The notes beneath the pieces are model-generated. The model saw nothing but the letters and a program-made list of their open reading frames with translations. It was not told where the DNA came from and searched no databases. A program made the position numbers and the translations under genes. Shown piece after piece: positions 1 to 64,000 of a stretch of 64,000 bases of DNA (the stretch's first letter is position 1; each line of letters begins with the position of its first letter). The stretch covers positions 62,001 through 126,000 of the forward strand of contig NTMA01000014.1 in the NCBI GenBank assembly GCA_002917075.1, written 5' to 3'. The stretch comes from Hawksworthiomyces lignivorus. Its lineage: Eukaryota; Ascomycota; Sordariomycetes; Ophiostomatales; Ophiostomataceae.

Positions 1-739
1 TAGATCTCCTCAACGACCACCTATAAATACAACGCTCATTTCCGTTACGTCTCTCTTGCGCTCATGACCTTTGATTTTCCTTTTCTTCTCCTTTTTTAAA
101 TTTCAATTTCTCCTCCCCTGCGGCATTGAATTCCTTAGTTCCGCTCCTCCTTCTCTTTTGTTAAAATGGCTCGCAGTGTAAGGGGTAAGCTGGAAAGGAC
201 CACAGAGGAGCCCTGAGCCAATGGTGTGATATAAGCCTAGATGAACCAAAGCCTAAAGATACAGAAGAAGGAAGACTCCCTCGAGGGTGCCAGGTGCGAA
301 GCTCCCTTCTTAAATAAGGGCCAGGACGAGTAGGTCGGTGGGCCGACCGAACCCACTCCTCCCTCCTTTTTCCCGTGGATTTCTCGCTGGGCCAACTAGT
401 CTGATCTCTGGGCCTGGGATCGCCCTGGGCCGCCCTCAGGGCCTTGGCCTATTACAGATTTATCTGCGGCTGTCGCTTGTGTCTGAGCTCTAGATGCTGG
501 AGAAGGCATCTCCTGGAGTCTCATATCACGGTCAAGCGCTCCGCTACGTATGAACTGCTTGAGAGCCCCAAGAATAGCACGGTACCGTGGATCTTCTTGG
601 TCACGGCACAGAGCTATAATGCTCAATATGTACCTAAATACCACTATAGTGTTGTACTTCGTATCATACTTTCTTTATTGTCATGATTATCATTCAAGAG
701 TAAGAAGTTTATAGTGTCTCACTCTAAAATCGTTTCATT
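1..739. other. Gene-free left edge
   Basis: I recognise no gene here. Short open frames exist on both strands, the longest on the minus strand at about 396-644, but they show no family motif and no clear splice signals. The stretch lies downstream of the decayed HET gene, so a 3' untranslated region or old transposon debris is possible. Confidence 0.4.
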
Positions 740-3236
740 TCAGTTTCGCCACTCATCCTTCCCTGCTGCCTTTCCATCCATTAAACCATGGACATATGCC
801 TCGCATGCAAATTCATATGTTCTTGGGTCGTTTAACTTGACATACTTCCCTTGACGTGGCCGAAGAAGGAGAGGAAGCTTAAATCCAGACATTATCCACA
901 CCTCATTACCAACTTGCATATCTCTTTTCCCGAGGCCTATATAGCCATTTTCGGTGAGAAAGAGCTTATTATTTCCGTAGAGTGTTGCCACTGCCTCCAA
1001 AAAGTCTCTTTGATTTGTGCTTTGGAGATGTTGCTGCGCAGTTAATAGTGTGTGTTCAAAACTTTCACATTGAAGTAACCTTTGAAGGGCAGGTTCGTTC
1101 ATGTTATAACCCTCTAGGTTTGCCTAATCTAGTAAGAAATTCTCACCCTCTGTATCCGGTCTGTTTCTTTTCTGACCATCTTTCAAAGCCGGGGCTATGG
1201 AACTGATGCTCTTCAACGTGTCCCTTTCCTGGCCGTATTCTTCAACGTAAAATTGAAAAATCTCTGCACTTGGTGGAATGCAATCCCTGTCTGCAACTTC
1301 ATCAAATGCATTCAAGGCTGCCTGGAGCCCCGCTAGCTTCGGGTGCAGCGACGAACAAAGCTGCCTAAGGCTTTCAAGCCTCATTCCGTCGATAGCTGAG
1401 CCTTGTTCGTTCATTACTCTTTGCGCGTGACGGCAGATGTCAAGGTAAATGTAGGGTTTGAACGCTTTGTCGTATGGACTAGGAGCAGCCTGTCTGGGAT
1501 TCGTTGTCAAAGTGTTGGCGCAGAGAGTTCGCTAGACACTTTCGCCTTGAGACTGGCCTTTTATATGCTCGTACTCTCGTCCTTGCCTCCCTAAGATGCC
1601 TAAAACGTTTATGTAATCTAATAAGATCGATTCAAGATATGTTTTACTCGTGAACCGGTCACTTGCAAAGCTAACTAAGCTGATTAATTTTCCTCTCAAG
1701 TGTAGCTTTCGAAAGTCGTCTATGTCATGGATTATCCGTAGTGGGTTGCTGCCAGATGCAGAGAAGTCTCCGAGAAGAGGATTGCACTCCTCGGAAAGCT
1801 CGTCCTGATCGAAGTTCAGGTTGATGGCCCAAGTAGGGACACAGAAACCGTCTTTTTCCAGAATTCGACATGCTTTTAGCTAGGGTCAAAATTCAGAGAT
1901 CCATTTCCGCACAGATCACCTCTCGTGTGTAGAGCGCCCATATCTCAGCATCAGTGCTAGAGTGATCAGGAATTACGCCGACCTTCTGGTTGGGGTAGAG
2001 CCCAAAGAGTTCATGGAGTGCGAAGATCCTGTCTCGGGAATCAGTAGCATAAAAGGTACGTGTTTTACGCAGCAATGTCCCGATGTCGAATGCTTTGGCT
2101 GCACCAAGCCGAGTGCGAGCTTCGTCTGCAAGTGGTTTCCATCTAAAGGTATTCTGAGCATATAGATCGAGAGAGATACTGATATCAGAGGAAATTTGTA
2201 TCCACCAGTTTCCTAACCGATTCGTCCTTCATTGCAGAACGTGCAAGGCGTTCTCTATCTGCTCAACATGGAATTGGGTGTTGCCGCAGAATATGAATAC
2301 AGTTTGGGAGAGAACCAGTTCTTGGATGGTCCACACCCTACGAAACCATTGTCTTCGGAACTATGCGTAAAGCGCCATCGAATCTGGACCTCTGAACCTT
2401 GCAATACTCGAAGCTTGTCCAAATTGGGCTTCGGAAAGGTGGCCCTGACTCTGAGGATTGATGCTGCTTGTGAACTCGGGCGGGACTTTACTCAGCTTCT
2501 TAAGCGTGTGTTCTACGACTGGAGTAAAGTCATCTGCTTCTCCAAGTCAGATGAACGTATAAGAGCTGAAGAGATATATCTTGTCCATCATGGAGACCTG
2601 AGTTTTCTTCTCCTCCTTGTCCAGTTGGTTAATGCAGATGGTGTCGATCCAAATGTAATCGCTTTGATGCCCTGCCAAGGGTCGGAGTGGAACTTTAGGT
2701 TCCTCTGCTTGGCGGAGAAATGCATCCACTAGTGTGTGGCCGTTCTCGCTGGCATAAGCAGATGGGGTTTTGCCAAACTTGTCCTCCACTTCAATCTTGA
2801 CTCCGGCGCTGACAAGGAATTTGACCACATCCAGGTGACCCTTGGAAGCTGACAGATGCAGTGGCGTCATACCTCGAGAGTCAGGTGCATTGATGCTGGG
2901 ATAGCCTTCCATAAAAACTCTCCGAATTGCTTGAACGTCTTCATAAAGCGCAGCCTTGTGGAAGATATTTTGTTCGTGTTCGTAAGTTGTTTTTCTCTAG
3001 GTATCCCAGCAGGCCCGACCGTAGTATAGCTTAGCGAGGGCCTCGTGTAGATCCTTGCCGACCTGAAGCGCTTTTCCATCGCAAATAATCGAAAATGTCT
3101 GGTCCGCACTACACTCTGGAATTTTGTCCTCATAGGCCCTTTGAAATACAAATCTGTCTGGCAGTGGGTTACCCCAGGTATAAGATAAAAGTGTGATAGG
3201 ATGGTATTTCTCGAGAGCTGTGTCAGACATCCTCAC
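740..3236 (-). pseudogene. Decayed HET-domain gene with ankyrin repeats inserted in the HET domain
   Basis: Read on the minus strand, this is one nearly continuous frame for a heterokaryon-incompatibility protein. HET block 1 (ITLLSYTWGNP, about 3190) is followed by ankyrin repeats (GMTPLHLSASKGHLDVVKFL, about 2850). Then come HET block 2 (YIWIDTICINQ, about 2650), HET block 3 (FRRVWTIQELVLSQ, about 2310) and the usual C-terminal signature (YEFACEAYVHGLMDG, about 790). Seven in-frame stops interrupt it, at 2997-2999, 2547-2549, 2361-2363, 2229-2231, 1893-1895, 1532-1534 and 1124-1126. An extra A near 1855-1865 shifts the frame. I found no splice sites that remove these stops. Homologous text continues in the same frame after each one, so the gene is broken and not split by introns. 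Intact members act in the cytoplasm in non-self recognition and cell death. All stops are TAG or TGA, each explicable by one C:G to T:A transition. The true start is uncertain; no ATG upstream of about 3236 looks better. Confidence 0.85.
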
Positions 3237-3996
3237 CGTTATGTTCTACGTCATGGGGCTTAAAGAGACAACGATAACTTTGCATAACGATAATATTCTT
3301 CAAGGCTGCATTGGGAGTTGCCAAGGCTTATGGTTTAAATGCCACGAGGTATTCCTAGGAACATCGATGCCCGGCACACAGGGATCGCCTAATGTGCAAA
3401 TCATGCCTAACCTGTCATAGTTTTAGAATTCGGTCTATTAGGAGAGAATACTATTTAAGAGCCATTTGTTTTTTAAACACAACTACATGGTGCCAAAAAA
3501 AAAAAGGACTTACATAAACGAATACTGCAATCTCATCAGAAAACTTGGCCGCCTACGTAGTAAGGGAGGCAGCATCGCGTCCTCCTCGTGAAAGAAGAGC
3601 CATATATCTCCAGGATCAGTCACATAAAGGCTGTTGGAGGCGAAGTAGGTGAGTTGTGGCTGTCTTGGTGGTTGCAGTTCCCGATTACGCAGAATTGGGC
3701 AATGTGCAATTCCCCGCCCGTCCTTCGCAGCCGGTTGAATCGAACTGGCCAGCCGTGGCAAGACTGTCAGATTGACTAAACTATACCCCGGCCTTGGAGA
3801 CTGGCCAACCAGAGTGGTCTATTCCTCGTTCTTAAGGCACTACGGAGCAATTCATGTACTATTAAATGAGGCAATTAGGCTCGTCAGGCCGTAACTACAC
3901 TTAGATCAGACGTAAACACGAATAGCACGCTTAATCTAACACAACCTGCCCAATCTCGGATTCCAATATCCTGCTTCTTGGTAAAGTGGTACAACG
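3237..3996. other. Intergenic region between the two HET genes
   Basis: About 760 bases lie between the 5' end of the broken HET gene (minus) and the start of the intact one (plus), so this is a divergent promoter region. I see no gene, RNA or repeat beyond a short A-tract at about 3497-3506. Confidence 0.4.
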
Positions 3997-5943
3997 ATGC
4001 TGTGTTCCTTTTGCAAAGCTGTTGAGTACAGATTTCTCCAGGATGCGACAACGGGCTCTTCATTCGCTCGCGATCTGGGCTCTTTTCCCCACCAGGCCAG
4101 TTGCGCGGCATTGCAGCATTCGGCAAACAATGGCTGCAAACTTTGCAGCGTTCTGCTAGAAGCCATTTCCCGTCAATGTAAGGAGTCTGGGCAGACTAGT
4201 AAGGATGGAATGCCTTTATACCCGAATGGACAAATTGAGCTAGGCGGAAACACCGCTGCCGGTTATCGAGCAATTTGGGTTGGGCGGTCACCTCTCCCCT
4301 CGGGCAAATTTAGAGCGCTCCCAGTGCCAACGGGCTGGCAAGATCCCTGGAAGGCTGGGAGCACAGACTTAAGTGATGTGTCTGTCTCCGCGATCAGGAA
4401 GTGGGTAGACATTTGTGCGGAGCAGCACCACGATTGCTTCTCGAAAAGCCAAAACGAGTTCATCCCGACAAGAGTTATCGAAGTCGGCCGGCCCGGCGAT
4501 AACGTTGTCAAGCTCTTAGAGACGGCCGGTGCTGGGCTGCAATGCAAAGAGTATGTTGCCCTCAGCCATTGTTGGGGCTTGACAATGACCGAGTCAGCTA
4601 AGACGACAAAACTCAATCTCGATGACCACCGAAAAGCAATCTCGCTAGACGACCTCTCAAGGACGTTCGTAGACGCCATCCAGATCACTCAGCGCCTGAA
4701 GATCAATTTCATCTGGATCGACTCCCTCTGTATCATCCAAGATTCCCATGAAGACTGGGAATGCGAGGCCGCGCAAATGGCAAACGTGTACTCGAACGCG
4801 AAAGTCACGCTCGCCGCATCCGGGTCCGTCGACGGAACTCAGGGGTGCCGTCTGGGCGAAGCCGGCCGCGAAATCTTCTGGCCGTACGCGGACATTCGAC
4901 TCCCCAACGGAAATCAATACCGGGTGTGCAGCTGGACCCAGTCGAACGATGGGGTGGTGGACAGAGACCCGCTGCAGAAGCGCGGCTGGACACTACAAGA
5001 GCGTGAGCTTGCGCCACGCTTGGCCCATTTCTCAAGGGATAGCCTTCGTTGGGAATGCCGTAGTCTCCGAGCCTCGCTGCATTTCCCGTGGGGCGATAAC
5101 CTGGGATTTTTGGGGAACAAGCGGGCTTTCGACGGCGATAATATCGGCCGAGAACTCTGGGCTCAGCCGCTAGGCGGTGCTGGGATAACACATGAAAGAG
5201 GCCTGATTGTTGCATCTGAGTGGTTCCAGACGGTGAAGTCGTACACTAGACGGCAACTCACATTCCAGGCTGATGTGTTACCAGCCATCTCCGGGATGGC
5301 GCATATCTTCGCCGGCATCACGACGGGAAAATATCACGCAGGCTTGTTTGAATCTCACGGGGTCGTTGGTCTCCTTTGGATAGTTGACTCGAGCTTTCAT
5401 GACCCAAAAATACCATCAGAACCGAAGGCCCAGAGATCAAGCGGTTACACTGCCCCTTCGTGGTCGTGGGCATCCCTTGTCGGCCCAGTAAGCTGGAGCT
5501 GGTACCTCCCCCAGACCAGAGTAGAAGATCTAGCGACAATAACTCAAATGTCCACTACGCCTCTCTCCAATGACCCATTCGGCCAATTGAGAGCCGGTGT
5601 ACTCGAAATAACTGGGCCGCTGCGTCAGTTGCAGGCAAAGAAAGTTGACAACGGATTTGGCTTTGACAGTGACCCGACCGAACTGGCCATATTCGCCGCG
5701 GTGCGCGGTAAAACGAGGAAAGTAGGCTCAGTCAAATTCGACGTACAAAACGAGATATGTGAATCTATTAAATGTTTAGCATGTGCAAAAATAGGGGACA
5801 CAGTGCCTCAGGTATTCGGGCTCGCTCTTTTGCCAGTCGGTGGAAATCCATCGGAGGAGCGTTTTAAGAGGGTTGGACGTTTCCGTACAAGTGAGGCCAC
5901 TTGGTTGGAGGATGTAATAATGACTTCTATTACTGTTATATAA
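3997..5943 (+). CDS. Intact HET-domain (heterokaryon incompatibility) protein, 648 aa
   Basis: A single uninterrupted exon. The N-terminal 60 residues carry Cys pairs (LCSFCK and CKLCSVLL) as in many HET proteins of the tol/het-6 type. The HET domain follows with its three conserved blocks: YVALSHCWG near residue 185, FIWIDSLCIIQD near 237 and RGWTLQERELAPRLAHF near 328. The C-terminal half is the variable region and includes the Trp-rich PSWSWASL motif common in this group. Proteins of this family trigger incompatibility or cell death on non-self contact, probably in the cytoplasm; no specific partner can be read from the sequence. The gene is intact although the HET gene next to it is full of stops, so the two have had different fates. 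The ATG at 3997 is the first in frame and gives a normal N-terminus. Confidence 0.88.
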   Translation: MLCSFCKAVEYRFLQDATTGSSFARDLGSFPHQASCAALQHSANNGCKLCSVLLEAISRQCKESGQTSKDGMPLYPNGQIELGGNTAAGYRAIWVGRSPLPSGKFRALPVPTGWQDPWKAGSTDLSDVSVSAIRKWVDICAEQHHDCFSKSQNEFIPTRVIEVGRPGDNVVKLLETAGAGLQCKEYVALSHCWGLTMTESAKTTKLNLDDHRKAISLDDLSRTFVDAIQITQRLKINFIWIDSLCIIQDSHEDWECEAAQMANVYSNAKVTLAASGSVDGTQGCRLGEAGREIFWPYADIRLPNGNQYRVCSWTQSNDGVVDRDPLQKRGWTLQERELAPRLAHFSRDSLRWECRSLRASLHFPWGDNLGFLGNKRAFDGDNIGRELWAQPLGGAGITHERGLIVASEWFQTVKSYTRRQLTFQADVLPAISGMAHIFAGITTGKYHAGLFESHGVVGLLWIVDSSFHDPKIPSEPKAQRSSGYTAPSWSWASLVGPVSWSWYLPQTRVEDLATITQMSTTPLSNDPFGQLRAGVLEITGPLRQLQAKKVDNGFGFDSDPTELAIFAAVRGKTRKVGSVKFDVQNEICESIKCLACAKIGDTVPQVFGLALLPVGGNPSEERFKRVGRFRTSEATWLEDVIMTSITVI

Positions 5944-6507
5944 AGACAATATTATAAAAGTAGTTTTAATTAAGTAGATGAAAGAATAAAGCAAAATTAT
6001 GATAAATTGAATCTGAAGCGACTTAAAGGCTTGAAAGACAATAATATTAAGCTTGAATTTTTAATTAAAATAAATTCTCAAAACTATCAGGCAGAGTCAA
6101 CTTGTAGATTCATTCGTATGATTTCGCGAGAAATCTCAACTCTCCTAATATCCGTGATAGTGAAAAATAAAACTGCGAGTAGTAAAATATACAATATACG
6201 GAATATATATCAGTGACTTTGTTTTCTATTGCTAGAATCAACTCAAAAGAAGAAGGCTATTTTAATTGACGAATCACATTATATTCATAAGGTTTGCTAT
6301 TGAATCAGAAAACAAATTCTGGCTTCATGAGATAACTATACTGAAACACGCAGCGGTCTTGTCTCATCTTGTAAATATCTTCGACTCGCCATAGACGCTC
6401 GCGTCTCTTACCTCATGACGGTCAATTACATTGTAACTCCCGAGACAATATCCTTCCACCATATATGCAATCCCTTCGAGATCCGTCCTCTCGATCGCAA
6501 TTCTTTC
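5944..6507. other. AT-rich convergent intergenic region
   Basis: This lies between the 3' ends of the HET gene (plus) and the coiled-coil gene (minus). It is AT-rich, with no recognisable gene or RNA, and presumably holds both 3' untranslated regions and terminators. Confidence 0.4.
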
Positions 6508-8565
6508 CTACATAGCTGTCCGATGTCCCGCTCCGCCCCACCAATCCCATCCGCTTTTATATTCGTCCTGCTTATCGAAAAAAATTGACCACTTCTCAGG
6601 TTTCTCTGACGACTTGTCTGAAGTCTTGTAGACGGAAAATTCGATGGAATCGTCCCCGAAGTAGTGGGGACACTTCAGTGAGCCTTTCGCTGAACCTCCT
6701 GACGGGTCGAAATCGATAAACCCAATATGCCTTCCCTCGTCATCTAGAAGTATATTGCCGCGGTTGTCCCGTCCGGCCCACTGAAAATAGATTCTATTGG
6801 GACGGGGGACTTCTCCGAGCCTTCGCCGGATAGGGCTTTGCTGGTCACCTTGTGTCTTGGCCGTCCGTTTTCGAGAACCGCCGCTGCCAAAAACAAAGAA
6901 GCTGCTGTCACTGTCGCCGCCGTCACCGTAATCTGACTCTATTTTCATTGCTTCCTCTGTAAACACATGTAGATCATCATCCGACAGCGCCAACAACATC
7001 GTCCCAGAGGCCATACCGAGGTTGAACGCGGCAAGGCAGCCGCTGGCCGAGAGAGGAGCGCAGATGCTAATGCTGATATCCTTTCCGTTATCGTAACCCT
7101 GCGCCTCCTCTGTGGTTATGTCGAGAATATATGTCCCGGTGAGATCGGCGAGCGATAGAGCACCTTGCGGGTGGCGGTGGCGTTGCAGGTATTGCCGGTG
7201 TGGCGCCAACTTCCTTTCTTGCTCTTTGCGCTTCTCCTCGGCATCTGCCTCTGCCTGGAGGCGCTCTTGCTTTATCGCTTCCTGTTCTTGCTTCTCTCTC
7301 TCCTCTTCAATGCGCCGTAGAGGTGCCTCGATGCTGGCTTCCCAGCCCACGACGGTATAGTCTCCAAATACACCGTTTCCCACCCCAACTTGAAGACCGG
7401 GAATCTCTGCTGCAGCGGCATGAAGCGCCGAGCTGCTGCGGAAGCGAGGGTTCAAGATGATGGCTTCGGTTTGTCGACCGGGAGCCGGCGCGCCATTGTC
7501 GAGAAAGTACTTCGATAGGAAGAGACTGATGTCGAGATTCGCTTCACAAGTAGCAAGGACATTGCCACCGAAGCCCCAGGTAGGCTCTGAATCTGTAAAA
7601 GTGCTTCCGAGATCTTTAAAGACTTTTTCCAATGCCTTCTCACGATCCGAGCTCCAGTACACGACTGTTAACTCAGGAATTACGTGACACGCGAGCCCCG
7701 GAATAGCTTCCACCTTTCTGGCGAAATCATCACCTTGCTTTGATCGAAAGCTCACGCCGTATTTAGTCTTGCTCGGTGCTGGCTTTCCGTTCTCGTCGAG
7801 AAAGTACTTGGCGAAAAACCGCTTATGATCAAAGCACACCTCCCAGTCGATATCGGGGAGCCTGGCAAACTTGCGATCTTTCCACTGATCGAGCGCCTTG
7901 TCATAGGCGTCGACCTTTTGTTTGTAGGCAGCGGCCAACCGCTGTTCAATCTGCACAACTTCGTCCGCTGGTTTCGTTGTCTAGATCATACCCAAGTCAC
8001 ACAACAAAGGTTAGCAATTGCAAGCTGAGTAGGCTCCATCAACACAAATTATGCGAACCGCAAAAGTAATTCTCTGAGAAACATTTGTCAATAAAAAAAG
8101 CCAATTCTATCAACATACGTCTTAAAGACATAACATTTAGTTGAAAAAGGGCTTCAGGCTTTATTCTCTTTACCAAGCACATTCGATATCGATTTGCTTG
8201 TGCTACGAGCTTGCAAGTACTACTTTTGCAGTTCGCATAATTTGTTTTGATGGTGGTAGAGTGTTACTTCGACGAATACGCACCATTCCTCTCTTTCTAG
8301 CAGCCTCTAGAATTCTTAGAAGGTCGCGTGATTTGGCATCCTTGTCGAAAGGAACGCCGTAGAGCCGCAGCTGTGCCGTGTACCAGGGTTTTGTATATTT
8401 TGACAGCTTTATTCTCGCGACTGACTGACGCTCGATGCCGCTGAAACACAAACCATGTTTGCCGTAAGTAAAACCCCTGGAGCGAACTGGTTCTGGAGAC
8501 TGTGGCATCGGATCCGTAACGTGATAATCATCGCCAGGTGGGCCATAGTCACCTAGCCATGCCAT
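6508..8565 (-). CDS. Uncharacterised fungal protein with duplicated domain and coiled coil, about 584 aa
   Basis: The model has two exons, 8565-8284 and 7980-6508, joined across an intron with donor GTGCGT, branch GCTAAC and acceptor CTAG. The join keeps frame. No ATG exists near the start of the second exon, which supports the upstream exon. Exon 1 encodes a basic, conserved-looking segment (GLCFSGIERQSVARIK, then KPWYTAQLRLYGVPF). Residues about 138-217 and 238-317 look like two copies of one domain, sharing FFAKYFLDENGKPAP / FLSKYFLDNGAPAP, an IPGL motif and TVVYW / TVVGW. Residues about 318-358 form a charged Glu/Lys/Gln coiled coil. The last 220 residues look beta-rich and end in a Trp/Gly-rich tail. 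I do not recognise a function. It sits among HET genes and HET relics, but that does not assign a role. The intron is unusually long (303 nt) and carries an inverted repeat. Confidence 0.7.
8036..8070. repeat. Left arm of 35-bp inverted repeat
   Basis: This arm matches the reverse complement of 8219-8253 at 32 of 35 positions. The arms are separated by 148 bases and both lie in the predicted intron of the coiled-coil gene. They could form a hairpin in the pre-mRNA or be the ends of a small inverted-repeat element. Confidence 0.8.
8219..8253. repeat. Right arm of 35-bp inverted repeat
   Basis: Partner of 8036-8070, with three mismatches across 35 bases. See that entry for context. Confidence 0.8.
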
Positions 8566-8889
8566 CTTCAATAGTTATTGGATAGGTTATCTGAACGGGA
8601 GAGAGTTGAAATGATGGTAAATTAAATATGAGCTGCTTTCCGTTCCGGTAAAGTGTACTCAGTCTTCTGCGAACACCATAGAGAGAAGAGGAAATGGTTT
8701 GGCTGGTTGATTGAACCACTCCGTACTTCCGGAATCTTACAAAACGTCTCTCATAAATTGTTTGCCAACGATATATTCCGGAGGCTGGTCCCACTAATGG
8801 ACCTGCATTAGCTTGTCCTGGCTGCACTGTACACGTATATAGTTTGTTACTGTATGTTTACACTGTGCTCGTATCGAGAGGTGCACTAT

Positions 8890-9039
8890 CAATACCTCCC
8901 CCCCTTCATTGTAAGAAGACAAGATTCTGGAACTTTCAAACTTGTTTCTGAAGGCTATGTTCATGGTATGACGAGAGGTGAGATGGCTGCGATAGTGAAG
9001 GCGGGTGAGCTCGAGATTAAAGATATTGTACTTTCTTAG
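8890..9039 (+). pseudogene. Relic of a HET-gene C-terminus
   Basis: The frame reads PFIVRRQDSGTFKLVSEGY, then VHGMTRGE and a short acidic tail ending IKDIVLS before a stop. This is the standard C-terminal block of many HET proteins: a receptor-like PF(I/V)LR segment, YVHG, GE and a final DI-hydrophobic end. Nothing recognisable as the rest of such a gene lies upstream on this strand, so it is a truncated leftover. About 500 bases after it, up to 9544, I see no gene. Confidence 0.6.
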
Positions 9040-9544
9040 TCAGTTTGCTACTTCTCCTTTAAAATCATCTGCTGATATACTGTGGTATATATGGAGTGAA
9101 TACAGGTTTAGTGAACATAACTGTTATAGTTTAGTGATAAGAATGAGCCGGGATTTGTTACCCTAAGAATTTATTCTGCCGGAAGCAGAGAGTGATGTGC
9201 GATGACCCTGACCAGAATTTCTTTCACAATGGTTTAGGAATCATAAAGAGAGCTCATGGCTCTAGTCAGGAAAGGTTTTCAACACTCTGTAAAACCCCGA
9301 GGGTAGGTGGCAGAAACTCTCACTGTCGATACTGCCAATACCTGCCAACTAAAGCTAGCATTTAAGGCAGCACTTCCTCGAGCTGATGAGCGAAACAGCA
9401 CTTGAGTTACCGCCAAAATAGTTCTAGGTTATGAAAAATGGCACATACAAGAGAAAAGAGATGAAACGGACAGCAGCCCTCATTAATATTACCATTAAAT
9501 ACTTATGCGTCTGTCTACTTCCTTGGTCTGTAGCTTTATGTAGG

Positions 9545-11021
9545 CTACCCTCGATGTGCCGGGATGCCTCCAATTTCAACCGGTTGATCGCCGCCAATTT
9601 CCGCCACAGGCTGGGCCATCTCAGCCATAGGTTCGCCGTAAGAAGAGCTCCGGGCATCTGGCCACTGCTGCCCTGGAACGTGCTGCGCCGGCGGAGATGG
9701 GTATCTCCCGTATTGTTCATATTGCCCGTACTGCCCATACTGTCCATAGTTTCCATAATCTGGTGCCGGCTGCGCGCTGGGGTATCCTGGATATGGCCGC
9801 GGCGGTGGGAGCACATAGGCGGCATTTGGCACGCCTGCATGGTGTGGCGCGAAGATGTTGGGTCCCGCAGGCGGCGTCATCGCCATCTGGGGCGAATAGG
9901 CCGCCTTGCTGCCGTCGTCGTTAGGTTCGTTGGGCGCTGGATCTGTATAGTTCACCGGATATTCCACCGGGACGCTCGCTCCCTGGTCTGCCGAGGAGTC
10001 GCGGCGAAGTCGCTTCACCAGAAAGTAAAGCAGAACGGCCAGGAGAGTGCCGCCAGCCGCTGCGCCGACGGCAACGCCGATTATGGCGCCTGTGGAGAGG
10101 CTGCTCTTGTGAGGCGTCGATGATCCTGACGATCCCGCCGATCCCGACGCGGTGCTCGATGTCGTAGGCGAGGAGCCCGTTTGCCCCGTCGCGACCGTCC
10201 CCGTGGTGGTCAATCTCGTAGTAGTCGTCGTGATGGTCCGTCTCGCGGTAGTCAATGTCGTCGCAATTGATTCTGCGCTGGATGCGGGATCCGTTTGCAC
10301 AAGGACTGGAATGGTCCCCGACAGCGTCGTGGAGAACGCGAGGACCTCGGACAGCGAGCGAGTGAGAATCGACATTGCCACCGTCGGAGTGTACACATTG
10401 ACGCGGTACCAGCCGCCGCACGCGGCGTTGCCGTCGCCGCCGCAGCCCATATCGCACTCTGAACTTGGCGCTGACTGTGTGACGACGGCGATCGATGAAT
10501 CGCAGTTGCATTGCGTAGCATATTCGACGCCAAAAATGGGATATCCGAGATCAAGGCAGCTGCACAAAAAAAAATCATTATTACCGGCATTCGACAACCG
10601 TTTGAGGCCTGGCATTATTTAAAGAGACAGAAGGGGGCAAAGCAGACAAAGCAGGAGAAGTGATTCAAACGTACGTATCGCGACAACTATCCGGATCAAC
10701 CATCAGCGCGTCAAACATGACCGCGCCGACGATGCGGTTATCGCCAGGGTCTACGAAACAACCCAAGTAATCATATCCATTGACGGAAGCGACTGTCACA
10801 TCATCGCGCTTATGGAGACGAAGCTCGCCGGGGGAAAATGTAGTCGTGGATGGGGATGGTGCCGCTTTCGCAGATGTCGAGGCCGGTGACAACGATGGGG
10901 TTGCCGTTTTGACCACGACTGAGGGAGGTGGCAGGAAAGGTCTCGCTGTCGCGGCTCCAGCGGAGATAGTTTTCGCACCGCATAGCGCTATGAAAGCAAA
11001 GCTGAGATAAACAGAAGGCAT
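9545..11021 (-). CDS. WSC-domain single-pass membrane protein (cell-wall sensor-like), about 453 aa
   Basis: Two exons, 11021-10675 and 10559-9545, with a 115-nt intron (donor GTACGT, acceptor TGCAG) that restores a Cys-rich WSC domain. I chose the ATG at 11021 because it begins a signal peptide (MPSVYLSFAFIALCGAKTIS). Residues about 90-172 are the WSC domain (GYDYLGCFVD near the start; CNCD, CDMGCGGD and CGGWYRVNVY further on). A long Ser/Thr-rich stretch follows, typical of O-mannosylated stalks. A transmembrane helix lies at about 273-297 (IIGVAVGAAAGGTLLAVLLY), followed by a basic KRLRR stop-transfer. The cytoplasmic tail is rich in Pro, Tyr and Gly, with repeated YGQ. WSC proteins of this layout act at the plasma membrane as carbohydrate-binding cell-wall stress sensors. 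The tail differs from yeast Wsc1, so the signalling partner is unknown. Confidence 0.85.
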
Positions 11022-11479
11022 CGTGTCCAGGGACAAAATGCAAAACAGAAACGTCCATACATTCACGGTCACTTTTTACAGAGATAGACCAAGGCACAGT
11101 TTTTCTATTATTATTTTTAATCTCAGCAAAGATGCGGAACCGAGCACCAATAAATATTACAGCTTCTCCTAACACAGTAAATCGAGCTGCTGCCTCTTTT
11201 CGTCACCCTTCTGATGAGAATATTGGCCTAACCCAAAAGCGGTGCCCGCCCATCTTTTGCGTCCTAGCTTTCCACGATAATCTCAAAAATAAAGCAGTGT
11301 AATAGGTCCCTGAGTATGCTTAGGACGCAGCCAACGAGACGCCCGGTACAAATGTATTTGAGGCTGAAAACCCAGGCCGAGACTGGGCCAATTTTTGCTC
11401 CACCTTCAAAGATGTGGGTGTCCACAACCTTATTCAAGCTAGCGTACTTACTAGGCATATTCGTGCTTCAGAGAGGCCG
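11022..11479. other. Intergenic region before the TPR relic
   Basis: This is the upstream region of the WSC gene (minus strand). It contains no recognisable gene. A weak open frame on the plus strand from about 11316 runs into the TPR relic and may be part of it. Confidence 0.35.
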
Positions 11480-11865
11480 TGCAGTAAGCAAGACAAGCAG
11501 TCAATTTGACACCAGAATTAAGCCCCGTCGTCGATATGAGAGGACTGGTGAGATAGACAAACTCGAAGAAGTAATTCAAATGACAAGATAAAGAATCAAG
11601 TTACTGCCGCATAATCATCCTGCCCAAGCAATGTTTTCGGATAATCTTGGAATCGAGCTCAATCGCTGGTATGAGAGAACTAGTAGGATGCTTCGAAGAC
11701 CTTAAAGACGCTGTGCACGTAGCGAGACGAGCAGTCGAGTTGACACCAGAAAATTATGCTGACCAGGCAGAGCGGTTAAATAACCTTGGAACCAAACTTG
11801 AGAACCAATATTAGAATATCGGTAACATGGACAATCTTGACAAGGTTATTTAGGTACAAAGTTAA
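11480..11865 (+). pseudogene. Degenerate tetratricopeptide (TPR) array relic
   Basis: Broken frames read as the 42-residue TPR units seen in fungal NLR, CHAT and kinesin-light-chain-like proteins. Pieces include RRYERTGEIDKLEEVIQMTR, then AMFSDNLGIELNRWYERT, then EDLKDAVHVARRAVELTPEN and RLNNLGTKLENQY, then GNMDNLDKVI. They alternate frames and are cut by several stops (for example after IQMTR, after ENQY and after DKVI). About three units survive. No NB-ARC or effector domain is visible beside them, so this is a fragment of a decayed gene. Intact relatives often function in allorecognition or immune-like responses. Confidence 0.7.
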
Positions 11866-12015
11866 TGTCACGACCGCACACATGCCAAATTCATGCGCAG
11901 TTTGTAAAGTTGATTCAGAATGACATAAAAGTGGGGCTTTATTTTGCCGCAAAGCAGTATTAGAGCAGAGCCTTCGGGAGAAGGCTAGGATTAAAAAAAA
12001 AATCCTAAAAAAATC

Positions 12016-12087
12016 CTCTCCCGCCGGGAATTGAACCCGGGTCTACAGCGTGACAAGCTGTCATACTGACCACTATACTACGGAAGA
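12016..12087 (-). tRNA. tRNA-Asp (anticodon GUC)
   Basis: A 72-nt cloverleaf on the minus strand. The acceptor stem is TCTTCCG with CGGGAGA plus discriminator G. The anticodon stem ACAGC/GCTGT encloses loop TTGTCAC with anticodon GTC. The T arm contains GGGTTCAATTCCC. No intron is present. A T-run needed for Pol III termination is not obvious in the immediate downstream sequence, which on this strand begins with short T-rich tracts. Confidence 0.92.
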
Positions 12088-12515
12088 TGTTTGGTGGTGA
12101 GCCACCATTGTAGTCTGGGATTTTTGGGTTAGCGCCCGTTAATTTACATTATATACTTCGCACCTAACGGGCAAAAATGCATGTTCCAATAATATAGTTG
12201 TTCTATGTTTTCAATTCTTGGAAATTTAGATATAGAAGACACCAAATTCTTGCCCAGTCTAGCAAATGTGAGAGAAAGGAGCAGAGGCCTCTTGATGCTT
12301 TAGGCGATGCTGCCGCTAGTATTGAAGTACGCGAATTTAGCAAGTGTTCCCACGACTGATACCCATCATCAATTTCTAACAAAGGCAAAACTTCATATAT
12401 ACACATATCTCTATATCGTTAAATACATGTTCTTCTTTTGTTTCTATCTTTCTTTGTTATTTATATATTTATATATTTTCTTATTAATTATTTAATTCTT
12501 TAGTATTTTGTTCTT
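12088..12515. other. AT-rich 3' region of the GABA aminotransferase gene
   Basis: This separates the tRNA 5' end from the stop codon of the aminotransferase. It is strongly AT-rich near 12420-12500 and shows no gene. It probably holds the aminotransferase 3' untranslated region. Confidence 0.35.
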
Positions 12516-13997
12516 CTACAGCGACTGCTGGAGCTTTTCCAGTGCGTCTAAAAGCACGTCGACGTGCTTTTCCTCGAAAGTGAGCGTTGGCCGGAAGCGC
12601 ACCCCGTTTACACCACAGCCACCAATGTTAACGCCAAATTGCTTAGCTTTGGTAATGAACTCATCTCTTTTTGCGTGGTTGAAGGCGATGAAAGTGCCTT
12701 GACCTTTGCCCCGTAGGTCTGTGACTTGTTCTGGGTACTTGTTCGCAAATCCCTCCAGCCTGCTATACAAGAAGGCGCCGACTCGCGCATTCTGAGCCAC
12801 CAAGTCGTGCTTCTCGATTTCGTCTATGATGCCACGGAATAGAATGGCGCGGGCGGGATCGCCCATCCAGGTGTTGAACTGACGCCAAGCTTTGTTGGGG
12901 CGCAGCAGAGGGTTGCCGTAGTAGTATCCGGCTGTCTGCGCCTTCTTGCTGAAGGTGACAATGTCCGGCGGCGACGATGCAGGAAGATTCCAGTGCTCGT
13001 GCGCCCAGAACTTACCGGTCGCGCCGACGCCAGTCTGCACCTCATCGGCAATCAGCAGGACATTGTGCTTCTTGGTAACTTCGCGCAGCTTCTGGAAGAA
13101 GCTCGGCGATGCGTGGTTGTCGCCGCCCTCGGCCTGGATAGGTTCAACAATTACCGCGACAACTGGCAGATGCCACGTCTTGATCAGCTTTTCCACCTCG
13201 TCGATCGAAGCCTGCTCGGTCGCGGCGTTCTCGGCCGCGTATTTTTCGAGAGGGTATTTCAGCTGCGGAAACGTGGCCTGGGGCCAATCAAACGCGGGAA
13301 TGTCGATTTTGTGGATGGGCTTGCTGCGCGTGCAAGACAGAGACCCGAAGAGACGACCGTGGAAGGAGTTGCGGAAGCTGAGGATGCTGAGCTGCGGGGA
13401 TCCCGGTGTCTTGTTGTCCATACAAGACGAGAGCTCTTCCGCTGTGAATTCGACATCCGGGCCGCCACGCTCCAGCTGGCGGCGATACATAAAGGCGGCT
13501 TTGAAGGCAATTTCGTTGGCGTCGGACCCGGCAGCTGCAGTGAAGACGCGGTTGAGCCCCTTCGGAGCAACCTTTAGGATGCCATCGCTCACAATGTCTG
13601 CCCAGTTGCTGGAGGGGAATGCGCCAAGCGTGGGTCTGTTCACGATCGCATCGACCATCTCGGGGCTAGATGCCGTCTTTATTAGGGCTGGGTTATTGTA
13701 GCCCAGAGGTATCGATGCAATCTGGGAATACCTGCATGATCCCCTATTGTCAGCACGTATATGCCTATGGGATGCTAGCAGGAGGACATGGCCTTACACG
13801 TCAAGTAGCAGATTACCGTCCGGGTCGGCAATGTAATTACCAAAACTCTTGGTGTAATCGGCCACCAGGTTAACATTGCGATGGTCAAATACCTCATCTA
13901 GCCTTGCAAGGTATTTCTTGCTTTCCGGGCCGGGAATCGCCGTCTTAACCACCGGCTTCTCTGGCTCAGCGGTAGGGAGAGTTGCAAAGGTAGCCAT
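12516..13997 (-). CDS. 4-aminobutyrate (GABA) aminotransferase, about 471 aa
   Basis: Two exons, 13997-13798 and 13731-12516, with a 66-nt intron (donor GTAAGG, acceptor TGCAG) that joins to read LLLDVYSQIASIPLGYNNP. This is a class III PLP-dependent aminotransferase of the fungal GatA/Uga1 type. It shows GAFPSSNW, NSFHGRLFGSLS, the PLP-phosphate region VIVEPIQAEGGDNHAS, the IADEVQTGVGATGKFWAHEH block, and the PLP-lysine motif FSKKAQTAGYYY with lysines near residues 329-330. It converts GABA and 2-oxoglutarate to succinic semialdehyde and glutamate. Its length is normal for the family. The gene is divergent from a Zn2Cys6 regulator and lies 8.4 kb from a succinate-semialdehyde dehydrogenase, so the whole GABA shunt lies in this cluster. 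A housekeeping copy probably exists elsewhere in the genome, making this a cluster-specific paralogue; I cannot confirm that here. Confidence 0.93.
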
Positions 13998-14387
13998 CGT
14001 AGTAATTTGTCGGACCACCTGCTAGGCGCTAGACTATCCTGATAATAGCTGATAAGGAGAAAGAGTCGTGAGATAAGAGACGATGTATTTACCATTCTTA
14101 GAAAACACTACATAATATAGAGTAGACGTATAGCTTTATTATACCTCTTCGGGACCAATAAGTTTAATACAACATAATGCCCTACAAGAACCGTTGAATT
14201 GATGTCTGTAATAGGCTTTGGCTGGTGTGTAGTTGTGCAAGTCTGTCTGTACCTGAGGAAAGGCGTATCGTCTTGCCAAATCGGGACTGGGGCGGAAATC
14301 TATCTTGTTAGAGTAATAGTGAATAAATTACTGTACCAGTTCCGGCGCAAGCACTAGCGATATCTCTTATCTTCGGGCGACGTCGAG

Positions 14388-14427
14388 CGGAGAAAGCGGA
14401 GAAAGCGGAGAAAGTGGAGAATGGCGG
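14388..14427 (+). promoter_or_regulatory. CGG-N6-CGG direct-repeat array in divergent promoter
   Basis: In the 624-base region between the divergent aminotransferase and regulator genes, a 9-base unit GCGGAGAAA is repeated. CGG triplets start at 14388, 14397 and 14406, a TGG variant follows at 14415, and a slightly offset CGG is at 14425. Regularly spaced CGG direct repeats are the type of site that Zn2Cys6 proteins bind, and such a regulator is encoded immediately downstream. Binding is inferred from spacing and position only. Confidence 0.45.
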
Positions 14428-14621
14428 AGACGAGAGGATAGAACTCTGATCGGATAGTGAAAGGGTGAGATGAAGTTGATGCAGCGCCTAATTTGCCTTC
14501 ATCTGTCGCGGATACCCCTGCGCTGCCGTCAAGTCACAAGTAGGGTGCATTGTAGAGCAAAATAAGCTCTTGAGGTCGTCCGGGAAGACTTGTGGACGCC
14601 GGAGCCGGAGGAAATACGCTG

Positions 14622-16742
14622 ATGGAGCTGAATAATATCGGATACAGGTCCCGTTCAGGTGGGTAATATCCGATTCTTGTCATACTCGACTTTTTTTTTT
14701 TTTTCCTAATTTCATATCTAGGATGTCTGACGTGTCGTCGCCGGCATCGGAAATGTGACGAGAAGCGGCCGATCTGTAAGGCGTGCCAGCGGCGAGGCCT
14801 GGACTGCAGCTACCAGGTGACGCTGAAATGGGCAGACTCGCACAGCATCAGCACGTTCGACACGCTGTTGAACCAAAGGAGGAAGCCCACCAAACGCACC
14901 ACAACTTCCAGCCTTGGCCAGTTCCAAATCTCCTCTCCACCCAGAGTGGACGCTTCTTTTCATGCGGCGCCGCGCCAAGTGTCGGTCGATGAGTCGACGC
15001 TACTGGAGCCAGGCAGTTTCGAGCGGCTGCAGTACGGGCAGAGCCCTGCTATGGTCCCGGATCAGCAATGTGACCGCGACTATGATGACGCCGGCGAAGA
15101 GGTGGTACAAGTAGCCGCGTCCGACTGCGACGCATCACCGACGTCGGCCGTGTCAGATACCGGATGCGAGCTCCTTGGTGCGAATGATGGCGGCCTGCAA
15201 TTTGGCGACGCCGACCCTTGGGTTGTTGACAGCGGCATCAGCCAGCTTCTTTTTCACATGTTCCGCGAGCCAGGGGAAGACATTGCCTTCCTCTACTGTT
15301 AGTTTTCTCCATCTGCGACACCAGAGTCGGCCTACAGACTGACAGGCAGCGATGACTTTATAGATTTCAAGCGCGTCTGTACTTGCATCCCTGCTTATAA
15401 CAGCTCTGATAATCCATATCGCAAGCTGGCTATCGTCTCCCTGTCTTATCCCGTCCTCCTGCACGGCATACTGGCTGTATCTACGGGTCATATGTACAAT
15501 TACGGACGGAGCAACGAGGCTCTTGTCTCGTCACGGCAGGCGCGTGCGCTGAACTCGCTGCAGGAGGCCCTTAGCGGACTTCTGTGGAACAGGTCCACCA
15601 GCCACAGTGGCACAGAACCCTCAGAGAGCGACGGGAAATCGGTTCAACACAGGGGGACAGAATACAGTGGAAGCCCGACAGGCACAGGGAGCAGAGAGCC
15701 TTCAGGGTCTGTAGGGCATGGCCCGGGACCGCTTCTTGGCGAAAACAGTGTATTCTCTGTCTTATCTGCGCGCGAGATCGCCCTTGCAGCTGTGATGATG
15801 CAGACGTCTTCCGTGCTAATGACAGGTATCGGCAGTGTCGAAATACACATCAAATGCGCACTAGAATTTATTCGCGATCTAGGGTATCTCTATCAATCAG
15901 CAAGGCCCTTCTATGCACGCCTCCTTGTCCATCGCTTTGCGATGGTCGATGTCGTTCTTGCCCATCTGCGTTTCCGCCGCCCGCTGGCACCTCTGAACTT
16001 CTACATGTATCAGCCTAACGAGGAGCTCGATGATGAAGATCCGTCATTCCGCGAGATGCATGGCTGTCCTCAGAGGGTGCTCTGCTTTCTAGCACGAATA
16101 TCCGTCCTCAGCGCCGCAGTGGCAGAGAAAAATAGCTCCCACATTGAGATACAAACCATGGCCTACGACCTGGAGACGGAAATGCGCGTCTGGGGCCACA
16201 AATACCACGAAGCAATGGGTGGCGGTGGTGGTGGCTCCCGCCCTAGTGGAGGCGGCAGTGTGCCAGCGGCCTCTCTTCAGGAGAGCAGCACGCCGATCCG
16301 TTCCATCGAAGAAGCACGGGCAGACTTAGACGTGGTTTGCGAATGTTTCTATTGGACAGCGCACATTCTGCTACTTCGAAGGGTCTTTTTGGACCAGACG
16401 CGGTCCGCTCGGGTGCAGCTAATACGGCGTCAGCTGTTCCGGCTGATGGACAACCTGCAAGCAGGATGTGGTGCTGATTCCTCCCTTCCATTTCCATTCT
16501 ACATGGCTGCCCGTGAAGCTATGACCCTCGAGGAGAGAGATTGGGTACGCCGGAAACACTCTGCAATGATGGAAGCCTACCGGGACCAGTCACGCGTATA
16601 CATGATGGCGTCGACTGAGCAGATCTGGCAGAAAGCCGGCGAAGCTGAATCTCAGACTGCGGCAAGTGTGCCGTTTCTAGAGACACCATATGAGAGCTTC
16701 ATCCGCGAGTCAGACAAGAAAGCATCATATTTCATGTTCTGA
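14622..16742 (+). CDS. Zn(II)2Cys6 transcription factor, likely cluster regulator, about 669 aa
   Basis: Three exons: 14622-14658, 14722-15297 and 15346-16742. Intron 1 (donor GTGGGT, acceptor ATCTAG) splits the codon just before the zinc cluster. Joining gives YRSRSGCLTCRRRHRKCDE, with Cys at 14, 17, 24, 31, 34 and 41 and perfect C-x2-C-x6-C-x6-C-x2-C-x6-C spacing. Intron 2 (48 nt, donor GTTAGT, acceptor GACAG) removes an in-frame TAG at 15299 and connects to a fungal-specific regulator middle domain (NPYRKLAIVSLSYPVLLHGI), similar to the Fungal_trans_2 type. A Gly/Ser-rich patch lies near residues 395-410. It is nuclear and DNA-binding by family. It is divergent from the GABA aminotransferase and sits at the edge of the lactam-type cluster, so it is the natural candidate regulator; it resembles GABA/omega-amino-acid regulators in context only. 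The small first exon and the short second intron are the least certain parts. Confidence 0.8.
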
Positions 16743-17799
16743 GCATATCTTGCGTCTATGGCCTTCCTATAATTCAGTCTCAGCAAATTTTGTGGGCCAC
16801 CTTCTAAAGTCATTATATCCAAGTAATTATTGGCATAATAATAATGCAGCAGTTGTCAAAGAGTGAGGCGTCGCTCGCATTGCTACTTTCCGTATTGTTA
16901 CAGCTGCAGTCAAGGAGGTATTGTACATTGGCCAGGGTGATGCGATCTTCGCCGTGAAATGCAAGGAAGTGTGTACCGTAACTGAAAGACCCCGAACCGT
17001 GTAGATGGTCGCCAGGAGGTGGCTATGATAGGAAGTCGCAAATCCGAGGTTGTCTCCACGCAGACTCTGAAAACTGCTGCATAGAACAGAATCCGGCGAC
17101 GCATGGGCGGAGAAGATTACGGTTCAACAGAGGTGAAGTGCGTTTCATCAGTCTACTATGAAGACATAGATCTAGGCATGCTAAGCGAGGCTGAGCAGTT
17201 TATTCTTGAATGAAAAAATCTATGTTCTATCTTTTTCAGGGTTCGGGTATAACACTGACTAGCGTATGGAAGAAATGCAACAGATTTTGATACATCAGAT
17301 ATCCATAGGTATTAACAAGAAAAACAAGTTTAGATACAACGACGCTATTGCGCAGACTAGTAAGACAATTCTTGAATGGGATTAAGACGGCTAGAAAATT
17401 TCAAGTTGCATCACAGTTACTAGAAAAAGAAGAGCGTATCACTTTACTAAATTAGGCTAGGTTCGTTGCCGAGAATACTGAAATGTTCTTATTTGAGCGC
17501 CATTCTATTTTGTACAAGGTGAAGACTGAATCTTTGATACGTTTAATTTGTTCTAGGTTTATCTTGCATCTTTGGCGAATGAGATGTAAGTCAACCACAT
17601 AATCACAGTGATAACAACATATACGACTTGCTCATGCCTATCGATGCATATCTGTGTATCGCGAAGATATGCTGCCACTTCCACTTTTTAAACGTGCTAT
17701 CTCCTCTCTTTTCTTCCAGAATTCAAGCACAACCCAAACAGAGATTACATCAAAAATTGCAACAAATATATTGACCAAAGTTCACCAACAGGTCGCAAT
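16743..17799. other. Intergenic, about 1.06 kb
   Basis: This separates the regulator from the transporter. I see no coding frame with family similarity, no RNA and no repeat. The last 150 bases before the transporter ATG are pyrimidine- and A-rich, as expected for a fungal promoter and leader. Confidence 0.35.
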
Positions 17800-19502
17800 A
17801 TGGCAGACATTCCCATTCCCGGCACTGTCCACCTTGTGGACCTCTACGGGACATCAAGGCTGAGGCACGGACAAGGCGAAAAAGATATCATCTTAATCCC
17901 GCAGCCATCAGATGATCCTAATGATCCTCTCAACTGGTCAACCTTTCGCCGTCACCAAAGTAGCATCTTACAGATTGTATGGACATTCTTTGGCTGTGTC
18001 TACATCAACGGATTGTCGCCCGCATACCTGGTCATCGCTAAAGAGACTGGCATTACTGTTGCTGACTTGAACCTCGGTAACGGGTTGATGTATCTCTTTT
18101 TTGGCTTTGGAAACCTTGTTATGCAGCCTCTAGCTCTTAACTTCGGACGCCGCCCTGTCGCTGTTTTCTCTCTATTCATTACGTCGTTTCTTGTCTTGTG
18201 GTCCGCTTATATGAAGACGGCAGGAGAGTGGTATGGCAATCGCATTCTCATCGGTATCTTCTTTTCTAGCGTCGAGTGCCTTATTGAGCTATGCATTACC
18301 GACACCAAGTTTACGCATGAGCGCGGTGTGCATATGAGCTTGTTTAATACTTGTCTATGGGGAGGAGCCTTCTTGGCACCTATACCCGCCGGCTTTCTTG
18401 CTGATGCGGCTGGTTGGCGCTGGATTAACAAGATGTACTTCATTTTGGGTATCGTCACTTCGCTCGTTGTTTTTCTTTTCTTCGACGAAACCATGTTCTA
18501 CCGGCATAACACAGTTAATGAGTTCCTGGATCAGAGAGAGCCGGGTGGGAATGCCACCGCCACCACCACAGTGCAAGGTTCAGAAAAAAGCTCGACGAAC
18601 GAAGTTGACCAGCCGGCGCCGCTGCCATCGGAGACCGGCCAGACATACGCCGTGCAGTCATATTTCCAACGACTCCGGCTGTGGGGATTCCGCTCACCGC
18701 AGCAACCCAACACATTCTTCAAATTCTTCTTATTACCTATTCTTCTTCTTCGTTACCCCAACATCGTCTTCTCTGGTATACTGATTGGCAGCTTTTTGTC
18801 CTGGTACAACGTCCTAATCGGCAGTGTTGCTTTGGTCCTCGGTTCGGCACCATATAACTTCAGCACAAATATGATCGGCCTCACGTATATCTCATGTGTT
18901 ATTGGAAGTGCTGTCGGCTGTCTGATTGGGGGTCCGCTGAACGACAGGTTTACGGTGTGGATGGCGCGCCGGAACAACGGCACCAAGGAACCTGAGCACC
19001 GCTTATGGATCGCTATCGTACTGCTGATCCTCCATCCGGTGGGATGCGTTCTGTATGGCGTAGGCGCGGCTCATGAAATTCACTGGGTTGGCATATGCTT
19101 CGGCATGGGCCTTGTAGCACTTGTCGTCGTTTTGGGATCCACCCTTTCTTTGAACTACTTGATCGACTGCTACAAGGAGGTTGCCGGAGAGTCTCTCGTG
19201 ACGGTCATCATGATTCGCAATGTTATTGGTACGTGTTACTGTGATGGTCGCCCTGCCGACCGATACATAATGAAAACTCGCATACTGACATTCGTCTTGA
19301 ACTAGGATTTGCATTCTCATATGCGGTTACTCCTATGATTGACAATCTTGGCCTCCAGAACGCATTTCTTCTAGTTGCCTTCCTTGGAATGGGTATAACA
19401 AGTTTGTGCTTCGTTATGATCGTCGTGGGCAAGAAGATGCGGAAGCAGTCGGCCGCCTCCTACTGGAAGTTAGTTGAGGCACATGGATTCAAGGCTCATT
19501 GA
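17800..19502 (+). CDS. MFS transporter, drug:H+ antiporter/synaptic-vesicle-like type, about 541 aa
   Basis: Two exons, 17800-19228 and 19306-19502, with a 77-nt intron (donor GTACGT, acceptor AACTAG). The join completes the last two membrane helices (VIGFAFSYAVTPMIDNLGL, then LVAFLGMGITSLCFVMIV). The N-terminus has the NDPLNWS motif shared by fungal MFS transporters that begin with a DP.(N/D)P(L/Q)NW segment. Loop 2-3 has the LNFGRRPVAV signature. About 12 membrane segments are visible, with a charged Ser/Pro-rich central loop near residues 245-295. It is a plasma-membrane permease by family. Its position between the cluster regulator and the LamB/YcsF gene suggests it imports the cluster's substrate, perhaps a lactam, amino acid or organic acid; the substrate cannot be read from the sequence. 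Confidence 0.88.
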
Positions 19503-20771
19503 TGTAGTCGTAGGCGCCGATGACACGATGGACACACATTTACTACCATATAGGGGCTGACTTTATCATTGAATTCACCTTCCTGCTAGAAAGGCACAAA
19601 TTTCTTTTCTTCTCTCTACTGTCTCCGGCGCTTAAATTTGACTTGAGCTTGTTCTTCGTTATTAAAAATTACAGCCATTCTTATAGAGATGGTGGCTTAT
19701 TTATAACACTATATACATGTATATTGAGTCGGAGGCTGAGGCAAGACCCCAGCCCTGTGAAAGATCTGCCGTTGCTCATGTGATAGCTACAACGTGTATA
19801 GAGAGCGACCACGGCTTCCCTAAGCATTAGGTGAGGACCGATCATCCAGGGTCCTTAGTCGGTATGGAGCAGTAATTTTGCAGCCTCATATCAAAAAATA
19901 ACTGAGAAATGGAGATAGCTTAGAGATAGGACAACAGGAATTCAACAACCTTATCACCGCTCTTGCTAGGCACCTATTCGAATTGCCCTTGGCTGCTAGA
20001 AGGCGCTTCATTGATGCAGAGCTTTAGTGAAGGCTGACCCGCGATCTATGACGTCGATCGCGTCTCACTGAGTTCGCTGCCCGACTACGACTTCACTGTG
20101 CTTACACTCCCGCCCAGAGCGCTGTATGGTGGCCAATGGCTAGCCTCTCTACATCTATGGGGTCGCCGCTTGAGCAGTCGTCTCCCGTTTCAATATTCAT
20201 AGATACGTTTAGAAAAGCCTCCTTCTACAGCTAGAAATAGTAATGAGATATACGTATCAAGATTGTTGTTATATCGCAAGCGGAAGTATGCGAGCTTCCA
20301 GTGCGAGAGAAGGCCGCTATTATGTAAGGTAATTAATAACCTTGAGAATTTAGCTACCCCGACCACTCTCCGTCCGTCTTTTGTATAAGCAGGCTCGATT
20401 TTTAGGACGGATTTGCTCTGTTGCACTTGTGGCAGGCGTCGGTGAAACAAATCCCACCTACAATTGATTTTACGTTATAGCAACAAATGTCAAGAACCAT
20501 GATAAGGAACAACCTTAGGATTACCCGCTCTTAGAGTACTAGCGTGACGAGCTGCCTAATACAGGAAGCTTTACCGCGCCTAAAGCAGCTGTGGGCGACT
20601 TGCAACTAGCGTTGAGAATAGTATCATAGGATGACGGATGCCTGTGCATAATGTATATCTTTTAGCAACATTCTATGACGCGGTAGAATGTGTACTGTAC
20701 AATCGATGCTCCTTAAATTCGTCCTATAATGAAACTCAAAAGCAATATATTTTCGCTACGTTCAAGCCGCT
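19503..20771. other. Intergenic, about 1.27 kb, convergent
   Basis: This lies between the 3' ends of the transporter and the LamB/YcsF gene. No recognisable gene, RNA or transposon is present. A minus-strand frame at 20190-20450 lacks any family motif. Confidence 0.4.
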
Positions 20772-21785
20772 TCACCAACCCCTTCTCTTGTTGATTTCAT
20801 CAACACCTCTACGGCACGCTTTGGCATTCTCGAGCGCCGTTGGCATGTCGGAATGAATGCAGAACATAAAGGGCTTGCCTTCGAAGCCAAGTCTAATTGT
20901 CTTGCCTTCGTTGTCGGCAACTGAGTCCTCAATGCCAATTGACATGGTGCGATTGTAGATATCCTCAACTGTTGCCAGTTTGCTCTCCTTGACTGGCAGA
21001 AGCTTTTTGCTGCCATTGTATTGTAAATCGACGTAAGCCTCTTCCACAAAGGTCAGGCCGTACTTGGCACACATAGCCCCTTGGTGTTCGGTGCCTTTGG
21101 ATCCAAATACCGGTACGCCAAAGACGGCACAAGCCCGAAGCACAGCATCCATGATGACGAGGTCACGCTGCATGTAGAAGAAGAGCTCCCCGTGGGGCTT
21201 AATATGATTCAACGGAACACCCTCGGCATCGAGCATAGACTTGATGGCTCCAACTTGATACAGGACCATGGCATACATGTCTTCGGGATCAATTTCCATC
21301 TTGCGGCGTCCAAATCCAAAGCGGTCTTGCTCCAGGCGTATGTGAGTAAGTGTCTGCACAGTTGAACAAGAGGGGAATAGCCAGCATAAATCAAACTATG
21401 GAGACGAGATATCGGAGAGCTTTCAGGTACCTTCAAGACCGGGGTGAGCTCCGATTTTGACACCATGTGCTTTAGCGAGACGGATGGTCTTCAGCATGGT
21501 CGTAGGATCCCCCGCATGGAAGCCGCAAGCGATATTTGCATAATCCACAATGTTGATGAGTTCTTCATCTGGACCCTAATCATGTTAACATTAGAGCTTA
21601 TGACCATATCGCTTAGTTGCATCAACATGGAATGGGAAGAAAGGCTGGATTCGAGAAGTGAAAATCATGCTTTTCTCACCAAAATTCCGCAGAGAAATTC
21701 AATATATGTTACTTACCATCTTCCACCTACCGAAACCCTCGCCCATATCACAGTTAATTTCCACTTTTTTGGAATATTGTTCCAT
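20772..21785 (-). CDS. LamB/YcsF family protein (5-oxoprolinase subunit A-like), 255 aa
   Basis: Three exons: 21785-21717, 21575-21431 and 21325-20772. The introns are 141 nt (donor GTAAGT) and 105 nt (donor GTACCT, acceptor CAAG). The spliced protein shows all family blocks: [14 protein letters not shown] at the N-terminus, [43 protein letters not shown], and [17 protein letters not shown] at the end. The length equals that of bacterial PxpA. In bacteria PxpA works with PxpB (AHS1/KipI) and PxpC (AHS2/KipA) as an ATP-dependent enzyme that opens the lactam ring of 5-oxoproline to glutamate. The other two components are domains of the large biotin enzyme 4 kb away, so I infer that the two proteins cooperate. 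The name 'lactam utilisation' comes from a bacterial locus. Ring opening of this cluster's substrate is inference. Confidence 0.93.
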
Positions 21786-22380
21786 ATTGGCGGTGGATCG
21801 GCTGCTGCTGATGTCAAGCAGACGCTTCTCTGAAGGTTGGTTTTCTTCACGTAGGCAGGCTCGAACTATGTGTATACTCTTTTCCCCTCTACCTAAGCCA
21901 GTCCTCTTTTTGGACACTATCTATCCTTATACTTAACGGTAGGCTACATGCTTCCGGTCTCGGGAAATTCCCCGTATTAGAGTCTGCGTTACTTGGGTGG
22001 TATTCTGATCTGGCCTTTTGGCGTGTCGCATTGCCTATTTAGGTTTTAGCAACATTGTTAGCACACTACCGGTTGACACGCTAGCCGATCGCAATATCTA
22101 TTCGTTTGCAACACTGTGTTAGTTAGTAAAGACCGACATAACAGAATCCACGTGGCCCAGGAATGCAGTGATTGATAAAGTAGACAGCAATGTGTGTGCT
22201 GTTAGTTCTAGATCTCAGGACCGCCTCTCAGATTGCCTTTGTTGAGTCCCAGCGCACTTACGCCGCCGGAGGTATAAATGTGTGTAGGCGTGTAGACGAA
22301 AACGAGTTAACCATGTGTCGTATGTTGCTACCAATATCTCTACTCATATCTCTGTTGCCCCGTCATTGCATATAGCTAGC
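21786..22380. promoter_or_regulatory. Divergent promoter region, LamB/YcsF and SSADH
   Basis: About 600 bases separate the two divergent start codons, which fits coordinated control. I found no CGG-N6-CGG array like the one upstream of the cluster regulator. Confidence 0.35.
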
Positions 22381-23968
22381 ATGGGTCACATTGTGCCTGG
22401 GGTAAGAGACTAAGAACTCTGTGACCCTCCCATTGCAGGCTCATACTTTTCCAAGATTTATCAAGGGAAAATCAAATGAAGAACAAGATTGCTAATTGCC
22501 ATCGCAGCTGAAAGACGCTAGCCTCTTCATCAAGAAATGTTTCATCAACGGTGAATGGGTCGACGCGAGCAGCGGCCAAGTATTCGAGGTTCATGATCCC
22601 GCGACAGGAAAACTGGTCGGAACGTGCGCGGAATGCACTGCTGAAGATGCCGAGAAAGCTGTTGCTGCCGCTGCCGCCGCTCTTGGGACGTACCGCCAGC
22701 TGACGGGCCGGGAGAGATCCAAGCTCCTGCGAAAATGGTACGACCTGATGGTAGCCAACGCTGAGGACATTGCGACGTTGATCGCATGGGAAAGCGGAAA
22801 GCCTCTTGCTGATGCGAAGGGAGAGGCTGCGTACGCTGCAAATTTTTTTGAGTGGTTTTCCGAAGAGGCCCCCCGGATCTACGGCGATGTCTTTCCTGTC
22901 TCCGCGTCTGGGCAACGTGCGTCGACGATTCGACAGCCGCTCGGCGTATGCGGGCTCATCACCCCGTGGAACTTCCCCGCGGCTATGGTGACCCGAAAAG
23001 CTGGACCGGCGCTTGCAGCGGGATGCACGGTGGTAGTGAAGTCTCCCGGAGAGGCACCGTTTACGGCAAACGCACTAGCGGAGCTGGCAAAAAGGGCCGG
23101 CATTCCTCCCGGCGTATTTAATGTCGTTACTGCTCTACAGAATACTGCACAGATCGGCGAGGTGCTGACAAGCTCAGCTGCTGTGAAGAAAGTCTCCTTT
23201 ACAGGCAGCACAGGCGTAGGCAAACTCCTAATGAAGCAATCGTCGTCGACGCTCAAGAAACTGTCCATGGAACTGGGGGGCAATGCTCCTTTTATCGTCT
23301 TTAACGACTGCGTCAGTATTGATGCTGCCGTCATGGGCTGCGTTGTGGCCAAGTTTCGCAGCTCAGGGCAGACATGTGTCTGCGCTAACAGGATCTACGT
23401 CCAAGGCGCCATCTACGACCAGTTTGCGGAGAAACTAGCAGCTAAAGTGAAAGAGTTCCGAGTTGGCCATGCGTTTAGTGAGGGTACAACACATGGACCT
23501 TTGATTCACGAACGCGCCGTCGCGAAGGTTGAACACCATGTCAAAGACGCCATTTCCAAGGGTGCCATGGTCCTCGTAGGAGGCGCCAAACTTCCTGAGC
23601 TTGGGAGCAACTTCTACCAGCCAACTGTGCTGGTAGGGATGAAGCAGTCCATGGCCCTGTCCTGCGAGGAGACGTTTGGACCCGTTGCGGGTCTCTTTGC
23701 GTTTGAGACTGAGGAGGAAGTCATAAAGCTCGCCAATAACACGGCAGTTGGCCTAGGTGCATATGTCTATACTAGCGACATCAATAAAGCTGCTCGTGTT
23801 GCCGAAGACTTAGAAGTAGGTATGGTTGGCGTCAACACTGGACTCATCAGCGACCCATCCACTCCCTTTGGCGGCGTCAAAGAATCTGGCTTTGGAAGAG
23901 AAGGTTCCAAATATGGTATTGAGGAATATGTGGTTACCAAAACTATTACTTTAGGAGCTCATAGATAG
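22381..23968 (+). CDS. Succinate-semialdehyde dehydrogenase (NAD(P)+), about 493 aa
   Basis: The main exon, 22508-23968, is certain. It reads LKDASLFIKKCFINGEWVDA and runs through the aldehyde dehydrogenase signatures: ITPWNFPAAMVTRKAGPALA, FTGSTGVGKLLM, the catalytic-Glu motif MELGGNAPF, and the catalytic-Cys motif SSGQTCVCANRIYV. It ends with FGGVKESGFGREGSKYGIEE, which is diagnostic of SSADH. No in-frame ATG occurs at its start. It is preceded by a good intron end (TGCTAAT, then CGCAG). A 21-nt first exon at 22381-22401 followed by GTAAGA fits in phase, but this short exon is tentative. The enzyme oxidises succinic semialdehyde to succinate, completing the GABA shunt begun by the aminotransferase at 12.5-14.0 kb. 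Confidence 0.92.
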
Positions 23969-24366
23969 AAGTCCGCTAAATGAGGTACTAAGAAATATAG
24001 AGGACATGCAGCTCGTGTCTATAATCCTACATGCCTGACCAGTGATGATACTGTTGGAACCGACAACATTCATTTTCCCTCATTGCGTGAACACATGGTA
24101 AATGCTTCGGCCTATGACTTGCGCGTGTACACACTATTTAAATCCTCAAATATCATAATATCATCCGCCCAGATAGCCTTTCTAAATTGGAAAGCCGGTA
24201 ACGGAGGGAGGTTGGTAGAGCCCGCTAGCTATATATCAAGTCCATATGTCGATGGAAACCGGCTGTTAACGAAGAAATATTTGTTAGCCAATGGAGTTTA
24301 GCGTTCCTACTTGCCCTCAAATACTAACTAGATCAACCACCGTTACCTTTTAATTTCTTGTTCGCC
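23969..24366. other. Short intergenic region between two co-directional cluster genes
   Basis: About 400 bases lie between SSADH and the tartrate/malate-type dehydrogenase. No gene or repeat is seen; it presumably holds a terminator and a promoter. Confidence 0.35.
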
Positions 24367-25556
24367 ATGAGTGCATCCCGGAATTCGTCAAGGCGATACA
24401 AAATTGCTTCAATTCCAGGTGATGGAATTGGACCAGAAGTCGTGGCTTCTGCTATTGAGATTGTCACAAAGCTAAGCCAGGCTCTTGGAACCTTCTCCAT
24501 CGAGTTTACGCATTTACCATGGGGTACAGACTACTACAAGAAAACGGGACAATACATGCCTAAGGATGGACTCAAGACACTCAAGCAATTCGAAGCGATT
24601 TTGTTTGGCAGCGTCGGCATGCCAGGTAAGCTCGAGTCGCTCCGAGGTGTCTGCTACGAATGTTCCCACACTAATTGAATACGGAAGACGTTCCGGATCA
24701 CATATCCTTGTGGGGACTTCTGCTGGCGATACGTGGCCCGCTTCAACAGTACGCAAATGTTCGGCCCATTCGAGCGTTCCCTGGCATCGATACTGCTCTG
24801 CGGACCAAGCATGACAAAGACATCGACTGGGTCATCGTCCGCGAAAACTCGGAAGGCGAATATGCGGGCCAAGGTGGCAGGACACATCGTGGCCAGCCGT
24901 GGGAGATTGCGACAGATGTTGCCATCTTCACAAGAGTTGGGGTGGAGCGGATAATGCGGTTTGCATTCGAGACGGCTAGGTCCCGGCCGCGGAAGCTTCT
25001 CACTGTCGTAACAAAGAGCAACGCGCTGCGGAACGGTCTCGTGCTCTGGGACGAAGTCGCAGAGGAGGTGGCTGGCGATTTTCCGGATGTGAAGTGGGAC
25101 AAGGTGTTAGTGGACGCAGTCACCATCCGCATGGTGCGCCACCCGCAGTCGCTGGATACTATCGTGGGCACGAACCTACACATGGACATCATCTCCGACT
25201 TGGGCGCCGCCTTGGCCGGCTCGATTGGCGTGGCTGCATCGAGCAACCTGGATCCAAGCAGGGTCAACCCGTCCCTGTTTGAGCCCGTCCATGGTAGCGC
25301 ATTCGATATCATGGGAAAGGGTGTGGCCAATCCGGTTGGAACGATCTGGTCTTGCGCAGAGCTGCTGAGGTGGCTCGGAGAGGAGCATGCTGCGGAACTG
25401 CTGCTCCAATGTGTTGGGAGCGTGTTAGAGGCCGGCATCAAGACAGCCGATCTTGGGGGCACGGCAAGTACGAAAGACATTACGAAAGAAGTTTGCCATG
25501 CTGTGGATGCGGCTACGGCGCAGTCGGATGGGTCCTCGCAATTCATTACGAGATAG
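24367..25556 (+). CDS. Tartrate/D-malate-type decarboxylating dehydrogenase, about 375 aa
   Basis: Two exons, 24367-24625 and 24688-25556, with a 62-nt intron (donor GTAAGC, branch CTAAT, acceptor GGAAG). The protein belongs to the isocitrate/isopropylmalate dehydrogenase fold: IASIPGDGIGPEVVASAIE at the start, FGSVGMPDVPDHISLWGLLL, VRPIRAFPGIDTALR, VIVRENSEGEYAGQGG, the Lys/Asp active-site blocks VTKSNALRNG and TNLHMDIISDLGAALAGSIG, and FEPVHGSAFDIMGKG. The P-G-I-x-T-A-L-R and ENSEGEYAG forms resemble tartrate dehydrogenase/D-malate dehydrogenase (TtuC/DmlA) more than leucine-pathway enzymes. Such enzymes oxidise and often decarboxylate a 2-hydroxy acid with NAD+ and a divalent metal. Its place between SSADH and the biotin enzyme suggests a catabolic task, but no step in a simple GABA route needs it. 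Confidence 0.85.
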
Positions 25557-25954
25557 CTGAGATCATATGTAAAAATGGATTTTGTGCAGCAGCTCACAGT
25601 TCTCGGCGTATTTGATCTTTCGAACTAAGACACATTAGGAATATAGAGGCTGATTTCCTATTTTGGACTAACAAAATTTCAGTTTCGACTGATAGAACCC
25701 ACTGGAGTACTGTGGAGTAGCGCTGACGCCATATGGATGCACTTAGATAAACATGGCTAAGTCTCTACAGCTTCTTCATGGAATGTGGTTCTCGACCACT
25801 TGCTTTGGGAAGCCCTAAGTCTTCTGTTCGTCCGTATATGCAGAGCACTTTCCACCTTCTTTCTGTCTCGAGTTAATGAACACAGGCAGAAACTCCAGCC
25901 TATTACCTCCATAGCGCACGACCAATCAGAAGCCGACACCCCAAGGAATTAGCT
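25557..25954. other. Short intergenic region before the biotin enzyme
   Basis: About 400 bases with no recognisable gene. It contains the probable promoter of the large carboxylase-like gene. Confidence 0.35.
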
Positions 25955-28900
25955 ATGGGGCACGGGCACTTGCAGAATATCAGACGGGTCTTAATCGCTA
26001 ACCGCGGTGAGATCGCCGTACGGTGTCTCGGTGCCTGTCGGGCTCTCAGAGTGACGTCCATTGCTATCTACACAGCATCAGATGCGACCTCGCTACATGT
26101 CACATTAGCTGACTTGCCGGTTCAACTAAAGGGTGATGGTGTAGCCGGTTACCTAGATATGTAGGTGGGCGAGGTTTAAAGCTTCTCAGCTCTGTAGATA
26201 CTTTGTCTCGTGGGAAGGTTTTTAACATTATCTGGCAGCGAAAACATTCTTCAAATATGTAAGGAGCACTCTGTGGATGCCATCTTTCCAGGATACGGGT
26301 TTCTCAGTGAGAATGTCGAATTTTCAAGGCGCGTGACGGACGCCGGAATAATTTTCGTTGGTCCGTCGACGGACTCCATCACGGAAATGGGTCTTAAGCA
26401 CCGGGCGAGGGAGATCGCCACGGCAGCAAACGTCCCTGTTGTTCCAGGAACTAGTCTTCTCTCCTCAGAAGAAGAAGCGCTCAAAGCAGCTGGACAGCTA
26501 CAGTACCCGGTCGGTTGTTTGCCGTTTGACTTGACTTTTATATTTCTTGGTCTAATCCTCTTTATGCAGGTTATGCTTAAAGCGACTGGTGGTGGAGGCG
26601 GCATGGGTCTTCAGATCTGCTATGCGCCGGGCCAAGTCAAAGAAGCGCTGGATAAGGTTCGCAGCCGAGGATCGAAACTTTTCAAAAATTCCGGTGCCCT
26701 CCTCGAAAAGTACTACCCGCGCAGTCATCATATCGAGGTGCAGATCTTCGGTAATGGCACCGACGTTGTCCACTTTGGAGAGAGGGAGTGCAGCGTGCAA
26801 CGGCGACACCAGAAGGTACACCGCTTTCGGCGTGTTCTGCACCCTTTATCACATCGTTTCCCATATTCCGCCCACTAACGAATCCTTTCCGCCAGGTGAT
26901 CGAGGAGTGCCCCAGTCCATTCGTAGAACGCCATCCAAATCTCCGAGAGCGGCTGGCGAGCTGTGCAGTGTCATATGCTTCCTCGCTCAACTACAAGTCT
27001 GCCGGCACGGTGGAGTTCTTGGTCGATGATGACACCGGTGACTTTTTCTTCTTGGAAATGAACACTCGACTTCAAGTCGAGCACGGCATTACGGAGATGT
27101 GTTATGGTGTCGATTTGGTAGTGCTCATGCTTGAGCAGGCAGACCAGGAGAAAGCAGGGGCCGGTGGTATCCCTTCATCGTATCTCCGCAAATTTTCTCG
27201 ATCTCGCCCGGACGGATGTGCAATCGAAGCCCGCGTATATGCTGAGGACCCAAGTCAAGGATTTGCGCCAAGTCCTGGTATCCTGCAGAATGTGCATTGG
27301 CCAAGCCGTGTCGGTTTTCGGGTTGACACTTGGGTACAATCTGGCCAAAATATCTCGCTTCATTATGGTGAGTCAGTCTTTGCTCAGCTTACCTACAATC
27401 CTAAAAATCAATCGGAGATAAAAATCAATGCAGAAGATGATTTTCTAATACGTGAATTATTAGATCCACTTCTAGCAAAGGTCATGGTGCATGCACCCAC
27501 CCGCGATGAGGCCATCAAGAAGATGGTATGGGCATGTACAGAAGGAGTCCGTTTGCAAGGACCGCGCACAAACCTCGACTTTGTGAGGAGCGTGGTGCTC
27601 TCAGACGATTTTGTCTTGGGTAATACCCTCACTAACATGCTGGACTCTTCATTTGTATATCAGCCGCGCGGAGTAGAGGTGATTAGCCCCGGCTCGCTCT
27701 CCACCATCCAGGACTTCCCAGGTCGAACGTCCATCGGCCATGGTATCCCGAAGGGTGGGCCCATGGACAGCTTGTCAGCTCGTATTGCAAACTTGATAGT
27801 GGGAAATGCTCCTACAAAAGAAGTGGTCGAGATTACGCTTGTAGGACCGACGCTTCGGTTTCTGTCCTCCGCCGTGGTGTCTATATGCGGCGCTGATGCT
27901 ACAGTAACCATCGACGATAGCTGCAAGCCAATGTGGTCAGCTCTGATTATCCAAGCAGGCCAGACGTTGAAAATCGGTGCCGTTGATGGCCCGGGTTGTC
28001 GTATCTATCTGGCAGTCAAAGGGGGGTTCCCAAACATACCTTTTATCTTTGGTTCCAAATCTACAGTGCCAGCTCTGAAATTTGGTGGCTGCCAAGGGCG
28101 TGCTCTTCGTGCAAAAGACTTTCTCGAATTAGACGAAGCATCTCCGCAATGGGCCGCTGCTACCTGGGAATATACATTGCCGTCTCATTTAGTGCCGAAC
28201 GTTGATGTGCGGGAGATCTATGTTATGCAAGGTCCACATGACTCTGACGACATCATGACCGCTGCAGACCGAGACATGCTCTACGGAACGCAATGGAGGG
28301 TCAGCCACAACTCCAGCAGGGCGGGTATCCGGATGCTTGGTCCCGTACCACAGTGGTCGCGTACCAACGGCGGAGAGGCCGGCTCTCATCCGTCGAATTA
28401 CCTCGAGTGGGTTTTGCATCCTTTTCTCGCAATGAGATATTTTATGAGTCGCATCTTCAATCCAAGAAGCTGACCGTTCACCTCTAGCTATGGTTACCCA
28501 TCACCTGGTGGTGTCAACTGGGGGGGCGATTCGCCCTGCATATTTTCTGTAGACAGCCCGAACTTTGGCGGACTGGTCAGCTCCTCGACCGTTATTTCAG
28601 CCGACCTATGGAAACTGGGGCAATTGAAACCAGGTGCAACCTTTTACATGACGCCAGTGTCCTTGGATGATGCGCTCCGGCAGAGTCGACGTGTGGATGA
28701 ATATATCTCTGTCGTGGAAAAACACCTTCAAGCGCAAGATAACCCGGCAAAAGCCGTGACCGATAGGATATCGTGGACGCTTCCACGCTGCCAGGTAGCG
28801 CCGGACGCAGCTATATTAAAAGTTGTTAACGCAGATACTAGAACTCCTCCCAGGTCTAAGGTGGTATATCGGCAGGTAGGTCATCTCTTCAGATGCGCCA

Positions 28901-30173
28901 TTTTCATGTACAGTTAGTGATACAACTGGTGATTAACAAACTTGGACAGGGCGCAGACAGGTTTCTCCTCGTAGAATTTGGCGAGCAGTCTACGGATGTG
29001 GCCATCATGGTTCGCATTCATCTTTTCGTCGAGAAGCTGCGGGCGGAAACAGGCCTCAAAGTTCTCACCCCCCATGTTGGTTCAGTGATGATAGAGTATG
29101 AGCCGCGAGAGCTTAGCCACAGTCAAGTGCTGGCGCTAGTTCAGAATATTGAATCAAGCATTCAAGTCAACATGGACATCTCCATTCCCTGTCGCGAATT
29201 CCGGCTGCCACTAGTCATGGATCATCCAGCTATTCAGCAGTGCATTCAGAAATACATGGAGACAACTCGAGACAAAGCAGCCTACCTGCCCGATAATGTT
29301 GAGTTTCTACGGAGGTGCAATGGTCTAGAGACGCGCCGCGACGTTTTTACGACGCTTTTGAACACGGACTACCTGGTTGCAGCCGTCGGATTTCTCTGTG
29401 GAGCGCCCGTTCTCTTCCCACTGAGTCAAAAGACAATTCTATGTCCGAAGTACAATCCAACGCGCGTGTCAACACCCGGAGGCACTCTGGGTATTGGCGG
29501 CTCAATTCTCACAGGCTATCCTGTTGAGCAACCTGGAGGCTACATGATGGCGGCGAGAACCTTGGAACTGTGGGATACCTACGGCACTAAGCCAGGATTT
29601 GCAGAGGAACGGCCGTGGTTATTTGAACCTTTTGACAAGGTCAGGTTCTACGAGGTTAGTGTCGATGAATACGATTCTCTGGCAGCAGACGTCGCCGCAG
29701 GACGATACAGCTGGCAAATTAGCGAGTCGGTATTCAATCTACAACAAGTATACAATACGTCTCATGCTGCAAAATACAACTCGGACGTTGTCCAGTATAA
29801 AGAACGGCAGCAAAATGCTTTGGCTGAGCAAGATAGACTGGAACGAAAGCTATACAACGAGTGGAGAATAATGCAGGCATCAGCAGCCGAAGGACCATGC
29901 AGAGAGAGAGAAAATGCAGCAGTAGGAGATACTAACGAGGACACGATTATCATTACGTCCCATATGCCAGCGAATCTCTGGAAGGTAGAAGTCCAATTAG
30001 GAGAGGCCCTATATGAGGGTCAGACTGTCGCCGTGCTCGAGGCCATGAAGATGGAAATCAACATTCAGGCACCAAAAGGTTCAGGAGGGTTTCGAGTTCG
30101 GTCCATTCCCAGCAAACCAGGTAGCATCGTAAATACTGGAGACGTAGTTCTAGTTGCTACACGTGAAGCATAG
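25955..30173 (+). CDS. Biotin carboxylase - AHS2 - AHS1 - biotinyl fusion (urea-carboxylase-like / PxpBC-like), about 1249 aa
   Basis: Seven exons: 25955-26160, 26239-26509, 26570-26815, 26896-27367, 27464-28406, 28488-28875 and 28950-30173. Every junction keeps frame and restores family motifs. Domains in order: biotin carboxylase, about 1-460 (VLIANRGEIAVRCL, FPGYGFLSENVEF, ATP-loop KATGGGGGMG, EMNTRLQVEH); AHS2/CT_A_B, the PxpC/KipA type, about 466-770 (VISPGSLSTIQDFPGR, GGPMDSLSARIAN); AHS1/CT_C_D, the PxpB/KipI type, about 820-1065 (FLLVEFGEQSTD, RVSTPGGTLGIGG); and a C-terminal biotinyl domain with EAMKMEI, where Lys1209 is the biotin site. This is the layout of urea carboxylase, but the allophanate hydrolase domain or partner of urea degradation is absent. 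A LamB/YcsF gene, the missing third 5-oxoprolinase subunit, sits in the same cluster. A lactam or 5-oxoproline substrate is therefore at least as likely as urea. Intron 4 (27368-27463) is 96 nt, in frame and stop-free. Confidence 0.92.
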
Positions 30174-30512
30174 AATTCAGCATTGTGGTAGGGTTGGAGA
30201 AGATGAAATCTAATAGAAGAAAAAATGCGACAGCTCGTTTACGCGGATTTGTTTTGGGCAGTTATGTAGACCAGGCTTGGAATTCTCACCAAGTGCATCG
30301 ATATCGGGCTTTGGTAATGAGACCCCTTTTATTAGGGCTGAATATCGTTTAAATTTTTTATACGTCTTCGAAATAACAAACGTTTCGTCAGGTCCAATGG
30401 GTTTTTCTTCACTGCCCCGATAATCTGCCTGGCCTTCATCTCTTAATTCCCATCCCTCGACATAGCTGTATGTCGAGTAGTTTCTACAGTCTAGAGTGTC
30501 TCTAGGCTATAA
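30174..30512. other. Region downstream of the biotin enzyme
   Basis: Just over 300 bases without a recognised gene. An imperfect hairpin (CAGTCTAG...AGGCT against AGCCTAGACTG) spans about 30487-30526 and may be a transcription-end structure. Confidence 0.35.
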
Positions 30513-30908
30513 AGGAGCCTAGACTGTCGAGCGGAACTTTTTTTACCCAGAAGCTCTATTCGGGGCTGTCAATCTGGACTCTTAAAGGCGCGCGGATATC
30601 TAGCTCGCGTGGACACCGACGTGCTGTTCCGGCTGGAGTACGGTGGAGAAATCCACAACTGGGACGAGTCTTCAATCTATAATCCGGAGCAACTGCCCCA
30701 AGAGGGATTTTCGTTGGTATTGGACTATCCAGAAGAGGTAGAATTGGACTTGGACACGGGCGGGTACCCCGCGTATCCGAGGCCGGTATGCCTATTAGTG
30801 GTGGCGCACGTGGATAGCGGCCTAGCTGACTTGATACTCGTCCAGGGCGAGAAGATGGATTATCCCTATCACTGGTGGAGATGGGGCAGGTTGTCTAACA
30901 CCTTGTAA
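30513..30908 (+). other. Short coding-like open frame, unknown
   Basis: An open frame without an ATG runs from 30513. From a GTG at 30609 it encodes 99 acidic residues, including WDESSIYNPEQLPQEGF, VELDLDTGGYPAYPRP and YPYHWWRWGRL. Codon composition looks protein-like, but there is no start codon and no recognised domain, so it may be an exon of an undetected gene or a truncated relic. I assign no function. Confidence 0.25.
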
Positions 30909-31270
30909 GTGGGTGTACCTTCCTTCAGCCTGTATTTGTTATGATGCCGTACTGGCCCTTTCTTTGGACTCTCGTTTATGTTTCCGACCTCTTTAAGTAA
31001 GAGCCATAGAAGATTTCACAAGATAGCATTGGGTACTTTTTTTATTCTTAATGGGGGTATCAATTGTGTGAACTATGCCTAATGATCCGTTTGTCGATAA
31101 TCCTATCCAGATGCCTTCACGAAAATGCCCAAAAGTCTATGGGATATCTTAAATCAAAACCTGGCCGAAAACATATTTTGAACGCTATATAAATGCAGAA
31201 ACCAGTTCTAATGCACCATGAAAATCCGATGTCTATTTTTTTTTTTTGGTTGGTGTGTTGGTCAGATTGC
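30909..31270. other. Intergenic, 3' side of the protease gene
   Basis: AT-rich sequence with no gene. It probably contains the 3' untranslated region of the eqolisin gene on the minus strand, with a T-tract at about 31235-31246. Confidence 0.35.
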
Positions 31271-32080
31271 TCAAGAGTGCTTGACGGTGATCGAGTTAGC
31301 GCTGGAGATGGCAGCAGCACCAACCAGCTTGTTGCTCTGGACCATGCCAAACACGGTGGCCTCAGACAGAGGAACGGTGCCGCTGGTGGAAGAAGCAGAG
31401 GCATCGGTGAACTGGACGGTGCCGAAGTTGGCCAGGGGTACCAAGGCGCCGTTCATCTTGTAGTCCTCGACGATCCACTCGGCGTTGGTCTGGCAGAGCA
31501 CGGCGGTCTCGGCGGTAAAGCTCTGAGAGACGCTCTGGCCAGTGCTCTTGTTCTCAATGGTGACCTTGCCTGCGGTGTTTGATGAGATAGTGGCAGTCAA
31601 GGTGAGGACGTCGCCGGCGCTGATGTCGAAGCCAACCCAGTTGTGGGATGCGCCGGGGTACCACTCGTACCAAGGAGTGTAGGTGACGGTGTCGCCCAGC
31701 ACGTTGAAGTCAACGCCCGTCTGTAGGATGGCCGAAGCGCAGGTATCACCGTCGATGCCGACCCAGGCGCTGGCGTGATAGGCGGTGGTAGCCGAGCCAC
31801 CAGCAGGTGTCTGCGGCGTGGGGACAGTGAAAGTGCCAGTGACCGAAGTGAAGCCCGTGCCGACCAGAACAGCGCCGGCCCAGTTGTTGGAGTAGGTGGT
31901 GTGGTAGGTACCCTCATCCTCGCTGCGCGCCGCAAGGCCGGACACGTTGGTGGCGTTGACGGAGTAAGGGCGGTGGCTGCTGCGCATGCGGCGCGACTCA
32001 CGGGGGATAAGTTGCACGGGCGAGGCAAGGGTAGAAGTGGCCCCGAACAAGGCGGCAATGGCGAAGAAAGAGAACTGCAT
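31271..32080 (-). CDS. Secreted eqolisin (peptidase family G1, aspergillopepsin II-like), 269 aa
   Basis: A single exon. Residues 1-20 are a signal peptide (MQFSFFAIAALFGATSTLAS), followed by a basic propeptide of about 35 residues (PRESRRMRSSHRPYS). The mature part begins near TYSNNWAGAVLVG, a G1-family hallmark. The catalytic Gln is in AILQTGVDF (Gln120) and the catalytic Glu in NAEWIVEDY (Glu201), with WYEWYPGASHNW between them. These acid glutamic peptidases are secreted and act at low pH. The length is typical of the family. The open frame and both catalytic residues are intact. A tandem repeat lies between a likely TATA box and the start codon. Confidence 0.95.
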   Translation of the reverse strand: MQFSFFAIAALFGATSTLASPVQLIPRESRRMRSSHRPYSVNATNVSGLAARSEDEGTYHTTYSNNWAGAVLVGTGFTSVTGTFTVPTPQTPAGGSATTAYHASAWVGIDGDTCASAILQTGVDFNVLGDTVTYTPWYEWYPGASHNWVGFDISAGDVLTLTATISSNTAGKVTIENKSTGQSVSQSFTAETAVLCQTNAEWIVEDYKMNGALVPLANFGTVQFTDASASSTSGTVPLSEATVFGMVQSNKLVGAAAISSANSITVKHS

Positions 32081-32154
32081 GATGACTGATTTGTTTGTAG
32101 CTGGGTAGTCAAGAGATTAGGTATTATGGATATCGTTGATGGCTTGGGTGGAGA

Positions 32155-32228
32155 GTGGATGTTGTAGAGTGGATGTTGTGGATGTTGTGGATGTTGAGGA
32201 TGCTGTGGATGCTGTGGATGCTGTGGAT
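32155..32228. repeat. 9-bp tandem repeat in the protease 5' leader
   Basis: About seven to eight copies of a GTGGATGYT-type unit (plus-strand reading) lie 75-150 bases upstream of the eqolisin ATG. They sit just downstream of a TATATATA stretch at about 32227-32236, which on the minus strand is suitably placed as a TATA element. The repeat is therefore probably transcribed as part of the 5' leader. Confidence 0.8.
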
Positions 32229-32236
32229 ATATATAC

Positions 32237-34590
32237 ACATCCTGAAGACATAAGACGATAGTCAAAACAAGAACCGGAAATGCATGTCCGTTTCATGGTC
32301 TACAAATTGAGAATATTCTAGAGGGCGACTGCATCGTCCGACAGATGCGGAAAAACACAGTAAGCAAAAGGTTATTCGTGAATCTTAGCGCGATACTAAA
32401 TCAACATTCATACTAGTCTAAAAGGCCAAGCCGGAGAGGAAAAAAATAGTGTAGAAGTGGCTCAGACCTTAAAACCACGCTAGCATGGCTGTGATTTTAT
32501 TGTGTTTGATATATTTATATTATGGCTTTATCTTTTCTTTAGAGTCTCTAAAATCGAAGCACAACGGATCGTACGTAGGCAACGATAGGAGTGATTGATT
32601 TTTAACAGAACAGAGAAAAGAGATGAACAAAATAGTCAATCTTATAAAGCTGGCTACGTGCTATCTATTGTATGAGCACATTGTATAGATGCTACCTACG
32701 AACATGCTCGTAGACTATTGGATCTTGAAAGGACTAGATCTTTCTCAAATAGAATGCGATTCGGCGATCGCGGTGAGCTAATTTTACTAATGAGTACATC
32801 AAACGCAACAAACATTTCAGTATTTGAAACATGGGATTTGAAAATACACAATAATATTGCGTCATACTATGTGTAATCGGAAAACAAGTAACTGGCAGTG
32901 GGAGTGAGGGACAGGGGCAATAGCACAACTGCCGAGTTCTCCAGCCGGTGCGGGAGGCAACCAAACTGTTGGATACGCCGGGAACAACGTGGCCAACGTC
33001 GTACTCAAAATAGATGATCCACAGGTACAAAATAGGACCGAACTACGAATTTTGCCCAGTTCGATGACTGGTTGTTTGCTAAAAGGTTTGTTTTACACGT
33101 GGCGTCCATGTGAAGAGGCTTAGTAGCTGGTTTTCTGGGGATAACTTCTTCGTTTTTTCTTCCCTATACTATTTGTCCAATAGGATTACACGGCGCAAAA
33201 AAAAAAAAAAAAAAAAAATTAAGCTTATGTAAACAATCAACTTACCTTACCTACCTCTCTACCGCGAACACCTCCACACAGTCACTAAAAAATATTACAG
33301 AGTCCTCTAAAAACATCTTATTCCCGCCGGAGCACGCTATTAACTCCCACTGTACCTGATCTAGATCGTCTTCCGTTAAGGCCAAAAAAATAACGGCCTC
33401 GAGGTTTGACTCCACAATAATGCGGTTCCGAGATCGACCTTACGTCATTTAACCCAGATCCCGAGATCTTGCCCCTGAGATCTACTCGTAAGCTCGTTTT
33501 CATCCGCATTGAACGCACCAGTGACTAACTGGTTGAATTGTTGTTAAATGGTTCCAAGAGAACGGTACGGAGTAAACGACATGTATATAGTTTTTAGTCA
33601 ACAATACCGGCCCACTTACCCCATCGCCACACCAGCCTTCTTACCAATAACCATATCTCTGAGACTAAAGTTATGTGCTGCTCATTCATAAGATTAAACT
33701 TGGATTGGTCAATATCATTGCTATCTACTGTGGAAGTGTTGAGTGGGGACAAAAGTTAAGAAACACAAATATCTCAGATGACGCTTGCGCGTGAACGGAC
33801 GTCATTCATTGCTGTCGTCATCGCGCCTAGAGCGTCATGGAACGAACATCGTCTCCAGCCGGATAAAGACCCCGGGACGCATAGAAGACTGTTACCGAAC
33901 GAGGATGGGCTGAGGAGGAAACATCGAGCGTAGACGTCTGAAACTGTAAGCAAAGAAAAAAGAAAAAAAAAGAACTAGGAACGAAACACTAGCAGATACG
34001 ACGCACGGCTATGCCCAGGCCATCGAGTTTGTCGGCGTTTTCTGTGCTTTTTGACACGAACTGTACTTCGCTCTTTGAAATGTATATGGCTGTGCTTTAA
34101 GAGAAGTGTTAATAAAGGGAGAGAACGCACATCTTCATTCTGTTCTCGCACGTACTCAACGCTGACTCTTTGGAGAAGCTCTGGTGTAAATCGATCAATG
34201 CCATTTCGCCTTGATGAATATAGAAATAATATCTGTAAGGACCAGGCCCTTAGGGGGCTTGAACCATCGGCCCAAGCCGCCTGGAGGATAGACGAGATGC
34301 GGACCACACTGTCGGCCCCCGCACTTCAAGCACAGGCCGCTTTCTGTAAATCATCTACGGGCCGCCTCGGGAGTGTACAAAGTTTAATATGTTCTCTTCT
34401 TCTTTCTGCATCCTTAAAATAGACTGTTTGTGACCCTATCCACGCTAAAATCGCAGATGGATCGCAGCCCTTCACAATACCATCCAATACCGCACCGCCC
34501 GGACAAAACTGAATTCATTCGAGTTTCATACACGCATAGATTATACGACAAACGAGAGGAAGAAAGGGAAGAACCTAGGCTCACATAGAA

Positions 34591-34622
<32 letters not shown>

Positions 34623-35973
34623 GAACAAGATACCGGGAAAAAAAACCTAAGCCGAACGAACCCCGAGAGGCGAAAAATAGAGCGGTACAAGTAAATGCTG
34701 CTACAGCCACATGGCAGCACCACATTTTTCTCCATCTTATTACCGCGCACGCGGATAACGACACGCGTACATGGCGGCAACGCTAGAGGGCATGGGAAGG
34801 CGAAATAGGCGGCTAGTATGCCATTTTAGGTGCTTCGACAAGGTGACTAACAAATTGGGCTAATGAGCTACTGGAGTCGACCGAAGGATATAACTACGGA
34901 TATCCGAGTGTGCTAGAAAGGCAACCGGAAAAAGCGTAAAACATATTTTGCATACAGATCATCGTCCCTTCGTAATATGGCCAAGATTCTTGTAAAATCA
35001 AGGCCTGCGGGAAAAAGTATTCCCTAAAACAGAATACTGTCATAAAAGCAGGCACCCAGTCAGCCACATCTTTTGTAAGCGAGGCTGAACATTCCTTTGC
35101 TTTTTTTCGATTTGGCGGCCGCTTGGTGGGGACCGTTCGGTTAAGGCGGGAGGTCTGCACTCTGGGAGTCGAATTTTTTGACTTTCCCATACAAAAATAT
35201 TTCTGGGAGAAGATCTTTCCGCGAGCACCCTGACATACCCCCCCCCCCCCCCCCCCCCCAAGAAAAAAAAGAATTCGAAAAGTAGAGAAAGCAGTATAAA
35301 AAATTAAAAGGCCTAGCAGTCCCCCCTCTATGTGCTGCTACAGCGCTTTCGACTTTACTGTTTCTTCTGCAAGGGGATGTAATAGACGGTGCGGTTTGTG
35401 ATTTGATTTTCTGTTTCTATGTCGTATGGGTATGAATTTGCTTCATCTGTCTTCTGTGAATCACAGCCGCCTTAGAGGCCAAAAAGGCGGAGCTATGCAC
35501 ATTAGTATCACGTCATTGTTAAATATGAGAATTAATTCAAAGCTGTACAGCTAAGGACAAAACTTACATAGAAGAATACCGTATATAATGAAGGCTACAC
35601 AACACGTGCTTGGCCGTGTTTAGGGTCTCTTGTCTTTGCAAGCATATGCATGTTTTTGGTCCCTCGTTTTGTTTGAAGCTATACACGACAAATGCTACTG
35701 GGACACAGGATTGTGTAGACCAACCCCCCTCTTTCTTCATAACTATTAACTAATCGTCTTCTCTCCTTCTGCTTACCTGTCGGCTTATCTATATGAGTTT
35801 TACTCCAATGAGAAGAGAAATCTGGCACTGCTATTCGCACTGCCCATTTACATGGATATGCAATGTATCATTGAGTGAAAGAGAAAGCAGAGGAACATAT
35901 TGCAGTCCTAGGTTCAAACACGAACCTCCGGCCTTGTCCATGCGCTCTAGCGTTCCACTATGACGGGGCTACA
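32237..35973. other. Gene-free stretch of about 3.7 kb with three long homopolymers
   Basis: I see no gene here. It contains A22 at 33197-33218, A26 at 34596-34621 and C22 at 35238-35259, plus many short broken frames. A minus-strand frame near 34260-34390 has a CLKCGG motif resembling a retroelement zinc knuckle, but it lacks the His and last Cys. The stretch may be old transposon debris, but nothing identifies a family. Confidence 0.45.
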
Positions 35974-36925
35974 TCAAGTCTTTCCACTCACAAGCGGATT
36001 GTCTCCGTAGATCTCGTGATCGTTTCCCTCGCTCATAGCCATCCGCCCCTTGCTACTTCTCAGCAAGCCCCTGCTCGCATCAACCAGTGGGCTAGCCCAC
36101 TTAGTTTGGCCATCCATGTCGACCTTGTACGTTGTAGCGCCAAGTCCGGAGGGGTGGTAGTTGACAAAGATGCTCTCCCATTTTTGGGCAGGGACCTGAT
36201 AGACCTCATGCATGATGCTGAACAGGCGGCCCTCCTTAGCCTTCCCGCGGCCCATGACGTCGCTGTTCCAGTAGCTCCAGGCCTCGCGGTGCACACCTCC
36301 TGGAACGTGGGTCCATTTGTGCAGCCCTTCGTAATTGCGAAAATATGCTAGGATCATTACTTCGTTGGCTGTCGCGCGCTCGTTCGCCAGGTAGCTGTTG
36401 GCGCCGAGATAGCCATACTGCTCGCTGTGCTCATCGAGGTCCTTGATCATGTCTCCAAAGAAAGTGCTGATTTTGCGCATATGCGGGTGGAAGATGCCAA
36501 GCGGGTGGTTGCTGCGGGCGGCGAGCTTGATGACGACGATTGGGTTCTGTGCTGGCACCGTGCTGCCGGGGAACTGCGCACTGACCTTGCCTTGTATGAC
36601 GCCAGACATATGTGGGTTGGCGCGCACGCCGCTCCAGATCAAAAAGCCATCGATGAGGCAAGTGCTGATATAGAAGATAGAGGGAAGAATGGCGAGGCGT
36701 ATAGGAAGGACCAGCACGAGTGCAGATTGCAGGAGAGCGCCGATGGCAACCCAAGTGTGTAGTGCGAGTGCGTCACGGATAAACTATAGCGTGGATGCTT
36801 AGACTTGGGGGGTGTGTAAAAGCAGCAGGACTAGAGGTGGGACGTACGTTTGTTCTCACGGCAGTGAAGAATTGCGACTGAGGCCGCGTTCCGAACGGTG
36901 TGAAGATTGATGTAAAGGATGCCAT
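35974..36925 (-). CDS. ABM-family / DUF4188 monooxygenase-like protein, about 295 aa
   Basis: Two exons, 36925-36848 and 36783-35974, with a 64-nt intron (donor GTACGT, acceptor CTATAG). The joined N-terminus reads MASFTSIFTPFGTRPQSQFF. Two hydrophobic segments lie near residues 35-75 (HTWVAIGALLQSALVLVLP, then LAILPSIFYISTCLIDGFLI). The rest is the DUF4188 domain: FPGSTVPAQNPIVVIKLAAR, a central GANSYLANERATANEVMIL, and YEGLHKWTHVPGGVHREAW near the end. This matches the small membrane-anchored ABM monooxygenase family that includes the fumagillin-pathway enzyme Fma-ABM. Oxygenase activity is known for that relative only. No polyketide synthase, terpene cyclase or P450 is nearby, so a secondary-metabolite role is not supported by context. 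Confidence 0.8.
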
Positions 36926-37905
36926 GGAGAATATGGGGGTGTGGATAGTTGCCTTGAATCTCGCGTTTGGCGGCCGTGAACGTGTTTGTTCGGCAGCTAG
37001 TTGCCTTTGTGACAGTCGTTGAACGCTGCATAAGTTTGAGGCGCAGCGATCGTACCGTTACTTAGACATGCGTGTCATTTTATACCTCTTCACCATTCAA
37101 GTGTAAAGACTGCAACACTCCAGGGGATCGATAAATCGATACCAAAGAGGACTGACCTAGCTGACCACTGGATGTTGTGATGTAGGGAGTAGAAGCCTGC
37201 TTCGTGACGCAATTGTAGAATTTTCTGCGCGCAACAATCTGAAATTCTGTGTTAGCTGGTATCTGCTCGGGGCTCGGTCCTTTTTGAAGCTTTTGACTCC
37301 TGGTCGTTTTCGGGGCACTGGGCACCGATGCCGCCGAGGCGAAATTATGCGGTCAGCCTGCGCTAGTTAAAAAAAAGGGGTCAAGGGAAATAGAAAAAGA
37401 GGAAAGTAAATTGGATACCACGTTGCTGCTGACCATGCGTTGCATGAATGTTACTCAAGCATTTTTTTGAAACGCGCTTCAATATCATGTAGCTAATGGC
37501 GCCTTCTCCAATGATGCGGAAGCACGACCCATTTACGAAGTAGAGCAACCGATATTAGTGGGATTTCTCTCTTCAGAAAATCAACTGCTCGTATTCGTCC
37601 TAGTCACCCTACGTGCATCTGCAGGGTCTTTCATGGATCTACATCAAATTTGTCGGGATATTCCTGTTAAGTCCATGCAGCAGAGCTGGGACCGAACTGC
37701 AATCTGTGTGAAGAGTCATATCGGCAGTGCTACACTCGTCTGAATATCCTTACTCCAGACGTATCGTAGTGTAAGGCAGACATTTCACTCTTGAGATGCC
37801 TGAGCAGTCAGGCGCAGTGCATCTACAACACGACTTCCAGCCAAGGCCCGATTTAAGCGCCATATCCAAAAGAGATGTAGTAATATTATCTTTACAACCG
37901 CATAG
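36926..37905. other. Intergenic, about 1 kb
   Basis: Sequence between the ABM gene start and the end of the next regulator. Short open frames at 37080-37325 (minus) and 37558-37743 (plus) lack motifs. I see no RNA or repeat. Confidence 0.35.
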
Positions 37906-40168
37906 CTACTGACCATTAATAACCGCATTCCAATCTGGCAAATAAGGAATCTCTGGCATCAACAGATCCAGAGATGAAAAGATATTCTGTTCCGAACTAG
38001 CGGTGAATTCAGGACCCCAGCCGGGGACATCCACTGTCTCCGGGTTTAGCGCGTCCGTACTGGTGGGCGGGAAGATCCCAGCATCTGGAAAAACCTGAGA
38101 AGTCCAATACTTCCCACCGCTAGACGGTTGGGTCTCGACATCTGTGGCTGCCGTAGATGCCTGGGCTTTCTGTCTTTGCGACCACGCCTCATGTCGAAGC
38201 TGATTGAGAAACTTCCAGATCCTGCCGTGACCGTGTTCATCGTTGACCGCCGCCGCCGGATGGCCCTGTAGACTCGGTCCGCGGGGGAAAAGATCCTCAA
38301 CCAGAGGCCAGGCGCGGTCTGCTTCAGGCCCGCTAGGGCTCGGGCTGTTGCAAAGGCAGCGCAGAATGTAGGCAAGTGCGTACCACTGCGTATATATGCT
38401 GAAGAACCAAGTGAACCGCGACGCAAGGCCCTCCTTCTGCAGCACATGACTGCTCTCGAGGTCATCGCAGGCTAGCTTAAATGAGAGCTTGAACACGTCT
38501 GGCGTCGGATCATCATCCTGCGCTCCTTTTTGCTTGCGCATACAGATCTCTTCTCTCAGCTGCAGCACGAACTCCATCTTTTTACAAGCCGTAGTTATAT
38601 GCTGCGTCGCAATATGCTGTAGATCAACCAATGTCCCAGACTTCGACCCAGGCGTGATGCCATATTTTTCTGCCATGTATCGAGCCGGGTCATGGATCGT
38701 CTTTCGCTTTTCTCGGATATCAAGAAGAGTATCGCCGGAATACTGCTGCTGTCTGTCAAGGATAGGATGGATCACGCGGCAGGACTCGGTCTGGATCAGG
38801 AAGAAGGACATCTCGGTCCAGTTGCGTGACTCTGCTGGAAAGCGGGTCATTTCTGGACAAATTTGGTCGTCGTTCACATTCAATGGCAGTCGCAGTCCCT
38901 GATTCGTGAGATCGACCGTAGGCTGAAATCCTTGATCCTCCGAAGCACGCGAGTCTAGCACACAGAGATGCCACCAGAGGCGAAGACGCATCTCTGACTC
39001 AAAGGGGCAGAGCTTGAGAGAGGCGCCGTCTCGGTGCAGACCAATCGACTGGGCGAGCCGGATCACGAGACCGTTGAGGACCCATACTGGCCGGCCAAGT
39101 TCATTTACCCCTAAGCAAGTCTATGGAAGCCATGGTCAGTTAGATTAGCAATATGAACGATCAAAGTGCGGTCTTGATCCTCACCACATAAATTGCAAAA
39201 GCTTGTAGGCCTGTCATATCCGGTCGGTTCATGAAATCCGGCGTCAAGAGCAGCCGGTCTAAGGCTGCTTGGTAGCGTTTCAAAAGGACCGGCTTCTCCA
39301 ACGAGAAGTCAACGGGCTCGTCACTATCATGGTGACAGAGTGCTGTTACGGCGGCATAGTAGATAGCAAATGTCAGCGCCGCCGTGGAGGGCTGTGCAGA
39401 GCTGGGGTCCAGAATTGTGGCCACAACAGCAGACTGAACTGTTGGTATGTGCAAGATCTTGAGGACCGGATCGACTGACTTGATGTACACATTCCATAAC
39501 CGGAGGGCGAGCCGGGTATCGGGATAGGCGTCTAGCAGCTCAGAATCTGTGTCCAATTGAGCAGAGGCGCCTGGCTGTGCAGGGAGTCTGTGATGCGATG
39601 CTATATTCGCCTGAAAATTTAAAGATGCTGTTTCCAACCCCAGAGGTTGCGTAGGTTTACTTCTTTCATCTTGCGACAGCGGCTCGATATTCGAGTTGCT
39701 GAGTAATAACTCCCAAGTTGATTTGTCTGAGGGCCGACCGGGTGGGGGTTGGCGACCGCTTCCAAGAGTGGTGGCATTAGCACCAGATCGAACCTGGTTT
39801 AGAGTCTCAGGTTCAGCGCGGCCACGGCCATGGCCGCCGCTATCATCGGATGGAAATCCTGTAAGGACTTCGCATCTCTCAGCCAAACGCGATAGCAAGT
39901 TTTCCAGCCTTTCCAGACGGTTAGAGATGTCTCGGAGACTAGGGGGTTTCTGTCCTGCGTCGGGGTCCCTTGTGGGATACACGCAGGTCATGCCATGTCT
40001 CGAACAATTGGTACAAGGCACACCGCGGTCACAGCGGATCTTTCGCTGATGGCAGCCTTCACAGGACCGCGTTCCTAGTCTCGAACTCTGCGGGGCCGGT
40101 TCCTGGAGCGGCCATGCCGCGTCCTCTTCGTCAACCGAGGCAGCAGATCGTTTTGGTGCTCGACCCAT
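37906..40168 (-). CDS. Zn(II)2Cys6 fungal-specific transcription factor, about 732 aa
   Basis: Two exons, 40168-39185 and 39120-37906, with a 64-nt intron (donor GTGAGG, branch GCTAATC, acceptor CCATAG). The zinc cluster begins at SCEGCHQRKIRCDRGVPC with Cys at 36, 39, 46, 52, 55 and 62. A short heptad-like linker follows (ISNRLERLENLLSRLAERCE), as in dimerising Gal4-type factors. The middle homology domain includes IYYAAVTALCHHDSDEP and, after the intron, LAQSIGLHRDGASLKLCPFE and MRLRLWWHLCVLDSRASED. It is divergent from an MFS transporter whose ATG lies 638 bases away, so it may control that gene. The target compound is unknown. Confidence 0.9.
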
Positions 40169-40806
40169 AGTAATTAATGTTTGTATAAACTGTATCAAGC
40201 GCTCAGAGGCCCCCAAAAAAGAAAAACACTAAACAGGAATTAATTGCAGCAGCACGATGCTGGAGATCATGTTGCCAGCAAAGCTCCTCGGCCTCTCGGA
40301 GCCGAGAATTCCGCGTCAGGATTTAATAAGTAGTGGTGAGCCAAGGTGGATCCTATTAGTGCGTGTCCGGTTTGGTTGCAACGCGCTCGTATGTCACAGT
40401 GTGGGACAGTGCAGAGCACTATCGCATTCCTCCAGCCTGAACTTTGCTATTGGATGTGTTTGCGGTAGTGGCGCACTCGGTCTATTCGGCCGCGAGATGC
40501 CGCATTACACTGCTCTTCCAACGTTTCTGAGTCGGACATCACGATATGTATTCCCTGAGCGTTTACTCCTTATAGCTCCGCGGATCCGAATTGTTTGAGA
40601 GTCTTATATCCTAGCATGTAAAAAAAAAACCGAAAAATGTGCAGTATTTATAAACGTGTATTATTACTAGTCTAGCCTACGAACTCCAGCTATGTACGTA
40701 CAATCAGCCATCAGACAAACTCATATTTTCCGCACACAGAAGACCTCTTCACAACAATTCAGTGTAAATCTGTGAGGGTTTTATCCAGAAAATTTCGCCT
40801 ATCATC
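40169..40806. promoter_or_regulatory. Divergent promoter between regulator and MFS transporter
   Basis: A 638-base region shared by two divergent genes. It contains a few dispersed CGG triplets but no ordered array that I would call a binding site. Confidence 0.35.
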
Positions 40807-42543
40807 ATGTCAGATTCAGAAATCCAAAAAGATGTCGACAAAAGCGAGACCAGCGACAAAAGCGATAGCAGCAAGACCATCAACGCCATAAGCTGGAGCA
40901 TGGGGAAGAAGCTCTATCACACTGCTATCCCGTGCTTCCTGGCATTTTTAATGTAGGCCTTGAATAAACGAATAATCTTACTGCACCAGTGCTCCCGCTG
41001 ACCAAATCACAATCAATTGCAGCACGTTCTCCGCATCCGTCACAGTCCCTGCCACCACTGCCCTCATGACCGAGTTCGCCGTCAGCCGCACCGTAGCAAT
41101 CCTCTCTGAAACTATGTACATGCTGGGGCTGGCCTTCGGTCCCATGATTATGGCACCCCTTTCCGAGTTTATTGGCCGCCGCTGGCTGTACATTGCAACT
41201 TCGTCGAGCATCATTGCTTTTGCAGGGGGTGCTGGAGCGGCACGGAATCTTGCTACCTATTTGGTCTGCCGCTTTTTCTGCGGATGCTTGGGATCAGCAG
41301 GCGTCGCTATCGGTGCTGGGACAATCCTTGACGTCTGGGGGATCGGTACCAAAGCCGGAGCCATGGCTAGCCTTCTCTTTATCTGCGGTCCGTTCTTTGG
41401 CCCTTCTCTCGGCCCGTTGGTTGGTGCATATATTATGCACGAGTACGAAGGTGACTGGCGATGGACGCAGTGGGTCATAGCATTGATCGGAGCGCCCACC
41501 TGGATACTTATCCTCTTCATGAAGGAGACGTCCGATTCGCGGGTTCAGGCCATGACGGAATACTCGGGTCGTCTCAGCGCTGTGCGGCTCGCTCTGTCGA
41601 CTCTCAAGGCGGCCGTGTTCCGTTCCATGACTATGCTCACCACGGAGGCTATCGCGTTCTCTCTGACACTATACACGGGATACGCATACGCTGTGATCTT
41701 TAGCTATTTTGCAAGTGCCACCTATGTCTACACCATTGATTACGACTTTGACGCCCGGGCCATTGGCCTCTCCTTTATCAGCGTTCTCATAGGCTATTTT
41801 CTGGCCTGTGTCATGTACTTACTAATTGAGAAGACGCTCTACGCTCGCGCTGCACGAAAGGTTCCCAATGGTCGTCCAGCTCCAGAACATCGACTGTACA
41901 GTGCCATGGCCGGTAGCATTTTCTTACCTATTGGGCTGTTCTGGTATGTTTTGACTTCTTCCCGCCAGAGAGTTCTGTTCAGAATCAGCTCTGTGTCGAG
42001 CTAACGTTCTTTCTTGTGTCTGTTGTAGGTACGCATGGGCAGCCCAACCAGGCGGTCACTGGGCAGCAGTGGTGGCGAGTGGCATCCCATTTGGCCTTGG
42101 TGCTTTCGTTCTGTTTGTGAGTATTCTGGTTCTCACTTGTTAAGAACACAAATGCCATGAATGTCTAACGAGCTATCTTTTCCTCAAGCTTTCTTCCATG
42201 ATATACCTAGTCGAATCATACGGACCTGGTGCAGCTGCTTCTGGTATGTTTCTACGTTTCCTTGCGTTTGTTTTCGTTTGCCTGGCGTTTTCCTCCCGCG
42301 AGTCATTCAGAAACTTATTGTGTAACAGCTATCGCCGCAAATGGATCCTTTCGATACCTTCTCGGGGCAGTGTTCCCTCTGTTCACGATTCAGATGTACG
42401 AAAAGCTTGGCATCCACTGGGCCGGGAGCGTGTTTGCATTTCTGTCGTTAGGCCTCCTCCCTATCCCGTGGATTCTCTTCAAATTTGGCCATCAACTTCG
42501 AAAGAACAGTCGCTTCATAGCATCGTCGCAAGTAGAGGAGTAG
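40807..42543 (+). CDS. MFS multidrug-type transporter, about 474 aa
   Basis: Five exons: 40807-40952, 41023-41943, 42029-42116, 42189-42243 and 42329-42543. All four introns are 70-85 nt with normal sites (for example GTATGT and GTGAGT donors), and every junction is in phase. A Ser/Asp/Lys-rich cytoplasmic N-terminus precedes about 12 membrane helices. The loop 2-3 signature reads LSEFIGRRWLYIATS and the helix 5 motif GPFFGPSLGPLVGAYI is typical of DHA1 antiporters. The C-terminal exons add YLVESYGPGAAASAIAANG and FPLFTIQMYEKLGIHWAGS, the expected last helices. It is a proton-coupled plasma-membrane exporter by family. It is paired divergently with a Zn2Cys6 regulator, which suggests inducible efflux. 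Confidence 0.9.
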
Positions 42544-43641
42544 GGAGATAGCAGTCTGCGGTTATTAGCAATATTTCAGCGCTCATATTTAGAGATTTTC
42601 TTCTCTTATTTCTATTTATTTCCGCTACACATGTATTATATATGAAAGATAGAAAATAGGTAGGAATACGTCAACATAGAGCACCACATTCCAAGATTCT
42701 TTGCTTCATAAAAACTCCACATTACTTTCTCATACAGTTTGTTCCTAAGTCCTTACAGATTGACTGACACGCGTGGTAAAGGCCCACTCACCGACCGCCA
42801 TGATATGGTTGGATGAGATGATTATTTTCAATAGTGTGGATTCTAGAGGCTGCTCGAGGCTCATCTGGACGTCTCGTTGCTCGTAGGTCTGTAGTGATTT
42901 CTGAATTTGCCATATAAATTTGATGGCAGAATTGGCTGGGCCTTAATTCCGCTCATCCTTCACATAACAGAAGATCCAGACTTGGTAATTAAGGCCTCTT
43001 AATAAGGGACGAATACAGTGCGTAGTACAGTAACAATGAGATAGCCATACGATATAACCTCGACAATTCTTCCTGAGGTTTTCCTGTAACGAATATCTTT
43101 ACTTTTGAATCAAACACGAAATTAAGAACTAATTTGTTTAACAAGTTACACATGTACTGTTAATCTACTACTTCTTCGCACTGACATACTTCACTTAATC
43201 ACTTGTACACATGTAACAATGAGTGTCAAGACATCACGTCCTAGTGCAACTCAATATGACGTCTAACATTTTTTTTTCTTATAGGTATTGATGACGACTG
43301 TGGCGGGAAATGAACATCTTCTCTACCTTTCAACGACGATCACTTTCAATCATACGTTTCGACTAAAATCATCATACTGAGTCGCATACGGACAATAACA
43401 CTACGCCCACGTATCAGTAAATGCATCGCGCCAGCGCACGCACTCTAGCTGACCGATCCACATGCAATATGTATTTACGTCAGTGGGTTTACCATATAGT
43501 CTAGGATCTCACTTCTATATATACGTATTATTTCTTCTTGACATGGAATATTACCATCGTCGCATTTTATTTTTTTAAACTTACACACTTAATCTTGCTC
43601 GCAGTTGGATATAATAGCCGTTAAAAGTCAACATCTGCGAT
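42544..43641. other. Intergenic, about 1.1 kb
   Basis: AT-rich sequence between the transporter and the alcohol dehydrogenase. No gene, RNA or notable repeat is seen. The last 100 bases are a probable promoter. Confidence 0.35.
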
Positions 43642-45195
43642 ATGACTTTCTCTCGGGCAGCAAATGTCGTTGAACAGGCAATTGGCCACGACGGTAGCTC
43701 TTCAATTCGTCAGGATGTCAGCAGCTTGCAGGACGCTGGAGATGATAGTCAGACAATGAAAGCTCTTACGTGGCAGGGAAAGAACAAAGTCAAGGTTCTT
43801 GATGTTCCTCGACCCAAGATTCTCGAGCCTAGGGATGTTATCCTTAAAGTCACTGGCAGTACTATTTGTGGCAGTGACCTGCATTTGCTCCATGGTAGGG
43901 CCTTCTTATTGTCTGGAGCCTAGGATATTTCTTTCAACTAATACAATATTCAGGTTCTATTATACAGATGCAGCCTAATGATATTCTAGGTCACGAATTC
44001 TGTGGTATCGTTGACGAGATTGGTTCCGATGCTAAGGGAATCAAAAAGGGAGGGCGTTATGTCGCCTCTTTCCAAATTGCATGCGGTAATGTACGTACTT
44101 GTTTCCCTTGTTTCTCTAGACTACAAAGATCTAAGCAAAGGATTTTAGTGCTACTTCTGCAAGCAAAAGCTGTCTTCTCAGTGCGAGAATACAAATTCCA
44201 ATACGATGCAAAAAGCTCTATTCGGCTCCCAAACAGCCGGCATTTTTGGATATTCTCACTTGACGGGCGGCTTCGCCGGTGGTCAGGCTGAGTATGTGCG
44301 TGTGCCTTTCGGCGATGTGAACTTGCTGGAAATTCCCGATGATGTTCCCGATGAAAAGGCCTTGTATTTATCTGATGTGCTTGCCACGTCCTACAATGCC
44401 GTCAAGGACACTGCAGTATATCCTGATGATCAAGTTGCAATCTTTGGCGCCGGTCCTATCGGTCAGATGGCCGGCGCCTTCGCTATCAATGAAGGCGCGG
44501 GCAAAGTCATTCTTGTAGACACCGAGCCGCGTCTAAGCTTTGTAAAGAAGAGGTGGCCATCTAAGCATACCGACAAGCTGGAACTTGTTGATTTCAAAAA
44601 GCTAAGTTTTGGTGCGACGAACAAGGAAACTGTTGTGAGCAAACTCAAGGAGCTCTGTGGAGGTCGGGGACCAGACGTCGCTATTGAGTGCGCGGCGGGT
44701 GAATACGCCAAAGGTTGGCTTCATTGGTTGGAAATGCAAGTTGGTGCTGAGACGGACACAAGTGAAATCCTCAATGAAATGATCGAAGGTGTTCGAAATT
44801 ACGGCCGTGTGGGAGTTACTGGCGTATACGTCGGATACGTGAGTTCTATCTATTTACAGCCTATGGCGCGGTTGTTGATATCCTACCTAAAACTATAACT
44901 AACTTGACACGCTAAGACTAATCACTTCAATATCGGCTCGCTTATGGAGCGTGGGATTCGTCTCATCGGTAATGGCCAGGCCCCCGTCCAGAAGTACTGG
45001 GAGCGCCTCCTCAAAGAGATTCAATCTGGCAAGCTAGACCCCTTACAGATGGTCTCTCACAGGGTTTCATTAGACGATATGGAAAAGGTTTACTACGCAT
45101 TTGATGCCAAACATGACTCGATGCAGAAGATCTTTGTCGAAACGAAATTTTCGTTCCCTAAAGCAGAAGGCTCCCCAGAGCTGACGAAATACTAG
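43642..45195 (+). CDS. Zinc-dependent alcohol dehydrogenase (glutathione-independent formaldehyde dehydrogenase-like), about 452 aa
   Basis: Four exons: 43642-43894, 43954-44090, 44149-44838 and 44917-45195. Introns are 58-78 nt; the last ends in CTAAG. The GroES-like domain holds the catalytic-zinc residues (TICGSDLHLLHG, then GHEFCGIVDEIG). A structural zinc loop is restored by splicing (ACGNCYFCKQKLSSQC, four Cys). The Rossmann motif is GAGPIGQMAG, followed by VILVDTEPRLSF with the Asp typical of NAD(H) preference. The insert of about 25 residues around EMQVGAETDTSEILNEMI and the phrase YTNHFNIGSLMERG are seen in formaldehyde-dismutase and glutathione-independent formaldehyde dehydrogenase relatives. 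The N-terminal 38 residues before MKALTWQG are extra and could be a targeting or leader segment; an internal start at that Met is possible. Confidence 0.88.
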
Positions 45196-46578
45196 AAGAA
45201 GGAGCGAATAATTTATGGTCACTCTATATTGGAAAGGCTATGACAGTTACACATATGAGGGTGAGAGTAAAATTGAGTCTTATTGAAAAATAAATATTAA
45301 TACATCTAAAGTAAAAAGAAAGAAAGAGGGAAAAGTTCATGCGATGAAAACAAAATAATGGTGCTAAATAAATTATTATCCGCGATATAATGATTACCCT
45401 CTCTGTCATAGTAGTCTTATAAATACAACAGCCGCGTCATCTATCATAGCTATTACTCTGCCAGAGCTAAAACTAAAACCAGCATGTTTCGATCATCTAG
45501 GGGAACGGACTACGTTGATAACGTAATACGTTCGTATATGCATGATACACAACACTAGGTTTATAACAAGGACTACATGAGCTTGATAATATTGGTACAA
45601 CAGACGTACCGGAAACATCCAAAACATCACCAAATCTGCGTAGCAAATTGATTGTAATAGCAGTAATGTTTACGTTTATCGCGTTGATCAAATCAAGATA
45701 ATGAAGACCACATACATTTGTAATTTATATGTTTATGAACAATAATAAAGACGAATATGGGGTTCAATGACACGAGCATGGGTAAGTTCACCACTCAGAC
45801 CAACCAAAAGATTGCTATTCGATTAGGTTTTGTTATGAGATTGAGTCGAGGTCTCGCCGCCTTGTTTTCAGCATCTCTATAACATTTTCTAAAGTATAAC
45901 GTTCAAATTCGGATTTGAACCTCAAAATAAAACTATAACAGAGCGGTGTATACACTATTAACTTGCAAAACGTTAAAGCCTCAGCCACTGCAAGAAAAAA
46001 AATAAAATAAAATAATATGCCAGCTCAGTCTCTAACTTATTGATATAGGCCCGAGCTACAGGTAGCTCTGCCAACTAATGTATTCGATCTTCTAATCTAT
46101 ATTACTCTGCGATGGCTCTAACGGCAGTCCTATGCCACTTATACGCCTGCTAGATTTGTAGAGTAGTATAACTACGATGTAAATAAGCAATTATATGTCC
46201 CCGATAGCTGGCTCTTGTCGACCTTACGATGTAACAGTGCATTTACCGTGTGACAGAATTATAACTAGACTTTTCTCAAGTATATAGGAATCAGAATTTT
46301 ACGTATGTACAAGTGATCAAATGACCGTCGCCACTTATTACGAAATAACTCATTAATAGCAAGATATAAGTTACGAGATAAGACTAGGTTTTTGTTCTGG
46401 TGTTTGTTTCAGGAGTAGGAATTAGCCTACGTATACTACGAAGATACCCACGATCATCTGGCCTATGACCCACTCACTCCCATTCCAAGTAGTCTTCAAT
46501 CCGTTGTAACTGTTTGTCCATAAAATCACGGATTATGGCTATTAAACTCTTTTCTCGCTGTTTAAATCCGTTTAAGCT
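45196..46578. other. Intergenic, about 1.4 kb, convergent
   Basis: AT-rich sequence between the 3' ends of the alcohol dehydrogenase and the broken carboxylesterase. No gene or RNA is recognised. Confidence 0.4.
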
Positions 46579-48367
46579 TTATTTATCCAGCGAGTTAAAA
46601 TAAGCACATGTTGGGCAAGTAGAAGCTGGGCATAACGAGTCTACCACACTGCCATTAATGTATTGAGCGACTTTGTTATCTGCAGCGATGTAAAGGGTTG
46701 TATTTTGTAGAGGAGAGTACTTTGGCCAGACGAGGCTGCTAGGGGCCGGGTCTGCTGACGTATTCTTGGCAAAGGAAAGCCACAGCGCTGAAAGACGCGT
46801 TAATCTGATGGTATATAACGAGACCGGACTTAAGCAAAAGGCTTAAACTTACTCTGCAATGTCTCGCTCACCTGCCATTGGAAAGGTGTGGAATTTCCAC
46901 GGTACTCCCAGTGTGTCCCAAAGATGAGAGGCAGTTCGGCTGTCCGTAAGGTGAAATTAGTTTTGGGACACAATGGCAACGAACTGTTAGATGGGACGAA
47001 GACTATACCACTATGCGAGGCGCCAATCCACGGCAAGGGCGAGATGTTGGAAAAGTTTCCAGCGTAGTAATACCGATATGTTGTCAGGCCGTATTTTGAT
47101 CTGAGACTGTGGATAGGAAGAAAATCATTGTTAGAAAAAGAGAATGAAAATGAAAGGAGACTAAATTCGGACGTAGCTTACGCAACTACTGTAGAAACGG
47201 GGCAGACAATGTTGTCGAGACCAACTTGCCAAGTAGCCTGTGTCTCTCCAGACGCAGGGCCAAAACCAGCACCCTCGTTGTTGTTGTTTCCAGTAATCAA
47301 TGGCTAGTGTTGCCTCTGTCAATAAACAAACCTAGCTGACAAAGAAACTACATAGGAGATAGTCATCTTACAATGTCTGCAACGAATCCCTCTTGGATGC
47401 GTTTCTCCAGGTTGAGGAACACGGTCACATTATCAGCAACTGGAGGGAATGAAATATTTGCATTTGTCGAGACGAGGCTGGCTAGCGTCGAGGCATCGAT
47501 GCTCTGCACACATTCAAACTCCTCTTTACTATTGAGACCGCCGCAGCCGACCAACTCAGCTAATTGTGTGAAGCTGTCAAAGTTCGGAACTTTGAAGTTG
47601 CTGAATGCACCAGAGTCGGCTATAAGTCCTTTCACGATAGGATCCTCGTGGAAGCCGTACGGGTAATATGCAACAGATATTGCACCGGCTGATTGGCCCT
47701 AAAGAATTAACTATTCCGGGTCACCACCGAAAGCTGCCACATTGTCCCGGGCCCACTCAACGGCAAGGCGCTGATCTAGCAAGCCCACATTGAGGAAGGA
47801 AGCTCTCGAAGACGGGAACCCGAAGAGATTGAGGCGATAATTGATTGTAATGACAATGTGTGCCTGTGTGCTGCTTACCCACTGATCTGGAATCTCGTAC
47901 ATCGAGTTGGCGCCACCGCCAGTGAAGCCGCCGCCGGGAATGTAAATGTACACGGGTAACCTGTCTGAAGCAGGGCGCGATGGTGCGTACACGTTGAGAT
48001 ATAGGCAGTCCTCCGAGTCAGGTCCATTGATGAGGAGCTGAGGTTCAAATGCTGTGTAAATGGATGTTGCATTGCTCGTCTTCTGCTTGCAGGAAGGTTT
48101 AATTGCCTTGGTATCAATAGGGGCATTGCTGTATAGTTGTTTCGAGGCTCGAAACCGGAGAGCACCCAAGGGTGGCAGAGCATATGGGACACCAAGGAAC
48201 TGTCTAGTTCCTGGAGCAGTCTCGTTTATGAAACCGTTCAGTTCGCCGCTCGTTGTTCTGACGGTCAAACCTCCCTGCGATTTGCCATTTGTATGATCAC
48301 GCGGTGTAATTAGCGCTGGGGTACCTGCCACGAAGGCCTGCAATACATAAAGTAACGAGGGACGCAT
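46579..48367 (-). pseudogene. Broken type-B carboxylesterase/lipase gene
   Basis: Starting at 48367 the frame gives a signal peptide (MRPSLLYVLQAFVAG) and the family blocks FLGVPYALPPLGALRF, SEDCLYLNVYAP, PVYIYIPGGGFTGGG and VAAFGGDPE. Two in-frame stops then fall at 47711-47713 and 47699-47701. The catalytic-serine motif GQSAGA follows immediately in the same frame. Both stops are TAG. The second stands where Trp is nearly invariant before GQSAG, so it is explained by TGG to TAG. I see no intron that removes them without deleting conserved residues. Downstream exons remain readable: PLITGNNNNEGAGF, the catalytic-His region GASHSAELPLIFGTHW (after a spliced intron), and a C-terminus ending at the stop 46579-46581. 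The gene is probably non-functional, or a sequencing error is present. Confidence 0.8.
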
Positions 48368-49282
48368 ATTGATTTCTAAACAAGATGTAACCAATAAATT
48401 CCTCACGGACTAATTCTGGCAGCTTTGAAAGCCATGCTGGTGACGTAGAGTACCAAAGGAAAGTTTACTTTTATAGAATCATATAGTGTTCTTCTTTACA
48501 ACATTCATGTTTCCGCCTCGCCCCCACCAGCCGGATATTTGCTTACACGGTTGGTATCTTCATCCGTGAAAGTTAGAGGCTCTTCCAAGCAAGGTTTTTT
48601 TAGAGAATCAAATTGCTAAGCGATGTCGCACCGTTTCCCACATATCCAAGCCAGGTGACTATTGTTTGGCATAAGGGTTACATGTTTTTGTTTAATAACA
48701 TTACGTTGTTAAATATTACTAGGGATATCTCGGCAATGCTTTCCCTCATACTCCCGTCGACTATTCTATGAAAGTGCCAGGGTATCGAAACGCGGAGATG
48801 TGGGGATGAAGTTTAGATCGGCATCGGACTATTGGTGTCCCTTGGCAATTTTCTACGTTACAACACTAGAGCCATTTTGCTGCACTCTCCGTATATTGAC
48901 TGGTATTTTGCTTAAATCTTCGAATTTTCGCTCTCAAAACAGGAAAATAAAATGTATAGCGGGACGGTATTTAAGGGAAACACACTGCAAAAGGATAAGA
49001 GTTTATCCCAGTGTAGAAGAAAGGGACCCTATTTTTTCCAGCTACTCGAAATTTGTAGTATGCAGATAAATGTATAACCGTGATATATGTGTACAATAGC
49101 ATGAAGACTAGGTGCATCTTTCCCAATAGTGGTTTTTCTAGTAGATATGACATAATCTATTTAAGATAGTTTATATAGGCAACCAAAAGCACTATAAAAA
49201 GAACGACGGTATGGATTCGACAAGATTCACTGTATCACAGTTCTCTTAAGATGTTGACAACATTCTTTTAAGAAGAGAAACC
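48368..49282. other. Divergent intergenic region between two carboxylesterase genes
   Basis: About 900 bases between the start codons of the broken esterase (minus) and the intact one (plus). No gene is seen; it probably holds both promoters. Confidence 0.35.
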
Positions 49283-51285
49283 ATGAGATACTCGTTTACT
49301 CCCTTGTTATTCGTCATATTGCCGGTGTTGGCCGTTGCCACGCAACGCCAAAACGGAGCTGGTCCAACCGTAACGCTTAAGAACGGGACATACGTTGGAC
49401 GGCATAATGCATATTATAATGTTGATTATTTTTTGGGAATCCCGTTTGCACAACCTCCTATTGGGTCGCTAAGACTAGCAAGACCACAGAGTCTCAACTC
49501 AACCTTCATTCAAGTACGCAATGCCACTGACCTGCAGTCTTCATGTGTCCAATTTTCAGTAAGTAGTTCCTAGACACATACACATCATGTCCGACACATT
49601 AACAAAGACATTACAGGCGGCTACGATAAATCGCCCGGTGTCAGAAGACTGCTTAACTTTAAATGTTATTCGTTCATCCATACACGATCACCAACAATTA
49701 CCTGTGCTTGTATGGATCTATGGGTAAGTTCGTCTAATTGGTTGAGTTCCGTAGTGTATGCTTAATTTATTAATGGACTTATATCAGCGGTGGTTTTATC
49801 CAAGGAACCAACGCAGATCCGAGGTACAATCTGACTTTCATTGTCAATAATGCAGCCAAAGCAAATAAGCCGATTATAGCTGTATCTATAAACTATCGCT
49901 TGAATGGGTTTGGTTTTCTCGGTGGATCTCTCTTGCAAGAAGCAGGGCTTACCAATCTTGGCCTTTGGGACCAACGTCTTGCCCTCCAATGGATTCAAGT
50001 ATGTTGATAGAGCTGATCTGCTGGAAGCACAAGCTCACTAATCAAATTTAAATAGGAAAATATAGAATCATTCGGCGGCGACCCCCGGAAAGTCACGATC
50101 TGGGGCCAGTCTGCGGGCGACATGAGTGTTGGTGCACAGCTCTTGGCTTTTGGCGGCCGTGATGACTCACTTTTCCAGGCGGCCATCGCCGACAGCGGTG
50201 GTCCGGGTGTGATACGCTCACCGTCTACAAGCTCCAGCTCCTCAACTTGGAATGCGATTTTGCAACTAACAAATTGCACCGATGCCGCTGAACCTTTAAC
50301 TTGCTTACGTTCGGTTGACACAAAGACCTATGCAAATGCTGTCAACAACAGCAAGGGCCAATTCTCCCCGGTGTACGATGGTGACTTTCTCCCATCATTT
50401 GGCACAGCGCAATTAGCGGAGGGCAAGTTTCTAAAGGTTCCCCTGATCATCGGCAGCAATACGGACGAAGGAACCGGCTTTGTAGGCGGAGCGAAATATA
50501 TCGGAGGCTTGTCTACAACATCCTATCCTGATACGTCTTCCTTTACAGAACTAGTGAAGTCTAACATTGCGAATGAATCTGATGTTGACGAAGCAGTTGC
50601 TGTTCTGTCAGTGTTATACCCAGACATCCCAGCTCTAGGAATACCACATTCATACCACGGGCGTCTCAACGCAACATTTGGTGCGCAGTATAAGCGCGTT
50701 GCGTCGTTTGTCGGTGACTTAACTATCATACGAGGGCGCCGTTCTACCGCGCAAGCTTGGGCAAGATACGGCATTCCAGTATACTCATATCAGTTCGACC
50801 AGTGGCCTATCGGTGGATTGCCTGACACGACTGGCACAACGCACTTCTCAGAGATCCAATTAGCATTTGATAATGAGAAGGGAAACGGATACCTGCCGCC
50901 TTGGTACCCGTCAGGATCTGAATTCGCAGGACAGAACAAAGATTTTACCGCACTGGCTCATCTACTAAGTGAGTTGCTTTAGTCTGTTACTTTTGGGGCG
51001 TATGGAATTTGTCAAACTAATAGTATACATATAGATTCATTCGTCATATCATTTGTTCACGACTTGGATCCTAACGCCTACACTCTTAGTGGCCACTACA
51101 AAAAGTATTGCATTCCGTCCTGGCCTCTTTATGCTGTCAATATTTCTGACGCAGACAATGGCTATGGCAATGTAATCAAGTTCCTAGCTTCTCCCACACA
51201 TTTAGCTACTGTCGTTCCAGATATAGAACGAGCAGAAGCCATCAACTATCTGAATCTTAATAGTGTGAGCTTCTTTGCATCGTAG
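49283..51285 (+). CDS. Secreted type-B carboxylesterase/lipase, about 585 aa
   Basis: Five exons: 49283-49558, 49617-49723, 49788-49998, 50056-50968 and 51035-51285. All introns are 57-66 nt with standard sites, and all junctions are in phase. The N-terminus is a signal peptide (MRYSFTPLLFVILPVLAVAT). Family blocks are YFLGIPFAQPPIGSLRLA, SEDCLTLNV, VLVWIYGGGF, IAVSINYRLNGFGFLGG and FGGDPRKVTIWGQSAGDMSV with the nucleophile Ser. The acid residue is in IGSNTDEGTGF and the His in GTTHFSEIQLAFDN. It is likely a secreted hydrolase of esters. The last exon could instead be spliced at a GTGAGC near 51265; I chose the simple stop. It is divergent from the broken esterase and differs enough from it that a recent duplication is not obvious. 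Confidence 0.9.
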
Positions 51286-51951
51286 TGTTCGTATATCTAT
51301 CTATGCAGGTATGCTTCTATTTCAGGTGGTTCTTTCTAGTAATTAATTAGTTGCAGTAAATCCACAAAATAACCCTAGATTGTCGATAAACGACTTAATA
51401 CTGTTTGAAGTTGCTGCTGAGGTAAACATTGATAAGATGCACGTCAGCATAGCAGAATCTAAGTAGGGCCAGTGGCGCTATCTTCTTTTCTATCTTCATA
51501 TCGGTTACATGGGATAACGGCTAGCATAGTCATAATATTCTGAATACTTAGCTATAACTAGGGTATTTCGTTTAGGTCGTCATTCTTACATTACTGCCGA
51601 GAAGAAAGATACGGAATATTTTGTATGGCGGTGTGTACATTTCCTATTCAGCTGCTCCCTTAGGCATAACTAGCCGATCTGCAGTACACTGAAATCGACG
51701 TCTACGATGAAACTGATGTCTAAATCATGGCGGCATGTAGTCACCTACCGTAACTATTAATAGTGGAAATGATGTCAACCTAGGCACATCTCGCATGATC
51801 ACGTACGAGCCATGCAGACTGTCTTCATTGGTGCGATCTGAATTGACGCACACTATGCCTTGTGTTGAGCTCTTCATATATATCCTACTTGTACTAATAT
51901 TTTTCTCTCTTCTCTAGCTTATACAATTATGCCACATCTACTAGTTGAACC
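51286..51951. other. Intergenic between carboxylesterase and quinate cluster
   Basis: About 670 AT-rich bases, convergent between the esterase and the quinate permease gene. No gene or RNA is seen. This is the left border of the quinate cluster. Confidence 0.35.
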
Positions 51952-53601
51952 TTATACCTCATGTTCCGTGGCTATAGGCTTTTCAGGCTCAGCCGCGGCA
52001 TGTGAGCGCACCGCTTCTTCGCGCAGTTCGTCCATGATAATGCGATTGGCCTGGATAACAGGTTTGGTCGCGAAGAGCCGGTCCATATGTTCCAGCGGGA
52101 TTGACTTGGTCTCCGGCAGGAGGAAGAAAACGAAAAGGCTGGAGAAGATGAGCAGGGACGCAAAGAAAAAGTAAACGCCATAGCCCATCTTGAGGAACAT
52201 GTTGGGTGTAAAGCGGCTGATAAGGAAGTTCCAGAGCCACTGGAATTCTGTCAGTTACGTTGCATTTTTTGGGAAAGAGAATAGACAAAGACTTACGTTG
52301 TTCATTGCGGCTGATGCCTGGCCCAGGGAGCGCGTGTTCTGGTCGAACATTTCACTGTTGACGACCCAAGGCGTTCCGTTCCACGACGGCGTGTAGATGG
52401 CGGTCCAGAGGTAGAAGAAGAATATTGCGGCGACACCACCAGGTGTCATGTGGCCAGTGGGGTTGCCCGCGGGATTGGCAATCTTGACGTAGCCGCCGAT
52501 GATCCACATGCAAATGGAGCCGCCAATGCTGCCGAAGAGGAGCAGGTTGCGGCGGCCGAGTCGATCGATAAGAAAGAGCAGCCAAACGAAGGTGAGCGAG
52601 GTCTTGACAACGCCAAAGATGCCGGTGGTAAGGTAGCCAGTGCTGGTGCCGGTGATGCCGAGCGTCTTGAAGACGGTAGGTGAGTAGTAATTGACGGCAT
52701 TGATGCCAGTGCCATTCTGCCATAAAAACAGCATGCCGCCGAGGAAGAAGCGCCACTGCACGCTGCGTTGCCGAAGCGCACGGAATGGCTTGAAGAATCC
52801 AGCGCCGACGGTGGACCGGAACATCGCTAGGTCCTCGTCGATGAAGGCAACCTCTTCGACGAGGTACGTGTCATCGGCCGGCAGCATGCGCAGCCAGCAC
52901 AATGTGTCCATGGCCTCCTGGCGGCGGCCCTTGCTAAAGAGCCAGCGCGGCGACTCAGGGATGTAGAGACCGCCAGCGAGTAGCAGTCCCGCCGGGATCA
53001 GCTGTACGGCGAATGGGATCAGCCACTGCTTATGTGATGGTTCCATTGTCGTGTTGACGCCGTAGTTGATCCAAAAGCCCACCAGCCCGCCGATCTGCCA
53101 GCCCAGTTCATATAGACCGACCAGACGCCCTCGGATCGCCGGCGGCGATAGCTCCGAGATGTAGATGGGCACCAAGTTAGATGAGCCGCCAATGCCAATG
53201 CCTGCCAGCACTCGCGTGCCAATGATCACATTGAGGCCACGCTCTCTGTTGGCTGCTAGCATTCCGCCAGCGCCGGCGATGAACACAATAGTGAAGATCC
53301 AGAGTGACTTGCGCCGCCCAAAAAAGTACGACGTGATGTAGGCAAACGCACTACCGAAGAAGGCGCCAGCCTGGTACACCGACACGATGTTGGCCGAGAT
53401 CAGCGCCTGCTTGTTCGCCGAGTAAGATTTCAGTTCAAACTCATCTGTGAACGACGGCAGGGTGATGGTGGTACCGATGAAGGCCGAGTCGTAGCCGATC
53501 GTACATGCGGCAAAGGAAGCGATTATCGCACACACATAGATGCGCCAGTTGTAGACCTGCTTCGGCGTTGGCCGATCTTCCTTTAGGGCGAGGATGCTCA
53601 T
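51952..53601 (-). CDS. qutD: Quinate permease (MFS sugar-porter family), about 530 aa
   Basis: Two exons, 53601-52297 and 52239-51952, with a 57-nt intron (donor GTAAGT, acceptor TTCCAG). The N-terminus MSILALKEDRPTPKQVYNWR closely matches fungal quinate permeases (QutD/qa-y), and IGYDSAFIGTTITLPSF follows. Sugar-porter signatures are present: FFGRRKSLW, GIGIGGSSNLVPIYISELSP, PESPRWLFSKGR, and WQNGTGINAVNYYSPTVFKT. The C-terminal exon gives the last helix and LLPETKSIPLEHMDRLF. It carries quinate across the plasma membrane. Four other qut genes follow within 10 kb, which confirms the assignment. Expression is expected to depend on the QUTA activator; a candidate site lies 537 bases upstream of the ATG. 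Confidence 0.95.
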
Positions 53602-54583
53602 GATGTGCGACGGTGATTGGAGGGAGTTGGCTAGGTGAAGGAGAAGTGAAGCGTGGGCGGCAATAATCTGTAGAGAGAAAATGAGGCCAAAAAAGACGAA
53701 AGAGAGTCAGTCTCTCACGGTTGGCGGTCACGTCGGGTCAGCCGCCCTAAGATCAAAATGAGAAAAGGAAAGAAGCGTAGGTAGGAAAGCAATTCATATA
53801 CTTGTTGTTTTTAGTCTGGGAACCTAGGTGACACGAGTGCTATGATGGACACTCTACCCGCGTTTTGGTGATTTGATAGTATCATTCCTCTTCCACGTTT
53901 TTACGAGCTACTTTGTTGCCAAACGGGTCTTTTTATCTTTCCAACAGTTCTTCTCTTCTCCCAGTCTTAGATCGGCTCATACCAAGTTCTTCCACGTTGA
54001 AAGGCTAGTTTTAGTTCATAGTAGCGTTAACAGCGTAGACCCTGGTCCATCTAGCGTACCCCCCCTGGTTCCCCCAATCATTTCTTTCTTCCCCAGCCCC
54101 AGATTCTCCAGTTCTGCTGTTCTCCGCAGTTGTTAGGGGAAGAACGCTTATCCACTGCCTGGCACATCCACAGCTCACGTTGTCGTTTTTCTTTACATAT
54201 CAATCGTGTAGAATCTTATTGCCTGTCTTGTTTCGTTGTAAATACGAATAAATCGTGCTCCTGAGTGGCCAAACCTGATAATACGTGATGAATATGTCCG
54301 GAAGAACGAAAGGATTGGAAACTTGACTGTAAGCGATACCGCAAAACAGCCGTGGCATGTGGCCGGCACCATATTGTCATATTAGATGTCTATTTTACTT
54401 GGAAAAAAAAGGGGGAGGAATGGACTCGATTCGTGCGCAGGCCAACAAGTCACATCAAGGAATATTAGCACCAAATATAGGGCTCAGTTAAATTATCGGC
54501 CCATTCTATTACGCAGCGCTAACAACAAGCTGCCGTTGTTCTGTCATCGATTAATTGATGATCTTAGATTTTCTTCATATACC
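53602..54583. promoter_or_regulatory. Upstream region of quinate permease
   Basis: About 980 bases between the permease ATG (minus) and the stop codon of the activator gene (minus). It contains a candidate QUTA half-palindrome at 54138-54153 and CT-rich tracts, but no gene. Confidence 0.4.
54138..54153. promoter_or_regulatory. Candidate QUTA/QA-1F binding site (weak)
   Basis: The 16-mer GGAAGAACGCTTATCC matches the qa activator consensus GGRTAARYRYTTATCC at 14 of 16 positions, with one half-site (TTATCC) perfect. It lies upstream of the quinate permease gene. Confidence 0.45.
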
Positions 54584-57124
54584 CTACATCCCGCCAAATT
54601 TCAACATGTTGTTGTCTAGGATCTGACAGCCTGGTGCAAAGCCCAAGTTGACCATGAACTGCGGGTTCATGTCCGCGCCTAGACGGTCTGGATAGTCGTT
54701 CGCTGCAAGGTCCTCCAGCAGCGCGTCGTAGTCTAACGATCCGTCACTAATCACAATAGTTTGCGGCTGTGAGGGTGTACTTATTTGTTGCTGCCGCTGT
54801 TGTAGTTCTTGCTGTTGCTGGTAAGTAAGTCCTAAAACCTCTCGAGAAGTAGCTTGTGCCACGTTTGTGTTTTCGTGGTTGCTATTTCCGGAGATGACTT
54901 CATAACCGACTGCAAAGACAGCATCTGCAGGAGTATAGACACTAGCTTGGGTGCTGGCTTGGGTAGGCAGCGACTGGTATGCAAAAGATGTGTCGGCTGA
55001 CAGGGAATAATTTGTACTTGTGTGGGCTCTATTCCTGGATATTGAAGAGGGTGCTCCCGAAGCCTTGCATGGATCTATGATGTCGGCGGCAGCTTGCTCA
55101 ACCGATGAGTGCTCTCTCGGAGCAGCCGCCAGAGCCTGCCCGGATTGGCTGCTGCTACCCTCGGCAACTAGCCAGACAGCTGCGAGGCTGTCTAGCAGAC
55201 GCCCATAGTAGGACGCTTGCGACTGTGGAAGCATGTTGAACCCTGGATGGCCGCGCAGGGCAGACATACATGGGGCTAGGAATGAAGGAATGCTCGCGGT
55301 GCCAAAATTTATTGCAAACTGTCTGAGGGTATCGAGAAGAGCCAACAACAATTTCGGTGTTGCCTCTGCATCGGCATTGCCTTGGCTGCGGCCGCCAAGA
55401 AGGAAACGTGTCCACAGATATGCGCACCGCAGAATGTAGGCAGAAGGCACAGCAGCGACCTCGCGGCTGTCTCCGATGTAATTGAAAGCTGAGGAGTCGA
55501 AACTTGGCCGAAGAATATGATCAAGTGAAGTGATGTCGCTGCTATTACTAGCATTGCACTCTCGTCTCAGGCTTCGAAAGAGGGCGTGTAGCTGGTTGAA
55601 CGTGCTTAGGCTGTATGCCGGCCTGCGCGCTGTCGGGGTTGTAGCGTCCGTGCCAGAAGTGCCAAAGCCAGCACATGGCGTCCACGGTTGCCATTCGTCA
55701 AGTGTATCTTCTGGAACCTTGCCATCATAATCATAAGGAGTAGCTTTGGCTAGGTTGACAGCTGACAACTCGGATTTCTGTTTAGATGGGGAAGAGCGCA
55801 AAATTGATAGCAGCGTGGCCAATATATCGCAGCCCATCAACACAGCATCCAGGGCTTTGCGCGGCACAGCCTCGCCTTGTGCATCTTGCGGGTCTAAATC
55901 AGCGGCGATGTGCTTGGCAAATCCCAGCAAAACCCAAGCAGCCGTATTCTTACGGCGGCCAACATTGACGAGCACCAGCAATAACAGTGCCCGCGCGTGT
56001 TGAAAAGCAAAAGGGCCATCATCAGTGGGAATGAGTTGCCGCGCCACCCGGTAGATCTCACAGGGTTCACGCGTGTGCACGTTAGAAAAGTTTGCCGTGC
56101 CAGTCGCTGCATCTTGGAACGATGCCAAAGCAAATATGCTCCACAGCTCAGCCACGGCTGCCGAAGAAGCCAATGGAGTGGCGTCGTTTTTCTCATATTG
56201 GTACACTGTCTTGAGAACTTCTTGTTTCTCTAGTACCGGAAACCAGCAGTGCGTGTAGGCAAAGTAGATGTCGAGCAGTCTCCAGTGGTTGTGCGGCAAA
56301 CGCAGCCGCGTGTCAGGACTATGGGCCACAGTGGTATTTGTGTAGATTGGAGAGTGGAAGGTCATCTCCGATGGCGACCAGGAGATGATAGGATTGTTGA
56401 GGGATGCTGTTATGTTACCGGCCGTGCTGCCCCTATTTAGCGGATTGTCGGTTTCAGGGTGTTCATCACTGCTGTTGTTGCTCTCGTTGTGGCCACCTGA
56501 GCCTTTGTCCAAGTAGAGCGGAGGTGAGTGTTCACTCTCAGTCTCGTTCACGTCCGCCGAAAGCAGTTGGTTAATTACCTTGCGGACGTGGCTCTTCCGC
56601 CATCTCTGATGTAGCTTCTGGTATTTCTCCGGATCGAGGCCGCTGCTCCTGGTCCCGTCTCCTCCGAACAGTCCCGGCGAGGCGGCTTCTCGAACGAGCA
56701 GACGGTCCAATGCCTCCTTGCAGCCAGGCACCTCGTCAAACAGCGATGTTAGAGTCAACTCGAGAGTGCGGATATATCCCGTCTGCACGCCGCGCTTCTT
56801 GGGATTCCCGATGTACGAGCAAGTTCGGTTCAGTGCTGCGCACGGGCAACACTGCGGCTGCTGGCCATCACACTTCTCGCGCGTGGTTCGGCACTGGTCA
56901 CAAGCTCGTGAGACACGATGGCGCTTCGGGAATGCTCCCGGCAGAATGTCGGACGCCGCCGCAGCAAATTCTCTGGTCGGCGTCGGTGTTATTCTCCGTC
57001 CCAGCTCCTCCTCCAGGGCTCCGTCATCTCCGCTTTTGCTGGCCAGCGGCCCCTGTATTTCTGCCGTCTGTTCAAGTTCTGCTGCACCCTCGGCATCTTT
57101 TCGTTTCGGCGGCATGTCTGGCAT
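54584..57124 (-). CDS. qutA: Quinate pathway activator, Zn(II)2Cys6 type, 846 aa
   Basis: A single exon. The zinc cluster lies at residues 75-102 (ACDQCRTTREKCDG, then CCPCAALNRTC) with regular Cys spacing (75, 78, 85, 92, 95, 102). It is followed directly by NPKKRGVQTGYIRTLELTLT, the sequence typical of the QUTA/QA-1F activators. The middle homology domain is visible around HNHWRLLDIYFAYTHCWFPV. The C-terminus contains a Gln-rich run (YQQQQELQQRQQQ) and ends in an acidic patch (DYDALLEDLAANDYPDR) suitable for activation. It is a nuclear factor that, with quinate present, switches on the qut genes. It is divergent from the repressor gene, as in other fungal quinate clusters. Its length and organisation are normal. 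Confidence 0.95.
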   Translation of the reverse strand: MPDMPPKRKDAEGAAELEQTAEIQGPLASKSGDDGALEEELGRRITPTPTREFAAAASDILPGAFPKRHRVSRACDQCRTTREKCDGQQPQCCPCAALNRTCSYIGNPKKRGVQTGYIRTLELTLTSLFDEVPGCKEALDRLLVREAASPGLFGGDGTRSSGLDPEKYQKLHQRWRKSHVRKVINQLLSADVNETESEHSPPLYLDKGSGGHNESNNSSDEHPETDNPLNRGSTAGNITASLNNPIISWSPSEMTFHSPIYTNTTVAHSPDTRLRLPHNHWRLLDIYFAYTHCWFPVLEKQEVLKTVYQYEKNDATPLASSAAVAELWSIFALASFQDAATGTANFSNVHTREPCEIYRVARQLIPTDDGPFAFQHARALLLLVLVNVGRRKNTAAWVLLGFAKHIAADLDPQDAQGEAVPRKALDAVLMGCDILATLLSILRSSPSKQKSELSAVNLAKATPYDYDGKVPEDTLDEWQPWTPCAGFGTSGTDATTPTARRPAYSLSTFNQLHALFRSLRRECNASNSSDITSLDHILRPSFDSSAFNYIGDSREVAAVPSAYILRCAYLWTRFLLGGRSQGNADAEATPKLLLALLDTLRQFAINFGTASIPSFLAPCMSALRGHPGFNMLPQSQASYYGRLLDSLAAVWLVAEGSSSQSGQALAAAPREHSSVEQAAADIIDPCKASGAPSSISRNRAHTSTNYSLSADTSFAYQSLPTQASTQASVYTPADAVFAVGYEVISGNSNHENTNVAQATSREVLGLTYQQQQELQQRQQQISTPSQPQTIVISDGSLDYDALLEDLAANDYPDRLGADMNPQFMVNLGFAPGCQILDNNMLKFGGM

Positions 57125-57802
57125 TCCCCTTCACTGATCTAGAAAGTCGTATCTCAGATACGCCTGAGAACAGCTTTCTTTCAAGATGCCGTGTCTGCCT
57201 ACCAGCCCGCTGCCAAGGTCACAGGGTTTTCCACTTAGGCTTCTGATCCCAAGATCCTGTACTGTCCAACCATCAGCAGCCAGATTACAACTTTTACGCC
57301 CTTTCTGCAAGCCATCAAGCTGAAAGGAGAAGTCTGGGGTGCGCGTGTGGGGTTATTGGGTCAACGGATCTCCACGGGCGCAAAATGACGATTCATCTAC
57401 TCCACACTCAGCGGCGCGAAGACCCCAAAGGGGAAAGCGCTTCTTTCACCGGATAAGTGTTCATCCACCCTCTGAGAAAGGCGATTGTTTTCTCCTCGCG
57501 CCCGGTAATAGTCCCCTCTCTCCTGGATGAGTGGTAATAAACTACGCTATTTTCTGGGGAGAGCGCAAAATGCGCAAGGTTTCTCATCCCCTGTATCCCA
57601 TCATACACAACTCTGCTCGACCCTCCGAATCACATGTGCTATCTCGCGGGGTAAAGCTGGACCTGGACGATTCTTACCTGTACATGTCTATAGTTACGGC
57701 CGTGAGACGTGCACAGCTGCTGACATGAGCGCCGGATGCCAACTCCATTACCAACGGCTTCTTACTGCTCTCTGCTAAACCCATTTGTCAAGCAGTTAAG
57801 CC
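57125..57802. promoter_or_regulatory. Divergent promoter of activator and repressor
   Basis: A 678-base region shared by qutA and qutR. It holds the best candidate activator site in the window (57451-57466). It has no coding frame of note. Confidence 0.5.
57451..57466. promoter_or_regulatory. Candidate QUTA/QA-1F binding site (strong)
   Basis: GGATAAGTGTTCATCC matches the consensus GGRTAARYRYTTATCC at 15 of 16 positions and is close to palindromic. It sits midway between qutA and qutR, which suggests autoregulation of the regulatory pair. Confidence 0.65.
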
Positions 57803-60589
57803 ATGGCTTCTGCACTTGTCGGCATAAAACGGACATTTGCAGTCGCCTCGGTAGACTGGGATGCTTCCGGTAGCGACGACAGTTCCCGCCTTGCGCCGCT
57901 TCTCCGTCACAATGGCAGGCTAGATGCCAGCTATCAGACAGCTGAGAGGGCAGACACTCCAGAAACTCCGCGTGCAGTGCCATCACCTCCCCCCGTGTTC
58001 GATCGCGAAGCTTCCGTCGTATTAACGGGCGTGCGCGGTGCCGGTAAGTCAACCCTAGCAGTCATCGCCTCCACAGCCATGAAGCGAAGGATCGTGGACG
58101 TGGAAATGGCCTTCAATGAGGTGACTGGCGGCATTTCGAGCGGCGCCTACAAACGCCAGCACGGCGCCACCGAGTATTACAAGCAGCAGTCTGCCGTGTT
58201 GTATCAGCTGCTAGAACGCCACCGTCACGGAGCCATCATCGTCTGCTCGTGGATGGAGCGCAATGTTCAAGCTGTATTGCAGCAGTTTGGCAAAACAAAC
58301 CCCATTATCCACATCCTGCGCGAGACGCAGGCCATCCAGAACTACCTGCGAATGTGGGACGACGCCAAGGTTCAGAGCCTTGTCGATGCAAGCGGGCCCC
58401 TCTTCCGTACATGTGCATACTTTGAGTTCTTCAATATATCTGAGGCCCCAGCACGGTATTACAGCGTCGAGAAGCCACCACAAATCTCCAGTAGCACTCC
58501 AGAGCCGCGATCTCCCGCGCCCTATCTTACCCTGAAGCGAGCCGAGCGCCATTTTCTCAAGTTCCTTTCTCTCATCCTACCGTGCGGCACTATCCCGTTC
58601 ATTGAGTCAGCATTTCCGTTGACTGCGCTATCAACAGAGGAGCGGCAGTTCACATATGCTCTGTCAGTGCGTCTATCTGACTTTGCCAAGAAAGATCTCG
58701 ATATTGAGGACCTGGAAGCTGGCGCAGACGCCATCGAGCTTGTCATTGACAGCCTGGAAAACGTTACTGCGGACAACGGAACCAGACTGGAGTTCACTCC
58801 GCAGATGGCCAGCGAGATCAGTCGCATCGTTGGTTGTATCCGTCGCTGTACTGTCATACCAATAATATACCACGTCTATTTGCCGAACTCAGCCGTGCAC
58901 AGCGCCCCATTAGTATCGCTCTACATGAGCTACGTGCTGCACGGTCTGCGCCTAGCACCCGAGTACACCACAGTAGACTTGAGAATTAGCGACGAAAATT
59001 TCAGGCGCATCAGGGAATTTACATGGAATTCCAAGTTAATAGGTCACCTATACCAAGACCAAGATAACCCACCAGCATGGAATGCGCCAATATGGATCGA
59101 CAGCTATCAGCGAGCCCTCGATCAGGGTTGCCGCATTGCTCGTCTACTTCGGAGGGCTGCTCACATGAACGACAATTTTGATGTTGCACAGTTCATACAA
59201 AAAGTGCGAGCCCTGCCAGGACCTTCATTACCTCTGACAGCCTACAACACCACCGAGAAGGGCCGCCACTCAGCCTGCTACAACCAAGTTCTGACCTGTG
59301 TGGCACCACATGACAATTCGTACTGCCAACGGGTGGTTCCAAATAACCCTATCGGCATTGATGGCCTTCTCAATCGTAGAGACGATGTCCTCGATGACAG
59401 TGACGGCCGAATGGCGACTCGTTTCCTGTGGGGATTAAAGAGCAGCCACCTAACGCGACCAGCATTAACGGCCCACGAAGCGACGCTAGCACTCTACAGC
59501 TCGTTTGTGTACAGTCCTCTAAAGCTGTATATTTTCGGTGCCCGCGTCGGCTACAGCCTATCGCCAGCCATGCACCTCGCGGCGCTGCGTGCGTGCGGAA
59601 TACCGCACCAGTACACACCGCAATCAACGGACTCGATGGACCAGGTGCGTGAGCTGGTCCACGATCCAGCGTTCGGCGGCGCGTCAGTCGGTCTGCCCTT
59701 CAAGGTCGAGGCAATCCAGCTGACACATACGCTCAGCCAGCATGCCCAAGCCATCGGCGCCGTCAATACACTGGTCCCAGTAAAGGTGCTGAACCCTGAC
59801 GGCAGCATACCGGATTGCACGGCGCTATTGACAAGCCGCAACCAAAAGGCACCCGTACGGGCTATCTATGGAGAGAATACGGACTGGATCGGCATCCGGG
59901 CGTGCCTGCGGCGGGGGCTGTCGCCGGCGAACGCGGTGCAGGCGACTAGCGTTGGCCTCATCGTCGGTGCGGGAGGCATGGCGCGGGCAGCTGTGTACGC
60001 CATGCTGCAGCTGGGCGTTAAGAATATCGCCATCTTCAACCGCACTGTGGCAAACGCGAAGAAGCTCGCAGAGCACTTCACCGACCTGCTGGCGCGCCAG
60101 GGACTACCCATGCTCAGCGGGCCCTCGTCATTTGCCGCAACATCGAACAGCAGCGACGGCTCCACACGGTTCCACATACTGCAGCCAGACGACGATACCT
60201 GGCCTTCTTCCTTCCGACTGCCGACGATGATCGTGTCGTGCATTCCCACGCACAGCATCGGCGACAAGCCGGCGCCCTTGGTGACACTGCCGGCGGCATG
60301 GCTGGGAAGCCCTACTGGAGGCGTGATGCTAGATCTCGGATACAAGACGCTGACGACGCCACTGTTGGAACAGAGCCGGCAGCGGGCGGCACAGGGATGG
60401 GTGAGCATGGATGGACTCGATCTCCTTCCAGAGCAGGGCTTCGCGCAGTTTGAGTTGTTTACCGGACGCCGGGCGCCGCGGCGGTTGATGCGACAAGAGG
60501 TGTTCCGGGCATACACTGACGATGATGGAAGAACGAACTTGCCAGAGTTGAAGGCCCGATTAGACAGCATAGTAGACCAGGAGCCATGA
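57803..60589 (+). CDS. qutR: Quinate repressor (AROM-derived three-domain protein), 928 aa
   Basis: A single exon. It consists of the same order of domains as the last three of the pentafunctional AROM protein. A shikimate-kinase-like region lies at about 70-230 with Walker A VVLTGVRGAGKSTLAV. A type I dehydroquinase-like region lies at about 250-510 (FLKFLSLILPCGTIPFIESAF near its start). A shikimate/quinate dehydrogenase-like region lies at about 570-910 (YIFGARVGYSLSPAMHLAAL, then GLIVGAGGMARAAVYAMLQL). In the known QUTR/QA-1S proteins the catalytic functions are lost, and the protein binds pathway metabolites and blocks the activator. It is divergent from qutA. The length fits the family. 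Whether any residual catalysis remains cannot be told here. Confidence 0.95.
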   Translation: MASALVGIKRTFAVASVDWDASGSDDSSRLAPLLRHNGRLDASYQTAERADTPETPRAVPSPPPVFDREASVVLTGVRGAGKSTLAVIASTAMKRRIVDVEMAFNEVTGGISSGAYKRQHGATEYYKQQSAVLYQLLERHRHGAIIVCSWMERNVQAVLQQFGKTNPIIHILRETQAIQNYLRMWDDAKVQSLVDASGPLFRTCAYFEFFNISEAPARYYSVEKPPQISSSTPEPRSPAPYLTLKRAERHFLKFLSLILPCGTIPFIESAFPLTALSTEERQFTYALSVRLSDFAKKDLDIEDLEAGADAIELVIDSLENVTADNGTRLEFTPQMASEISRIVGCIRRCTVIPIIYHVYLPNSAVHSAPLVSLYMSYVLHGLRLAPEYTTVDLRISDENFRRIREFTWNSKLIGHLYQDQDNPPAWNAPIWIDSYQRALDQGCRIARLLRRAAHMNDNFDVAQFIQKVRALPGPSLPLTAYNTTEKGRHSACYNQVLTCVAPHDNSYCQRVVPNNPIGIDGLLNRRDDVLDDSDGRMATRFLWGLKSSHLTRPALTAHEATLALYSSFVYSPLKLYIFGARVGYSLSPAMHLAALRACGIPHQYTPQSTDSMDQVRELVHDPAFGGASVGLPFKVEAIQLTHTLSQHAQAIGAVNTLVPVKVLNPDGSIPDCTALLTSRNQKAPVRAIYGENTDWIGIRACLRRGLSPANAVQATSVGLIVGAGGMARAAVYAMLQLGVKNIAIFNRTVANAKKLAEHFTDLLARQGLPMLSGPSSFAATSNSSDGSTRFHILQPDDDTWPSSFRLPTMIVSCIPTHSIGDKPAPLVTLPAAWLGSPTGGVMLDLGYKTLTTPLLEQSRQRAAQGWVSMDGLDLLPEQGFAQFELFTGRRAPRRLMRQEVFRAYTDDDGRTNLPELKARLDSIVDQEP

Positions 60590-60747
60590 ACTAAGGATAC
60601 GATAAAAAAGGAGTTTGGGTAAACAGGACGTAACGGGTGGTACTTTTGGTATCAAAATTCATTCGATATTCGGTGCTCTAGATTTTACCGAGTTTATGTT
60701 ACATGTCCGTCTAAAGGCGCTGCGCAAATGTATACAACTCTATGCTT

Positions 60748-61812
60748 CTACAGCTTCGACTCCTCTGAGTGCTTCTTCGACCCATCTTTGGTAGTCTCCA
60801 ACTGCGCCAGACGTGCCGCGATAGTATCCTTGACAGCCTGCACAGGCAGCTCGTGCAGCTCGCGACCGGTCCAGTAGCGGTCCTGCTCGAGACCCTGGTA
60901 AATGAGGGCCTCAGTACCCAAGATGACGTTCCAGCCTGCCTGCTCTGCGAGCGCACCAAGTGCTGTGTATGGAGACGGATTGTAGCACATCTCGAGCAAA
61001 GAGCCCTTGTGGTCTTTTTCATGAAGGAAGATCTCCGTGATACGCCGCGCCTGATGCTCGGCGGGCGTGGCCGGTGGCAGGTCCGGCACACAGCTGACGA
61101 CCGCGCCGGGTCCGGCGAGCGCGCGAGCCTGCTCTTCGGTGGCGACATGCACGATCCCTCGGGTATCGAAGCCGGCCTGGGCTAACCCCGTGATAACGGC
61201 ATCCACCTCCTCAGCGTCGCGATTGACTAAATAAATAGCCTCGCCGACACCGAGCCACTGGCGCAGCGCGTATATGGAACTGCGGGCGGCACCGCCGCCG
61301 CCGATAACGAGCGCGGGGCGGCCGGCGACCTGCGCGGCCAGCTGTTCCGTCGTCAAGTTCTGCAGAAATGCGTCGCGCACGCCCACTACGTCTGTGTTAG
61401 CACCCCACAGCACGCGCCGGCCCGCAGTGTCGGCACGCACGAAAACGGTGTTACAGGCGCCGATGATTCGGGCCTCGGGTGTCAGCGCGTCGAGGTGCGG
61501 CAACACGGCTACCTTATTGGGCATTGTGACAGAGGCACCGTAGAAGCGTGTATCGCGTATCAACTCCAGGAACTGCGCGACGTCTGCCGAATCGAGGCGC
61601 TCTTGGCCCCAGAGGAGGCCTAGATGCTGGTACACAACGCTGTGCAGTAGCGGCGACAGTGACGCTGTGAGGTGCTTGCCGAACAGGTAGCCATGGCGCT
61701 CGTACTGGTCAACAAGCGGCAAGGCAGAAGCCATCACTACTGCTGGAGGAGCTGCCACAGCATCGGCGTAGGTTGTCGCTTCCAACACGGATGTGGACGC
61801 CGTTGCCAGCAT
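60748..61812 (-). CDS. qutB: Quinate (shikimate) 5-dehydrogenase, catabolic, 354 aa
   Basis: A single exon, convergent with the repressor gene. Shikimate/quinate dehydrogenase blocks are visible: GYLFGKHLTASLSPLLHS, then FYGASVTMPNKVAVLPHLD, with the catalytic Lys/Asn/Asp set (MPNK, IGACNTV, GANTD). The dinucleotide motif is ALVIGGGGAARSSIYAL. The variant region around VNRDAEEVDAVITGL suggests NAD preference, as in catabolic QutB/QA-3 enzymes. It oxidises quinate to 3-dehydroquinate in the cytosol. Its length and the neighbouring qut genes support the assignment. The first 30 residues, before LPLVDQYERHGYLFG, are Ala/Thr-rich and may contain an alternative start at a later Met. Confidence 0.94.
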   Translation of the reverse strand: MLATASTSVLEATTYADAVAAPPAVVMASALPLVDQYERHGYLFGKHLTASLSPLLHSVVYQHLGLLWGQERLDSADVAQFLELIRDTRFYGASVTMPNKVAVLPHLDALTPEARIIGACNTVFVRADTAGRRVLWGANTDVVGVRDAFLQNLTTEQLAAQVAGRPALVIGGGGAARSSIYALRQWLGVGEAIYLVNRDAEEVDAVITGLAQAGFDTRGIVHVATEEQARALAGPGAVVSCVPDLPPATPAEHQARRITEIFLHEKDHKGSLLEMCYNPSPYTALGALAEQAGWNVILGTEALIYQGLEQDRYWTGRELHELPVQAVKDTIAARLAQLETTKDGSKKHSEESKL

Positions 61813-62724
61813 ATTTGTGTGATGGTTGTAGGAGATGCAAAATGTTATCTAATTTTGAAATACAATTTTCTTTATTATTGCAGATTATTTCAACCCACCC
61901 GTCAAAACAGCTCTCCTCGATGCTTGTAATATTTCTAGTTTAGTCAATTAGAGCATCTCTTATAATAGATCAAATATCACTACGGAGGACCACATAAGAG
62001 TCCGCCGAGATGCTCCGACTACCTGCACCGTAAATTCTACATCAGTCTTCTGCAATTACGAAGAGGCTAGTGAGTCGGGGGTAAAATCAGCGTGAACTAG
62101 TCGGTCCACCCATCTCATAAACGTTTACCCGGTTAGCTCCACCACCGGTTGAGGCGGGAGGCATCCAAGATAACTGTGATCGTCGATTTACACATTGGAA
62201 AGATAAAATAAATCTGCGTTTGAGTGTTATACATACTCATACGACAGTTTTTCACGTGTCGGTTACCAACGGCCACCGTCGGACTCGTTACGTTCCAGAC
62301 GTTGGCCCATGAGATGGTTAGATTCAAGGATAGCCAACAGTTCTAAACGGGAAGCTCAATACATTGACCAAGAATTGTAAGATTGCCAATGGGGATATTT
62401 ACCAGTACTTCCTAGATACTTTGCCTGTCTTATGTAGCATGGAGCGACTTCAACTTGCTCTACTGGAGCCTGTCTGTCATCCTTTAAAGTCCAATAGACT
62501 CGCTATGATGTAGCACGCTATTCTCTCTTATCTGTGATATTGTTTAATATGTTCCGTTACGCATGTCACTTGCCTTTTATCTTTAATTTTGATATCATTC
62601 TTCCATGAGGATCTGAGCCCCTTTTATTTTGTGTTGCTCATCCCTAGTATTATTTCCACATCTCCTATTTTCCTGTACCACCATCTACTTCATTTTTCTC
62701 TCTTTATACTTTCTTGTTCCAGTC
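61813..62724. promoter_or_regulatory. Divergent promoter of quinate dehydrogenase and dehydratase
   Basis: About 910 bases with no gene. It contains a candidate activator site at 62115-62130. A CT-rich stretch precedes the dehydratase ATG, as is common in highly inducible fungal promoters. Confidence 0.45.
62115..62130. promoter_or_regulatory. Candidate QUTA/QA-1F binding site
   Basis: On the minus strand the 16-mer GGGTAAACGTTTATGA matches GGRTAARYRYTTATCC at 14 of 16 positions. The first half-site and the RYRY centre are perfect. It lies about 300 bases from the quinate dehydrogenase ATG and about 600 from the dehydratase ATG, and could serve both. Confidence 0.55.
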
Positions 62725-63897
62725 ATGGCCACTAAGCTTGCCATCAGCTCCATGTCCCTCGGCCGCTGCTTCGCAGGACACTCACTTGCCAAGCGGCTTG
62801 ATGCCGCCCAGAAGTACGGTTATCGGGGAGTCGAGATCTTCTATGAGGACCTCGCTGATGTCGCCCGTCAGCATGCTGCCCAATATGGGCGTCCTGTTGC
62901 CCCTAACACGGCGGACGCTGACTTGATGGCCGAGGACCTGCGCGCCGCGGCGCACTCGATCCGCGTACAGTGTTGTGTCCACGGCCTCTCAATTGTCAAC
63001 CTGCAGCCCTTTATGAACTACGAGGGACTGCGTGACCGAGCTGCACACGCCCGCTGCATTGTCCAGTGGCGCCTGTGGCTGGAGCTGGCGCGGGCGCTGG
63101 GAACATCGCTGATCCTGGTGCCGTCCACGTTCCTACCGCACAGTGAGGTGACCGGCGATCTAGACGTGCTGGCGGCCGATCTCGCTGAGATGGCCGACTT
63201 AGCCGCGGAGGTAACTGCGGTTGAGGGCACAACGGCAGTAGAAGCATCAGCCAGTGTCCCTTCTCCTATACGCGTCTGCTACGAGGGCCTCTGCTGGGGC
63301 ACGCATGTCAACACTTGGGAGGCCAGCTGGGAGGTCGTGCGCCGCGCCGACCGGCCCAACCTCGGCATCTGCCTCGACACCTTCAACATCGCTGGCCGCC
63401 TCTACGCCGACCCGGCGGCGGCATCCAGCACCACGCCCAATGCGAACAGCGCCGTTGCGGCATCGCTGTCGCGACTAGTGTCAGAGTTGCCCCTGAGCAA
63501 GGTATTCTTCGTGCAAATCGCCGACGCTGAGAGGCTGGCGCAGCCCCTGAGGCCCGGCCACCCCCTGTACGACGCCAACCAACCTGCTCGCATGAGCTGG
63601 TCGCGCAACTGCCGGCTGTTCTATGGCGAGCGTGGTGCATATCTGCCTACAAAGGCCATTATGCAAGCGATCTTGCACGGCCTTGGCTACAGTGGCTGGG
63701 TGAGCTTCGAGCTGTTCAACCGGCACATTACTGAGACAGACCCGGCGATACCGGAAGAGATGGCACAGCGGGGAGCACTGTCATGGCGGAAGTTGGCAGT
63801 CGACCTAGCCGCGGATGCTCGCACCGGTGCAGCGTCGAAATCAACAGCCAGGCCGTCAGCTACAGATGACCTAACCAAGATTGTATCGTCTCTTTAA
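62725..63897 (+). CDS. qutC: 3-Dehydroshikimate dehydratase, 390 aa
   Basis: The frame is open from 62629, but I chose the ATG at 62725 because the family begins with MATKLAISSMSLGRCFAGHS and the upstream part is a hydrophobic artefact of the CT-rich leader. This is a TIM-barrel protein of the xylose-isomerase-like/AP-endonuclease-2 fold. It shows YGYRGVEIFYEDL, LILVPSTFLPHSEVTGD, CYEGLCWGTHVNTWE (metal-site Glu and His), NLGICLDTFNIAGRLYADP (metal-site Asp), and VFFVQIADAERL. It converts 3-dehydroshikimate to protocatechuate. With qutB it brackets the dehydroquinase step. The C-terminal 30 residues are low-complexity. It ends 103 bases before the window edge. Confidence 0.95.
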   Translation: MATKLAISSMSLGRCFAGHSLAKRLDAAQKYGYRGVEIFYEDLADVARQHAAQYGRPVAPNTADADLMAEDLRAAAHSIRVQCCVHGLSIVNLQPFMNYEGLRDRAAHARCIVQWRLWLELARALGTSLILVPSTFLPHSEVTGDLDVLAADLAEMADLAAEVTAVEGTTAVEASASVPSPIRVCYEGLCWGTHVNTWEASWEVVRRADRPNLGICLDTFNIAGRLYADPAAASSTTPNANSAVAASLSRLVSELPLSKVFFVQIADAERLAQPLRPGHPLYDANQPARMSWSRNCRLFYGERGAYLPTKAIMQAILHGLGYSGWVSFELFNRHITETDPAIPEEMAQRGALSWRKLAVDLAADARTGAASKSTARPSATDDLTKIVSSL

Positions 63898-64000
63898 ATA
63901 GCATTGTTTCTTGTAAATAGTTTAGAGTCACCCAAACTGGATTGTCGTTTCCTTTATTCACTACTTTGTATTTTCACTAGCAGGATTCCAAAAACATAAT

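Follow-up and report, generated by a model that had tools for sequence, protein, structure and literature searches.

A candidate lam-type cluster for lactam catabolism in the fungus Hawksworthiomyces lignivorus

Results

Seven genes lie between positions 12516 and 30173 of the window, by which we mean the whole 64,000-nucleotide stretch of H. lignivorus contig NTMA01000014.1 that was analysed. Profile HMM searches and gene modelling located all of the genes that the earlier note had placed in this 17.7-kb span, and every one can be modelled as intact, with the qualifications that the regulator requires a putative intron and that the start of the succinate-semialdehyde dehydrogenase (SSADH) gene is provisional. 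At the left end is a GABA aminotransferase (12516..13997, minus strand; 471 aa, exons 13798-13997 and 12516-13731) which scores 731 bits against the TIGR00699 equivalog model (cut-off 567) and lies in the same cluster as the LamA and LamB genes. A Zn2Cys6 regulator with a Fungal_trans_2 domain follows (14622..16742, plus strand; exons 14622-14658, 14722-15297 and 15364-16742). Its model is conditional on a putative 66-nt GT-AG intron (15298-15363), predicted from the DNA letters and not from RNA, which excises an in-frame TAG at 15300-15302; a 48-nt alternative scores equally, and of 57 candidate introns that keep the frame two share the best donor score. We considered a broken regulator gene and dropped the idea because a plausible intron can remove the TAG. 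Next come an MFS transporter (17800..19503, plus strand; 541 aa, two exons, MFS_1 match), the PxpA/YcsF family hydrolase LamB (20772..21785, minus strand; 255 aa, exons 21717-21785, 21431-21575 and 20772-21325 including the stop) and SSADH (22496..23968, plus strand), which scores 666 bits against TIGR01780 (cut-off 646). A tartrate/D-malate-type dehydrogenase of doubtful pathway membership (24367..25557, plus strand; 375 aa, two exons) separates SSADH from LamA (25955..30173, plus strand), a protein of 1249 aa encoded in seven exons with GT-AG introns, whose domains run biotin carboxylase, CT_A_B, CT_C_D and biotinyl.

No common promoter motif was found across five promoters. The best of 63 CGG half-site arrangements scored occurred in three of the five (for example CCG-N4-CGG, three observed against 1.2 expected), which we do not count as signal; no word of at least 10 bases was common to three or more, and a single 9-base word occurred in three. 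The genome holds five GABA aminotransferase-type genes, and further SSADH genes also lie elsewhere.

LamA retains the biotin-carboxylase, biotin (K1209) and carboxyltransferase (CT) residues that were checked. Its K1009 corresponds to the general-base lysine of the urea carboxylase CT (KlUA K1605; PMC5770610, excerpt), which is arginine in bacterial PxpB; the position is lysine in 122 of 123 aligned rows, with one gap. The best family for LamA is the urea carboxylase model TIGR02712, with a score of 1226.1 bits that falls below the cut-off of 1303.85, and its best solved homologue is the K. lactis urea carboxylase. Ten marker sites, defined as residues invariant in nine bacterial urea-carboxylase-type CT chains and picked from the same alignment in which they were scored, are all present in those nine chains and all absent from the window LamA. 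Among the 123 rows, some of them partial and lacking certain sites, only P0108 (10/10) and P0120 (9/10) are of the urea type. Read by eye, the K. lactis enzyme agrees with the urea type at window positions 490, 679, 706, 954, 988 and 1008, but carries G at 1020, like LamA. The only AH_C match in the genome is a stand-alone allophanate hydrolase on contig C105, which has no lam genes, and a urease is present. LamA thus looks like a hybrid in its predicted properties: the catalytic residues of urea carboxylase are kept, the urea markers are absent, and the putative partner is a PxpA-type hydrolase and not an allophanate hydrolase. Many of its fungal homologues are named 'urea carboxylase' in databases and, on their residues, look like LamA; this applies to the best 120 of 378 matches, which are enriched in LamA-type rows over true urea carboxylases because their order reflects similarity to the window LamA.

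LamB matches LamB_YcsF with 266 bits and narrowly exceeds two PxpA subfamily cut-offs (NF003814, 226.6 vs 226; NF003816, 215.1 vs 213). It does not pass the cut-offs of three PxpA equivalog models, nor does LamA reach those of the PxpB and PxpC equivalogs. The earlier note's analogy with the bacterial 5-oxoprolinase PxpABC therefore needs to be divided. LamB is indeed a PxpA homologue, and the CT_C_D and CT_A_B domains of LamA belong to the PxpB and PxpC families; LamA itself, however, is not a PxpB plus PxpC pair but a complete biotin-dependent carboxylase in which a single chain adds biotin carboxylase and biotinyl domains and which has the urea-carboxylase-type lysine in place of the PxpB arginine. 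None of 33 prokaryotic loci had a CT fused to biotin carboxylase beside LamB. In nine, both CT halves lie on one stretch across the whole query, and the surrounding DNA encodes an allophanate hydrolase in eight (all except L065). We infer the urea carboxylase label for all nine, because a biotin carboxylase match was found in only five (L060, L063, L064, L065 and L070). The remaining 24 include 19 with a LamB match and five without (L069, L073, L080, L085 and L091); in L078 a biotin carboxylase gene stands apart from LamB at a distance of about 4.5 kb, and in L079 there is a weak one.

The genome contains three LamA-LamB pairs, in the window and on contigs C90 and C153, each in its own neighbourhood; the LamA proteins share 43-45% identity, and the pairs are on this comparison taken to be anciently diverged. 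All three LamB loci lie less than 10 kb from one of the three LamA loci of the 43.7-Mb genome, for which the chance is about 3e-9 if placement is uniform. A given locus is expected to have a GABA aminotransferase-type gene no more than 20 kb away in about 0.5% of cases, and an SSADH-type gene in about 0.7%, taking five of the former and an assumed, roughly counted eight of the latter. C153 carries a parallel set comprising an SSADH-type aldehyde dehydrogenase, LamB, LamA, a Fungal_trans regulator, an amino-acid transporter and an ornithine-type aminotransferase; in its LamA model one rough junction departs from GT-AG. The LamA model for C90 ends a few residues early and the C90 LamB model contains a GC-AG intron; the notion that this LamA has no biotinyl domain was dropped, since a separate last exon encodes it. 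In other fungi, linkage was judged from contig sizes in protein listings and not from gene context: LamA and LamB fall on contigs of identical size in 16 of the 18 species named in both listings, against 0.6 expected on the assumption that the contigs come from genomes of 40 Mb. This comparison covered 66 named LamA species (rows P0001-P0075) and 63 named LamB species, leaving out unnamed rows, repeat rows per species, LamA rows P0076-P0120 and Daldinia eschscholtzii (P0067), which is absent from the LamB list. Two rows, P0024 and P0036, are predicted LamB-LamA fusions, which may be artefacts of gene modelling. Distances among the LamA proteins correlate with those among the LamB proteins (r 0.90 over 18 pairs, from 15 species and our own three), and none of 10000 permutations gave so high a value.

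Aspergillus LamA-like proteins are 51-54% identical to the C153 LamA in most cases (60% in A. aculeatus) and 43-45% identical to the window LamA. A quick tree was built from 44 of the 123 rows, without the A. nidulans proteins. In it the window LamA falls in a 22-row set (SH-aLRT 99), outside the clade of Aspergillus proteins; these and C153 together form a 13-row set (100). Because the Aspergillus proteins are nearer to the C153 copy, the C153 pair may be the one that acts on 2-pyrrolidinone, with the window cluster serving another lactam.

The dehydrogenase, an Iso_dh family member, scores 502.7 bits against the tartrate dehydrogenase model TIGR02089 (cut-off 470.4), and its best solved homologue is a tartrate dehydrogenase/decarboxylase. 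The nearest other copies in the genome are only 46-47% identical, and homologues, most of them 64-74% identical, occur widely in fungi among the best 120 listed. The earlier note had counted this gene as a cluster member, which comparison with other fungi does not bear out: there is no consistent lam linkage, the dehydrogenase and LamA being on contigs of identical size in only one of nine species picked by eye, and in A. terreus, A. calidoustus, A. aculeatus and A. unguis, outside those nine, the contigs also differ in size by eye. It looks like a standard fungal enzyme located here by chance, and is probably peripheral to the pathway, either as a neighbour or as an accessory.

Discussion

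The core of this cluster is not unknown. The window LamB and LamA correspond to LamB and LamA of A. nidulans, and the earlier note's statement that it knew of no characterised fungal pathway of exactly this composition fails as a claim that there is no fungal precedent: lamA and lamB, under AmdR control along with gatA, gabA and amdS, are published as genes of lactam catabolism (PMC8016842, excerpt); B. subtilis ycsF has also been related to A. nidulans lamB and to 2-pyrrolidinone (PMC3412718, excerpt). The two systems share both enzyme families and a GABA transaminase, which in H. lignivorus is predicted to act downstream, and a lactam role is published for the A. nidulans genes (same excerpts); in H. 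lignivorus, however, lamA and lamB are joined in the cluster by the aminotransferase, SSADH, the transporter and the regulator. The window regulator has Fungal_trans_2, and in a comparison which did not extend to the A. nidulans sequences themselves the window LamA branches outside the Aspergillus clade. Presumably this regulator is not of the AmdR type. What is new is that a whole candidate lactam-to-succinate route, regulator and MFS transporter included, sits in a single cluster; new too are the three diverged LamA-LamB pairs and the hybrid look of LamA. A Trichoderma segment likewise groups a LamA-type gene called 'urea carboxylase' with LamB, an MFS transporter and a transcription factor of the zinc type, and its authors state that it is not known whether this is a urea utilization cluster (PMC8675399, excerpt). 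It differs in that an NADPH dehydrogenase is present and the factor is of the Cys2His2 kind, and the excerpt mentions no GABA aminotransferase or SSADH. The T. stromaticum protein P0048, which may be encoded in that segment, belongs to the rows that show no or one urea marker. Fusarium benzoxazolinone (FDB) clusters were dropped as a match because pathway terms are absent from two papers: the available text of PMC10512309 does not mention GABA, pyrrolidin-, semialdehyde, urea carboxylase or tartrate dehydrogenase, and that of PMC4726666 does not mention aminobut-, semialdehyde, tartrate dehydrogenase, urea carboxylase, LamB or aminotransferase.

We propose, with a probability of roughly 0.7, that the locus is a lam-type lactam-catabolic cluster in which LamA would N-carboxylate a gamma-lactam, LamB would convert the product to GABA and CO2, and GABA would be taken to succinate. 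The lactam may be imported by the MFS protein; to judge from the conserved catalytic residues, the likeliest candidates are 2-pyrrolidinone and its close analogues. LamA would charge its biotin with ATP and bicarbonate and, as the same residues suggest, pass the carboxyl group on to the nitrogen of the lactam ring; LamB may then hydrolyse the activated N-carboxylactam to a carbamate which loses CO2 to yield GABA. The predicted remaining steps follow the established functions of families whose cut-offs are passed, from GABA to succinic semialdehyde by the aminotransferase and on to succinate by SSADH, with the Zn2Cys6 protein as the likely regulator. In favour of the lam-type reading are the gene set modelled as intact, the LamA-LamB linkage, the correlated distances, the parallel C153 set, the CT lysine, the absence of urea markers and the A. 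nidulans precedent; against it are the closeness of the Aspergillus proteins to C153, the lack of a common promoter motif, the other aminotransferase and SSADH genes, the allophanate hydrolase in the genome and a dehydrogenase with no role. Both ATP-dependent lactam opening that feeds GABA transaminase and SSADH, and a 2-pyrrolidinone-type substrate in preference to 5-oxoproline, had been put forward in the earlier note, and families, linkage and precedent lend each of them support. We regard that pathway as well supported because LamB and the biotin enzyme match the A. nidulans proteins, which are co-regulated with gatA.

Other readings fare less well. Cells need to recycle 5-oxoproline, and this need, the two PxpA subfamily cut-offs passed by LamB and the homology of the LamA CT domains to PxpB and PxpC would suit a LamAB pair that opens 5-oxoproline or another amino-acid lactam, as PxpABC does, with the GABA genes there for another reason. 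We think this unlikely given that the cluster lacks a glutamate-directed enzyme and has instead a GABA transaminase above its equivalog cut-off and SSADH, and that the PxpB arginine is replaced by lysine; eukaryotes, moreover, possess an unrelated 5-oxoprolinase (PMC13274462, excerpt). A hydroxylated gamma-lactam would give every enzyme of the cluster a step: 4-hydroxy-2-pyrrolidinone, for example, would yield 4-amino-3-hydroxybutyrate, then malate semialdehyde by transamination and malate by SSADH, and the dehydrogenase would decarboxylate D-malate to pyruvate. The tartrate dehydrogenase match and solved homologue, the position between SSADH and LamA and the low identity of the other genomic copies all fit this scheme, which is nevertheless improbable since homologues of the dehydrogenase are widespread in fungi and match LamA in contig size in only one of nine species (the four further Aspergillus species also differ), and the substrate is conjectural.

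LamA shares its domain order and catalytic residues with urea carboxylase and urea amidolyase. Its best family and best solved homologue, the database names of many fungal relatives and the allophanate hydrolase on C105 could accordingly be taken to mean that it converts urea to allophanate, which is finished elsewhere, with LamB incidental. This is quite improbable in view of the score below the TIGR02712 cut-off, the absence of all ten markers found in each of nine bacterial chains, the lack of an allophanate hydrolase nearby (the sole AH_C match being on a contig without lam genes), the urease in the genome and the linkage of LamB at all three own loci and in 16 of 18 species. That the genes are chance neighbours with no common pathway would agree with the missing promoter motif and with the poor conservation of the dehydrogenase as a neighbour, but the linkage statistics and the parallel C153 locus make it very improbable.

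We found no biochemical explanation of fungal lactam use in the open-licence literature, and neither the cluster as a whole nor its paralogous enzymes and the carboxylation chemistry that they probably carry out seem to have been described. PxpBC is assumed to phosphorylate its lactam, in contrast to the N-carboxylation proposed for LamA. We would give even odds to a broader proposal: that LamA-LamB form a mechanistic lactamase class of their own, in which a complete biotin-dependent carboxylase N-carboxylates the lactam and a PxpA-type hydrolase opens the activated ring and frees CO2; that ascomycetes carry several such pairs, each built into a separate catabolic cluster and devoted to a different lactam; and that many deposited fungal 'urea carboxylases' belong here. 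The A. nidulans protein P38095 we take to be LamA. A survey of fungal urea carboxylases used this protein (1241 aa) as its 'urea carboxylase' query (PMC3073912, excerpt). The prediction that many fungal proteins of that name do something else bears both on this query and on the remark about the Trichoderma cluster (PMC8675399, excerpt). Fungal lactam use, known from genetics, would thus become a testable two-enzyme reaction, one which points to lactam hydrolases driven by ATP and biotin, perhaps with several specificities.

Organisation and linkage of the lam genes

The window forms part of contig C46 in a 43.7-Mb genome of 191 contigs. Its seven-gene cluster (12516-30173) encodes a GABA aminotransferase (- strand), a Zn2Cys6 regulator (+), an MFS transporter (+), the PxpA/YcsF-family hydrolase LamB (-), SSADH (+), an isopropylmalate-dehydrogenase-family enzyme (+) and LamA (+), a 1249-aa biotin enzyme. 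The names that an earlier note had given to these seven genes are borne out by Pfam and NCBIfam. The introns in our gene models for the cluster are GT-AG; the regulator model requires an extra intron to remove an in-frame TAG, and the SSADH start codon is provisional. The cluster is flanked by a tRNA-Asp gene (12016-12087) and adjoined by a Peptidase A4 family protease gene (31274-32116), and a HET-domain (heterokaryon incompatibility) gene lies at 3985-5940. A separate region (52258-63894) is probably a quinate utilisation cluster, with a sugar-type transporter, a Zn2Cys6 regulator, a shikimate dehydrogenase-like gene, an AP_endonuc_2-fold protein which we take to be of the dehydroshikimate dehydratase type, and a 929-aa protein that combines domains of shikimate kinase, dehydroquinase and shikimate dehydrogenase, presumably of the repressor type.

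Two further LamA and two further LamB genes are present in the genome, and every LamA is linked to a LamB. On contig C153 the pair is divergent (lamB 74353-75179, lamA 75743-79690), and on C90 an amidase gene lies between lamB (about 71390-72285) and lamA (about 64993-68811). Identity among the three copies is 43-45% for LamA and 37-42% for LamB, so that, judged by sequence divergence, the three pairs are old. Linkage extends to public proteins: among the matches listed, LamA and LamB relatives lie on same-length contigs in 16 of the 18 species named in both lists (expectation 0.6, assuming 40-Mb genomes), and in Scytalidium and Claussenomyces the two carry consecutive locus numbers. In two predicted proteins LamB and LamA are fused into a single chain, though one of these (P0036) seems to hold a translated intron and may be an annotation artefact. 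Distances for LamA and LamB correlate at 0.90 over 18 pairs, a value that includes a contribution from shared species history.

Substrate and neighbouring genes

The GABA aminotransferase and SSADH in the window cluster point to a gamma-lactam that yields GABA on opening as the substrate. The original papers on the A. nidulans lam system are reportedly those of Katz and Hynes in 1989 and Richardson et al. in 1992. In an excerpt from PMC3412718, A. nidulans lamB is named as a lactam (e.g. 2-pyrrolidinone) utilization gene. Genetically, the core lam system is already known. Our searches of open-licence papers turned up no account of the cluster as a whole, of three such loci in parallel, of a separate LamA clade or of the proposed carboxylation mechanism. 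In a tree of 44 rows chosen from 123 (our three LamAs and the best 120 of 378 matches), Aspergillus LamA-like proteins and the C153 LamA form a 13-row set (support 100), the window LamA falls in a separate 22-row set (support 99) and the C90 LamA sits on a long isolated branch. These separate sets argue against a simple carry-over of 2-pyrrolidinone to the window cluster. No row labelled A. nidulans lamA occurs among those best 120 matches; A. nidulans has close kin in A. fruticulosus and A. undulatus. Nearest to the window LamA in the tree are Geosmithia, Eremomyces, Thozetella, Clonostachys and Xylaria. In the window LamA/LamB clade, Eremomyces and Verruconis stand close to Xylaria, Clonostachys and Geosmithia, although we take them to belong to distant classes; this spread may point to horizontal transfer or to ancient paralogy.

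The cluster dehydrogenase scores above the tartrate dehydrogenase cut-off and resembles a solved tartrate dehydrogenase/decarboxylase; its best 120 matches are mostly 64-74% identical, and those named are nearly all fungal. A hydroxylactam route to D-malate would fit, giving the enzyme a step. More simply, it is a neighbour of the lam genes; it shares a same-length contig with a LamA-like gene in only one of the nine species named for both (Phlyctema vagabunda).

The C153 lam region spans about 16.5 kb (70.4-86.8 kb; loci L018 and L019) and holds, besides the lam pair, two dehydrogenases (an SSADH-type aldehyde dehydrogenase and an FMN-dependent enzyme), a Fungal_trans regulator, an amino-acid transporter and a class III aminotransferase of the ornithine type, the last scanned as two exons that each fall below the TIGR01885 cut-off alone. 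Its substrate is perhaps an ornithine-derived or other lactam. The C90 region (65-76.6 kb; L014 and L015) holds the amidase, a Zn2Cys6/Fungal_trans_2 regulator and an UNC-93-like membrane protein slightly below the MFS_1 cut-off. A regulator and probable transporter thus accompany lam pairs three times in the genome (window, C153 and C90) and an aminotransferase with an aldehyde dehydrogenase twice (window and C153), while the accessory genes belong to different families, from which we infer repeated assembly of lactam catabolic clusters. GABA-aminotransferase-like and SSADH-like genes also lie a few kb apart at C153 185-189 kb and C1 795-802 kb, with no lam gene match at either place.

Proposed chemistry and the urea alternative

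Six checked biotin-carboxylase residues (E. coli numbering), the biotin lysine and the carboxyltransferase (CT) lysine are kept in all three LamAs. At a seventh position, in the glycine loop, the window LamA has Gly and the C90 and C153 copies have Ala; this site varies across the family. Of the 123 rows, 122 have K at the CT lysine position and the remaining one has a gap; at the biotin lysine position 113 have K, seven have a gap and three have another letter. The CT lysine aligns with K1605 of K. lactis urea amidolyase, which PMC5770610 takes as the general base and whose K1605A substitution, according to the same paper, strongly reduces activity. It is likewise K in 9/9 bacterial urea-carboxylase-type CT chains, whereas PxpB of the bacterial 5-oxoprolinase PxpABC has arginine (16/16 loci by our first pattern), as does P. 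horikoshii PH0987. With a looser pattern, L073, L074 and L080 are matched as well, and by eye they too have R at the aligned place; four other matches to it, in L067, L072 and L090, were taken as proteins other than PxpB. Although LamA shares the CT lysine with the urea-carboxylase-type chains, it lacks their markers: of ten sites invariant in those nine chains, the window, C90 and C153 LamAs carry the urea letter at none, and 121 of the 123 rows carry 0 or 1. The only rows among the best 120 of 378 matches with more are P0108 (10/10) and P0120 (9/10), both from metagenome-type sources and useful as controls.

Across 33 prokaryotic loci, CT halves on a single chain have allophanate hydrolase alongside in 8/9 cases and separate halves have PxpA alongside in 19/24; no fused biotin carboxylase was seen next to LamB. 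The fungal pair combines a carboxylase as in the allophanate-hydrolase-linked kind with a hydrolase as in the PxpA-linked kind. The simplest reaction suggested by these comparisons would be N-carboxylation of the lactam by LamA, after which LamB would hydrolyse the N-carboxylated product. A role in urea use is, strictly speaking, conceivable for one of the three LamAs, but both the marker residues and the linkage to LamB oppose it. The genome has a urease and one stand-alone allophanate hydrolase, the latter on C105, where no lam genes were matched.

A lactam-opening role for LamA and LamB would also bear on earlier reports. We take A. nidulans P38095 to be LamA. This protein served as the urea carboxylase query in PMC3073912, and that study did not find this type of amidase in A. 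nidulans. A Trichoderma segment with a 'urea carboxylase', LamB, MFS and transcription factor genes differs in genomic place between species, and its function is left open in the relevant passage of PMC8675399. If P38095 and the Trichoderma 'urea carboxylase' are indeed LamA, the observations of both studies would become clearer.
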